A stretch of DNA of 64,000 nt from Salminus brasiliensis (Eukaryota; Chordata; Actinopteri; Characiformes; Bryconidae), in the NCBI RefSeq assembly GCF_030463535.1, contig NC_132900.1:25935456-25999455 (forward strand), given 5' to 3'. Shown here piece by piece: positions 1-64,000 of the stretch (positions are counted from its first letter, which is position 1; each line of letters opens with the position of its first letter). A model generated the notes under the pieces. It did no database searches, was not told the DNA's origin, and saw nothing but the letters and a program-made list of their open reading frames with translations. The translations under genes were made by a program, and so were the position numbers.

Positions 1-204
1 TTTAGCTGTCCACTGACAGAATAATGCTGCTGACGGAATACAGTAGTGACTGCAGTCGTCGGCAGGCTGGGAACAAGCGTGACTTCAAAAGTCTATAAAG
101 CAGTGAGCCAGATTAGGCCCAGTTCAAAAGTAAGAAGGGATGTTCAATGGCCAGTCTCCAATGGCAATACAGTTTTGTCCAAGGTTATTTACATATACAC
201 CATA

Positions 205-310
205 ACAATAAAACTTTGAGGAATGGACTCCACAAGCCCTCTGAGGGTGTCCTGTGGTATCTGACACCAGGTCCTGTAGGTTTTTATATCCCTGTCCAAT
301 GAAAACCATG
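205..310 (-). mobile_element. Tc1-like transposon 3' fragment
   Basis: Read on the minus strand, this stretch carries the phrase of a fish Tc1-like element in which the last transposase residues run through '..QDLVSDTTGHPQRACGVHS..'. Related copies in this window (1945-2310, 10205-10690, 29705-30130) share the 'cagatacc..aggacacctt..' wording. Only the 3' end is left and no open transposase survives. I infer an old, inactive fragment. Confidence 0.6.
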
Positions 311-597
311 TACCTCCATTTTTTCTCCTTTGAAGTGTTCTCTAGGATTTGAACCCTAAGCTGCTCTGTACATTGTGTGAATAGTTCTGGGTGAATGGAC
401 CAATAGAAATGCTCTAAATTACTTGGAATAAACTCGTATTTTACATTGACTTTTTTTTTTAAGTTAATGACATTTTTGCCTTCTCTTGTAAAGTCACCAT
501 TTTGGACATTCTACTGCTAGATGTACTGTGTATGATTACGTTTATGACAAATAAACGTTAATATGATTTAAAGCTGTGAGGTTGAGCCTGCATATTG

Positions 598-768
598 AGA
601 ACACCCTACAAGGCCTGTGTGATGTTTGGGAGATCGTCCAGCCATCACAATTTGGTTCTTGTCAGAGTAGCTAAGATCCTTACGTTTGCCCATTTCTTCC
701 ACTTGCTGCCTAATATGTCCCACCTTTTGTCAGGTGGCATTGCAATTAGATAATCAATGTTATTAACA
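598..768. mobile_element. Tc1-like terminal-region fragment
   Basis: The segment contains the non-coding flank of a common fish Tc1-like family ('cgtccagccatcacaatttgg', 'cttgctgcctaatatgtcc'). The 'gcctaatatgtcc' phrase recurs at about 57480 inside the paxip1 last intron. There is no coding capacity. Confidence 0.5.
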
Positions 769-769
769 A

Positions 770-862
770 GGGGGTTTTAGGTTTTCATGTCTTCTTATGT
801 TCTTGATTTTGTGTCTTTTTACTAATTACTGATTGAGTAAAGCTGCTTTGGGACAACACCAG
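770..862 (+). mobile_element. L2-like LINE 3' tail fragment
   Basis: The phrase 'ttactaattactgattg..taaagctgctttg' is shared with the better-preserved copy at 19430-19690. It is the kind of 3' untranslated tail that fish L2-type LINEs and their SINE partners carry. The copy is truncated at both sides. Confidence 0.5.
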
Positions 863-939
863 TTGCTGCTGCACCTACAAATGCTTTGGTATTTCAGTCT
901 ATGTCTTTCGTTTTCATTGGAACAACACATAGAAAGCAG

Positions 940-1300
940 ATCCCATATCATTTATCAATGTAGGGCCCAATGTAATGTCAGAAAGCTGGCTCTCCTTCAG
1001 AGGTCATTGGTCCTCCAGCAGGACAGTAACCCAAAGTGTAGTTCAATAAACAGCAAGAAATGGTTAAAACACGGGACTGGAGAGTTCTGAACTGACCAGC
1101 AATGACTCCAAGTCCAAATCTTCTAGAATACCTGTGGAAAGATCTCCAAACAGCTGTTGGGAGAAGGCACCCTTCAAATCTTAGAGACCGGGAGCAGAAA
1201 CTCAGTTATGGTTACAGGGAGTGACTGATTTCAGTTATAGTTTGCACGAGGGTGGATGAAACTAATTATTGAGGGGTGAGAGTGCCAATAATTTCTGTGT
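940..1300 (+). pseudogene. Decayed Tc1/mariner transposase 3' half
   Basis: Across frames, the DNA still spells relics of a Tc1-type DD34E transposase. These are 'LQQDSNPK' (second catalytic aspartate box, normally LQQDNDPKH) near 1010-1040, then an 'EYLWKDLQ' relic (normally PIEHLWRDLK, third catalytic box) near 1120-1150, followed by 'AVGRRHPSNLRD'. The copy ends in the usual 'gtgccaataatttctgtg' 3' flank near 1290. Frameshifts and a missing N-terminal half make it inactive. The family assignment rests on the ordered motifs. Confidence 0.75.
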
Positions 1301-1944
1301 AAAATGTCAAATAAATAAAAATGTATAATAAAAAAAGATAGATGTGTACGTTACGTAGTTATAAGAAGTAGGACCCGACGTGTGGCTCCACATACTGGAC
1401 CCTTAAAGATCATTTTAATTCTGTGCCATATTTGCAAAACAGTGCTGTCTAGTTTCTATTGCACAGTAATTACCACATGTACTCCTTATTATCACTCCTT
1501 CTCATCCAGAGCCACTTATCAAACTGCTGCTTGCTTCCAGGTCATTTGCAGCATCTGAAGCCCACGCCTGCACCCACTGTGAATCGGTGTAGGTCACAGT
1601 TTGATGTTCGAGACCTGTCTGGAAGTTCAGAGTCCTGCCACGCGGTGTAAACAAATAAACAAAAGGTAGAAGAAGAGGGGCCTCATCAACACCTCGAGCG
1701 GGGCCATAATTAACCGGCTCCTGAGGAGGACAGCACAACAGGCTCGTGATCTCTGCAGGTAAGCTTCCAAAAGGCTTCCAAAAGTACAGCTCTGCACTCA
1801 GGCACGGCTGCCCGGATCAGTGCTAAAGTAGGGACACTTCCGACGCTGTTTCCTTTTGAGAATCGATTCCCACATGGAAACTTGGGACATGACAGTCCTG
1901 TCGATATCCCACACGAATGGCAGTAAAAAGTAAAGCAGTGAAGC

Positions 1945-2310
1945 CACACATTGTGATGGCTAGACGACTGGGTCAGGACATCTCCAAAACATCAGGCAGG
2001 TCTTGCAGGGTTTTCCTAGTTGAGCAGTGGTCAGTACCTACCCATCAAAAGTTCTCCAAGGACGAATATCCAAACCAGTGAACTGGCAACAGGATCACGG
2101 GCACCCAAGACTCATTGACGTGATCCATGAAGACCCCACCTCACAACTCACAACAGGATCTGCTGCTAATGTTGGTGCCAGATACCGCAGGACGCCTTCA
2201 GAGGTCTTGTAGAGTCCATGCCTTAGTGGGCTGGTTTTGGTGGCACCAGGTTCTCAAGGGGAATCGGTGCTCCTTTCTGCTGCTGCTGCTGCTTTCGTTT
2301 GTTTGCTGAT
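1945..2310 (+). mobile_element. Deletion derivative of a Tc1-like transposon
   Basis: The segment has 'tggctagacgactgggtcag', then 'aacatctccaaaacatcagg'-type wording, and then jumps directly to the transposase 3' end ('atccatgaagaccccacctc', 'ggatctgctgctaatgttgg', 'agagtccatgcc'). The middle of the transposase is deleted. The same junction-type structure is seen at 8795-9235, 10205-10690 and 29705-30130, so a short non-autonomous version seems to have spread. Confidence 0.65.
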
Positions 2311-3185
2311 GGCTGATTTATCCACAGGCATGCTGCACAGCAGAGCGCGAGCAGCTGGGCTTCATCCTGCACGACTATGGAGAGAGGTCAAAGGGTCAAA
2401 CTGGTCAAATCCGCCAAAGGTGTTAGAAAAAATGTACATGTTCCAGTGAAATGTGCGAGGGATTGCAGAATAACGGACAGTGCGAACATAGCCGATTCTC
2501 AATCTGCGTTCCTGTCTGTACTTTCCTGTGCAAGTTCCTGTGGACTTGTGGCACGTCACCAGTTGCAGCCCAAGTACTGCTCCTTTTAAAAGTTCCCATC
2601 TAGACCAGTACAGCCGTCCGAATGCCCAGATGTGTTCTTGTTCCTCCCGTGTTATCTAGGATGGGTCAGGCCCTGACTTGTGTGGACTTGGCCCAGCCAA
2701 ATACCCCAGAATGCATTACGCACCACGCTGCTTTTCCAATTGCAAGAATATCGTACAGCATCCGTACAGCAAGTCGAACTTGTCAAGTCAGTACTACCAA
2801 GTACACCAGCCCGAACTTGGGGTACTTTGTATTGAGAATCGCTCGTTAAGCTGACTTTAACTTTATGCAAATGACACGCCGCGCTGGCCAATCAGGCAGA
2901 AGCAACAGTTCCGTATGTGCGACATTTACGTGAACCCAGAAAGCACTGGAACGCTTCCAGCGCAAATAAGCGCACGGTGTAGCAAATTTAATTAATAGAA
3001 TAAATAATATTATTTTAAATTTATATTATCAAAAATTAAATACAGTTAAATAAAATAAATAAAAACAAATTGATAAACAGGTAAATTAACTAAATAAACA
3101 AGAAAAAAACTATCATAATTCACAGAAATATTAGATTAAATTTTTTTGTTAGAACCAATGTTTATGTTTATGTTTATTTATACCC
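2310..3185. other. Intergenic stretch, no gene seen
   Basis: No homologous coding frame was found on either strand. 2680-2960 has mixed composition with no recognised element. 2985-3175 is very AT-rich and low in complexity. Confidence 0.5.
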
Positions 3186-3540
3186 TCCCGTAAGTCGCGA
3201 GGTGCTGGCTAACGGAGCGGGAGGAGGATCTCGCGCCGCGTGCAGTGGACACGTGATTTAGAATCGGAACATGACCGTTCTGCATCGGATCCAATCAGCG
3301 CGTCCCGACCCGTGAGCCATCTTCGGGTGGGAGACTTGGCGCAGATCCCGGAATTCTCTGCGCCAAAGGTTAACCTGTCAGTCCCCGCAACAGGCGGCCC
3401 TGGATGCGGGGGTGGGTGAGAGCGCGGCCTCTCCAGAGCGCGCCCGGGGAGGCGTCTCATTTCACACAGACAGCACGTCCGCTTCGGCTCAGGGGTGTGG
3501 CACTTACACACACATCCCCACTTACACACTTGTCACCTCC
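3186..3540. promoter_or_regulatory. CpG-rich island without an identified gene
   Basis: The base composition switches abruptly from AT-rich (2985-3175) to GC- and CpG-rich, with dense CG dinucleotides between about 3195 and 3450. It contains an E2F-like GCGCCAAA at 3360-3367 and a CACGTG E-box near 3250. An open frame of 106 codons on the minus strand here has no recognisable domain and is probably a by-product of GC richness. In other vertebrates INSIG1 follows HTR5A on this side, but no INSIG1-like coding sequence was found in the window. It could be a distal promoter or a CpG island of an unannotated transcript. Confidence 0.4.
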
Positions 3541-3982
3541 ACGCTGTCATATTTTTCCTTGATTTCCCAAGCATAATATAATCCATTGTAAGGCCCGTGC
3601 GCTGTTTAATAAAAGTGTCGTTTAGCGGCGTTGGAGTGACGTCTGGAATGAGTCGGGCTGTTATAGTGTGTAATGCTGCCAGTTAATCTCCGCGGATTAA
3701 AGGGATACAGTAGCGTCTCCTCTTAAAGGCCTAATCCTCGCGGGGTGTCATTAACACTGTCTTCATACCGCTTCCAGTTCAGGTCAGAAATAATACGCGG
3801 CCTCTGCTTGTGTGTGCTGTTTCATCTGTCTGTGTGATCTCAGTATAATGTGTAGCGTGTTTAAGGATAAGAGATTATTACTGTATTTATTTATGGAATA
3901 AAATTAAATCGGATTGTTGCCTGTTTTAGTGTTTTTCCTCTCTTGCAAACTTTCTCCATCTTTCTCTACACTAGTTTGATGG
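3541..3982. other. Non-coding spacer after CpG island
   Basis: CpG density falls towards 3800. Nothing recognisable as coding or as a repeat was found in this stretch. Confidence 0.4.
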
Positions 3983-4315
3983 CAGTGGTGGCTCAGCGGG
4001 GGGCAGTGGTGGCTCAGTGGTTAGAGCGCCAGGATATTGATAACAGGGTTGTGGGTTCGATTCCTGGGCTCGGTGAGCTGCCACTGTTGGGCCCTTGAGC
4101 AAGGCCCTTTACCCTCTCTGCTCCCCGGGCGCTGGAGTTGGCTGCCCACCGCTCTGGCTCTGGGTGTGTGTGTGTGTACTCACTGCCCCTAACACACGTG
4201 TGTGTGTGTGAGTGAGTGTGTGTTCACTACCAGATGGGTTAAATGCGGAGGACACATTTCACTGTACACTGTACAGTGACAAATACGTGCACCTTTACCC
4301 TTTACCTTTTACCTT
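3983..4315 (+). mobile_element. tRNA-derived SINE
   Basis: The 5' part has an A-box-like region 'GTGGCTCAGTGGTTAGAGCG' and a B-box-like 'GGTTCGATTCC' about 40 bases later, as expected for an RNA polymerase III promoter inherited from a tRNA. The tRNA-unrelated body follows ('ctgttgggcccttgagcaag'), then a GT-rich stretch and a 'cctttaccttttacc' tail. A second, more diverged copy lies at 31596-31800. It is not a functional tRNA gene because the cloverleaf is not maintained. Confidence 0.8.
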
Positions 4316-4458
4316 TTGGGGGGACACGGGATCAGGGCGATACATACAGAACACCTAACAGTTGGTCAAATGTCCCGCAGCAAGCTACACCTTGACCAGC
4401 TACTATCCTCTGCCCAGCCAACGTATGTACATGTGGGGCTCACATGGGTGGAACACGG

Positions 4459-4735
4459 GCTAGGTGGGTTCCAGGTGCCGTCCCCTGTTACTGGGACCCG
4501 GTTGTTATAGCCCAATCTTATCTCACATGGGTCCCATCTAGGCCCTATGCTAGTGCATGCAGTCCCTGAGCTGGTGGAGCTCAGTGTGGGTATGATGAGT
4601 GCACTGGGGCGATCAGAGTGATGTGTGTTCAGGCTGGTGTGCTAGGTGGGTTCCAGGTGCCGTCCCCTGTTACTGGGACCCGGGTGTTATAGCTCTACCT
4701 CATCTCACATGGATCCCATCTAGGCCCTATATACA
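4459..4735. repeat. Two-copy tandem duplication, about 182 bp
   Basis: The phrase 'gctaggtgggttccaggtgc' followed by 'cgtcccctgttactgggacc' begins near 4459 and again near 4641. The intervening 'gcatgcagtccctgagctgg' block (from about 4555) also recurs at 5875-5960 with few changes. This is a local segmental duplication plus one dispersed copy. Confidence 0.75.
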
Positions 4736-5424
4736 GTGTGGAACACAGATAGGGCCCATGCTTAACCCCTTCTGGTCCCAACGTGGAATCTGAGGATAAA
4801 CTTTCCACCAGTTTCCAGTTGGTAGACATCAGCTGGCAGAAATCTGGTTGTATATCTGATCACTCCAGGTTATATTGAAGTAGATCCACTGCAGAACCAG
4901 TAATCAGTAATCCGCACCCTCCGAACCCTGCCCAACAGTTGGCACAGTGATCTTCTGGTTGACTGCCTTTACCTTTTCCTTGGCATTCGTGTCCAGTCCA
5001 TGATGAGTGTATTTGAACCCTCAATAAGTAAATTCATAGGCCGATTTGACACAATTGTTTATCACACAATCTACAGAACAGCTGAGCATCAACTGTGCGT
5101 CATTACTGCAGTTCTTCACTGTGTATTGGTTCAAAAGCTGTGTGAACTCTTTGTTTTGGCTGCCTTTGCTTTGTTCTCACACTCTTACATGTGCACGTTG
5201 CCAGTCGTTTTTTTTTTTTTTTCACAGTTGCCGCCCTGTGGTGCGCAGGCCTGGCCGTGAAGATGATGGCAGCATATCAACAGAGCGAATGGGCGCTGGG
5301 TGAGCTGCTCGCCGCTGATAGAAAGTCAGCACGGACGGATTTCACACTGGAGAGAAAGGCTGTCGACCTCCTGCAGCTCTGACCTCGTGTTTATAAAGCA
5401 GTAGTTTGGCCAGAAATGGACCCA

Positions 5425-5800
5425 ATTATCAATTCGACTCAATTCAATTCAGCTCAACTCAAGTTTATTGCCGTTATACTAATACAGGGCTGTACAGTAT
5501 AACCACACACTGTCAGGCTATGTCTCTGGAGACATGCAGAATCGTTAAAGACAAAGGAACAGTAGTGCAAGAACAATGGACAAAACATGAGACGGGGGGC
5601 TTAAACAATACAGTACAGTACAATAGTATAACAGTAAGTACAACGCACTGAATACAAGGCAGAGGTGTGATGAAGGTGCAATTATTCATTATTAATGTGT
5701 GTATTAATGGCAGAGAGCATGTGTGTGAGGATGCTAAGCTAGAGCAGATTAGTTAGGTGTTTGTAAACTGTAGCACAGTCATGAAATGGGTAAGGCAGCT
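5425..5800 (-). mobile_element. Probable non-LTR retrotransposon 3' region
   Basis: The segment opens with a tail-like 'ttcgactcaattcaattcag' run and continues with 'aagtttattgccgttatact'. On the minus strand this resembles a LINE/SINE 3' end finishing in a (TGAATTGAG)-like tail. There is no coding sequence, and the subfamily was not recognised. Confidence 0.4.
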
Positions 5801-6289
5801 TAGTGATCAGGTGGAGGAGACAGTACATTGCTTAAGTACAGGAGAGGGAGTTTCAGTTAAAGTGCTAGGTGCTAGGTGCATGCAGTCCCTGAGCTGGTGG
5901 AGCTCAGTGTGGGTATGCTGAGTGCACTGGTGCGATCAGAGTGATGTGTGTTCAGGTTGGTGTGGTTGGTGTGACCTGAATCTGGTGGTTCTGGCTCTGA
6001 TGTGCCTGTGCCTCTTCCTGTAGCCCACCTCACCCTGCATTAGTCCTGCATCATCCTGCACTGCATCACTGCACTGGTGTATGATGACAGCGTAGCTGTA
6101 GGAGGTGTAATCTGACGCTACATGGCTCCCTGTTATCAGTGCTAATTAGCGTGATCTGTGCTTCCATTACCTGTGAGCCACATTACCTTTATGGCCAGAA
6201 CTGAAGAAGCATCGACTTCACATTTGGTGTGAGGAAGGGACGTGAGACAGCGAGGACTGTCAATTGCTGACACAAATGTGCAAATGTAC

Positions 6290-6462
6290 ACACACAGATT
6301 CTCTAGTCCCTGTAGAGTGGGTATAAAGCTAGAGGGGTATAAAGCCCCCCCTCAGTATTGAGCTGTGGAGCAGTGGAACAGTGTTCTCTGGAATGATGGC
6401 TGGTGCATGAGCAGGTGTCCGATTACTTTTGTCCATATAGTGAGGACTGTCCTGCAGAAAAA
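6290..6462. mobile_element. Terminal fragment of 'ATATAGTG' DNA transposon family
   Basis: The segment contains 'agaggggtataaagcccccc', 'gagctgtggagcagtggaac' and ends in 'acttttgtccatatagtg'. The same order is found at 7545-7670, 11590-12120 and 17410-17725. Copies terminate in a TGTCCATATAGTG-type inverted repeat, which suggests a non-autonomous DNA transposon (Tc1/mariner-like by resemblance only). Confidence 0.6.
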
Positions 6463-6479
6463 GGACTGCCCCATAACCC

Positions 6480-7085
6480 CCCAACACACACACACACACA
6501 CACATCCACCACCTTTGTTTGGGTTTTTTTTTTCTCTCTCTCATTTGTGGTCAACTGGTGGGAGAAGCACCTCAAGGTTGGTAGGGTGGGGTGTCTCATA
6601 GGGAGGGGTTGACTGAAGGTTACTGATTGAGCTCAGAGCAGCAGGATGGACACACTGGAAGAGAATTGGATTCAGGCCAAGTTTTCACACAGGAAGGAGA
6701 GAAAGAGAGAGAGAGAGGGGATGAGACAGGAGAGAGAAAGTAAGAGAGACGGGGGAGGAACGGGGAGAGAGAGACGGTGAGACAGTGTTAGAGATTAATT
6801 GATTGATTGGATGATTGATTGATTGTATACACTGTGTGTGATAGATGGAAAGAAATTGTGTGCGTGTGTGAAAAAGAGAGAGAGAGAGACAGAGAGAGAG
6901 AGAGAGCATGAAAAAAAGAGCGAGCAGGCAGATGCCCTATAGCCTCCATAAGCTTTAAAGCAATTAGACACACTTACACACACACTCAGACAAGTCTAAG
7001 TGAAAGACTTGAAAGCTGTCATGGCCTGGTCCACGCACACACACACACAAACACACACACACACGCGCGCGTCCCCCAGGTCAGT
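6480..7085. repeat. Cluster of CA and GA simple repeats
   Basis: It contains (CA)n at 6485-6505, GA-rich purine tracts at about 6690-6780 and 6870-6910, and a second (CA)n at about 7033-7065. Short reading frames here are products of the repeats. Confidence 0.75.
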
Positions 7086-7544
7086 GGATAATCCTCATAT
7101 TGATCTGCGTTTGTCCACTCCAGCACTGCAGCTATTCTCTGCACATCATCAGAGTGCCAGGACCACTTCCGTCCTGCTCAGACCCTAAAAGTGATCAATG
7201 TCCTTACCAGTCAATAGCTCTGATCGTTTGAATGACTACACTGATTTCAGGCTGTCCATCGATCTGTCCATCGACTCAGCCCATGTATAGAAACCAAGCC
7301 ACAAAAACACCCTGTTTTGAATCCATGTTTTTGTGATGTCACACAGACCTAGCCAATAACATACAGCACATCCACCCAGTCAGCCTACAGCAAGTTAGCC
7401 CCGCCCACTCACACTGAAGTTATAAGCAGTGTTTCAGCCTGGACTGCATTTTGAATGAGGCCCAAAACAGGGCAGCCAGTCAGATCAGAGCTCATTTAAA
7501 TATTACATATATTAAAACTTGAGAAAAAAACATTGCATAATACC

Positions 7545-7935
7545 AGGCGTGGACTAGAGGGGTATAACGCACACCCCAGTACTGAGCTGTGGAGCAGTGG
7601 AACAGTGTTCTCTGGAATGTTGGCTGGTGCATGAGCAGGTGTCCCAATACTTTTGTCCATATAGTGTAAATGAAGAGAGTTTGAAAAGAGTACCTCAAGC
7701 ACACATGCTAATCTTGTACCCGATGATGATGCTAATTGCTGGCTATCCACTTTCATTCGTTAGCAGTAACATTCACACCATTACTGATGCAAACCATTCC
7801 ATTACAGAGCAATGAACCATACATACTGGGAACACTGGTGTTTGGTGTTTGCATTGGTGAGTGGACTGGAGTGCAGCTGGTGCAGGCCGGATCAGCAGCA
7901 TTACAGCACCCGAAACATCAACGCTAAAAGACCTT
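7545..7935. mobile_element. DNA-transposon fragment and shared tail block
   Basis: 7545-7670 is the same non-autonomous transposon family as 6290-6462, ending in the 'ttttgtccatatagtg' terminus. 7838-7930 ('tttggtgtttgcattggtga' through 'cacccgaaacatcaacgcta') is repeated almost verbatim at 9245-9345, next to another copy of the transposon end. The two blocks therefore travel together. Confidence 0.6.
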
Positions 7936-8794
7936 GACAAAGTCTGAAATGCGTCCAATCGGAAGCATAATTAGATCATTTAATTGACAGCTAGATTTAG
8001 TGTGGGATGCGACCTTCTGACCTGAGAGAATTAGGCTTTGACATCCATTCCCTTGACTGTCTGACACGGCGTGACGGACCGATTACTAGCGATTTTACCC
8101 GCGCGGTCACGTTTGCCTTCCACCCTTCAGGTGCACCCGTCGCATCTGTGTATGAGCCGGGCTTTCTGGGAAACGGTGGGCGCCGCTAGAATCGCTGTGA
8201 AGGAGTTTATTATTTAGTCATCAGTGATATTTGGTCGTATCAGATGCCCTTGAGTCACTGTCATCGAACAAAGACTTGATGTCATATTCCGCCTCACAAA
8301 AACCTGATTTAGACATTAAAAGGCTTTGATCAGCGTAAATGAACGATGATGAAAGGTCAGCAGGTAACGGAGGACAGATCAAATCAGCCAGATTAAAACG
8401 CTATCACATGATGAATTAATTAGCATCCAATTACAGCAGGGCGCCGCTACACCTCAGAAGTCCAGCCGGAATTCTGTCATCATGATTGGGGCACTATATG
8501 ATTAATGTGTTTCCGCCAAGGGGCAAGGGCCAGCACTGTTCACATCATCCGCCGCGGGTTCTTCAGGCCTTCACTGATGCAGGAGATCTATAGGGATTTC
8601 AAATTCAATTCCGGGACGTATCAGGGCTTGTCATACAATATGGATCTTAATATTGAAAGAAATGTAAATAGGTTGCCATAATTTGCCACAGAATCTAAAA
8701 CAGGTCATACAGAGCGGCCCATGCGAACATACAGCAGACTCTCTATAATATTGTGCCGCTGTCATGCAAAGATCTCTTATCTTCAACATGGCAA
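7936..8794. other. Non-repetitive non-coding stretch
   Basis: No coding frame with recognisable homology was found, and no transposon wording. 7960-8520 has a balanced, non-simple composition with several ATTA/TAAT cores ('gatgaattaattagcatcca' near 8410) and looks more like retained regulatory DNA than decayed repeat. This is inference only. Confidence 0.35.
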
Positions 8795-9235
8795 CTTTAC
8801 AGGAGAAGGAAAAACCTTCATAACTTCAAATGGACGTCAGTGTAAAAAGATTTTATTCCACATCCTCTTGGAGCAGTTCTATTGGTCGTTAAGAAATGTT
8901 GACACAATATAAGGAACAGCAGCAGGATTTAAATGATGGCAAAAACTGACAGGTGCATTGAACAACACTGATTAGCTACAGTGGCATCCATCAAAGGGTG
9001 AATATATTGAGCCAAGGGCAAAATTCTGATGGCTAGACGACTGGGTCAGAACATCTCCAAAACCTCACGCAGGATCTTGTGGGGTGTTTCTGGTATGCTG
9101 TAGTCAGTACCTACCAAAAGTCCTCCAAGAAAGGAACCACTGGTTACCCAAGGCACCTAAAGCTCACTGACGTGATCCATGGAGGTCCCACCTTACAACT
9201 TACAGGACTAGTCCAAGTCTTGATGTCAGATACCA
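8795..9235 (+). mobile_element. Tc1-like deletion derivative, copy A
   Basis: It starts with 'ggaaaaaccttcataacttc', passes through 'tggctagacgactgggtcag', 'ccaagaaaggaaccactggt' and 'gctcactgacgtgatccatg', and ends with 'tgtcagatacc'. Most of the transposase is absent. A near-identical copy lies at 10205-10690 in the same orientation. Confidence 0.7.
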
Positions 9236-9425
9236 ATATATATATATGGTGTTTGGTGTTTGCATTGGCGAGTGGACTGGACTGCAGCTGGTGCAGGCTG
9301 GATCAGGAGCATTACAGCACCCGAAACATCAACGCTAAAAGACAAAAGTATTGGGACACCTGCTCATTTATTGTTTCTTCTGAAATCAAGGGTATTAAAA
9401 AGAGTTTATCCAATCCAATACTTTA
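9236..9425. mobile_element. DNA-transposon terminal fragment
   Basis: The segment contains the block shared with 7838-7930, followed by 'aagtattgggacacctgctc' and 'ttgtttcttctgaaatcaag', a terminal phrase also seen at 48663-48740 and, partly, at 10880-10930. Confidence 0.6.
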
Positions 9426-10204
9426 GTTACTCCAAGAGCTTCTGTCTGAGCTTCTGGGGGGGGGGGGGGTTAAATTCAGTAAATATATTTTTATAAATAA
9501 AACATTTTTAAATAAACTGTGCAGAAGTGTGCCTCAGTACAGGTATAGATGATACAGCAGGGGTACAATTAGCAAGGTGAGATATACTGTATATGTGGAT
9601 GTACAGGTTGATTAATTTTTTTATGACATCACAACAAAACTATGCTTTCAGAACAGGCTGTAATTTCTGCTTAGTTTCCATCTGTGGACAGCATGGACTG
9701 GGGGAATGAACCACATGTTTCAGATCTTTAGCACTGTTAATACACCAAACTTCATTTCAAAAGTGAGGGAAACTGGCCCATAAAGAAGGGAAGGGTGTGG
9801 ATTAATATTTTTAGTCTGCCCTCAACTGGACAAAGCAGAAACCACACACAGGCCTGTTTCTCATTCAGCTCAGCGTGTCTTGCTCTGGGCATCTGCACAG
9901 ACCTGTAAAATTAACCTTGTAAACATCTTTTTGAATCACACTCCTCATTAGGTAAACGTGACTGCAGTGCTCATTTAAAGACCTAAGAATGGTTCAGGAA
10001 CGAATGCTCTTGCTGGCTTACAGCCATGCCAGGCACTATTGAGTGTATTTCGCTGCTGTTTCTGCCAGTTTTAAGTTTTCGCCATGGTTTGGACCCTGTA
10101 GCTGCTCTGTACACGGTATCGATCTCCTGTAAAGTCACCATTTTAGAGATGTTTAGATTTTGACATGTTTTTCATTGGACAGTGATGATACACAGAACAA
10201 GTGA
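9426..10204. other. Non-coding spacer with poly-G tract
   Basis: A G-run of about 13 bases lies near 9457-9469. The rest is unremarkable, and no gene or recognised repeat was seen. Confidence 0.4.
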
Positions 10205-10730
10205 GAGTGGCAACTTTTCAGGAAAAGGAAAAACCTTCATAACTTCAAATGGACGTCAGTGTAAAAAGATTTTATTCCACATCCTTTTGGAGCAGTTCTA
10301 TTGGTCCATTCATCATGAAATGTTGATATAATATAAAAAAAAAACAGCTGCAGGATTTAAATTATGTCAAAAACTGACAGGTGCAGTGAACAACACTACA
10401 ACTACAGTGCCATCCATCAAGGGGTGGATATATTGAGCCACTTTGACAAGGGCAAAATTCTGGGTGACAACTGGGTCAGAACATCTCCAAAACATCATGT
10501 AGGGTCTTGTGGGGTGTTTCTGGTGTGCAGTAGTCAGTACCTACCAAAAGTCCTCCAAGAAAGGAACCACTGGTTACCCAAGGCACCTAAAGCTCACTGA
10601 CGTGATCCATGGGAGGCCTCACCTTACAACTTACAGGATCTGCTGCTAATGTTAGATGCCTTCAATGTTAGATGTCAAATACCACAGGGTCAGAGGTCTT
10701 GTGGAGTCCATGCCTTGAATTGTCAGATCT
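10205..10730 (+). mobile_element. Tc1-like deletion derivative, copy B
   Basis: This is a close copy of 8795-9235 in the same direction, beginning 'ggaaaaaccttcataacttc' and carrying the same internal deletion. It extends a little further ('aggatctgctgctaatgtta', 'gtcttgtggagtccatgcct'). Sharing the deletion implies amplification of an already shortened element. Confidence 0.7.
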
Positions 10731-10734
10731 TTTA

Positions 10735-10784
10735 TATCTATCTATATCTATATCTATCTATCTATATATCTATCTATCTATCTA

Positions 10785-10864
<80 letters not shown>

Positions 10865-10878
10865 AATATATATATATG
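10735..10878. repeat. (TATC)n/(TA)n microsatellite
   Basis: Tetranucleotide TATC repeats give way to a long pure TA run, a short GT island and more TA. The frames of alternating Ile and Tyr across it are artefacts. Confidence 0.95.
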
Positions 10879-11077
10879 CAAATGGATAAAATTATTGGGA
10901 CACCTGCTCATTCATTATTTCTTTCTGAGTTTATCCTGCTTCTGTTGGATTAACGTAAAGTAAAGTATTGGATGGAGCACCATCCATCATTCCAGAGAAT
11001 ACAGTTCCACTGCTCCGCAGGTCAATGCTGGGGGGCTTTACCTAATGAGGAGTGTGATTCAAAGAGAGAATGTATTA

Positions 11078-11123
<46 letters not shown>

Positions 11124-11140
11124 TAATAATAATACAAACA
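11078..11140. repeat. (AAT)n microsatellite
   Basis: An uninterrupted run of AAT units lies at about 11080-11120, followed by a few imperfect units. Confidence 0.9.
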
Positions 11141-11587
11141 TACAATTAAAAATGTGTATTTAGAACTGTCAGTCATGTCAAAAAAAACAACACATGTATA
11201 TACAGTCTATCCACCTGTTAATGCCGAGTTCCATTCAAACTGGGATGTCGGATCCTAAGTATGAAATTTCAGCTGGAACGCAAGTCGGGAGAACCTCGCC
11301 AACCCCCCCAAAAATGTTCACGATCCAAGATGTCTGCACCGTACATCAACAGTAGTAAAAGCAGTGGTGTTATACAGCTCTTCTATCCAGTTGTGTCTCA
11401 TTAAATCAGTCTTGAACACGCAGTACTGTCCAACTGTCCAGGTGTTTGGATGCACAAAATATCATATAATGCAGTTGGTAGCTAACAGGTAATGGGACCT
11501 TACAGACTACCAGTTAGCATGGTGCTAACCGCATGGCTAAATCAATACAAACCGATAACGGCCATTTGTTAGGCAATGCATTCAAAC

Positions 11588-12120
11588 CTATACCATATGT
11601 CCAAATGTTTGTGGACACCCCTTTTAATAAATGCATTTAGCTACTTTAAGTTGCTCCCATTGCTGACACAGATATGCAAATGCACACACCTGCACATACA
11701 CACACACAGCCAATAGAATAGGACTCTCTGGAACAGATAAACATGAATCTATTAGCACCATGCCTAAATCCATACAAGGGCTAGAGGGGTGTAAAGCCCC
11801 CCAGCATTGAGCTGTGGAGCAGTGGAACTGTGTTCTCTGGAATGATGGATGGTGCTCCATTCAATATTTCTGGGATGAGGTGGGGAGTTGAGGATGAGGT
11901 GGGGTGGTGATCATCGAACATCTAGCCCACACTAACGCTCTTGTTGCTGAATACAATCAAACCCTCACAGGAATGCCTCTCCAAAATGTAGCAGAACGCC
12001 TTGAGTGGACAGTAGAATTACTTCCTCCAACAAAAGCTGGATAATCCCTTTTTAATCCCCTTGATTTTTGGAGTAAACATTTTTGGAGTAAGCATACTTT
12101 TGTCCAAGTAGTGTAGCATT
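11588..12120. mobile_element. Near-complete non-autonomous DNA transposon
   Basis: The left end 'accatatgtccaaatgtttg' and right end 'acttttgtccaagtagtgta' form imperfect terminal inverted repeats. The interior includes 'cccattgctgacacagatat', 'ggactctctggaacagataa', 'ctggaatgatggatggtgct' and 'gggatgaggtggggagttga', all recurring in other copies (17410-17725, 24897-25420, 29485-29670, 46000-46110, 51030-51260). No transposase frame remains. It resembles fish Tc1/mariner-type elements. I give the superfamily only tentatively. Confidence 0.65.
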
Positions 12121-12249
12121 ATGCAAGGTCTGTATGTTGTGGTACATTTGAAACACACAGAACTCACACACAAACAAAACCTTCCTACCTTCTTTATTTG
12201 TAAGAAGGGGGTTTGGGCACCCCTGAGTTACAGTGTTAACCCCATGTGT

Positions 12250-12263
12250 CCAGCAGGGGGCAG
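12250..12263 (+). promoter_or_regulatory. CTCF-like motif
   Basis: The sequence CCAGCAGGGGGCAG matches the vertebrate CTCF core consensus (CCASYAGRKGGCRS) at every position. Such a match occurs by chance fairly rarely, but binding cannot be judged from sequence alone. Confidence 0.5.
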
Positions 12264-12429
12264 ATTTGCACAACAAAGAAAGCCCAGTGTGGGCAGCAGA
12301 AGCAGATAATCACTCTCAAAGTGACCACATGGTTGGCTAAACTGTAGATGAAGTGTAAAAAATAATAATACACCAGCAGACAGACCCTGTGTCAATATCT
12401 GAGGACATATCACACATAACTCCCCGACG

Positions 12430-12745
12430 TTGATCTCATAGACTCATCAAAGTTTTCTGGTGTAGTTAAGAATTCAATCAAATGACTGTTGAGTAAAAAG
12501 GAGCGGCAGGCCTGTCCAAAGTCAATCGAATCAATTACAGTGTTTTAGTTGAAAATCTAAAAAGCAGAAAATTGTTAATCAAGCTATGTGTTAATATCAG
12601 ACGTTATTGCTGCGGATGCTTTAAGTGGTAATTGAAAAATTAATAGCCTGATATCTGTGGGGAAATAGCGCCAGCTAATGCATTAATGATACTGCAATTA
12701 GCGTGAGGGCAACCTTCTTTGTCTTTTTGTGTATCTTAGAACCAG
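12430..12745. promoter_or_regulatory. Candidate conserved non-coding element
   Basis: Unique, repeat-free sequence is dense in homeodomain-type cores: 'cgaatcaattacag', 'attgttaatcaagc', 'ggtaattgaaaaattaatag', 'atgcattaatgatactgcaa' and 'attagcg'. It has no coding capacity. The composition resembles developmental enhancers, but conservation was not tested. Confidence 0.3.
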
Positions 12746-14859
12746 TGAGGACCTTTGAAGGTCCTGTGCGTACTGCACATTGCTGTGATTTACTATGAAA
12801 CAGTGTGGTCATTTGCCAAATACATTTGGGTTGCCAAATTGTCTAATGAAATCCTCCTAGAATTGTAGCCTTTCATTTCAGCCAGTTTCTCATACAGCAC
12901 ACAACACACTCATTATAACTGAATGCCCTGAGGTCAGCACTAAAAGCAAGCCAAGAGGAGAGTGTAATGGGACAGGCAGAAATGTGTGCCCAAGAACCAT
13001 TTAGGGACCTACAGAGCAGATTTTGTATTTATTTAGGCCTTCCTGGTCGGTTACAGCCAATAATACAGCATCGCCAGCACCAGGCTTTAGCGAGCTTTAG
13101 CCATTATAAAGGGGTTCTTCTTCAGTGTCCACTTTCAGTGTTGGAGACACACATTCAACACATTCAAAGTGGGTTGGTTGTGAAACGGAGGTTCACAGTG
13201 GTGGTGAATGGAGCCAGATGTATAGTCATTTTAAGTACTATCTGAACCCACCAGTGAACCTATATGTGCCTTCTGGGTTTTACATGCAATGTTGATGATG
13301 GTAAACTAATAAATGATAAATAAATACATAAAATGAGAATGATGACTAAATATGTTTTCTTTGGGGACTATTTTCTTTTGCCACACAACACCCTGCATGT
13401 ATGCCTCCACATTTTTTTTAATAATATGGAATTTAAAAAATACATTTTAGACCCAAATTCTTCTCAAAACTCTGGCAAAATAGTATCTCAGCCATCAGAC
13501 AGCATATGTATAACCATTTGGTATATTGACATTTGCACCACCACTTTTGGGCCCTGTAGCACACTCAGGGCCACCAGCCATTATGCAGTTTGATTTAGGG
13601 CGTGTCGATGTGTCTTTGCTATCGTAACAATGGGAAAAGTACATTAATCATGGGTGTGTTTTGGGCAAAACGTTTAATAAACCAATCAGCGTGTCCATCG
13701 CCATTCCCTTTAAGAGCCAGGTGCTGACTTGATCTGGCAGATTGCTATTTCGATGGGTGTATTAGCAATGGGCACACTGTGGCCTGTGTTGACAATTCAC
13801 TGCCAAGATAGCAACGGACAGCTGACTGTTCACGTCACCCTGGGTTGGTTTTAGTCAGTGGAGCACCTGTGTTTTCCGTTGCCAGAAATTGACCTGAACA
13901 CACCCCATTTTGAGACCACCACGCCCATCGGCGTAGATATATTTGAACTCTAAATGACTGTTGCCGGGGTGTAAGATAGCAATTAGCATCGTGACGCGCC
14001 TTCTGTAGGGTGTAAGATAGGGCCCTTACTGGGCACTTACTGTTTATACAGCAAGGAAGAACCTGATACTTTGCCAACTTTAAGGCCTCTTATGTCATTA
14101 GCTTCATAAAACATGCTTGCAAGCTGATCATTAAATATGCTTATGTTATAACGTCCCTGTGTAGGCAGCCTTCAAATCCATTTGTTCTATTTTTTTTGAG
14201 ACTTTAAATAAATTTTTTTTTAAAATATTTCCCTCTCAGACACGGCCAAAGCTGCTTCCCAAAACAGAGCAAAGAATAAATAGAATAAATGTCAGATGTT
14301 TCAACTGAATAGATCCAATACCTCACTGCTTTTTTTCTTTCTTTCTATTTTACCATTTAATAAAAATCCACTGAACAAACCAACCTTTATGCTTGTTGGC
14401 CTGAGATAACGTTTCCTTGGTTACGCACACAATAGCCAGCTTTCTTTATATATTTCTCTATAATAATGATGTTTGAGGGACACTGTAATCAAACGCACAA
14501 GTCTAAGGCCAGAGCTGTGACTCCAAAGCTTGGGAATCCAGAACAATATTAAAGATCTAACAGTGATAACAGATATACAGTGTCATGCTGACCATGACAC
14601 AGCATGTAGCTCTTCTTTTAGTTTAGTACTACAGCTTAAAGGGGCAGTTCAAGGTTTTTCCATGTAAGCGCTATCTGCCGTATCTGTAGTGCACGATCAA
14701 TAACTGCAGACAATAGTCTTGGGTTTGCTCTGTGCTTAGAAATAAACATTAGACTTGTGGCACTTTTGAAAAGGGTTTTGTAAATTAAACTAAAAACTTG
14801 CCTAATTCACTCTCTCAGAGGTGGGACTGGTTGTCCAGAAGGAAGGATTTGTAGTAATT
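12746..14859. other. Gene-free spacer
   Basis: No coding sequence or recognised element was found on either strand. A phrase near 13190-13215 ('ggtggtgaatggagccagat') recurs at 32085-32107, which points to an unclassified dispersed repeat. 14210-14235 and 14330-14350 are T-rich. Confidence 0.4.
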
Positions 14860-14861
14860 TG

Positions 14862-15850
14862 TAAGTAAGGCATGATAACGAGATCATAAGTCATGGCCAT
14901 TGTGTTCCCTCTTCTTACAAAGTAGTGGGCCTGACTTAATTATCTCATTACCATATGCCTTACTAAGTTGTGGCCATGTCTTTGGATCTTGTTCCCACGC
15001 CTTACTAAGTACTGGCCATTACTTAATTATTGTGTTTCCATGCCTTACTAAGTCAAGGCTATAATTTAGGATCTTGTCCAATGCCTTACTAAGTTGTGGC
15101 CACAACTTAGTTATCTGGTTTCTAAGATGAGACTATGACTTAGGCTCTCGTTCCCATGCCTTACTAAGTTGTGGCCACCGCTTAATTATTTTGTTTCTAA
15201 GGTGAGGCTATGACTTAGGCTCTCTTTTCTTTGCTTTAATAAGTTGTGGCCACCACTTAATTATCTTGTTCCCATGCCTTACTAAGTCATGTCAATGACT
15301 AAGGATCTTGTTTCCACGCCTTATTAAGTTGTGGCCATGACTTATTTATTGTGTTCCCATGCCTTACTAAGTCAAGGCTATAATTTAGGATCTCGTCCAA
15401 TGCCTTACTAAGTTGTGGCCACAACTTAATTATCTGGTTTCTAAGGTAAGGCTATGACTTAGGCTCTCTTTTCTTTGCTTTAATAAGTTGTGGCCACCAC
15501 TTAATTATCTTGTTCCCATGCCTTACTAAGTCATGTCAATGACTAAGAATCTTGTTTCCATGCCTTAGTAAGTTGTGGCCACGACTTATTTATTGTGTTC
15601 CCATGCCTTACTAAGGCATGGCTATAATTTAGGATTTCATTCCCATGTCTTACTAAGTTGTGGCCACAGCTTAATTATCTTGTTTCTAAGTTGAGGCTAT
15701 GACTTAGCCTCTTGTTCCCATGCCTTACTAAGTCATGTCAATGACTAAGGATCTTGTTTCCACGCCTTACTAAGTTGTGGCCATGACTTAATTATCTTGT
15801 TCCCATGCCTTAGTAAGTTGTGGCCATGACTTAATCTCGTTTCCACAACT
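14862..15850. repeat. Minisatellite, about 45-bp units with higher-order order
   Basis: Roughly 20 imperfect copies of a unit built around 'ccatgccttactaagttgtg' plus 'gccatgacttaattatcttg' run for about 1 kb. Two flavours of unit alternate ('ttaattatcttgttcccatg' and 'ctatgacttaggctctc'). Blocks of several units repeat together: for example the series starting at 15060 recurs near 15375, and that at 15270 recurs near 15505. This implies higher-order amplification. Confidence 0.9.
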
Positions 15851-17405
15851 TACTATGTCATTCCTAAGGTGTATTTTTAAAGTACATTTATGTTGAAGGG
15901 ATGCATTAAGGATGTGGTGCAGCAAAATATTCCCCAAAGAAGAAAAATATTTTTCCATATTTGCCACTTTCATCATGATCAGTATTCCATATATAGCTCA
16001 GAAGAGGCGTGTAGATTCAATGGAAAACTCACCCCACTCTGAATCTACAGGAGTGAATCATGCAAAAATGTTTAAAAAAATAATAGTGGAATTCCCCTTT
16101 AATTGGCACCAGTGTTAACACCAGCCCCGTTTTCACTTTATTAAGTTGCACACAAGGTTAATTCAAGCTGTGTGGTTTTACAGTGGTTTACTGGAGTACG
16201 CTGCTGTAATCGTGGGGGGAATAGGCCGGTTTTAGCATCTATTGTGCTGTCTGCCTCAATCGGCCTGTCTGAACATGAATGTGTGTGTGTGTGAACATGT
16301 GTGTGTGAGCTGTCACATGCATTATTCATGTCTCCATTCCACCAGCAAATTTCTTACCTGACACTTCATGATCCAATTAGCCCTGAAAATGATTCCCTTT
16401 GTATTGCAGGTCTGTAGATAACGCTAAACCCTCCCACCAAACTGCACTCTTCCCCGTCACTCAAGCTTTACAGCACGCTGCCTCCGAAAACGTGGCCTTC
16501 AAACGCTGAAGTGTTGCGTGAAAAGATGAGTGCGAATGGAAAATAAGCGGCAGCTGCGAGGCCTACTAACACTAATATTCAGGCAGACGCATGAGTGTAT
16601 GTGTGTGTGTGTGCTGATACACAGCTTAATACTCTTCCGTATGTTGCGCAGGGATTTCTTTTAAGCGGTCGACAGTAATTTAAAGTGTGGGGTGGGGTGG
16701 TGGGAGGGCTATACAGGGAATGAATTGTTTACATGTCAACCTGTAGAGCCTTTTCACAGTTTTCGATGAAGTCTTGGCGAATGCTAACGCGTGTAGCCTG
16801 CTGTAGCCTGTCATCGCGCCTGAGTCAAAGCTGCCTGTGCTGATGTACAGCAGTGGTGTAACAAATTTGCAAAATCAAAGGCAAAAATGAATGGAAATGA
16901 AAAGCTTTTTGCCCCATTACTCACAACGGGTCTGTCTTGTTCCCATTAGCTGCTTCAGAACATGCTATGCAAAGATAACTAAAGGTAAATTAACATTAAG
17001 GAAAGCTGCAATGGCAAAAACTGCACCTTTATTTCTGTGCACATTTTATAAAATCAGATTTTGTGCTGTTGCGCAAGCATGAAGACTAAATCACAGCTAT
17101 GCACACCCTTAGCTCTTGTACACTGACCACGGTTTCTGTCCTTTACACACTATTCTCTCTGATATGCACAGCTGTAAGCGCATATCAATGATTAAAGCAA
17201 CGGTTTGGAGACAATCCAACTGAATATGATCGATCCCTGACCCCAGAAACAGTCGATCAGCCAAGGCTGATGTTTACTATCCGACGTGTGCTTGGTGAGA
17301 TGTTAGGCTAATATTGTACTAACAAACACTGGACGTAAGACTGTCACCGATCACATGCCAAAATATTCATTTATTTGCTTCAGATACACAATACCTCCAA
17401 ACACA
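15851..17405. other. Gene-free spacer
   Basis: No gene was recognised. 16280-16310 and 16600-16615 are short GT repeats. 17190-17350 shares wording with 50150-50340 (in paxip1 intron 10), for example 'gactgtcaccg' after 'aacactgg', indicating an unclassified dispersed repeat. Confidence 0.4.
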
Positions 17406-17726
17406 CAGTGTGACACAGCTTGTCTAGTGCCTCCCCTTTTTGGAGTAGATCAGCCTGAGCCTATTGGCACCATGTCCATGAGCTGTGGAACAGTGGAACT
17501 GTTTTATCTGGAGTGATGGTTGGTGCTCCATCCAGTACTTTTGGCATGAGGTGGGGTGCTGATCTCCTCACAGCAATGCTCCACAATGGCAATGCCCTTT
17601 CCCCTGGACAGTACACAAGACAGTTACTCCAACAAAAGCAGGATAAACTCTTTTTAATACCCTCGAGTTCTGAAGAAAGAATGAACGAGCAGATGTCCCA
17701 ATACTTTTGTCCATATAGTGTATGTC
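17406..17726. mobile_element. DNA-transposon fragment, same family as 11588-12120
   Basis: The order 'gagctgtggaacagtggaac', 'tggagtgatggttggtgctc', 'gcatgaggtggggtgctgat', 'agttactccaacaaaagcag' and terminal 'acttttgtccatatagtgta' matches the element at 11588-12120. The left half is missing. Confidence 0.65.
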
Positions 17727-19425
17727 ATTTTTCAAAGTGTTGTATAATAAAAGCAGTGATGGTAAATGGGACCAAGCACCTGAAGAGCATAACACCTCTA
17801 AAGGAATCCTCTCAGAAAGCTGTATTACACCAAATGGTTATGAATACACAGCCGGACGCCTGAGAATTCATGGTGGAGGGATACATGCAAGGTGTTGTGG
17901 GGAAAAATATCCCCCAAAATCAATCCATTTCATCATCAACATTCCAAATAATTTACTGGTGGGTTGGGATAGTAAATAAAATGGCTATATCTGTGTTGCA
18001 GTCTGGTTCCTGTCACTTCCACTGTAAAGAAATCTGAGATGGTGAGATTTTCTACAGTGAACCACAATTTTATCATGACGCTGTTTTGAAAATTTGGTGG
18101 AATCCCACTTCCTTAATGAGCTACAACTCATAAAGGGGGTTGTGTTTCTCAAAAAAAGAGTGGAGTAAAAATGCGCTCACGGAGCAGACTTAAACTATAA
18201 TCGCCCAGATCCTCACTAAGACCTTTTATTTGTCTGCTGTCTGAGCTGATAAGTACTCCGTAATGCCACGGAGATGATTTTGCCCTCTGTAGCTGCTCCT
18301 GTGAGCCTGCTGAGTCACGCTATCATCTCTAGGGAGCTTCAAAAGGCCTACATTTTTGCTTCCAGAGAGCTCAGGAGCAGCATTTGATCCTTTACATCCA
18401 ACTCTGCTGCAGCTAATACTGCGCATCACTTCGGCAAGAATGGGCGGAGCCAAACTATGCACTGCTGTAGGCTAAATGGGCCACCATATGTAAATGTTTT
18501 CAGGGTTGACATTGCAGAACCTGACAACTTCACAGATCCACAAAAAACATTAGTATCAGTGTGTTTGCTAAGGTCGACCACAGAGTTTGGGAATTTCAGC
18601 CAATGCAATGTCATTGAAGCTCAACACGCTTGGAGGAGAAGGCTAATCCTCAATGTTATTAGGCTGGCTACCAATGCGCTGGCGCAATGAATGGCCAAAG
18701 AAAGGCATTGCTTTGCTATTATTGCTGGACCGCCTACCTGGCCGGCCTAGAAGAGGCAATTTCGCTTACTGAGTGATTGACTGATGAAACCTGTTGAAGT
18801 GTGCATGAAAATGAGGAGACATTTTCTGTTACTGATGGTCTGAGGACTACATTTAGCCACAAAGCTAACAAGTATATGTGCTGCCGAGAGGAGGTGTATT
18901 CTTAGGTAAGCTGAGGTTGTGTTTCTTTGCTTGAATTATTATTGTAAAGGGAAAGTGGTGTGAAAACATTAATGGTGTTAATGTGTGTCTCGAAGTTCAT
19001 GGCAATAAAACGTGGACTTAACATCGGTGTTGCACCATTAGCAGGCCGCCAGGCACTGGCCTTAATTGGTGTTAGCATGTCCTTCGTCGGCCTTGCACAG
19101 CATCACTACTGCACACTCAGATACTGCTCAACATTCTCTGCTCTCCATAAAATCCTCTCAGAACTAACTCTGTCTCTTTACCTTCTCCAAATAAATGGCC
19201 ACCCAGCCCGACCTGCTGGAAGATTGCCCACTGAGGTCCCCCTTACCTGCGTCAGAACAGCTGCCACCTACCAGTCTGACCAGCAGGCCCCCCACCCCCC
19301 ACCACCCATACCTGTCTAATGACCATGTTCAAACCTAAATGGACTCTTAACTATCTGCCACTAATAATATCACATCTATTAAATATCTGTTGTATCTGGT
19401 TTGGTAATTTTCATCAATAATGTTT
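17727..19425. other. Gene-free spacer with unclassified dispersed repeat
   Basis: 17860-18110 shares a series of phrases with 32200-32470 ('gcaaggtgttgtgggg', 'tactggtgggttgggatagt', 'tgtgttgcagtc', 'gaaccacaattt'), and a short piece recurs near 20998-21040. The family was not recognised. No coding homology was found. Confidence 0.45.
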
Positions 19426-19690
19426 AAATAGTTCTGACCAGAGGAGGACAGGTCGGGTCCCTCTTGTGAGTCTTGGTTCCTCCCAAGGTTTCTTCCTCCA
19501 GCTCTGAGGGCTGTTTTTCCTTGCCACTGTAACCATTGGCTTGCTCACCGGGGGTCTTTGATCCTTCATGTCTTCTTACGTTATTTCTTTTATTCTGTCT
19601 TTTACTAATTACTGATTGTGTAAAGCTGCTTTGTGATGAGAACAGTTGTAAAAAGCTATACAAATAAATTTGACTTGACTTGACTATTAG
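19426..19690 (+). mobile_element. L2-like LINE 3' untranslated tail
   Basis: The sequence has the widespread fish LINE 3' end: 'ggttcctcccaaggtttctt', 'gtttttccttgccactgtaa', 'gtaaagctgctttgtgatga' and 'aaaagctatacaaataaatt', finishing in a TTGACTTGACTTGAC-type short tandem tail. The 5' side is truncated, as is usual for target-primed insertions. Confidence 0.75.
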
Positions 19691-20760
19691 CACGCCGGCT
19701 GCTGGCCTCGTCCAGCACTGCTACTGCAGCGTTAGCATTACTGCTGTGCTGGCTGACAGCCTCGCTGGCTGACATTCTGCACAATTGTTTACATACAGCA
19801 TCAAACTCTTTCCAAAAAAGAAAAAATATTTCCAAAAAAGAACCGTGGAACCTTTAACACTGAAATGAAAACCAATTCCAGAATGTTTGGCCTTCACTCA
19901 CAAGCTCATGACTGCGCGGTATTAGTGCTAATGTTTTCAATAACTGCAATGGCATTCCTGTCTATTAAGCCAGGGTGATGAAGGACACTTGTAATCACTT
20001 GTAATCATCAGAAACGATTAGAACTCAGAAAAGTCGTGTTTGTCAACATGACAACATGAATTGGCAGACATTTACCCTTACCATTAACTGCAGCTTGTTC
20101 TGTGCTTATTATTGTGTTTATTCCAAAAAAAGAAATGCATTCACCGAAAAGACAGATCCGAAGATCGGATCAGCCTGAGCTGATAAGTACTCTCTAAAGC
20201 CACATAGACGATTCTGTCCTTCTGTATTTGCTGATCTGAGGTAGCTAAGTCACGCCAAAGTCATGACTTAGCGTAAGACAGTTCCGGATCATTTAAAGTA
20301 ACACTTAAAATAAGTGCTCTAAATTCTAAATTGGGACGCTCCACTGGTTGGTGCTATAAAGAATTGCAGTATGTAGGCTAACTTTGGAGAAGCAGGCAGG
20401 ATAAAGCTCGCAAGAACTTTGTATCAAATCTGATTATACTCAACCACGTCAGTCCACAGGCTTCTTTCCCTTTCAGTTATGATTCTGTATCTCACAGCTT
20501 GTCCAGAAATGCATGTCTAAAGCCTTTCCTTTAGGTGTCTCAAAGCCCAATTTGTACTTCTCAACTGCCGGGGGAGCTCAGGAGCAAGAAATAACCAATT
20601 CTCCATAATGCTTCTTTAATATTGAGTGTCTTTTCGTACCAAGCGTTGACATTTGTATGTTCAGAGATAATAGAACCACATTTAATTGCATTGTTGAACC
20701 TCTGGATAGACAAAAGACCATCACTTAGCTTCATTCCAAAGGAGAAAAATCCACACCTAA
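19691..20760. other. Gene-free spacer
   Basis: Nothing recognisable as coding, and no clear transposon, was seen in this stretch. Confidence 0.4.
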
Positions 20761-20761
20761 G

Positions 20762-20955
20762 GATCATTGATGGGATTCATGGAGACCACATCCACATCAC
20801 AACATGCAGGACTTGGATCAGGATCTGCTGCTAATGTTAGTCTTGGTGCCAGATACCACAAGATGCTTTCAGGGGTCTTGAGGAGTCCATGCTTTGAATG
20901 CTTAGATCTGTTGTGGCAGCACAAGGTAAGTATTTGGCAGATGGTGTTAATGCCG
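20762..20955 (+). mobile_element. Tc1-like 3' fragment
   Basis: The segment carries 'atccatggaga'-type wording, 'ggatctgctgctaatgttag', 'ggtgccagataccacaagat' and 'gtcttgaggagtccatgctt', the same 3' end seen at 1945-2310 and 29705-30130. Confidence 0.6.
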
Positions 20956-21680
20956 TGCTGCTAATGGTGCTAATGATAATGATGTTGCATGTAGGTTCAC
21001 TGGTGGGTTTGGATAGTAAATAAAACGGCTATATTTGTGTCGCCACGGAAGTCACTCTTTGCGGCAAATCCCATTCAAACGAATGTATCGTCATTTGTGA
21101 GAATTCGCAAACAGAGGTCCAGTATGATCTCGGCTTTAGTCTGTTATCCATTGCCGAGCCACATTTTTCTACTTAGGACTTCCTTATCTGTGGGAACCAT
21201 TTGTCATTGTCGAATGTTAGCGTAATGAATGCTGGACTGGCCATCCAGAGGGCCGGGACAATTCTCGGTGGGCCGCTATGGGGGTGGGAAATGTGAGAGG
21301 AGAACACTTCCCTCAGTGCACCAGCCAATCATGCAAATACCAACTAGTGTACTGAGAGTTGGGCTCATGTTCCTTTGCTCTACCACTCTTTGGTCTTTCG
21401 TGCACATGCTCTCTGTCCGAGCGGGATGATACATTCTGCTGAATTGGTGCCATTTCCGTTCCCAGGAAATGAATAATTGTAAAATAAATTTTATTATTAA
21501 GCACAGTGTCTTGTACATTGACCTAATTGCAAATTTACGATATAAAATTAAAAACATTAATAAAAACTACCAAGAACACTTACAAAATAGATTTACAAAG
21601 GTGCTTCATTGTTTACTCAAGATTAACCTCAGCTAGTTTGAATAGGCCTAAAATTCAAAGATACCTCTAAGCTTAGACAC
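20956..21680. other. Gene-free spacer
   Basis: A short piece of the 17860-18110 dispersed repeat lies at about 20995-21040. Nothing else was recognised. Confidence 0.4.
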
Positions 21681-21689
21681 AACTAAACA

Positions 21690-22190
21690 CAAGTCAATAT
21701 GGAGACCATAATACTCTACACTTCACCCAAGTATTCTTTGAAGAGGAGGGTCTTCAGTCACGGTTTGAAAACAGCGAGCTACTCTGCCATTCGGACACCC
21801 AGGGGAAGTTTGTTCCACCACTTTAGTACCAGGATGGACGCTTGTCTTCCGTGGATCTTAAGGGATGGCAAGCCAAACTGTTCTTGAAGCTGGAAGGGCT
21901 CTTGGTGCAGATCGTCTTTTGACCATTGACATCAAGTACAGAGGGGCTGGTCCATTCTTGGCTTTGTAGACCAGCGTCAGGGGTTTTAATCTGATGCGGG
22001 CAGCAGCTACAGCAGGAAGCCAGTGAAAAGAACGCAGCAGTGGAGTGACATGGCTGACCTTAGAAACGCTGAAGACAAACCGTGCCGCTGCATTCTGGAT
22101 CAATTGCAGGGGCCTGATGGTGCGCAAAGGGAGACCAGCCAGAAGGGAGTTGCTGTAATCAAGTCTTGAAGTGACGAACACCTGGGTGAC
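21690..22190 (-). pseudogene. LINE reverse-transcriptase ORF 3' remnant
   Basis: On the minus strand a 107-codon frame (21858-22181) reads 'FVTSRLDYSNSLLAGLP', 'LQLIQNAAARFVF', 'HVTPLLRSFHWLP' and 'LVYKAKNGPAPLYL'. These are the C-terminal hallmarks of fish non-LTR retrotransposon ORF2 proteins (L2/CR1/Rex1-type), downstream of the catalytic reverse-transcriptase core. Only this C-terminal piece is left, so it cannot function. The 21690-21857 flank has the matching 3' part. The clade within non-LTR elements is uncertain. Confidence 0.8.
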
Positions 22191-23340
22191 TCTCTAGAGA
22201 GGCCTCTATTTATTTGTTCTCCTGCCCCAAAAATTCAAGGATGTGCTAGCTAGCATTTTAACTTGTGATTAATCCTAGTAATTATTCACAGAATATTGTT
22301 AAGGCATTAATCTTTTTAGTAGATTGATACCACTAAAACAAATACCAAAATCAATTTAGCATCACCTCAGTTACCTTATAATTACCCTGATATAGTCCTT
22401 AACGCTATCGAAATATCTTTCCTATACTTCTGCTTGCAGCATTTATTCTAATATTTATCAACTATTTTAGCCTATTGAAATATCCCATCTACTGCTTCAT
22501 TGAGGCAGCTCTACCTACAGACATACACTATGCACTATACTAGCAGATGTTTCAACCTCATAAAATGTGATGTCAAATACCCCAGGAAGCAAGAAACAAG
22601 CGTAACACCCACAACAGACGTAAATACAACAGGTCTCCATAACCTCCCTCACCTCCTTTGTGTAGTGAAAGGGTCTCAGTGCAGCCTGTGATTGAGGCGG
22701 CCTGGTCTTAACAAATGTCCAGGGCTGAATTAAGCTCCAGTCCAGCCCTGCTGTGCACCAGTGTTATGTTATGCTATGTATGTAAGTCAGTAAGTGGTGT
22801 CATGTCTATTGAGGCAATCTCAACTGTGTATGACTGAGCATTGAAGAGGTGCCTTTACATACACTTGCTAGTAGTCTTCCAACCTCGGCTGCAGCCTTGG
22901 CTTGTGTGATGCGACTGCAGTGGCACAGAAAAGAGTGGAAAGAGCCACACTCACTGAACATAGGCTTCATTTAATTATGCCACACATTTCCATTCGGCCT
23001 AGCCGAGTCCATTCAGCATATACAGTACTGCGCAGAAGGCAGAGAGAACCATTGATTGAATTTTATTCAATCAGCTATTAAGGACAGGTTTTCTAATTTT
23101 TCAGCTTCAGGGGACAAAAGCTGGAAACATATTAAAGTGGCCCTGGAATGTCAAACTGTACTTATCCAGGCATAGTTAAATAAGAAGAACCAAGACAGAG
23201 CTGTACAACGAGCCAATCCCTAAAGCCTACAACAGTCTTGACTCATTATACAGGATTTACAGCTCCAAAATGTACATGAACCCCGCACACTTGCAAAAGC
23301 ACATAGTCAAAGCTGGCAAAGCAGTAAGAAACGACAGAAA
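22191..23340. other. Gene-free spacer
   Basis: 22250-22500 is AT-rich. No coding sequence or clear repeat family was recognised. Confidence 0.4.
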
Positions 23341-23342
23341 CT

Positions 23343-23625
23343 ATGCTAGTAATGGGAATACGGGTTGCTACGAGAACCATAACTCGTGATCATGGCTTTT
23401 GCTAGTTACAGGGAAAAGAGGTTGCTACGAAAACCTGAACTCGCAATCATGGCTTTTGTTAGTTATGGGAATATGGGTTGCTAAGAGAGAACCATAACTC
23501 GTGATCATGGCTTTTGTTAGTTATGGGAATACGGGTTGCTAAGAGAGAACCATAACTCGTGATCATGGCTTTTGTTAGTTACAGGAATATGAGTTTCTAC
23601 GAGAACCAGAATGTGTGAGGGGAGC
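23343..23625. repeat. 57-59 bp minisatellite, about five copies
   Basis: Units contain 'gggaatacgggttgctaaga', then 'accataactcgtgatcatgg', then 'cttttgttagttatgg'. Copies 3 and 4 are nearly identical. Copies 1, 2 and 5 are diverged, the pattern expected when unequal exchange homogenises the middle of an array. It lies about 0.85 kb beyond the htr5a stop codon. Confidence 0.9.
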
Positions 23626-23951
23626 TCAAACTTGGCTCATGACAAAACGAAAGCCGAAGAGGCTAAAAGCTAACTCTAGCCAAAATTAGCTTTTACCATC
23701 CCCTCTCTCCCCAGTACCCCAAGTTCTGCAACTTTTTTGTGAACGTTTTTCACATTTATTGGCATTAGCTTGTATACAAACCAAAAAAATGACTAAATAT
23801 CTAAGAAAAAAGAAAATGAGAGTACAGATGACAACAACAGTACATTCACTTCAACACTCATAATACAGTGCTCTCAAAACGTTAATTGTGCATTTGCTCC
23901 AGACTTACAAAAAAACTCTAAATCACAGCCTTAAGGTTGGAAATTAAAGCT

Positions 23952-24084
23952 TTTATTTAATTTCTAGTCTGAGTCTTAAGTCTCACAGTGGACGGATAAA
24001 CACAAACAGCTGTTGATGTTTTAACGTGTGAAGGAGTTTGGATTTCTCTTCTCTCTCAAAGATGAATGTTGGGTGCTGTTTATT
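23952..24084 (-). terminator. Candidate htr5a polyadenylation signals
   Basis: On the minus strand AATAAA hexamers occur at 24084-24079 and 23957-23952, about 0.4 and 0.53 kb beyond the stop codon. Either could define the mRNA end. No transcript evidence is available here. Confidence 0.4.
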
Positions 24085-24486
24085 TAATCAGGGAGTGGTG
24101 CTAGTGGTCTCCCTGGCCTTTCAGAGGGTTGTTGTGGGTTTTTTTTAACTGTGTTTTCATCTCTGTTACTGTGATTCTTCTTGTATGCAAGTGGATTATC
24201 TTCTGTCTAATGTCCTCAGAAACATCTACTGAACACTGAAGACTTAATAACACAATGGCTATTTTGACTGGAAATGACATGAGGTAATGACGTTAGTATA
24301 TTCGTCCTTCAAACACGTCCCCTTGGTTCACTGGTTTCACTGGTTCATAGTGTAACGGGTAAAACAGCCCTAAGAAAAGGTCAAAAGTCACCAGGCCTTA
24401 AATTGCCCCAACACTAGTTTTCAGATCCGATCCGGATGTCCCTACTTCAAAGGAGTTCAAAGAGCGTCCCTGGCTGCTGGTCCCTG

Positions 24487-24822
24487 TCAGCGCTGTCTGG
24501 AGAAGAGGTTCCTGAAGGCGTTGTTGTAGTTCTTGTTGAAGGCCGTGTAGATGAGCGGGTTGAAGAACGAGTTGGAGTAGCCGAGCCAGAGAAAGACGCT
24601 TTTCCACACGGGCGGGACATGGCAGGAGAAGAGCGGAGTGACCAGTTCGGTCAGAAAAAACGGGATCCAGCAAAGGACAAACACTCCGATGAGGATTCCC
24701 ACCATCAGTGCCGCCCGCCTTTCCTTCTGCTCCCGCCACGTCTCTCCATCTGTCTGGAACGTGACGGTGGCGTGCCGCACTGTGAAGGCCATCTGAGGCT
24801 GCTGCCGGGACGCCTCCTTTAC
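24487..24822 (-). CDS. htr5a: htr5a coding exon 2 (TM6-TM7 and tail)
   Basis: The exon encodes residues 234-344 and the stop codon. It covers the end of the third intracellular loop, TM6 (CWIPFF), TM7 (NPLIY) and the short C-terminal helix. The exon start after 'ggacag' is chosen because it continues 'AEAVE' with 'VKEAS', the family's conserved junction. Confidence 0.96.
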
Positions 24823-27186
24823 CTGTCCCAGAAAACACACAAACACACACATATGAAAACCCTGTGGGCTCATATATGTATCACTCATGCATATATACTA
24901 TATGTCCAAATGTTAGTGGACAGCCCTTCTCATTAATGCATTCTGCTATTTTAAATTGCACCCATTGCTGACACAGATGTGCAGCTTGTTGAGTCCCTGT
25001 AGAGAACTACTGCCAATAGAATAGGACTCTCTGGAGCAGATAAACATAAACCTATTAATGCCACTAATGCCAGGCATGCCATGATGCATGCTGCTCCATC
25101 CTATACGTTTGGGATGAGTTGGGGAGTTGGGTATGAGGTGGGGTGGAGATCTTTCAACATCCTAAACTTACTAAAGATCTTGTCACTGAATGCAATTAGT
25201 CCATGCCTGGCATTGGGCATGGTGCCAACAGGTTCACATTTATCTGCTCCAGAGAGTCTACAGGAGTCTATTCTATTGGCAATACTACTTTACAGGGACT
25301 GGATAAGCTGTATGTGTCTGTGCATTTGCACACCTGTGTCAGCAATGGGTGCTTAAAGTAGATAAATGCATTCATTCATTTATTAGAAGGGGTGTCCACA
25401 AACACTTGTATAGTGTATATATGTGTGTGTGTGTTTTTAATATATCACTGTATTGTTATATTGTTTGTTGTGTTCAGGGTTTATAACATCAGGCCTTGGA
25501 GAATACGGCTGAGAATTACTGCTATTCATTTATTGATGTATTTATGTACATGTTAAATGGGCATTAATACTGATACACAACCAAACAGGCTTTACCATTG
25601 TGCTTCACTCTTACCTCACTAACCCAAAGAAATGGTTTTGTAAAAAGCATTTTACTGCTAAGTCGGCACGGTTTGTCCCAAACACACCCACACATACACG
25701 TCTAAAAGCAGGAATAAAGACATACTCGAAAGATTCCAGCGTCCAGTTTTAGTACTTTAAATCTGAGTGGACCACAAGCCGTGTAATCCAGTGGAGACCC
25801 TGTAGGTCCACAGAGGGAACAAAAAAAGCCTTTTAGCCGTTGCAGCCACTGACATCCCCTTAAAGTGCCAGGACATGTTCGGGAACTGACCACATGCTGT
25901 TCAACTTAATGGTGCCCTTGGGGACAACCTGACCTAATAAAAGCGTATTCATTTTAACACAAAGATTAACTTAAATGGTTGCTGAGAACACAGCTAATTA
26001 CAGGGGCTGGAATAATTCCCTGTTGGCGAAGTACAAAGAACGAAACGAGTGAAATAAAACCGTTAGATTGGTGATTCAAGACTCTACAGAGTTCTTACTA
26101 CAGGTACTTTTTTTAAAACCCTGTTAGGTGGTTTTACGTTTTTGAGGTTTGTGTAAAATGTCTAGTTGTTCAAAATCCATTCATTCTTCTTATCCACTTC
26201 TCCTGCTCAGGGTCAGGGTGGGCCCAGAGCCTACCTGGAATCACTGGGCACAAGTGATCGTCTAAGGCTAGACGATACTTCTACAGTGTATACTTCTAAG
26301 GTCTCACAAACATCTATAGAAGTACGACTCAAGCTTTGCTTTTGCCACTCATAAAAATATTCTCCTGTTAACCTAGCGGCCTTGAGTGCAAAATGTCTGT
26401 AGTCAAAACTCAAGATCCTTGTCTGAATAACAGGCCTACAGGTTAAGAAATTTGATTAAACGCTGAAAGGAGAAGACACACACGTACCTCCACAGCTTCA
26501 GCTACTGGCGTAATGGTGTTCATCTTCTTGGACCCGATCCGAAACTTGGCCGCTTTATAAATCTTCCAGTAGACGAAAAGAACCACGCAGAGCGGAAGGT
26601 AGAAGGCCCCAAAGGTGGAGAAGATGGTGTAGGACGGCTCCTGGCTCACCTGGCATTCCATGCCCTCCTCCGAGTACGTCTCCCCCCAGCCAAACAGAGG
26701 AGACAAGGAGATGACCGAGGACAGCAGCCACGTTAGTCCGATCATCACGTTGGAGATCTTTTTCCGGGCCTTCAGCGTGTACTCCAGGTGGCGGGTGATG
26801 GACCAGTAGCGGTCGAGCGCGATGGCCGTCACGTTCCAGATGCTGGCCGTGCAGCACAGCACATCGAAGGAGATCCAAACGTGGCACAGGACTCCGCCCA
26901 GCTTCCATCGCCGGCCATTCAGTTCGTGCACCAGGCTTAGTGGCATGACCAGCGCGGCCACCATCACGTCAGAAATGGCCATGGAGGCCACCAGGTTGTG
27001 CGGGACGCGGTGGAAGGTGCGGACCCTAAGGATGGTAACCAGGACCAGCATGTTCCACACAAACGTGGCCACCACCAGCATGGCCAGCAGAGTGAAGGTC
27101 AGCACGCTGAACACTGTGACCGGCCTGCGGGGGCTGCCATAGGCCGAGCTGTGATTGGAGAAGGCGGAGGAGCTGAAGTTGGTCAT
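24487..27186 (-). CDS. htr5a: 5-hydroxytryptamine receptor 5A (two coding exons)
   Basis: This is a serotonin-gated, Gi/o-coupled class A GPCR of the plasma membrane, which in vertebrates lowers cAMP in neurons. Joining 27186-26488 to 24822-24487 gives 233 + 111 = 344 residues, against 357 in human HTR5A. Visible residues are N-glycosylation sites N3 and N11, Asp73 (TM2), the amine-anchoring Asp108 (TM3), Cys101 and Cys178 (disulfide), DRY at 125-127, CWIP at 284-287 and NPLIY at 321-325. The loop and tail wording 'AEAVE|VKEAS', '[10 protein letters not shown]' and '[16 protein letters not shown]' is specific to the 5A subtype. The single intron lies in the third cytoplasmic loop, phase 0, as in mammals. 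paxip1 lies divergently upstream, as in human. There is no frameshift or missing key residue. Teleosts may carry two 5A paralogues, and which one this is cannot be told here. Confidence 0.97.
24823..26487 (-). other. htr5a: htr5a intron (1,665 bp, phase 0)
   Basis: The donor is GTACGTG and the acceptor is 'ttttctgggacag'. The intron contains a palindromic transposon-derived block at 24897-25420. The remainder has no recognised feature. Cytoplasmic-loop placement matches the position of the mammalian HTR5A intron. Confidence 0.92.
24897..25420. mobile_element. Foldback (inverted-repeat) transposon block in htr5a intron
   Basis: The left arm from about 24900 reads 'tatgtccaaatgttagtgga', 'cccattgctgacacagatgt', 'aataggactctctggagcag' and 'ataaacataaacctatta'. 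The right arm (about 25210-25417) is its reverse complement in the same order from the outside inwards: 'aggggtgtccacaaacactt', 'acctgtgtcagcaatgggtg' and 'tttatctgctccagagagtc'. The two arms of about 200 bp face each other around a 130-bp centre, so the transcript could form a long hairpin. It is derived from the 11588-12120 transposon family. Confidence 0.75.
26488..27186 (-). CDS. htr5a: htr5a coding exon 1 (TM1-TM5)
   Basis: The exon encodes residues 1-233: the N-terminus, TM1-TM5 and the start of the third intracellular loop. It begins at the only in-frame ATG (27186) that gives a full N-terminus with glycosylation sites. It ends in GAG followed by the donor GTACGTG. Codon use is GC-rich in third positions compared with the surrounding AT-rich DNA. 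Confidence 0.96.
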
Positions 27187-27225
27187 GCCAGGAACGCTCT
27201 GGACGCTTACTGGATCCCTTTACAG

Positions 27226-27246
27226 CTGCAATAAGAAAAAAAAAGT
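27226..27246 (-). promoter_or_regulatory. htr5a: Probable 3' splice site in htr5a 5' UTR
   Basis: Read on the minus strand, a pyrimidine tract (TTTTTTTTTCTTATTGCAG) ends at 27226, 39 bases before the start codon. This looks like a genuine U2-type acceptor. It implies at least one non-coding first exon upstream, whose position was not found. Confidence 0.5.
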
Positions 27247-27302
27247 TAGAACTGTCATACAAGCTCATTGTCTGAACCAATCGGAATCCACATAGTCAAG
27301 AC

Positions 27303-28235
27303 TTGAGGTAGACCAATATATGGGTCGGCCGATATATCGGGCCGATATTTGCCATTTTTTAATATATCTGCATCGGCCGATATCTATGTTTAGTAGCGGC
27401 GTTTGAAAAGTCATGTACATCGGTGGGCAGACCTGTGTTATTGGTGGGTTTGACCGAATAATTTGTACCGAACAATGACATTTTAATAAAGCTAACTGCT
27501 CTAGTGTAATACACACATTAACACGTGATTTTTACACAGCGAGTCTGACCGGAGCAGCCATAGTTTCCCAGATAATTTTAGCTTCAAGCATTTGAGTCAA
27601 ACATAAATGAAGAAGAAGTAAAGAATACAGAACAGCTGCTGTGTTACAATCATTACAGCATATCAGCGTCTTTCTCTCTCGCTTGCTGTTTCTCTCTCGC
27701 ACGCATCGTGCACTATATCTCTCTCGCTCTTTCAGAGTGCCTTATCCTCCTTCAACAACCGCAAACTCCAATTTTACTACGACGCGATAAAAACCCAACC
27801 GTGAAATGAGGCACTCTTTGTAGCGACAGGCAAATATGTTGGCTGTGTGGAAGAGACGCCGTACAGGAGAACATGCAGAACAGGGTAGATGTTATTTTTT
27901 TTTTTTTATGCTGCTACATCAATTGCACTGAAGCAGTTTTTTTATGCACAGTTGGTTACTTGAGGACTTGTTTTATATGAAAATCCTAAAAGTTTCTACT
28001 TATAATTATACTATAATTGATTTTTATATATATATATTTCAGTTTAATTCAAATTTATTTATAAAGATGGTTTTAAAAAATGATGTTAAGTTCAGAAATG
28101 TTGTGCATCCACTTTATTAGTGTGACATTTTAGCATGCAAATAAAGCTGAAAACTTCTAGATATCGGCCATTGGCTGACCCTGACCTCTAAACATCGGCA
28201 TCGGTTATTGAAAAACCCATATCGGCTGATATCTA
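27303..28235. mobile_element. hAT-like non-autonomous transposon with 8-bp TSD
   Basis: Imperfect terminal inverted repeats begin 'ttgaggtagaccaatatat' on the left and 'tagatatcagccgatat' on the right (reverse complement). GGCCGATAT-rich subterminal motifs occur at both ends. The element is flanked by a perfect 8-bp direct repeat GTCAAGAC (27295-27302 and 28236-28243), the duplication length made by hAT transposases. The 933-bp interior holds no transposase. It sits between the htr5a 5' UTR acceptor and the 28244-28780 minisatellite. Confidence 0.8.
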
Positions 28236-28243
28236 GTCAAGAC

Positions 28244-28785
28244 CGAACAAATCAAATTCTCCTTTTCAATTGGGGCCTGAAACAGATGTTCAATCTCAGT
28301 AATAACCAATTGAAATGTCCTTTTCACTTGGGGCAGGACAACAGGCCTTCATTCACAGTGAATGAACCAATGAAATTCTGCTTTTTTAGATGGGGCAGGA
28401 CAACAGATGTTCAAATCTCAGGGAATGAACCAATCAAAATATTCTTTCTACATTTGGGGCATGAAACAGATGGTCAATCACTGACAACCAATCGAAATGT
28501 CTACTTCTCTTAGGGGCAACAAACAGTCAATCTCACTGACTGAACCAATCAAATTCTGCTTTTTAGTTGGTCGCAGAACAACAAACAGGCGATCTCGATG
28601 AATGGGCCAATTAAAATATCCTTTTACAGTTAGGGGCGGGACAACAGACAGTCAAACTTATCGACTGAACCAACCATAGTCTCCTTTTCAGTGGGCAGGG
28701 GGCAGGACAACAAACAGGTAATCTCAGTTACAGAACAACGGTCGGGAGAACAGGTAGTTAAACTCATTGACTGAACCAGAATCGC
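28244..28785. repeat. ~60-bp minisatellite with CCAAT in most units
   Basis: About nine imperfect units follow the pattern 'tgaaccaatcaaattc', 'tccttttcagttggggc', 'aggacaacagac', 'atctcactga'. The sequence just left of the hAT element ('tgtctgaaccaatcggaatc', about 27270) looks like one more unit, so the transposon inserted into or beside the array. Most units keep a CCAAT/CCAATCA pentamer. Confidence 0.85.
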
Positions 28786-29484
28786 ACACATACTTGTTTT
28801 TACTGTGATTAACAAACTAATGCGTTTTAAAATGATTAAAATATTAATTTGAAATTCTATTCAAGATTTTGTATAAAGCTTAATGCTTACTGGCTCATAT
28901 GCTTGCTTCCAGATACTAATACAGCTGATGAGTTAGATATTAAATAAAGTCAGAGACACAACATTGTTTGATACTCAGCTAATAGGTACCCAGCCCAACC
29001 CTGGAATGAACATCTTTTAAACAACAAATCACCTGATAATAAAAGTTTTATCTCCTCCAGGTGACCCAGAAAACCAGGCGAGAGTAAGACATTCACATCA
29101 GACTTCTAAAAGGAAAATAGAGCAGTCATAGTGAGATAAAAATACATCATGATGTGACATTAGCAATATTTTTAGCTGAAGCGACACCCCAGCCAGCGTC
29201 TCTGGTGTGCCAGGCTGATTTACTCTCACTTTTGGAGACGCGTCAGCCTGACTGACACTGGAGCTCCTGTCAATTTAGAACAGAGGAAGAGCCGGGAAGC
29301 CGCGAGGAAACAGAAATAACACCTTTCTCAAAGATTCCCCCGGAAAAGGAGATGCAGGATGAGCTAGAGACAGTTTCCCACGTTCATTAAGTCAATAAAA
29401 TGTAGATATCTAGACACCACTTACTTACACAGCACTTACACAGCTTATATATTCTCCATAATAAAGCACTGATCAATAGAACGG
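28786..29484. other. Non-coding spacer upstream of htr5a
   Basis: Unique non-coding sequence with no recognised element. It could hold the htr5a promoter or a 5' UTR exon, but no start site is identifiable. Confidence 0.35.
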
Positions 29485-29700
29485 GGTGCTCTTGAGCAGC
29501 TGTAAGCACATAACCCCAAGGTCCCTGTGTCTTACGCCTAGGGTGGGCTAGAGGGGTATACAGCCACCCAGCATTGGCAGCAGTGGAGCTCCTGGAGTGA
29601 TTAAGCTCTATCCAGTACCTTTGGGATGAGCTGGAGTGGCAGAACTAATCATCCACAGCTTGAGGATAAAAATGAATTATTAAATAATAATAATAATAAT
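29485..29700. mobile_element. DNA-transposon fragment plus (AAT)n
   Basis: The fragment has 'ggctagaggggtatacagcc', 'cagcattggcagcagtggag' and 'ctttgggatgagctggagtg', matching the 11588-12120 family. A short AAT run follows at about 29680-29705. Confidence 0.55.
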
Positions 29701-29704
29701 AATA

Positions 29705-30135
29705 ATTACTTAAGAATCTGAGCCAACTTCTGATGACAAGACGACTGGAGGGTCAGAACATCTCCAAAACATCAGGCAGGTCTTGTACCAGGTCAGTACC
29801 TACCAAAAGTGCTCCAAGGAAGGACAACAGGTAAACTGGCGACAGGGTCCTGGGTAATGCTATGGAGGCCCCACCTACCAAGTGCTGAGAGGTCAGTACC
29901 TACCAAAAGTGCTCCAAGGAAGGACAACAGGTAAACTGGCGACAGGGTCCTGGGTAATGCTATGGAGGCCCCACCTCACAACTTACAGGACGTCTTAAAG
30001 GATCTGCTTCTCTCGTTAGTCTTGGTGCCAGACACCACAGGACACCTTCCGAGGTCTTATGGAGTCCAGGCCTCGACACGTCAGAGCTGTTCTGGTGGGC
30101 CCAATATTAGGCAGGTGGTTTTAACCTGAAGGCTG
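29705..30135 (+). mobile_element. Tc1-like deletion derivative with internal duplication
   Basis: The segment has 'ctccaaaacatcaggcaggt' followed by 'gtcagtacctaccaaaagtg', then the transposase 3' end. A block of about 100 bp ('tgctccaaggaaggacaaca' through 'tatggaggccccacct') occurs twice in tandem at about 29790-29880 and 29893-29985. The duplication is unique to this copy. Confidence 0.65.
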
Positions 30136-31025
30136 ATCGGTGTGTACGTCCACCTTCTTCGGCTTCTACCGCTATCAGCTGAGACCTGTCTGCTTTATGC
30201 TAATTTCTCAGCTGCCTCAGTTATCTGGACCGTTTGGTCAGTGTGCTGTTGGGCATCCAGGCAGTGTGTTTAAAGGGCATTTCACTTTTTTTTAAGATTT
30301 ATTTTTCTCTAACTCATTTTCAGCACCAAAGCAAACGACTTCACAGTAACTCAGCGAGGTAGCTGCTCTTTCTGCTGTCTGCTGATTCACACTGGGTTAT
30401 AAAAAAAAAAAAAGTATGTTTTAATGGGTTCCACTGTGGAAAATGAATTACACATCCAATCCTGGCTTTCCAAATCCAGATTAAGCCTATGGTTAATTTA
30501 TGAAGACTTTTTCCACTGAGAATCTGCACTGAGAGGCTGCAGAATTCAGGCTGGGACATGGTCTAACGTGAGTCAGAGAAAGTGTCACAGGGGTGTAACG
30601 ATACATTTGTTTGAATGTTCGATTCGATTTCCAATTCTGAGGTCAAGAAAAGGTCTGATTTTGGATGATGTGTTAAAATGACTGTAATTATATACTGCAC
30701 TAAAAGCAAAGCACGAGTCTTCGTGCTTTGGCGATCATTTGGCGTCGGATCACCCTGGTAATGGTTAATGCCAGGTGTGAAGATGACTGTACTTGTACTG
30801 TACTGTACTAGTTTTTACTCGCTTGTAGCTCATATTAGGACAATTTCAGTGCTTGGTAAGCCTCCTAGTACCAAAATAGATCCCAAAAATTAGAATTCCA
30901 GGCCTCTTCAGAAAACTCCTGTTATTTGAGCCTGGATATGTCCGTAACATAAGCCTCACGTCCCTCCTTACCCACTTTACACTGATAGGCTGCAACCACA
31001 TGCCTAGTTTAGATCACTAACATGC
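30136..31025. other. Gene-free spacer
   Basis: No coding homology was found. It contains a short A-run (about 30405) and nothing else recognised. Confidence 0.4.
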
Positions 31026-31030
31026 ATTCA

Positions 31031-31032
<2 letters not shown>

Positions 31033-31107
<75 letters not shown>

Positions 31108-31175
31108 AAGAAAGGCGTATCAGCATTGGTGCCACGCTTCGATATGCTGATATGCTGATATGCTGATATGCTGAT
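31033..31175. repeat. (TA)n microsatellite and 10-bp GATATGCT repeat
   Basis: A pure TA run occupies about 31035-31102. After a 30-bp gap, 'gatatgctgatatgctgata' repeats with a period near 9-10 bases (31140-31175). Confidence 0.9.
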
Positions 31176-31595
31176 ATTGTTACACCATCACACACAGCAT
31201 GAAGGCTCTTCTTCACATGCAGTTTTGCAGAAGCCTGGAGCCTCAATGATTTTGAAAGACTTTGCTGAGCCTTCGTCTCGTCAGCTCTGTTCAGCTGCCC
31301 GGTGTTTGCATTTTGATGTGCATCCTGCAGGGAGAAAGTGAGCCTTTGATGATTTATTCATGTCTAAAGTGTGTCACTGAACGGCTTAAACCCATATTTT
31401 CGTTCAGGTTCACCCAAAAAAGCCCCCCCCCCACTTCATTACTTTCTAATGGCCTTGAATTTGGAAAGCCAGTCCAAGCTAGAAAAACACGACTAAGCTG
31501 CCAGTTAGATTTGGCTATATCTGTATCAGTGGGTTGGTGTGAAATGCTCTGGTCTAGAGAAACCTGGCGCGTCAGAAATGTTCACAGTGGTCTGT

Positions 31596-31805
31596 GGCAG
31601 TGGTGGCTCAGTGGCCAGAGCACCGATAACAGGGTTGTGGGTTCGATACTCTGCAAGCTGACACTGTTGGGCCCTTCAGCAAGTCCCTGAGATAGCTGCC
31701 CACTGCTCTAGGCATGTGTGCTCACTGTCACTGTGTGTATACGGATGGGTTAAATTCCATCTGTGTCCAACACTAATGGTGAATGGTTGTCTTTTGTCTT
31801 GTCTT
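31596..31805 (+). mobile_element. tRNA-derived SINE, diverged copy
   Basis: The segment has 'cagtggtggctcagtggcca', 'taacagggttgtgggttcga' and 'ctgttgggcccttcagcaag', matching the SINE at 3983-4315 in order. It has several deletions. Confidence 0.75.
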
Positions 31806-33285
31806 GCTGGACTGGGCTGGACTGGACTGGACTGGGGAAATTCTGGGGGAAAGGGCTGAAGCAGTCACTAAAGTGCAGAAGACCGGTGAACTAGCGGTCA
31901 CTGCAGTTCTTAAACTACAGTACTTTGGACATCTGACAGTGATATTTTAAGAAAATTAACTGTACCTATTGTTATTCAAAAATATACATCCACTCACTGT
32001 AACTACGGTACCAGACTGTAGCGGGCTAGGCTAGTCTAGCCTGAAGTTCAGGGCTGAATTTAATTCCTAGCCCTTCTCTGACAGTGGTGGTGAACGGAGC
32101 CAGATCTACAGAATTTAACGCCTCTAAAAGCTTAGAAAAAAGGGTATTTACACCAAATTAGACAAATCAGACACTGTTTTACCACAGTTTTAAGAAGATG
32201 TTGCCATATTCATTGGGGAGGTCTACATGCAGGGTGTTGTGAGGCTTAAAATAGTCCCACTTTTTCAGATTTCTTCAAATGTACCATGATTTTCCCACCA
32301 TGAATATTTCACATAATACTCAGAAGATACATATTATTTGGACTGGTGGGTTTGGATGGTAAATACAATGTAATATTGTGTATTTGTGTTGTAGTCACAA
32401 CAACACTGTATAATGATAAATCCAAGTTGTTAAGGGGTTCTAAAATGAACCACAATTTCACACCGCTGTTTACATCTCGACCACTAAAATTATAGTTGTG
32501 ATTTCTCCTGAATTTCTTAGGTAAGGCCTGGACCACCAGCACTATTACCAGCTCTGAAGAAGCTGCTGCAGTACAGACCTGTGAATACGCTGCTTGGGGC
32601 GTGCTACATATCTAGCCCCCACACTGGATATTGCTCTGGGACCTGTGTTGCTGGACAGAGACTCTATAAGCACTCAAGGACGACCAGCTTGGAAGGACCA
32701 GTGAGCCAAAACTCTGTATTTCTCTATCGCTACACTGCAGACGGAACTGAGGGTAAATTAGATTTACCTTTTTTTTATTTTATTTATTTATTTATTTTTT
32801 TAACATGCCACCTGCCCTTTACCCTGTTCCAAACGGACCAGCAATAATGGTCCAGAATTGCCTGGAATGAAATCATAGCATACAGAACATTTTGTTACAG
32901 CGACTTTCACATTACAGGGTTTTCTATACAGTCTTCACGATCACACATTAGTGTACCGGGTGCTGCTCTGAGTGCGAATGTGGTCTTTTAAAAATGATAT
33001 GCGTGTGTGTGGGTGGCTCTAACCCACACTGACACCACCATCTACCCTTCATCAAATCTTGAACGCCCAGCGCCCTCGCTGCTGAGTCATTACTTTAATG
33101 ACTGCTCAAAGCGCCCAGGCTGGAGTGGACAGAAGCATGGACCACCACTGAACAGCTAGTGATCCTGCAGAGCCTCAGAGACCTCGCTGCGTTCAGATCA
33201 GCACGCTTCACAGCCTGGAACAACTCGTGAGGTTGATATTTAATTCATACATAGATGTGCAAATGTATACAGTGTTGTAATTAGC
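31806..33285. other. Gene-free spacer
   Basis: 32085-32470 shares an unclassified dispersed repeat with 17860-18110. 32765-32805 is T-rich low-complexity sequence. No gene was recognised. Confidence 0.45.
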
Positions 33286-33414
33286 ATAATCAACAGTACC
33301 ATAACATTATCATGTCTGATTAACTTATGTCAAAATGAACATAGCTGAACATTACCGTAACCCATTATTCAATATATTATATATTATGCCGTAATCATAT
33401 AATAAACGTATATG

Positions 33415-33423
33415 TATACACAT

Positions 33424-33483
<60 letters not shown>

Positions 33484-33495
33484 TTGTGTGTGTGT
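33415..33495. repeat. (CA)n(TA)n(GT)n compound microsatellite
   Basis: A run of alternating purine-pyrimidine goes from CA through TA to TG. It is near-palindromic overall. Confidence 0.9.
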
Positions 33496-33499
33496 AATC

Positions 33500-36400
33500 A
33501 TATAAGCTTAAGTGATACTTGATATTGATACTAGCATTTTATAACACAGCTAACTGATAAGCTTAATCATTATAATCGTATCATAATAATAATAAGTCTA
33601 TATAATTTATATTTCATTATCTAATTAGCTTATATGTAAACATTAACATTATCATCATAGAGTTTTTGTAATGACCAATTATCTTAGCATAGCTTATATG
33701 CATATCTTATAGCTTATAGCTTTGGCAATTAGTTCGATTGTCAATTAATATGTTAACATCATAACTCATTAATCCATACGTTAACATTATCCTAACTCAT
33801 ATTATATAACAGTTTAAGAACTGATTAACTTAGCATAACTGATAGCTTATATGTTGGCTGCATATTTATAACATCAGTTTATAAAAATATTACTGTTTAG
33901 ACGACCATAATCTTGACCTCTATTATGTCTAACATCATTATAACTGATTAGCTCATATGCTAACAGTATCATATTTCATTAATATATTTGCACTATCAGA
34001 ACCAATTAGACTGACATTATCATAATTTATATTTTAACACTATTGTATTAGATTAGCATTTTTATATGATCTTAACTGATTAGCTAGTATGTTAACATTA
34101 TCATAACTGATTAGTTCATAAGTTAACATTATCAAATTCCATTCATGTTTGCATGATCATAACCAATTAGACATACATTATCATAACGTACATAATATTA
34201 TAGCATGTTTTGTAATAAATTAGCATCTTTATATGATCATAACTGATTAAATCATATGCTAACATTATCATATCGATTATTCCATTAATCTATGTTTGTA
34301 TGATCAGAACCACCTAGACTGACATTATCATGACGCATATCGTAGATTTTAAAACATTTTGTAATAGATTAGAATTTTTATATGATCTTAACTGATTAGC
34401 TCTTGTTAACAATATCTTAACTGATCATCTCACATGCTAAAATTATTTATATATATATTATATTTCATTAATCTATGAGTGCATACCCAATTATACTGAC
34501 ATATCATAATTAATATCTTATTTTTAAACATGTTTTGTAATAGATTTGCATCTTAGATGATCTTAACTGATTAGCATCTATGTTGACATGATCATAGCTG
34601 ATTAGCTCCTGTTATAATTGATTAGCTCTGATTGATTAGAACTGATAGTTTAACACATTTTGTAATAGATTAGCATCTTTATACAATCTTAACTGATTAG
34701 CCTGTACGTTAACATTATCATATTTCATTAATCTATGTGTGCATGATCATAACCAATTAGACTGACATTATCATAATTTACCTTATTTTTAACATGTTTT
34801 GTAATAGATAAGCATCTTTATACAATCTTAACCGATTAGCCTGTATGTTAACATTATCATAACTGATTAGCTTATATGCTAACATTATCATATTTCATTA
34901 ATCTATGTGCATGATTAAAGCAAATTAGACTGACATTATCAAGACTTATATCTTATATTTTGACATGTTTTGTAATAGATTAGCATCTTTATACAATCTT
35001 AACTGATTAGCCTATGTTAACATTATCATAATTAACTCATATGCTAACATTATCATATTTCATTAATCTATGTGTGCATGATTATAACAAATAAGACTGA
35101 CAGTATCATAATTTACCTTATATTTTAACATGTTTTGTAATAGATTAGCATCTTTATACAATCTTAACCGATTAGCCTGTATGTTAACATATTCATAACT
35201 GATTATCTCATATTATCTCATATCTCCAATTAGACTGACATTATTAAAATTTACCTTATTTTTTAACATGTTTTGTAATAGATTAGCATCTTTATACAAT
35301 CATAACTGATTAGCCCATATGCTAACATTATCATATTTCATTAATCTGTGTGCATGATTAAAACAAATTAGACTGACATTATCAAGACTTATATCTTATA
35401 TTTTAACGTTAGCATCATTAGCATCTTTATACAATCATAACTCATTAGCCTGTATGTTAACATTATCATACCTGATTAGCTTATATGCTAATCATATTTG
35501 CATGATTATAACCAATTAGACTGACAGTATTAAGACTTATATCTTATATTTTAACACATTTTGTAATAGATTAGCATCTTTATACAATCATAACTGATTA
35601 GCTCATATGCTAACATTATCATATTTCACTAATCTATGTGCATGATTAAAACAAATTAGACTGACATTATCATAATTTACCTTATATTTTAACACATTTT
35701 GTAATAGATTAGCATATTTATATGATCTTAACTGATTAGCCTATATGTTAACATTATCATAACTGATTAGCTCATATGCTAACATTATCATATTTGCATG
35801 ATTATAACCAATTAGACTGACATTATCAAGACTTATGTCTTATATTTTAACATGTCTTGTAATAGATTAGCATCTTTATACAATCTTAACCGATTAGCCT
35901 ATGTTAACATTATCATAATTAACTCATATGCTAACATTATCATATTTCATTAATCTATGTGTGCATGATCATAACAAATAAGACTGACAGTATCATAATT
36001 TACCTTATATTTTAACATGTTTTGTAATAGATTAGCATCTTTATACAATCTTAACCGATTAGCCTGTATGTTAACATATTCATAACTGATTATCTCATAT
36101 GCAAACATTATCATATTTCATTAATCTGTGTGTGCATGATCATAACCAATTAGACTGACATTATTAAAATTTACCTTATATTTTAACATGTTTTGTAATA
36201 GATAAGCATCTTTATACAATCATAACTGATTAGCTCATATGCTAACATTATCATATTTGCATAATTATAACAAATTAGACTGACAGTATTAAGACTTATA
36301 TCTTATAGTTTAACGTTAGCATCATAAGCATCTTTATACAATCATAACTGATTAGCCTGTATGTTAACATTATCATACCTGATTAGCTTATATGCTAACA

Positions 36401-36815
36401 TTATCATATTTGCATAATTATAACAAATTAGACTGACAGTATTAAGACTTATATCTTATAGTTTAACGCATTTTGTAATAGATTAGCATCTTTATACAAT
36501 CTTAACCGATTACCCTGTATATTAACATTATCATAACTGATTAGCTCATATGCTAACATTATCATATTTGCATAATTATAACAAATTAGACTGACAGTAT
36601 CAAGACTTATGTCTTATATTTGAACACATTTTGTAATAGATTAGCATCTTTATATGATCTTAACTGATTAGCTCATATGCTAACATTATCATATTTGCAT
36701 AATTATAACAAATTAGACTGACAGTATCAAGACTTATGTCTTATATTTGAACACATTTTGTAATAGATTAGCATATTTATATGATCTTAACTGATTAGCC
36801 TGTCAGTCTATGAAT
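33500..36815. repeat. AT-rich satellite-like array, ~140-170 bp units
   Basis: From about 33950 to 36810 the sequence is a tandem array of about 19 units. Each unit runs 'attagactgacattatcata', 'tttaacatgttttgtaatag', 'attagcatctttatacaatc', 'ttaactgattagcctgtatg', 'ttaacattatcataactgat' and 'tagctcatatgctaacatta'. Repeats of the 'ttttgtaatagatta' anchor lie 138-170 bases apart (for example 34967, 35133, 35271, 35697, 35857, 36021, 36191). 33500-33950 holds decayed, irregular units. It lies between the 5' ends of htr5a and paxip1. Confidence 0.92.
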
Positions 36816-38185
36816 TAGCATGAGCTGAAGCCAGTGGGCTACATTACCATCTAACAGCAACATTATCGCTGCCTGGTGTGAATTTACTGAAAGTGATCAG
36901 ATTAACAGCCAGCACAGCTGAACACCTCATTCCTTAATGTTAAATAATTAATAAACAGCTAATCAGCAACTAGTCTGTTGCCATTTTACCAAAATTAAAC
37001 TCCCCAACAGACAGTAAAGCAGTGTGTTTTACAGACTGTAAAGCCTAATAACCTTCTCCCCCCAGTATCACTATTCCACCAAGCAGCTCAGAAACAGCAG
37101 CGCTCTCTCAGCAGTTCCACCATATGAAAATACATGAGGTGGGACACAGCGTCTCACAGTCAGAGAAGCCTAGAAGCCCACCCACACATGAATGGACGCG
37201 GGCAACAGCGCTCAAGCCTCAGTGACTTCACTGCTAATAACCCACTCAGTTCAGTTCAGTGCGGTCCGGTCCGGTCCGGTCCGGGCAGGTCAGGTCAGTC
37301 CAGCAGCGGGAAGTCATGCAGGAAAATGACACATGCGTGAAAAGTGAACCCAACTTAAGCAGCAGTCCAGCCCTGAACAAACACTGAACGTACCTCGAGC
37401 TGCAGACGCCCGTCCACTGCCCAGCAGGAGCAGAGCTGACCACTAAAGTACAGGCTGGCTCCCTCGCTGCTGATCCGTCTGCACGCGGACTCTCTCCGGT
37501 TCTCTCCGTTTCATCGCTCAGATGTTCTTCGTGTTTTTCTTCCAGACTCACCTTTAACGAAGAGAGCAGAGGAGGGAGGGGCAGCAGATCACCCCCCCCC
37601 CCCCAACACTTCCACAGGAGTGCACAGGAGTGTGGGGCAGCAGAGTTCCCCTTAAACTGAAATACTACTATTGTTTTTTATAATATGATTTTAATAAACA
37701 AAAAATATACAATATACAACAGACAGGCTCGTCTGAACAGTAGAATATATACAGTCTGTAGTTCATTAAGATGACCCACACAGAAGTGCTGCACAGCTTT
37801 ATTCCATAGAGTTTACTGGTTTACACCCGGGTCAGAAGATAAACACTCAAGTTTACCAACAGAAGCCCAAAATCACCTGTTTTTTATTATCCTCATCTGT
37901 TTCTTGCAGGAGAGTGGCAAAAATTGGACTTTTCAAAATAATAAGCTCATCAGACACTGGTTCAACATTTTGTCAGTTTTTCTTTTATAGTAAGGGATTA
38001 TTTTGTGATTCTAAAGTTTGAGATAAAATAATTTTAGGAAGCCAAATTTCATAAAGTTTAGCAAAATAAGTCAATAAATAAAATTAGTACATTTAGTAAA
38101 TTGTTGTAAAATACATCATTTGTGGTACTAGGTCAGGTTGCTGAGATAAAAGCCAAATCTTAAAAGCCATCCAAAAGTTTCTAAA
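36816..38185. other. Non-coding spacer with small GGTCC tandem
   Basis: At 37260-37285 the pentamer GGTCC repeats about five times. A C-run lies near 37592-37604. No homologous coding sequence was found, though two open frames of 68 and 101 codons overlap at about 37134-37551 on opposite strands. GC content near 37390-37560 is higher, so an unannotated first exon of either divergent gene could be here. Confidence 0.35.
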
Positions 38186-38189
38186 CTCA

Positions 38190-39085
38190 AAATTTTGAAG
38201 ATAATGAAGAAAGACAGCACTGATGATAATGAAGGTGGTGCTGATGAAGATAATGAAGAAGACAGCAATGATGATAATGAAGGTGGTGCTGATGAAGATA
38301 ATGAAGAAGACAGCACTGAAGATAATGAAGAAGGTGGTGCTGATGAAGATAATGAAGAAGACAGCACTGATGATAATGAAGGCGGTGCTGATGAAGATAA
38401 TGAAGAAGGTGGTGCTGATGAAGATAATGAAGAAGACAACAATGCTGATGAAGATAATGAAGAAAACAGCAATGATGATAATAAAGGTATAATGATGGGG
38501 CTGATGAAGATAATGAAGAAGAAAGCAGTGAAGATGATTATCTTCATCAGCATGACCAACATTATCATCATGAGCATAATGAAGAAGGGAAGTAGTGATG
38601 AAAAACAAGGAGGCGCTGGTGAAGATAATGAAGAAGCAGCAGTATAGATGATTATGATGATAATGAAGGTGGTGCTGATGAAGATCCTGATGAAGACAGC
38701 AGTGAAGATCTTCGTGCTCATGATGGTAATGAAGCTGGTGCTGATGAAGATACTGAACCCAGTGAAGATGATTATGTTCATGATAATAATGTCTAAAGAT
38801 ATTGCAAAAAAAAAACAGAAGTGGTGATGATTATGCTCATGGTGATAATACAGGCAGTGCTGATGAAGATAATGAAGAAGAAAAACTATGATAATGAAGG
38901 TGGTGCTGATGAAGATAATGAAGAAGACAGCACTGATGATAATGAAGAAAGATGAAGAAAGATGATGATGCTCATGGTGATAATAAAGGTGGTGCTGATG
39001 AAGATGAAAAAGAAAGCAGTGATGTTGATGATGATAATGTTGTTGTTGATGCTGATGATGATGATGAAGATATTATTATACACTT
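38190..39085 (+). repeat. 48-bp unit tandem array, arm 1
   Basis: Tandem copies of a 48-bp unit built from GATGAAGATAATGAAGAAG-type trinucleotide words. In one frame the unit would read DDNEGGADEDNEEDS. A frame stays open for 150 codons (38195-38647) purely because of the repeat. There is no start context, splice signal or homologue, so I do not call a gene. The unit is the reverse complement of that in 39970-40660. Confidence 0.9.
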
Positions 39086-39965
39086 GATTATACACTTTAT
39101 TTGTATGTGTCTAGAACCCACAAAGCCATCAAGAGTCCCATGCTGGAACTGCTGGAACTGCTGTAGTTGTCTCTGATTGCTCTTCAGTAGCCCACAAACA
39201 GTGTGACTTGCGGTGGGAACGTATTCCCCCCTGACTTAACTCTTAATGACCAGAAACACATTAATACAGTTATTATTCAACAGTTATTATTTTACTACTC
39301 AATCATTGCAGATGTTTAGGTGGTAATACAGCACTATGCACAGCCAGAAGTCAGTCAGAGTCAGTCTAACACGAAACATTAGAAAAGCTGAGTATCTGTC
39401 CTCAGCGACCCCTAATCAACAGAGAGCTGCGATGCCGGTAGGATGAGCTAACGAGGTTTAGTCTTCCTAAAAAGTGGGAAAAGAAGAAATGAGCTGACCC
39501 GAGGTCAGCAATTACTCACTTCAGAAGCATGTTCTGCTGACTCAGTTTGCTCTTCATAATAGGGACCACCGTAGTCCACTGTAGGCCTTCTTATCAGGCC
39601 CACACAGAAGAGGTCAGTCTGAAATGTGTTGGTGGCACTTCGTGCATTTCTGAGTTTCGTTTCACATTTGCATTAATTTGCCACCTGTGGCTCAGGCAGC
39701 TTCATTTGCGAGCACAGTTGGCTTCAAGCCAAATGTACCATAACTGTAACTTTCTGAAGGCCCAGTAGCCAGTGCATGAATAATAGCGTCCACTTAAGCA
39801 AGCTCGCTGAGGAAGCATTTCTTTACGTTTTTTTTTTAATCTAGAACCAAAAAATCTCTTCTAATGAGTCCTGTCCAGAAACTGTCCAGAGTTTCTACAG
39901 ACGACTCCATCTGTTATTCCGATTACAAGTAGCAGATAGGTAGCAGATACTTATCTGTGTTTCTT
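39086..39965. other. Unique spacer between inverted arrays
   Basis: About 0.9 kb of ordinary non-repetitive sequence. No gene was recognised. Confidence 0.45.
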
Positions 39966-39969
39966 TCTG

Positions 39970-40880
39970 TCTCAAAATTCTTATTATCTTCACTAGCACC
40001 ACCTTCATTATCATCACTGCTGTCTTTTTCAGTATCTTCACCAGCACCACCTTCATTATCATCACTGCTGTCTTTTTCAGTATCTTCACCAGCACCACCT
40101 TCATTATCATCACTGCTGTCTTCTTCATTATCATAACCATCTTCACTGCCTTCTTCTTCATTATCTTCCTCAGCACCATCTTCATTATGATCACTGCTGT
40201 CTTTTTCAGTATCTTCACCAGCACCACCATCATTATCTTCACTGCTTTCTTCTTCATTATCTTCATCAGCACCACCATCATTATCATCACTGCTTTCTTT
40301 TTCAGTATCTTCACCAGCACCACCACCCTTATCATCACTGCTTTCTTCTTCATTATCATAACCATCTTCACTGCCTTCTTTTTCAGTATCTTCATCAGCA
40401 CCACCATCATTATCATCACTGCTTTCTTCTTCATTATCTTCATCAGCACCACCATCATTATCATCACTGCTTTCTTCTTCATTATCTTCATCAGCACCAC
40501 CATCATTATCATCACTGCTTTCTTCTTTATCTTCACCAGCACCACCTTCATTTTCATAATTAAACTATTTTTCACAGCTTTCTTCATTACTTCCATCTCC
40601 ATCATTATCATCACTGCTTTCATCATCATCATCATCATCATCATTCTTCTTCTTAATTAGCACCACCTTCATCAACACGATCACAATCTTCATTATTTTC
40701 ATCACTTTCTACATCATTATTATGATCACTTTCATATCACTATCATTACAATATGTATCAGCACCACCTTCATCATTATCCTCACCATTGTCGTGCTCAT
40801 AATCTTCCTCACCATCTGCTTCTTCATTATTTTCATCACCAGCCCACCAGACTTCCACTTCTAACTTTACCTTCATAAGC
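39970..40880 (-). repeat. 48-bp unit tandem array, arm 2 (inverted)
   Basis: Tandem copies of 'cttcatcagcaccaccatca' plus 'ttatcatcactgctttcttc', which is the arm-1 unit reversed and complemented, also with a 48-bp period in its best part (40180-40530). Beyond 40600 it decays into simpler ATC/ATT repeats. Long frames on both strands (up to 249 codons) are repeat artefacts. Confidence 0.9.
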
Positions 40881-40914
40881 TTGTCCATCATTATTATCGT
40901 GGTCATCATCACCA

Positions 40915-41015
40915 TATCTATCTATCTATCCGTCTATCCGTCCGTCCTTCCTCCCTCTTCCTCCCTCTTCCTCCCTCGTCCTCCCTCGTCCTTCCTCCCT
41001 CCCTCCTCGTTCCCT
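40915..41015. repeat. (TCTA)n and pyrimidine-rich CCTCCTTC tract
   Basis: A few TCTATC units run into a long CT-only tract with 'ttcctccctc' repeats. It ends about 20 bases before the CpG-rich paxip1 promoter region. Confidence 0.8.
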
Positions 41016-41436
41016 CTCAGGAGGCTGTTCTTCGGACGCTTCACATTTGGCGCCTTAACTACTAAAAATTCGTGCGTGTCGGACGTAGCTCCTCCCACAA
41101 CCGGCAGCTCTTTCATTTTAGAGGGGTGACGCAAACTGCTGTTTTAATTATTTTCTAAAAACACAAAAAGTAATTGCATTTAAAATGTTTCACTTTGTCT
41201 ATAAAGTCATTATATATAACGTGGTGTAAAAACATTTGACCCTTTTAACATAATATTATCAACATACAGAATCGTGGTACCGTTGCCCCCCCTCTGGAAG
41301 AATGGCAGATCCGCCGGCTCGGCTTTGGCGCTCTGGCCGGGCTCCGTCTCTCCTAGGCTGGCTGCTGACCTGACCGAATAATGCTCACTTTTACCCACAC
41401 AAGTCCTCTTAAAACCGCCTGATCTTCTTCGCAACA
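41016..41436 (+). promoter_or_regulatory. paxip1: Probable paxip1 promoter and 5' UTR
   Basis: CpG-containing sequence lies upstream of the start codon and has an E2F-like TTTGGCGC at 41046-41053, a GACGTA half-CRE near 41090 and no TATA box at an obvious position. The 41280-41436 part is GC-rich and runs directly into the start codon context 'gcaacaATG'. The transcription start is not identifiable from sequence alone. Confidence 0.5.
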
Positions 41437-43974
41437 ATGTCGGAGGAAGAGCTAAAGGTTCCCGACGAGCTTTTCAAGGACGTGAAGTTCTACGTGGTCG
41501 GTGATATTGAGCAGAAGGTAAAAGTTTGCGGTGGTTTTCGGTGCTAGCTAGCTTACTGAGCTAAGGTAGCTAGCTAGCGTTAGCATAACAGAGCGCGCTG
41601 ATCGCATTTAGCAGCTAGCTAACGAGCTGCACTTTTCCACAAAGCGCTCATATGGGCCAGTTTTATAAAAGCATGTATAATATAGTTATTAAGCTCAAGA
41701 GAGGTGTTTTGGAAATCGTTTAAAGGAGTATTTTCGGTTTACTCAGCTGCCAAAGGTGACTAGCCTGCAGCCTCCTTCATTCAGAATGAACAGCACGAGC
41801 TAGGCTAGGCTAGCTAGCGCTAATAGCTACGTGACACAGTCCCTAAGTAAACAAACCAGGGTAGATATGTGATATATTGTACTTAAAGGATGAGTTCATG
41901 ATAATTAGATGATCACTGCGACGTCCTGTGTCATTAACGTTGTGTTATTTAGCTAGCTAGCTAACTTGCCAGCTGATTTAGCTACAGATTTAGCTAGCTG
42001 ATCAGCTGACACACTTTTTGGATAGGGTGATGGATGAACAGATGGGTAGACAAGTTAAGTAAAGTCAAGCTAAACACTGACAAAAACTAGATAGACACAC
42101 AAGTCAGATTAATCTGAAGACTAGCTAAGTAAGTAGACAGACAGACAGGAAAACAGATATACAGAGAGAAAGGCAAACTGAAAACTGTGGACAGACAAAG
42201 AGATCAGATCAGACAGCGAATTTGTTACTGTGAAGGTTTTAAAAATCATATTCTAATGTCAAACCAATAAAGTCAATGTGGCAAGAAATCTGAATCTGCT
42301 TGGCATCGCAATTGTATTACAATCTCTGATCATTGTGAAGGAGCCCTGTATATGCCGGAGCTCCTCAGCAGCCACCGCTGTGTTTCTTGTCTAACTGAAT
42401 TTTCCATGCAATTTTAGGTGGTGCAGCTGCTGAAAGCAGGGAAGGGTAAAGAAGTCTCCTACAATGCCCTTGCCACCCATATTATCGCAGAGGATGGAGA
42501 CAATCCAGAGGTTGGCGAGTCACGGGAGGTGTTTGACCTGCCTGTTGTGAAGGTAAGCTGCATATTGATGCATGGCACAGTTGCCAGGTTTGGTCAAATT
42601 CTTCACTTTCTTCACTTTTTCATGTAAACATGAAAAAACTGCTTGTGACTTTCTTATCTAGTGGGGAAAACTATGAATCTGATAACCCTGACATCAGTCT
42701 AAATATCAGTTTTTGTCCTTGTATATTAAAGCTTCAGTGTGGACAAGACACAGTATTACCATTCTATTACTACTTAATTGAATTGCTATACTCCTTGCAA
42801 TCTGCTGTAACACTTTGGTGAAAGCTTTATGTCACCTGTACTTAAGGCCTGCGTTATTTTGATTAAAATAAACGCTGTGGGTTAGATGGCTGACTTGATT
42901 CATATGACATACAAGAGTTAAAGTCTGATTTTGTCAGGATGCTGACAGGACAGTGCTTGATCAAATGTCTCCTTGGCATTTTGACTATGATATCAGTGTT
43001 GTAAATGCCAAAATGTCACAGTAATGCCTAACAAATCATATACAGTGCAGCCTGTGTGTGTGAAAACCTCACTGTGATATTTTTTTTGTGTCTTTCAGCC
43101 CAGTTGGGTGATCCTGTCCGTGCGATGTGGAGACTTGCTACCGTATCCTTATGAAGTACCTGGATTTGTCTAGTTATGATATTTGTAATATACATTTCAT
43201 AGGTCTGTCTCATACAGCAGGCTGTTTTGATGGTCAGCTAACCTTAAGCTGAATTTGATTCCGTCTCATGTCAGGGGATCAAGCTAGAGCTGGGCAATAT
43301 GACCATTTGTTTTTATCATATCTTGATAAGTTTTGTTATTGTGATGCATAATCTGCTTTTCTTATTGTATTGAGGACATTATTAGTGCTAAATAAACACT
43401 GCTGCACGATTCATTACCAACAGTGTGATTAGACTGGTTTAAGTAGATGACGTGCAGCAGATATTAAATAAAAACCACTGTATTACATTGTATTCACTGT
43501 AAGATTAGAGTATCTGAATAGCGGTTTTTAATAATCTGTCACTACTGATGTATTCAGTCTGTAATTACATGTATCGTGATTGTGTATCGTAAAATGTCTT
43601 TAAATACTGTGATATAGTATGTTTACCATATCGCCCAGCCCTATCCATAATTGCAGGAGAAGAGGTAAAAAGAGTCTTAACTCCTATGTTCGGTGTTTGG
43701 GATTGTAGATTGCTCTTGGACCAATCAAGGACAGTGGACACTTCTGGCCCTTTCAGTGTACTAAAAAAAGAAGCAATTTTATGTTTGATGATTGGCTGTT
43801 AATGGCAGAGTCATTAAGTCAAGTTAAAACAAGTGAACCATGGGTGCATTTATGAGGTTTTGTTAATCGAATACTTGGTCAGGAACCTTGTGTAAGTTAA
43901 CTTTGCTAGATCCCAGCTTTCTACATATATGTATCTTTTAAAAGTGCAGGGGTGTGTGTGTGTGTGTGTGTATG

Positions 43975-44007
<33 letters not shown>

Positions 44008-44012
44008 GTATG

Positions 44013-44044
<32 letters not shown>

Positions 44045-44048
44045 TATG

Positions 44049-44094
<46 letters not shown>

Positions 44095-44729
44095 TGAGAG
44101 AGAGAGAGAGACCATATCTTATATAATGTATGTATGTAAGATATGCAAGGATCAATGTTTTATTTTGTGTTGTTTGAACCCCTACTATTAGATAGCAGTG
44201 TTGTTCTTTATCTTTAAGTTTTATGCTTATTATGGTCTGTATTTTATAATCTGTAACAGTATATCGCCTTGCTTACAGTTTCACAATATATCGCAGTATG
44301 TTGAATCGCAACCCCTGTATCATGATGCGTATCATATCGCCAGGTTCTTGCCAGTTCACAGCCTTAATGTATGTATTCATATGATCATTATTTACATGGC
44401 TTATTAATTGTCACCTTAACCAACAATAATTCAGGGTTACAGGCTTTTCGCCTGAATCTGGGCAGCTTTTCTTTGGAGTCCGTGCGTGTTTACCCCACGT
44501 AAGTTGTTATTATTAGTTACCTAGAGGGTAGATGTTTTATTTACTGTACCTTCATGCTCTTCATGTTCAGGCCCTTAAATGACGTTCACTTATATTGTAT
44601 TATGTATTGGCTTCACAGCTTGCCGAAGACCTCAGCACCCTGTGGGCCTTTATAACGTTTTACGGAGGCGAATGTCAGCTGAATTTCAACAAGAAGTGCA
44701 CACACCTGGTGGTCCCTGAACCTAAGGGG
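41437..44729 (+). CDS. paxip1: paxip1 exons 1-5: BRCT1 and start of BRCT2
   Basis: Residues 1-145. Exon 1 starts [20 protein letters not shown]. Exon 2 gives '[20 protein letters not shown]' and 'EVFDLPVVK'. Exon 3 gives [14 protein letters not shown], with the BRCT tryptophan. Exon 4 gives '[13 protein letters not shown]', the start of BRCT2. Exon 5 gives '[19 protein letters not shown]'. Each matches the vertebrate protein in order. Junction phases are 0, 0, 2, 0, 0. Exon 3 is only 44 bases and is followed by a U12-type donor. Confidence 0.94.
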
Positions 44730-47700
44730 GTAAGAAAAATATAAGCTATTCATCTTGTCTCACTGGAGTTTATAACCAGTGCTTTCCATTTGCATTTAGA
44801 TTTGGCCTTAGCTGCTGGTTGTGAAGGCTGAGTATATTGCTGGGGGCACTTTTACGGCCAGTGAGTGACTTTTTAACGGTGCCGTTGGCTTTGTTTAACA
44901 GCCAGCCGTCTACTGTGACCGTGCGTCTGCTGCCTTTGTACTGTTGGATTTGCTTGTTTGGGGAGGGAGGGGGGGTTGGGTGTTTATTAGCCCTGTCTTA
45001 GGTGTTGATGCCCTTTGTGGACTGGGTTGGAGGAAGAGTTTATGGTGTCCAGCCTGATATTTCCTATGTGAGAATCCACACCAGCCACATTGTGACTTGT
45101 CAGCAGGTTTAGTGTTCATGAGACGGCCGCTCTAGCCAGTTGTTTCCACACTCTGTTTACTTTGGTCGAAAATGTTCTTGGACATGTCCCAATCTGTTCC
45201 AGTGACATGGGGACAGGGGCTGGTCCAGGATTTTTTTTTTTTTTTAAATGGATCATCTGTGACTTTATTTTGGTGAGCGAAACTAAATGGCTTTATTGGA
45301 ACTGATAAGTGCGGCAACATTACCAGTTAACAGCCCAAATTAAAACTAGCTAGAAGTTAGCTTCTGACTCCATTCCACCTTAAATAGTGCTGCAGTTACA
45401 CTGTGTACATTTCAACAGCATAACGTAACTGCTGCATTATTTAAGGTGGAACAGAAAGTTAGAAAGATCTAAGGTTCCTCTCATCCCGTTTCTACTCCTG
45501 TATATGCATTCAGAACTAAGGGGGAGGCTAATGCACACACACTAAGTGATCCGACTGCAGAGTTATGAAGGAATTGGGAGCTGAATAGTCAAGTGGTTCA
45601 GTCAGACTGGACTGTAAGATATTAAACACTAGAGTTTTAAACAGTCTTTAAAATATTGCTCCAAACAAATCAGATTAGAATTTAGTTTGATTGTTGAAGC
45701 TAGAACTAGAACTAGCTAGTACTAGTTATTTTCCTGCTGTTTATTATTGTTACTTTGTTACTATGTTACTTTGAAATCACTTGCTGTCATACACTATATT
45801 TACATTTACAATTATGGCATTTAGCTGACGCTCTTATCCAGAACGACTTACAAGGTTACTCGTATTACAGAGGAGGTGTTAGCAGTGTGTTAGGACCTTG
45901 CCCAAGGACTCTTATTGGTATAGCGCAGCATAGTCAGGCAGGTAGTGGTGTTATCTGTTGCGCCACACCAACCACCTGTGTTTATATGTCTTTGTAAGTG
46001 TTTGTAAACCCCTTTTTAATGAATGCTGCCAATATAATAAGAGCAGATAAATATGAACTTATTGGCACCATGCCTAATGCCAGGGTCTTGGCTGGAGGGA
46101 TATAAAGCCAGTTGTGATTTGAAACTTGGCTAACATTTTCCATGTTATGACCATGCATGTCCACCCAAGCTTGTCATCACATTAACCATGAAAGGAGCTG
46201 AGAAAGCAGCCATGTTAATAACATTGTTTGTGTGTTGTTTATGTACATTGTGTGTGTGTGTGTGTGTTTCCAGGCCAAGTATGAGTGTGCTTTGAGACAC
46301 AGTAGTATTAAGATCGTGACCCCTGAGTGGATCGTAGACTCCGTCAAAGATAAGAGCAGAAGGGACGAGGCTCTTTATCACCCACGCCTCACCTACCACG
46401 AGGAAGATGAGGAGGACGAAGAGGACGAAGGGAGCGAGTATGAAAACGAGCGCAGCTCCGAGGGCAGCTCTCGCAGCAGGCGCTCGAGCCCTGGCTCCTC
46501 CCGTGAGGCCACACCGTCCAGGCGCCACACCCGCTCCCCTTCCCCCAAACCCGAGCGGCGGCCAGAGCTCATGTTCGACGACTCTGACGACTCCAGCCCG
46601 GAGAAAGAGGAGCGGAACCTGAACTGGACGCCTGCTGAAGTGCCCCAGACCGGCCCGGCCAAGCGCCGCCTGCAGCCAGGCAAAGATACGGGCCTCATCA
46701 ACCTTTGTGCAAACGTGCCGCCTGTCCCGGGCGCGGTGGGCCCTGCAGAGGCTCGCCTGGGGGGAGCTGCTGGCCCTGGTGTTCCCTCAGGGGTGGAGCG
46801 GCCGGACATGATTGGTGGCTGGAACGCACCTGCCCGACCGCTGCGAAACATAACGAACAGCGGTGAGCCGCAGCAGGTCAACCGGCCGCCCAACGTTGCC
46901 CATGTAAGACAAGCACTTTACTCATTGCCCAGTGTGTTGTGTATTATGCAGCAGTTTTGCAGTGATGCTAAAGGTGTGAACAGGGTCATAACTATTGGTG
47001 TAAGAAATGTCAGAACCTTGTACAGCCCTAATCCTAACATGATCAATGTATACTGTATGTAAACATATACTGTGCATTAAATAACCCTCTACCATGACCT
47101 TAGATTCTCCAGAGTCTGTCTGCCTCTGCTAAAGGCATGGAGCAGCAGGGCGGTCAAGGCCAGCCTGGTATCCCCAACCAGCTGCTCTTCAACACTGTGA
47201 AGGGGCCACAGCAACAGCAGCTCACTCCTGAAGCACAGCAGCAGTTACTTCAACACCAGCAGCAGCAGCAGCAGCAGCAACAAGCACATCAGATCCCTCC
47301 ACAACAACAGCCGCAGCAACAGCATGCACAGCACATGCTGCAGCAACATCCCATGATGCATCTGCAACAGCAGAGCATACAAATGCCCCATCAACAACAA
47401 CAACAACAACAACAACAACAGCAGCAACAGCAGCAGCAGCAAGGGTTCCCTCAAATGCCACAACAGCAGCATCAGTACCTTCAACAGCAGATGCATCAAC
47501 AAATGTATTCACAGCAACAACATCAGCAGCAACAACATCAACATCAGCAGCAGCAACAACAACAACAACAACAGCAGCAGCAGCAGCAAACATTTTTGCA
47601 GCAGCAGTTGCGACCGCAGTTGCTGCGGCAACCTTTGCAGCAGCTGCAGCAGCTGCAACAGCAGCAGCAGTTGCAGCAGCTGCAGCAGCACAGGCTCCAG

Positions 47701-50700
47701 CTGCAGTTGCAGCAGCAGCAGCAAAATCAGCAGCAGATGCACCAGCAACATTTGCAACAGCAGCAGCAGCAGCAGCATTTCCTGCAGCAGCAGCAGCTCC
47801 AGCAGCATCACATGCAGCAGCTGCAGCAGCAACAGCAGCTGCAGCAACAGCAGCTGCAGCAACAACAACAACAGCAACAACAACAACAACAGCAGCTGCA
47901 AACCCAACAGCAGCTGCAGCATCAGAACCCACAGGCCCTTCAGCATCCACAGCAGACGGCGCTGCAGCCTCCACAGCTGCAGCAACTGTTCGGGCATGAG
48001 CCAGGGCAAGAGAGTAAGTATAGCAACTGGCTAACATTGATGATGCACTTGCTTAAGTGTTAGGGATGAGGTTTATTGTGTTTTGCTTCACGTTAAATTG
48101 AGCAGTGTTGCATTTTAATTTGCTTTAACTAGACCACTGTTTGATTGGAGGCGTTCTGGTGAATATTTGAGTTCTCATTCATTCTGTTCAGTCCCAGAAG
48201 ATGGCTTTTTGGTTGGCTGTGTCTTCGCCATCGCTGACTATCCGGAGCAAATGGCCGATAAGCAGTTACTGGCCACATGGAAAAGGGTAGGTTATCAGAA
48301 ACAGGGGGCTGGGCAGGGTAAATGTTTGTTTGGTGTGCCACACTCCAATCTTGAATGACCTTTTGAGACAAATCCTGAGCCAATGTAGGGGACCTGTGAA
48401 GCTTGGAATTCTTGTTGTATTCAACAGGATTGTGTCAGAGGGTGTTGTCTTCTTGATGTGATCCTTTTTGCTAATCATCTGTAACAATTTTTGTCCTTAA
48501 ACACAGATAATCCAGGCGTATGGAGGGTCTGTTGACTCTGCATTGAATCGCTGCACTCACTTGCTGTGTGAAAGTCAAGTCAGCAGCATGTATTTGCAGG
48601 TATGCATGGGCTCTAAACATGGCTTTGAGTTTGGGGTGTTCTTATTAATTACAAGAACTCTCCGGTATTACACACTATATGGATAAAGGTATTGGGACAC
48701 CGGTTCATTTATTGCTTCTTCTGAAATCAAGTAAATTTAATTAAACAATGTATGAAACTACCTCCATCATGTGTGGTGGTTGTATTTTAGCCTGCTTAGC
48801 TCTTACTGTAAATTGTTCATGTGCTTTAATACTCTGACCACTTCTCTAATAGTGGGAATAACAACCCTTGGCTCGGATGACTCTGACAAGACATCGTGGC
48901 ATGGACTGTATTCGGTTATCGGAGGTGTTCATTATAGAGGTTAACTGCTCCGCTGTGGCGCATCTGTACCACATGCCGAAATTGTCATTCCCGTCTGGCG
49001 TCAATGGCCTGTGTGGGGCACCACTGTTATGACATTGAGAAATGCATTGAGAAGTACACCTTCACTATGGCTGCTCTAGAACATCCTAGGAAATGTACCA
49101 AGTAAGGGTGGTAGAATCTCCAAAACTGTCCATCAGTCAGATTGCGTTCTTTACTCATGACTGTCATTTTGCACTCTGCTACAACTGACTGGTGTGCTCG
49201 CTTATTTATATGTGCAGCAAACCTGCAGCGTTCTTTCTGGTGGGTAAAAGGTGGTAGCATCTCAGAAAATTAAAAATGTTATTAGATGTTGTAGAGCTAT
49301 CGTAGTGAGGGTGTACCGAGAATGGACTTTTCGCACATTAAGTGCCTCCACACAACATAATAGTGGAGCCCCACGTGTCTTTGATGACTGGGGGGGGGGG
49401 GTGACGGCAACGATTCCAGCCAGTGGTACAGAGCAATCGACATGCCACTGTGGTGCAGTTAAGCTCTAATGAACACCTTCCATCCCCGAATATGACTGTG
49501 TATTACAGCCACCAGTTCGTTTGAGCCTCGCTCTCTGATACATTAACATCCCTCTCCACTTTAAGTACCGTGTTATTACATTTTTGCCAGATCGCCCACT
49601 CCTATTGAGGTCCAGGATGTGTACTCTTAATTTATATCCTTAAAAAATCTAGATCTAGAAATGGACTCAAACTTTCTTGTAAAAAGGGGAACAAGCCCTA
49701 CCTAAACAGGTGCATAATGTTCTAGTGCTGCCATTATCTGGAGGTTAATGCTGCATTCACTGCCACCTAATGTGCTGATGATTCACTTTTATAGGCTCTG
49801 AGAGAGGGAAAGCGCTGTGTGACGGCTCATTGGCTCAACACCATTCTGAAGAAGAAGAGGATGGTTCCTCCTCACCGGACGCTACACCTGCCCTTCAGCT
49901 TCCCTCCAGGAGCCAAGCCCTGCTCGCAGCATGTATGAAGAACGCTTCCTTTTACTCGGAGTTCATCCGAACACTTTATTATGCAGTTCCCTAAGTGACA
50001 GCTGCTGCACTGCTTATAGTGAATTGAGTAAGAGTCCATGTGTAGAGGCATGTAAATAATGAATTATTTATTTAATAATGTAAGCTAATGTAGCTAACAT
50101 ATAATGGAAGCGTATATATCCCACCAATTAACAAACAGCATACCCAAGTCATCAAGCCCTGTCAGGTTACAGGAATAGTTTGGCCAAAAATCTAAATGAC
50201 CCTGATTGATCAATGAGCCCAGATGCAGTCAATCAACCAAGAGCTGTTTGATACTTGGCATGTGCTTCTACAGGAGCTGCTAGGCTGATGTTGCTTAAAA
50301 AACACTGGGTTTAGACTGTCACCGCTCTCATCTCGGTGAACACCTTGTTTTAATCATATTCTTTTACTTTAAAAGTCTCTAGAAAAGCTTTAAAGAGGGT
50401 GGTTCCAGTTCACAGTTTTTTTTTAATTTATTTTAATTTTTTTACATTTTTTTAAATTTTTTTTATTTTTTTTTAATTAAAGTCACAAAGTCACCGTCTA
50501 AGTTCAGTGCTTATTAGCAACAGATATCAAGCTGATCAATCTTGGCTGATTGATTGCGTCAGGGTGAGTGATAACTTATGTTAATCAGATTTTTGACAAA
50601 CTGTCCCTTTAAGTTATCTCTAACAGACTTGCTTATGTGGTATCCGATACGGCTATTCTTGGTGTTTCAAGCTGCGAGCTGTACTTTGCAAAAGTACAAA

Positions 50701-53700
50701 ACTAAAGCAGCAAACGTCTTAAAATAGTAGTCTACTGTATCTTCTATTCTTAACATTTTATGTCCTGTAATTCTCAGATCATTTCAGTGACTGGGTTTGT
50801 GGACAGTGATCGAGACGACTTGAAGCTCATGGCCTACTTAGCAGGAGCGCGCTACACAGGCTACCTCTGCCGCAGCAACACCATTCTCATCTGCAAAGAG
50901 TAAGCCTCCATTAATTTGTTGCTCTTGTGGCCTTCTTTCTTCCCTCAGCCTCAAGAGATCTTGTGGATTAGGGAGGACACTGCTAATGGACATCATTGGA
51001 GTGGCCTTAAGTGAAATATTAAGACACTAGAGCTGTATAGATCTAGATTTCTCTGTGTTGCCAATAAAATGGGGCGCTTTATATCTGGAGCAGTGGCACA
51101 TGAGCCAGAGGTCACTGTGTCCAGAGCCTAGCTTTGGGCTGCAGAGCTGTGTTTTCTGGGGTGATGGAGATCCAACCAATACCTTTAAGATGAGTTGGAG
51201 CAACAGACCTGACCTCATTAATGTTCACAATGCCATCAAATCCTCACAGCAATGATCTGAAATGGGAGGCCACAGTGGACCTACTAATTGTTTTGCATCG
51301 TACTTTGAGTTTGATAGGTTGCAAGAGTGTGACAACACCTCAATCTATCAGTAGATCAACATAGCATTGTGTGTGTTTGTTGTGATCAGGCCGAGCGGTC
51401 TGAAGTACGAGAAGGCGAAGGAGTGGAGAATACCGTGTGTGAACGCCCAGTGGCTGTGTGACATCCTGCTGGGGAACATTGAGGCTCTGCGGCAGGTCCA
51501 GCACAGCCGATACTCACAGTTCAACATGACAGAACCACTGGCACCCAACCCACATCTAGTCCAGAACCTACTGGGTAAGATTCTGGGACTGAAACCAAAC
51601 TGAATAGCACTGTGGTAGGAAGTGTGAATAAATCTCTGCTTTTAGGATCTCAAAAGGGCAAGCAGTCACTACTGGAGTTAGGGCTCTATTATTTTCTTAT
51701 GCTTCACTAGGTTGGTTGATGAGGTGTCTAACTGTCTCTCTTTCTCTGCAGTTGCCTGGAGGAATCCTGTGAAAGTCTCCCCGGATGCATTGGTGGTGAG
51801 GAGACTTGCTTTCTGAATTGACTTCCACTTATTAATGATGGCCAGACTCATGTAGGCAGCCTGTTTGAGGCCTTGGTAAAGCAATAGAATGGCGAATAAA
51901 AATCTGATATACACAGCTATCCAAACGTGTGTTTTTATGCACTGGAAGCTTACTGGACTGCACACCTCAACCATTACACACATAGAGCTGTTCAATAATC
52001 TGTAATAAGCTTGCTTATGTGTAATCTATATACACCTTGTCTATGTTTGGATAGTTTTGTTCTCTAAAGAGTTGCATATTAGTTAAACTGTTTCTTTTAG
52101 AGGAGGTTAGGTTTTGCCGTTTATCATAGTAATTAATTGAAACTCTTGGTTGTAAAGCAGATCTAAAAACAGCTGATCAGTGTTGTGTGTTACTGGTGTG
52201 TCTGATTGTCATATATGTCTGTGTGGTGTTTCCCTGCACAGAGCCTACGCCTGCAGCAGAAGCAGAAGCAGACCGACAGCAGCTCCCAGCCACCAGCCAA
52301 GAAACCCAAGTAAGTCCTGGCACACACACACACTATGCTATGGGTTTAAAAGGGGTGGTCTTTCCTTGAAGTTAGGTTTATGCACAAATAAATTGGGTAG
52401 AGTATATGTCATTTAATATAAGATTGAGGCTGATTAAATGAATATTTAGCATAAACATGAAAGTAAGATGATAATTTTAAATGGACTCATTAAATTTTAA
52501 GTGGAAGTAAAGAGGCCAGAAAAAGGCAAACTAAAAAATGAGCTACATAAACTAGGCAACAGACTATCTAAAGTTTTTTTATTTGTGTCTTAAAAAGTGA
52601 TGTTAATATTTTAATTCATTATGAATAACTCTAAATACCTAATTAATGCATGACTACTCAGTTTGAAGTAAGATTTAGCTGTTATTATCAAGCATTAAGC
52701 ATCTCCGTTTTCATTGTTGGAATAAAAAGTGTCATTTTTAACTTTGTTAGAGACAAACATCAAAGTTACAGGGTGTCCTTTTCCAATTTCCAATTTCTGA
52801 CCGATCTGTAACTCCTCATGTATTATGTGGTGCACATAAAAAGCCAAATTCTGCACAAATCAAAACAAACTAAGTGTGAAGACAGTTTTAAAATTTTGCT
52901 TCATGAAAATTATGCTGAATGAACACCCATACCCCAGAGGTTTTAGCATATCTATTAGAATAATGATCAGTTTGCCTGAACTGCTCAACAGTTGCATGGT
53001 CTAGATGAAATATGCTGTATATTGGCAAGAAAACTCCTATTTTAAAACTGGTTCCACTGAATGCCAAGTACAGCACACATCTAGTCGTTGGGCTTTAAAC
53101 AAAACACTGTCTGCCATCAGTCTTTGCATATAAACTGTTAATTAAAAATAAATACCTTAATAATTGATACAGTATTGCAAGACATATTGTGATGATGAAT
53201 TGTATTGATATTTTCTTAGATGAGACGCAGGTTCTGTGTAGAGTGGAGCTTTAGGTTTGCATGTTAAAGTGTTTAAAATAAAATAAGGTGCTAAAATCGA
53301 AATATGCTATCCTGCAGAATGGAGGAGCTGCCCACGCCGACCAAAAAGCTTCCGCCGGAGTCCACGCCGTACGTCTTCTTCACTGGCTTTGAACCTCTGC
53401 AGGCCCAGCAGTACATAAAGGTATCTGAACCCAGTGTGGGTCTTTTCACGTTCTGTAGTAGAGCCTCTAATTGGCACCATTTGGCAGAGTGTCTAGAAGG
53501 ATGTAACTGGTCTTTGGCTGCTCGTTAGACAGCCTTTGCTGGTCCAGTGTCTGAAAAGGTTCGCTGTAAATGAACACGTTTGGGGGAAGAATAAATGCCT
53601 GCAGGCTTAGAGCGGCTCAAGATCTGAGAGAAATCAGATTGTCATCTGAAATAACACTTACACAAGAGCTCTTTACTGAGCCTTCACGTTTTGTCTCTCT

Positions 53701-55383
53701 CGCTCTCGCTCTCTCTCTCCTTCAGAGATTGTACGAACTTGGTGGCGAAGTATCTGACAGTGCCCAGAAGTGCACTCATCTGGTGGCCAGCAAAGTGACC
53801 CGCACAGTCAAGTTCCTGACGGCCATATCCATCGTTAAGCACATCGTCACACCGGAGTGGCTGCAGGAGAGCTGGAAGAGCCAGAAATTTGTGGGTGAGT
53901 CTGTCTGGAGGTGATCTGCAGGAATCATGTGCATTTTTTGATAAAGCAATCCTCAAGGCCACAAATCTGATTGTGAAAATCTTTTGAAAATGTGTGTGTA
54001 GATGAACAGAACTACATGCTGCGTGATGCAGAGGCAGAGGTACTGTTCTCATTCAGTCTTGAGGAGTCACTGAAGAGAGCTCACTTGGCTCCACTCTTCA
54101 AGGTAAGGAGCTTCCCCTTCTGCTCTCATTAGAATCAAAATCTCAAAAATCTGTTTAGCATAAACTGTGATCTAGGAGTGTAAATCTCTCACCCTACTAT
54201 TTGGAATGCGCTGCTGGTATTGAGAGCTGCTGTTGGTATTGTTTATTTACATATCTGTGGAAAAAATATGTAATGTGATCATAAATAAACATAAATAAAT
54301 ATAAGCATTACAGAAGTATAATTTATTAGTAGAGATTCCAAATGCAGTAAAGATTTTTGTCCAGTAGTCCAGCGTCACCTAAACATTCACCTTCTGGAGT
54401 TCAGTAAAGACATCAAAGCACATCAGCTTCAGATATTGGACAACTCTGAACATCTGATGCAGATTTAAACAGGAGGCTTACATAAATACAAGCAAATATC
54501 TACTGATGCCAGTATGATGTAAGATCTTTGTGCATGCCTTTTAATAGTATTTGTTAGAACAAATACATGTACTAACAAAATCTGAGTTTCACATTAAGTT
54601 CCTAATACTGTATTTTTGTTAATTAAAAACAAAACAATGCTGTTTACAGAAACAGTAGAAGTAATTTAGTTTTGAACAAAAATAGTAATTTTATTATACA
54701 AAAAAAGCCCAGCAATTTTAACAAAAAGTAGTGAAGATAGACTAGTGACTTCATTTTAAATTAATTTGATTTTTTTTTATTATTATTATTTTGAACCAGA
54801 AAATGGCCCAGTAATTTCATTTTAAGCCAGAAATGGCCTAGTAATTTTATTTTGAATCATAAAATAGCTAAATTTTATTTTGAACAAAGAACAGCTTAAT
54901 CATCTTATTTTAAAACAAAAAATAGCCCAATCATTTAATTTAATTTGTTGAAGTGAATGCTTTATTATTTAAAAATAATTTGATTAGTATTTGGTCCCAA
55001 TCCAGTTAATTCTGTAGTATTTACATCCGTATGTCCGCACTTTCAATAAAATAACTAAATAGTGTGAATGTTGGTAAACTGTACAAATCTTTTCTTCTAC
55101 ACTCATTGTAAGCCAGTATGGGGCCAATTCCTTTCCTCTGCTATGAAACATTCCTGAGGTGCAAGGGTTTTTTTTTTAAACAGAAACCACAAGTTAAAAG
55201 ACAATAGCTTTATTGCCGGCAGTGACAGTCATACATCTCCTTTCCTCTTTACTCATCACCAGCATCCCTCTTTTTCCCCCCTCCCCCCAGCCTGGTCTTG
55301 GTGAGCGTTGACTGTACTCCAGCGCTCGCGAATGGCTTAATAGGATGTCATGGAATAACTTATTCTATACTATCTATCTATCA

Positions 55384-55434
<51 letters not shown>

Positions 55435-58196
55435 TTAATTCTGAATCTTTTTTTTTTTTTAAATGTCTTACTCTCGTCTCCACAGGGGAAGTACTTCTAC
55501 ATAACGCCGGGGATATGTCCGAGCCTCAGCACCATGAAAGCCATCGTTGAGAGCGCTGGAGGGAAGCTGCTGTCCAAACAGCCTTCCTTCCGCAAGATCA
55601 TGGAGCACAAGCAAAACAAGGTAACCCTCCTGCCCTTCCCCCACGAGAACTAGCGCGGTCCCAGCTCCATCAGCCGCTTAGTTTATGTATCGATCTCCTG
55701 GAGCCATTGAGTCTTTTGCGCCAGACATGATGGCTACACTCAATAGAGACTTAAATAGACTTATTTACAGCTAAGAACCGGCAGCAGGCCAGCACTCCCT
55801 GAAAAGTGTTTGATCTTCTTTGTGTGACCAGGTCAAATACAGTCACCTTGTCGCCTGATGTTCTTTTGTAGATTTTAAAATGACAGTTTTAATTCAGTTG
55901 TCTGGGTTTTAAAAAATAAAATATATATACACACATGTATATCGCTGATATGTTTCTTTAGCCAAGTGCTAACACAACCCTTTAATGTGCTATGGCCTGT
56001 ATGTTAGTCTACACTTCTGTTTTCACTCCTATAAACTAAAGTTTCTTACTAGGGTAGTTTAGTGTGATTTCTTGGAATAAATGACCGTATCAGTGATGAA
56101 ATTAACATTGGAAATTGTCTAGACCTACCCTAATCAGGATCTGTCAGAATTCTTGCAAAATTAAACAAAAATGTAAATGAACAAATTAAAGCTTAATTTA
56201 CTTTTTTTATTAAACTTTGTAGGAAATATTTCTAACAGCTTTCTTGCAGCTATTTTAAATAATAAATAAAAAAAGGAATAAAATATAAAACTAAAACAAA
56301 CAAAAAAAAGAAATTAGAAAACATTATTTGTGGGAAAGAAATATTTTCTATACCCTTTATATACTGCAACTGCACTATCTAGGAATACTTCATATTAGTT
56401 ACTGAGTAAGACATTTTAAGATTATTAATATGCCTGAAATTTAAGCCCTGACAAGCATTTCTGTTATTCTCTCCAACAGAACCTACCAGAGATCATCCTG
56501 ATCTCGTGTGACAATGACCTGCACCTGTGCCGTGAATACTTTCTGAAGAATATTGGTAAGGAAGTCCACCTTTTAAAATGCTAATCTTAATTTCAGATTT
56601 TTGCTTACTTGTTGACTGAACAGGTAAAAGGAGGACTGCGCAATATGGACAGTATTCTTGTGATGCATTAATAAGAATATTGGTGATAATAAGGTCAATA
56701 ATGAGACATGACATTTAAAATCTTTTTTTTTTTAACAAGAACACACACATAAAGCCACCTGGAGCTGTGATTGGCCAGAAACAGCACACAGTAAAAACAC
56801 TACTTGGATAGAGACTTCTTGGCATTATTAATAACTGTTACATTGTTGTACAAGTTTGATGTGCTGGATGTTCTTTACTCCACTTGTTTTTGGTATGAGA
56901 TTAAGTATGAGATTAATGAGATTAAAGTACTAATAATTTTGCTAATCCATGTCCCTTTTCCCCACATCCCTTTTTTTTATCCCTTTTTATATTGTAGATG
57001 TGCACAACGCTGAGTTCATTCTAACAGGAGTGCTGACTCAAACCCTGGATTACGAATCATATCCTTTTACCCCCAAACTTGGTGAGAAAGAACACACAGT
57101 GAACATGAGCTCATGTTACCCAGTAGGCCCTGTATTGTGTACGAAAGTTGATTACTTTTAGGGGGCTTTTATGTTTGGTTTATACACCGATCAGCCATTA
57201 CATCAGCGCTACCTGCCTAATATTGAGTAAGTCCTCCTCGAGGCATGGGCTCTACAAGACCCCTGTGGCCCTACAGACCCCAAGGCGACCTGTGGCGTCT
57301 GGCACCAAGGCGTTAACAGCAGATCATTTACCTCTTGTAAAAGGTGTTCATGACCTTGTTGTTGGTTCACTGGTTGCCTGTGTCGTCTAATCATTACAAT
57401 TTGGCCTCAGATCTTTATGCTAGCACATTTTTTTTTTCTGCTTTCAACAAATCACCTTCAAGAGCTGACTGTTTACTTGGTGCCTAATATGTCCACTTTT
57501 TAAGTGCCACTGTATATTATGATAATGCCCCCCCCCCACACACACGCCTTTCATTGGTGGAAATGTTATGGCTGATTGGTCAGTAAAGTGGTGTCAAAAA
57601 AACTGGTCCGCACAGCATTTTACAGGCTTTGACAATCAAATATTTTGATCAATATGTAAATAAACAGTCATTCTAAGAAATATCCTTAAGAGATGTTACA
57701 TAATGAACCTCAATTTTAAGCATGTTTGTTTACTGCAGTTCAAGATGTAACCAGTACGGGCAGTGACTTATTAGTGTTTTAATCCAGAGATGGCGCGAAT
57801 GAACGCTGTAAGGCATATGAAGGCTACCCATGAGAATAGCCTGCACATGCCTTACCGTAACTATATAGGATGTAACTATACTTACATTCATCACATATGT
57901 CACGAATTTCTGATGCATGAAATCAGTCTGAATTTGTTTATTATTTTTATCTTTTATCTCCATTTTTGGCCTAATGTGAATCTGATAATCAATTGTGATA
58001 TACTATAAATATATTATGGAATATAAGAAATAGTCATCAGAGAAACAAGTAGCAACATGAATAGTATACTCCACTGTTTACGTTATTCAGGCCAGCCCCA
58101 TAAAGTCAAATTGCTTTTACTTGAAAGTGCCAGTGCAAAGTTTCCAGCATTGATGACGTTGTTGTCCTTAACGCTCACACATATAAGTTCACATGA
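41437..58196 (+). CDS. paxip1: PAX-interacting protein 1 (PTIP), 21 coding exons
   Basis: PTIP is a nuclear scaffold. Through BRCT domains it binds phosphorylated partners such as 53BP1 in DNA-damage signalling, and it belongs to KMT2C/KMT2D histone H3K4 methyltransferase complexes. Exons: 41437-41517, 42418-42552, 43099-43142, 44435-44498, 44619-44729, 46274-46903, 47104-48013, 48192-48286, 48507-48599, 49795-49932, 50778-50899, 51390-51574, 51752-51795, 52242-52309, 53318-53420, 53726-53894, 54002-54102, 55486-55620, 56480-56555, 56998-57058, 58181-58196. They sum to 3,381 bases in one frame: 1,126 residues (human 1,069). Domains: BRCT1-2 (about 9-185), acidic and Arg-Ser-rich linker (190-260), Gln-rich linker (about 370-650), BRCT3-4 (about 659-850), BRCT5-6 (about 925-1122). 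Introns 3 and 20 have U12-type signals. The gene appears intact. Confidence 0.95.
41518..42417 (+). other. paxip1: paxip1 intron 1
   Basis: Donor GTAAAAG, acceptor 'gcaattttag'. The first 500 bases are rich in the words 'gctagc' and 'tagcta' (41540-42000), as short self-complementary repeats. No other feature was seen. Confidence 0.8.
43143..44434 (+). other. paxip1: paxip1 intron 3, U12-type GT-AG
   Basis: The donor GTATCCTTATG (43143-43153) fits the U12 consensus (RTATCCTTT) in its first eight bases and not the U2 consensus. A branch-site match CACCTTAAC lies at 44412-44420, 14-15 bases before the terminal AG (44433-44434). There is no polypyrimidine tract at the acceptor, as is typical of minor-spliceosome introns. 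The intron also contains a (GT)n(TA)n microsatellite with GTAT units at about 43950-44095. Confidence 0.85.
45783..46112. mobile_element. Two transposon-derived fragments in paxip1 intron 5
   Basis: 45783-45970 carries the dispersed fish repeat phrase 'catttagctgacgctcttat' plus 'ccagaacgacttaca' and 'aggaccttgcccaaggactc'. 46000-46112 is a fragment of the 11588-12120 DNA-transposon family ('agagcagataaatatgaact', 'tattggcaccatgcctaatg'). Confidence 0.55.
46274..46903 (+). CDS. paxip1: paxip1 exon 6: end of BRCT2, acidic and RS-rich linker
   Basis: Residues 146-355. '[13 protein letters not shown]' supplies the C-terminal tryptophan helix of BRCT2. An acidic run follows ([17 protein letters not shown]), then a Ser/Arg-rich stretch ([19 protein letters not shown]), which I do not recall in the mammalian protein, where this part is Ser/Glu-rich. 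The conserved blocks '[20 protein letters not shown]' and '[14 protein letters not shown]' then resume. The SP/TP dipeptides are potential phosphorylation sites. Confidence 0.93.
47104..48013 (+). CDS. paxip1: paxip1 exon 7: giant glutamine-rich linker
   Basis: Residues 356-658. After '[11 protein letters not shown]' the exon is mostly Gln with interspersed His, Leu, Met and Pro. The longest pure run is about 17 Gln (near 47394-47444), coded by mixed CAA and CAG, with a His-led flank. It ends '[12 protein letters not shown]', matching the conserved LFGHDP junction into BRCT3. Human PTIP also has a Gln-rich linker here, but shorter overall. CAG/CAA repetition makes the exon prone to length change. 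Antisense frames of poly-Leu, poly-Ala and poly-Val are artefacts. Confidence 0.93.
48192..50899 (+). CDS. paxip1: paxip1 exons 8-11: BRCT3 and start of BRCT4
   Basis: Residues 659-808. Exon 8 gives '[20 protein letters not shown]', nearly identical to mammals. Exon 9 has '[13 protein letters not shown]', exon 10 '[19 protein letters not shown]' with the BRCT tryptophan, and exon 11 '[20 protein letters not shown]' opening BRCT4. The introns between carry transposon relics (48663-49560) and a dispersed repeat (50150-50340). Confidence 0.94.
48663..49560. mobile_element. Transposon relics in paxip1 intron 9
   Basis: 48663-48740 has the 'cactatatggataaaggtat' plus 'tgggacacc' terminus of the non-autonomous family. 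49251-49500 (plus strand) holds a Tc1-like transposase N-terminal relic: '[14 protein letters not shown]' resembles the second helix-turn-helix, followed by '[11 protein letters not shown]', where Tc1 proteins have a GRPR-type hook. Frame breaks and a G-run near 49390 show that it is inactive. Confidence 0.55.
51030..51262. mobile_element. DNA-transposon fragment in paxip1 intron 11
   Basis: The segment contains 'agctttgggctgcagagctg', 'ttctggggtgatggagatcc' and 'aagatgagttggagcaacag', in the same order as the 11588-12120 family interior. Confidence 0.5.
51390..53420 (+). CDS. paxip1: paxip1 exons 12-15: end of BRCT4, linker, start of BRCT5
   Basis: Residues 808-941. Exon 12 has '[19 protein letters not shown]'. 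Exon 13 is 44 bases ('[14 protein letters not shown]'). Exon 14 is a 68-base Gln/Lys-rich linker ([15 protein letters not shown]), which diverges from the mammalian sequence and may carry the nuclear-localisation basic residues AKKPK. Exon 15 has '[19 protein letters not shown]', the start of BRCT5 with its TG phosphate-binding dipeptide. Confidence 0.92.
53726..57058 (+). CDS. paxip1: paxip1 exons 16-20: BRCT5-BRCT6
   Basis: Residues 942-1121. Exon 16 has '[20 protein letters not shown]' and '[11 protein letters not shown]'. Exon 17 has '[20 protein letters not shown]'. Exon 18 has '[20 protein letters not shown]', exon 19 '[18 protein letters not shown]', and exon 20 '[19 protein letters not shown]'. 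In mammals this C-terminal tandem BRCT pair is the phospho-SQ/TQ reader that binds 53BP1. Exon 20 ends two bases into a serine codon, followed by ATATCCTTTT. Confidence 0.94.
55384..55432. repeat. (TA)n microsatellite in paxip1 intron 17
   Basis: An uninterrupted TA/AT run of about 40 bases lies about 55 bases before the exon 18 acceptor. A poly-T tract follows it. Confidence 0.9.
57059..58180 (+). other. paxip1: paxip1 intron 20, U12-type AT-AC
   Basis: The donor ATATCCTTTT (57059-57068) is a perfect AT-AC minor-intron donor. The branch site TCCTTAAC is at 58165-58172, and the intron ends in AC (58179-58180) about nine bases later. Length is 1,122 bases. A Tc1-like deletion derivative (57183-57585) lies inside. 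Using these sites restores the conserved C-terminus. Confidence 0.88.
57183..57585. mobile_element. Tc1-like deletion derivative inside AT-AC intron
   Basis: The left terminus is 'acaccgatcagccattacat' and the right terminus is 'aatgttatggctgattggtc', an imperfect inverted pair. The interior has the transposase 3' end in reverse ('ctcgaggcatgggctctaca', 'ctgtggcgtctggcaccaag') and 'gcctaatatgtcc' near the right end. No transposase is left. Confidence 0.7.
58181..58196 (+). CDS. paxip1: paxip1 exon 21: 16-base last coding exon
   Basis: Bases A TAT AAG TTC ACA TGA complete the split serine codon and add Tyr-Lys-Phe-Thr-stop, giving an 'ESYKFT' end where the mammalian protein ends ESYKFN. The match, together with a U12 branch site and AC acceptor just upstream, is why this exon is preferred over the read-through frame ending at 57161. 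Confidence 0.85.
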
Positions 58197-58540
58197 GGAG
58201 GATGTCCTTGCGAGGATCTGAGGGAAGAGAACACTACAGTCTCTCAATTGGTGCCTCCACTGGGCCACAATGAAGGTTACCTTTTTTTTTTTTTTTTTTT
58301 TTTTTTTCTCAGAATCAGAATATACAATATAAAGTTGCTTATTTGCATATTTGATTTTTTTATATGGTTCCAGTCATTTATTACTGTTTTTTGTAGATGT
58401 TACAAGTGAGGGAGGGGAAGGGGGGGCAAAAAATAAATTGCTGTTATTTTTTAATTGTTTAAATTATGCCATATCATCTGGTTTGTTTTTATTGTAATGT
58501 TAATGTCTTACCTTTTTGGAATAAAAACCTCAAATGATTG
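58197..58540 (+). terminator. paxip1: paxip1 3' UTR with polyadenylation signals
   Basis: AATAAA hexamers occur at 58432-58437 and 58520-58525. The first is followed by a T- and GT-rich stretch (58446-58515), as expected for a cleavage/polyadenylation region. A T-run of about 29 bases lies at 58282-58310. Confidence 0.55.
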
Positions 58541-60286
<1,746 letters not shown>

Positions 60287-60369
60287 GCTGTTTATCTCTT
60301 CCTTCTGTTCCAGGCGACTGCAAAAATCTTAATTGGCTAATGCAGCGGATCTTTTCACTTTTCCACAGC

Positions 60370-61085
60370 TTGACTACATTCATACCTAATTGTCACCTAA
60401 TTGACACACTGCTTAATTGCAATTAAAAATGCAAATGATGGGCCCAGATCTTTGATTAACGTGCACAAGTTCCTTGTTGGTTTGTGGATGTCCTCGAAGA
60501 TTTGTGCTGTTGATGCTCTCCTGCAATAAAACATCAGGAGACGCCGTAATTAACCTTAAACGCTAAAAGGATGTGTGTTTTAATTACCACGGCCCCCCCC
60601 CCTTTCCTCCTCTCGGTAGCGTTGCAGCATTTGGACTCTTAACTTCTTAGTGGTAAATGTATTATAATATACAAATTACATGCTAATTAGAAAGAACAAT
60701 GCTTTGGGATTCACTGACGCTTACATTTGCATATGAGCTAATTACCCTTCATTAAAAAGCTGGCTAATGACTAATTTGGTGAAGGCAGAATTAATGATGA
60801 CATAGCAGGGGCTTTGTGTGGACAAAGCTGGGTTGTTTAGGCCCATTTCATGAGGATTACCGTCGCCTACTGTAGTAGTAGTACAGTAGCGATCAAAACT
60901 CCAGAGCTGAACACGACAGAACCATGTGGGTTTCGATGCGGTGCATTTAAATTGCGCTAATTAAAGAAGGTTTCTGAATGGATCTTTAGAACGTCCACGT
61001 TCAAACCAATGGTAATGAAGCACATAGATATGAGCAATTAAATGAATTATGTAAAACTAAATCGAAGTCGTCGGGAAAAGGAAGG
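60370..61085. promoter_or_regulatory. Candidate conserved non-coding block
   Basis: Repeat-free sequence is dense in homeodomain, POU and HMG-type words: 'gcttaattgcaattaaaaat', 'atgcaaatgatgg' (octamer-like), 'cgtaattaacctt', 'catgctaattagaaag', 'tttgcatatgagctaattac' and 'gcagaattaatgatgac'. It has no coding capacity. It resembles vertebrate developmental enhancers, but conservation is untested. Confidence 0.4.
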
Positions 61086-62285
61086 CGAAACCCAAATTAA
61101 TAGACGTGCCAATCATTCGTCTCGAAGGGATTTTACAGTCCATATACATTAAAAAGGTATACGAGTCTTACATCAATCAGATGATAATTGCTTTTGTGTC
61201 TGGTTGGATGAGCGCACTGCTGAGGGGCATGGACCTGTTTCTTAAACAGCCTTTTTTGAAACCCATTTTTAGAGACTTTTGTTTAAGACGCTTATCAAAA
61301 GACACCCACTGCAGAATGTGCTGCTGATATCTCAATACAGGCTCTGGAAACTGTTAGTTAAAGCGTGTGAAACAGTAAAGGGGTGTTCTCTGGAAGCCTC
61401 TGTGCCTCGACGGCCATGAAGGGGTGACGCTTTGCTGCTCTTGCAGGGTTAAATGTATGAATTTGTCACGGTATCTTAAAGCTGCAGGGGGTGGGATTTA
61501 TATGTTAACGTGGTATTGAGCCATGCTCATATGCGCCAGCTATTCAAGTAGTCACCACATGGCGTTCGCTCCTATAGGCGCTTTGTTTCTGAGGCCCATT
61601 TTCACCAGCGTCTTTTACCAAAACTGGTGGAACGACAAGAAAAATATCAGGATTGCGGTTTCGCATTTAACCTACATGCCTCATGCAGGCCTCCTACGGG
61701 TTTACAGTGCTATGAATAGCTGCTTACTTTCTTTCAAAGAATTGACAGTGGCCTCCACAGGAATTTGGACAGTTTTTGTTGTTGTCATTGTGTTGGGAAA
61801 CCAAAAGTTGAACCAATGTAACCTTTATTTTAATCAGGTTGTTCTCAGGCTGGAGTTCGGTCTGTTTCGGGTTGTTATAGTTTCAGCAGTTTCTTTGCAG
61901 ACTCTTTTTCAGGTTTGCCTGCCGTCGAGAACTTCGGAGCTCACGATCCTATCAATGAAAACAAACTCAAAACGCTGACAGTCTGGAGGTGCTGGAGGAC
62001 TGCTTTCAGAACAGATTCTATACAGCAGTACTTCTCACCTCTGTTCCTGGAGGCCCACTGCCCTGCATTTTCTTTTAGTGTTTGCTTTTCTCCCAACACA
62101 CTTGAGATCCAGCTAATCAGCTCATTAACTGCCCATTACTGAGTTAAAGTGGGTGTGTTAAAGCAGGGAAAGCACTAAAATGTGCAGGGCAGTAGGCCTC
62201 GAGGACCAGGGTTGAGAAATACCGCTTCACAGTATGCCTCAGTGCAGTCAGGCTGAAAATCTAAGATGTGCTCTCAGTACTTCCT
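61086..62285. other. Intergenic, no gene seen
   Basis: A plus-strand frame of 151 codons (61523-61978) has no recognisable domain. No known repeat was identified in this part. Confidence 0.4.
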
Positions 62286-62289
62286 CAGT

Positions 62290-62885
62290 GCCTTTGAGAT
62301 TTGGTCCATGTTGACATGATTGCATTATGAGTCCATGGTGCCAAATTAGAATCGACATATGTCTGATGAGGCTAGGCTTCAGCTCTCCAGTTCTGGTGAT
62401 CCTGTGTCTGAGCCACTGCAGCCTGCAGAAGCCCCGACTTTCTAGCCGCTCCAACCACACTGCCCTCTCAACAGTTGCCTGCACAAATACACCACCTCCA
62501 CCAGCCTGGACTGGACAGTTGGCACAAGGCAGGTTTGGGTCCATGGACTTGTGCTGTTGGTGCCGTTATTGGCTGACCGAAGTGGGACCTCAGCTGTTGT
62601 AGTCCGTCTGCCTCAAGGCTGGCAGTGTTGTGTATTCTGAGATGCTTTTCTGCTCTCCATGCTTGTACAGAGTGGTTATCTGCATTACAGTAGCTTCTCT
62701 GTCAGCTCCAACCAATCTGACCATTCCTTTTTGCCCCACTTTAGCAATGTCAGCTAAAGCTGCAGGCTTGATTTCTGATTCATTTTATGCATTTCTCTGC
62801 TGCCACATGATTGGCTCATTGGATAACATATTGAATATTGGTGTGGGTGTACAGGTGTTCCTAATAAAGTGCTTGCTTTAGAGTT
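62290..62885 (-). mobile_element. Tc1-like transposon relic
   Basis: The plus strand reads as the reverse complement of a fish Tc1-like transposase region: 'gtttgggtccatggacttgt', 'tagtccgtctgcctcaaggc', 'gagatgcttttctgctctcc', 'gtggttatctgcattacagt', 'ctgccacatgattggctcat' and the terminal phrase 'acaggtgttcctaataaagt'. The coding sequence is broken by frameshifts and a deletion. Confidence 0.75.
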
Positions 62886-62980
62886 AGTAAACAAAACCCA
62901 GGTTATCACCTTTGGCTTGATGTAATAAATTCATTATTAGCGAATGGGTCCCAGCTGTTTACCATCACTTAAACAAGCAA

Positions 62981-63000
62981 GTGCTGCCCTCTGTTGGCCC
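62981..63000 (-). promoter_or_regulatory. CTCF-like motif, minus orientation
   Basis: The minus strand reads CCAACAGAGGGCAGCAC, differing from the CTCF core at one position. It points towards 12250 and 58559, whose matches are on the plus strand. Confidence 0.35.
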
Positions 63001-64000
63001 ATGTTGGAAAAACGGCTACTTTTGTACACCCCGGTTTGTGCTCTTGTTTTTCTCAGACTAAAATTCCCCAAATACTTCAATTTAAAAAAGCTCTAGTGTC
63101 GTCAGCAGTAGTCTGAAGAAAGCAGTAGCCTTCGGAAAGCTTCTCTGAACCGTAGCGGCCTTGAGCCTTTCTTTTTTTTGTGACTGATGAAATGAACGCC
63201 TCCTACTTGAGTAGTGTTCGACGTGCTGTTGTGGTGAAATGAATGGCACGAATGAATGCTGGCTTCCAGGAAAACAGTGCTAAAGCAGACAGCCCTTTAT
63301 TCCATAAACACAGTTTTCACAAGCTCCCCTCCACAGCTTTTATACAGGTTATACAGTTTTACAAAACCAGAGAAAATATGTACAGCGTTTTTGTGCAAAC
63401 GTGATTTTCATTATGATGAGAGATGTAAAAGGCATGCATAGGAGTAAACTTTGGCCAGATGCAAACATGTAAGCCTTTTAAAATACACCAATCCACATGT
63501 TTAGGCATTTTGACACAAGCTGTCGGAAACACCATATGCCTTAATGCAAGAGTGATCTAGACTACTGGAGATATCTTACTGGATTACTATCAAACATCAC
63601 ACACATACACACACACACACTCACTCTATATAGCCTTTAACTTTATATCTAGTCTTTAATGAATGTGAAAACTTTGGTATTGTAGTGAAACACTTCAAAT
63701 AAAATCAAATAAAAACAGGTCACTTAGGATCGACCCGTGTGTGTAACGTTAGTTGTAACTAAAACCAGCATTGTAACCCAACATAATTCAACTTCTCAAG
63801 CTTTCAGCTTCTTTATAAACAGGCAGTTCAGGAGTTAAGTTATTCTATGGTAGATATCTACTTGGCAATGATCAACTTAAAACAACATAGATGAAAATAT
63901 ACTATATTCATCCATTTAACTTTTTCAAAAATATTTTTTTGTACACATGTATATAGTCAGTGTATTTAAGCAATATAATAATTCTCACGCGTCTATAAAA
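63001..64000. other. Intergenic, no gene seen
   Basis: A short CA run lies near 63600-63622. No gene or recognised element was found up to the window end. Confidence 0.4.

What the first reader, a model, noticed from the sequence alone, without database searches (positions are those of the whole stretch)
57059..58196. AT-AC minor-spliceosome intron defines a 16-base last coding exon of paxip1
Seen: donor ATATCCTTTT at 57059, branch site TCCTTAAC at 58165-58172, terminal AC at 58179-58180. Joining these gives Ser-Tyr-Lys-Phe-Thr-stop, matching the conserved ESYKF ending of mammalian PTIP. Conventional GT-AG gene finders would miss this exon and report a wrong C-terminus.
Basis: partly seen in the sequence, partly recalled or inferred. 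Interest (0 to 1): 0.72.

Follow-up and report, generated by a model that had tools for sequence, protein, structure and literature searches.

The report
AT-AC minor intron ending fish paxip1
The last intron of a fish DNA-repair and chromatin gene, paxip1, carries the signals of a rare second class of introns, so the true end of the protein lies about a kilobase further on than ordinary splicing rules would suggest; this is a good but ordinary example of a known kind.

Summary
In a 21-exon paxip1 gene (read here from ATG 41437 to TGA 58196, 1126 codons), the last intron, 57059-58180, begins ATATCCTT (8 of 8 to the U12 AT-AC donor), has a perfect TCCTTAAC branch site (58165-58172) and ends in AC. 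Joining the exons gives ...LDYESYKFT-stop. The solved PAX-interacting protein 1 chain 3sqd aligns without gaps and ends one residue after YKF. Among the donor/acceptor pairs tested around this exon end, only this AT-AC intron gives ESYKF(x)-stop. Each motif alone is about as common as chance; the combination with the conserved tail is decisive. So this looks like a two-minor-intron gene, a known kind. No RNA evidence and no other vertebrate genome could be consulted, and the search for the fish's own U12/U6atac RNA genes did not complete. Whether the human intron is already catalogued could not be checked. Low interest.

The parts
41437..58196 (+). paxip1 coding region, 21 coding exons read here, 1126 codons
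   Evidence: hand-read exons, single open frame ATG to TGA; Pfam BRCT domains; 3sqd match of the last 219 residues
56998..57058 (+). exon 20, ends ...TLDYE + TC of the Ser codon
57059..58180 (+). intron 20, 1122 nt, phase 2, U12-type AT-AC
   Evidence: donor 8/8, branch site 8/8, terminal AC; only tested intron that gives ESYKFx-stop
57059..57068 (+). U12 AT-AC donor ATATCCTTTT
58165..58172 (+). U12 branch site TCCTTAAC; 9 intron bases follow the second A, 10 the first
58179..58180 (+). acceptor AC
58181..58196 (+). coding part of last exon: A of Ser + Tyr-Lys-Phe-Thr-stop
58197..58525 (+). presumed 3' UTR; AATAAA at 58432 and 58520 (end of the part set at the second signal, inferred)
43143..44434 (+). 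intron 3, 1292 nt, phase 2, second candidate U12-type intron (GT-AG subtype): GTATCCTTAT ... ACCTTAAC ... AG
   Evidence: donor 8/8, branch site 7/8, frame continuity; GTATCCTT is found only here on the + strand and not on the - strand of the window
57059..57161 (+). in-frame continuation if intron 20 is retained: 33 codons after Ser, stop at 57159-57161

Best explanation
57059-58180 is a constitutive U12-type (minor-spliceosome) AT-AC intron, the last intron of paxip1. U11 (and later U6atac, from general knowledge) would pair with ATATCCTT, U12 would pair with TCCTTAAC, and AC is used as the 3' splice site; the product ends ...ESYKFT, the conserved PTIP C-terminus. Shown here: the motifs, the reading frame, the match of the tail to the solved PTIP chain, and that no other tested splice gives it. 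Inferred: that the RNA is spliced so, and by the minor spliceosome.
For: Perfect 8/8 donor and 8/8 branch site plus AC, identical to the published description ATATCCTT / TCCTTAAC / AC (PMC2831892, passage seen). Only intron of those tested that yields ESYKF(x)-stop. 3sqd aligns without gaps at residues 10-218 of 219 and ends one residue after YKF. U12 introns are biased against phase 0 (PMC7367187, passage); this one is phase 2. A second intron of the same gene has an 8/8 U12 donor while the other 18 of 20 introns have 6/8 or fewer; one or two minor introns among major ones is the usual layout of such genes (PMC6865273, passage).
Against: No RNA evidence. The branch-to-acceptor spacing (9-10 nt after the A) is slightly under the 11-13 nt optimum given in PMC3584512 (passage). 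The motifs alone are at chance frequency in the window, and a motif pair of this kind appeared in 17 of 200 simulated strands. U12 and U6atac genes in this genome could not be tested (12 unanswered genome-search runs). The last residue (T) lies outside the alignment to 3sqd. An AT-AG pair, 57061-62247, gives a loosely similar tail, ESFRLKI.
Confidence: 0.96

Rival explanations
1. The last exon simply continues past 57059 (no intron, or retained intron), ending ...[35 protein letters not shown] with its stop at 57159-57161.
For: The frame stays open for 33 codons after Ser and keeps Y, F and T at the places of YKFT; an AATAAA lies in the intron at 57659.
Against: 3sqd has K, not P, and ends one residue after YKF; the continuation with K, the right length and a stop exists at 58181 behind perfect U12 signals.
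Confidence: 0.02
2. A GT-AG intron from GTGAGA at 57082 leads to a different last exon.
For: A GT donor is present at 57082.
Against: It would keep YPF in place of YKF, and no GT-AG or GC-AG pair among those tested gives the conserved tail; a relaxed pattern adds only an AT-AG pair, 57061-62247, giving ESFRLKI.
Confidence: 0.01
3. An AT-AC intron removed by the major spliceosome, as known for several AT-AC introns.
For: Such introns exist (PMC6717393, passage).
Against: The extended donor and branch site are those of U12-type introns, and these define the class rather than the termini (PMC3584512, passage).
Confidence: 0.01

Closest known systems
U12-type (minor) AT-AC introns of vertebrates
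   Same: donor ATATCCTT, branch site TCCTTAAC, acceptor AC (PMC2831892 passage); no clear polypyrimidine tract before the acceptor, judged by eye; phase 2; mostly major introns around it
   Different: nothing essential seen; the branch-to-acceptor spacing is slightly under the published optimum
PAXIP1/PTIP (solved chain 3sqd, PAX-interacting protein 1)
   Same: C-terminal tandem BRCT and the YKF tail, same length
   Different: last residue here is Thr; the chain's last residue lay outside the alignment (recalled as Asn in human PTIP)
Genes with two minor introns (50 in mouse and 50 in human, PMC6717393 passage)
   Same: one GT-AG and one AT-AC U12-type intron in one gene, by sequence
   Different: whether PAXIP1 is among those 50 could not be checked

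Membership tests
U12-type AT-AC intron | donor ATATCCTT at +1 to +8 | tested here: met
   8/8 at 57059
U12-type AT-AC intron | branch site TCCTTAAC near the acceptor | tested here: met
   8/8 at 58165; spacing 9-10 nt, slightly under the 11-13 nt optimum (PMC3584512 passage)
U12-type AT-AC intron | terminal AC that restores the conserved frame | tested here: met
   the only strict hit among tested pairs
U12-type AT-AC intron | excision depends on the minor spliceosome | not testable with these tools
   no RNA or perturbation data; snRNA gene searches unanswered
U12-type GT-AG intron (intron 3, 43143-44434) | donor GTATCCTT (consensus recalled) and U12 branch site | tested here: met
   donor 8/8, branch site ACCTTAAC 7/8, 15 nt after its second A
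PAXIP1/PTIP | N-terminal, middle and C-terminal BRCT domains, Gln-rich stretch, C-terminal tandem BRCT closest to PTIP | tested here: met
   the N-terminal 184 residues found no PTIP chain in the PDB, best match TopBP1 at E 1.4e-13
Conserved minor intron of vertebrate PAXIP1 | same intron type at the same place in human and zebrafish | not tested
   no vertebrate genome other than the window's own was at hand; supplements of minor-intron papers not readable; text searches found no naming

The most novel reading that the evidence does not exclude
Regulated retention of the AT-AC last intron, or polyadenylation within it (AATAAA at 57659), yields a stable second PTIP form with a 29-residue longer tail (ESYPFTPK...VDYF), which would escape nonsense-mediated decay because no junction follows its stop; minor-spliceosome activity would then set the PTIP C-terminus.
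Probability: 0.05. Interest if true: 0.45.

Novelty: new member of a known kind. Interest (0 to 1): 0.2.

Why it matters
It fixes the likely C-terminus of this paxip1 gene model and shows two minor-type introns in a chromatin and DNA-damage gene, so loss of minor-spliceosome function should affect PTIP in this fish (inference). For annotation it is a clear test case: a predictor that allows only GT-AG would end the protein wrongly. It opens no long-standing question.

Tried and rejected
Rejected: read-through, GT-AG from 57082, and the other tested donor/acceptor pairs. That test took last exon bases 57030-57119 followed by GT, GC or AT, acceptors at least 40 nt downstream up to 30 nt before the window's end, the pairings GT-AG, GC-AG, AT-AC, AT-AG and GT-AC, and needed a stop within 60 nt after the acceptor. 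Rejected: reading the motifs alone as proof, since both are at chance frequency. A genome-wide pattern of mine was badly designed, gave 7 matches against 10 for the reversed control, and says nothing here; it did show a genome of 1.07 Gb in 103 contigs with the window on C27. Rfam found nothing in the window at gathering thresholds.

Not achieved: finding U12 and U6atac snRNA genes in the window's genome (unanswered: 11 for U12, 1 for U6atac). Not achieved: confirming the intron type in human or zebrafish. Paper searches gave 0 papers for PAXIP1 + minor intron, PAXIP1 + U12-type, PTIP + AT-AC intron, PAXIP1 + minor spliceosome and PTIP + minor spliceosome. PAXIP1 + U12 as whole words gave 1, a uveal melanoma review seen only in the listing; PAXIP1 + intron retention gave 3, listing only. 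In a mixed search, the 15 listed of 98 papers hold PAXIP1 0 times each. Two minor-intron papers searched within do not name it in the main text. Gene lists of such papers sit in supplements that I could not read, so all this is weak evidence of absence.

Full report
What is there. The window holds a complete paxip1 gene on the + strand. I read 21 coding exons by eye, corrected their boundaries by the reading frame, and obtained one open frame from ATG 41437 to TGA 58196, 1126 codons. Pfam finds BRCT domains in the N-terminal, middle and C-terminal pieces given to it; between the first two lies a long Gln-rich stretch. The last 219 residues match the solved chain 3sqd, PAX-interacting protein 1, at E 8.6e-121. 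The N-terminal 184 residues find no PTIP chain in the PDB; their best match is TopBP1, E 1.4e-13.

The last intron. Exon 20 ends ...TLDYE plus TC at 57058. The next bases are ATATCCTTTT. At 58165-58172 stands TCCTTAAC, followed by GCTCACAC and then ATATAAGTTCACATGA. Splicing 57058 to 58181 gives ...LDYESYKFT-stop. The 3sqd alignment runs without gaps from residue 10 to 218 on both sides, through YKF, and the chain has 219 residues, as does the query. So both the sequence and the length of the tail are kept; the last residue itself is outside the alignment.

Could it be chance? Each motif alone is near the frequency expected from shuffles: ATATCCTT 4 against 2.87, TCCTTRAY 9 against 9.81. An ATATCCTT with a TCCTTAAC within 8 kb and a close AC arises in 17 of 200 simulated 64-kb strands. 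The strength lies in the coding constraint. I took each last exon base from 57030 to 57119 that is followed by GT, GC or AT, and paired it with compatible AG or AC acceptors from 40 nt downstream to near the window's end. One intron alone gave ESYKF(x)-stop, this one. A relaxed pattern added one AT-AG pair, 57061-62247, ending ESFRLKI, a poor match. By a naive count that treats donors as random positions, a perfect U12 donor at any of 20 exon ends is expected 0.0008 times; real donors are not random positions (most must begin GT), so the true figure is higher, but this gene has two.

A second minor-type intron. Intron 3 (43143-44434) begins GTATCCTTAT, the only GTATCCTT on either strand of the window, and has ACCTTAAC with 15 nt between its second A and the exon; it is phase 2, as is intron 20. 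The other 18 of 20 introns match the U12 donor at 6 of 8 places or fewer; one of them, intron 10, also has a 7/8 branch-like word, but with a 4/8 donor. The exon 3/4 junction rests on frame continuity and on a recalled resemblance to human PTIP (GFSPES), not on a database match, and GTATCCTT as the GT-AG subtype's donor is recalled.

Comparison with what is known. The early-described AT-AC minor class has ATATCCTT at the donor, TCCTTAAC at the branch and AC at the acceptor (PMC2831892, passages). A review gives an optimum branch-to-acceptor distance of 11-13 nt and calls donor and branch site the defining features (PMC3584512, passages); here 9-10 nt follow the A, slightly short. In mouse and human about 24% and 22% of minor introns are AT-AC, 50 genes in each have two minor introns, and in mouse 122 of 722 minor introns are the first or last of the gene (PMC6717393, passages). 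Zebrafish has 662 listed U12-type introns in 612 genes (PMC9501576, passages). Nothing here departs from that picture.

If the intron is not removed. The frame continues for 33 codons after Ser to a stop at 57159-57161, reading YPFTPK..., which keeps Y, F and T of the spliced tail and changes only K to P before the extension. There would be no junction downstream, so decay is not expected, and an AATAAA lies at 57659. That such a form is made is pure inference.

Limits. No RNA data and no other vertebrate genome were at hand, and the search of the window's genome for U12 and U6atac genes did not complete (12 calls listed in Tried and rejected). Zebrafish has a working minor spliceosome (PMC9501576, passages), so I take its presence in this fish as very likely. 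That the organism is a fish is itself inferred from the gene and the genome's size, not from a named record. Whether the human and zebrafish introns are already listed as minor could not be checked; I expect so, in which case the finding is already known.

Verdict. Observation and interpretation hold, with two additions (a second minor-type intron; the 16 bases are the coding part of a terminal exon). It is an ordinary member of a known kind. Interest 0.2.

Noticed in passing
43143-44434: Second candidate U12-type intron of paxip1, GT-AG subtype, GTATCCTTAT donor and ACCTTAAC branch site.
   Followed up: yes
57680-57690: A second ATATCCTT inside intron 20, followed by AAG; a possible decoy U12 donor upstream of the same branch site.
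   Followed up: partly
24487-27186: On the - strand, two open stretches (24487-24888 and 26443-27186) read by eye as a GPCR that looks like a serotonin receptor (htr5a by recall), which would match the HTR5A-PAXIP1 neighbourhood recalled from mammals.
   Followed up: no
47137-48013: Very long Gln-rich stretch of paxip1, made of CAG/CAA runs.
   Followed up: no
38195-40660: Degenerate repeats of a GATGAAGATAATGAAGAA kind upstream of paxip1, in opposite orientation on the two sides of about 39.1-39.9 kb, seen by eye.
   Followed up: no
33600-36800: Long degenerate AT-rich tandem-like array with units containing TTAGCATCTTTATACAATCTTAAC, seen by eye.
   Followed up: no
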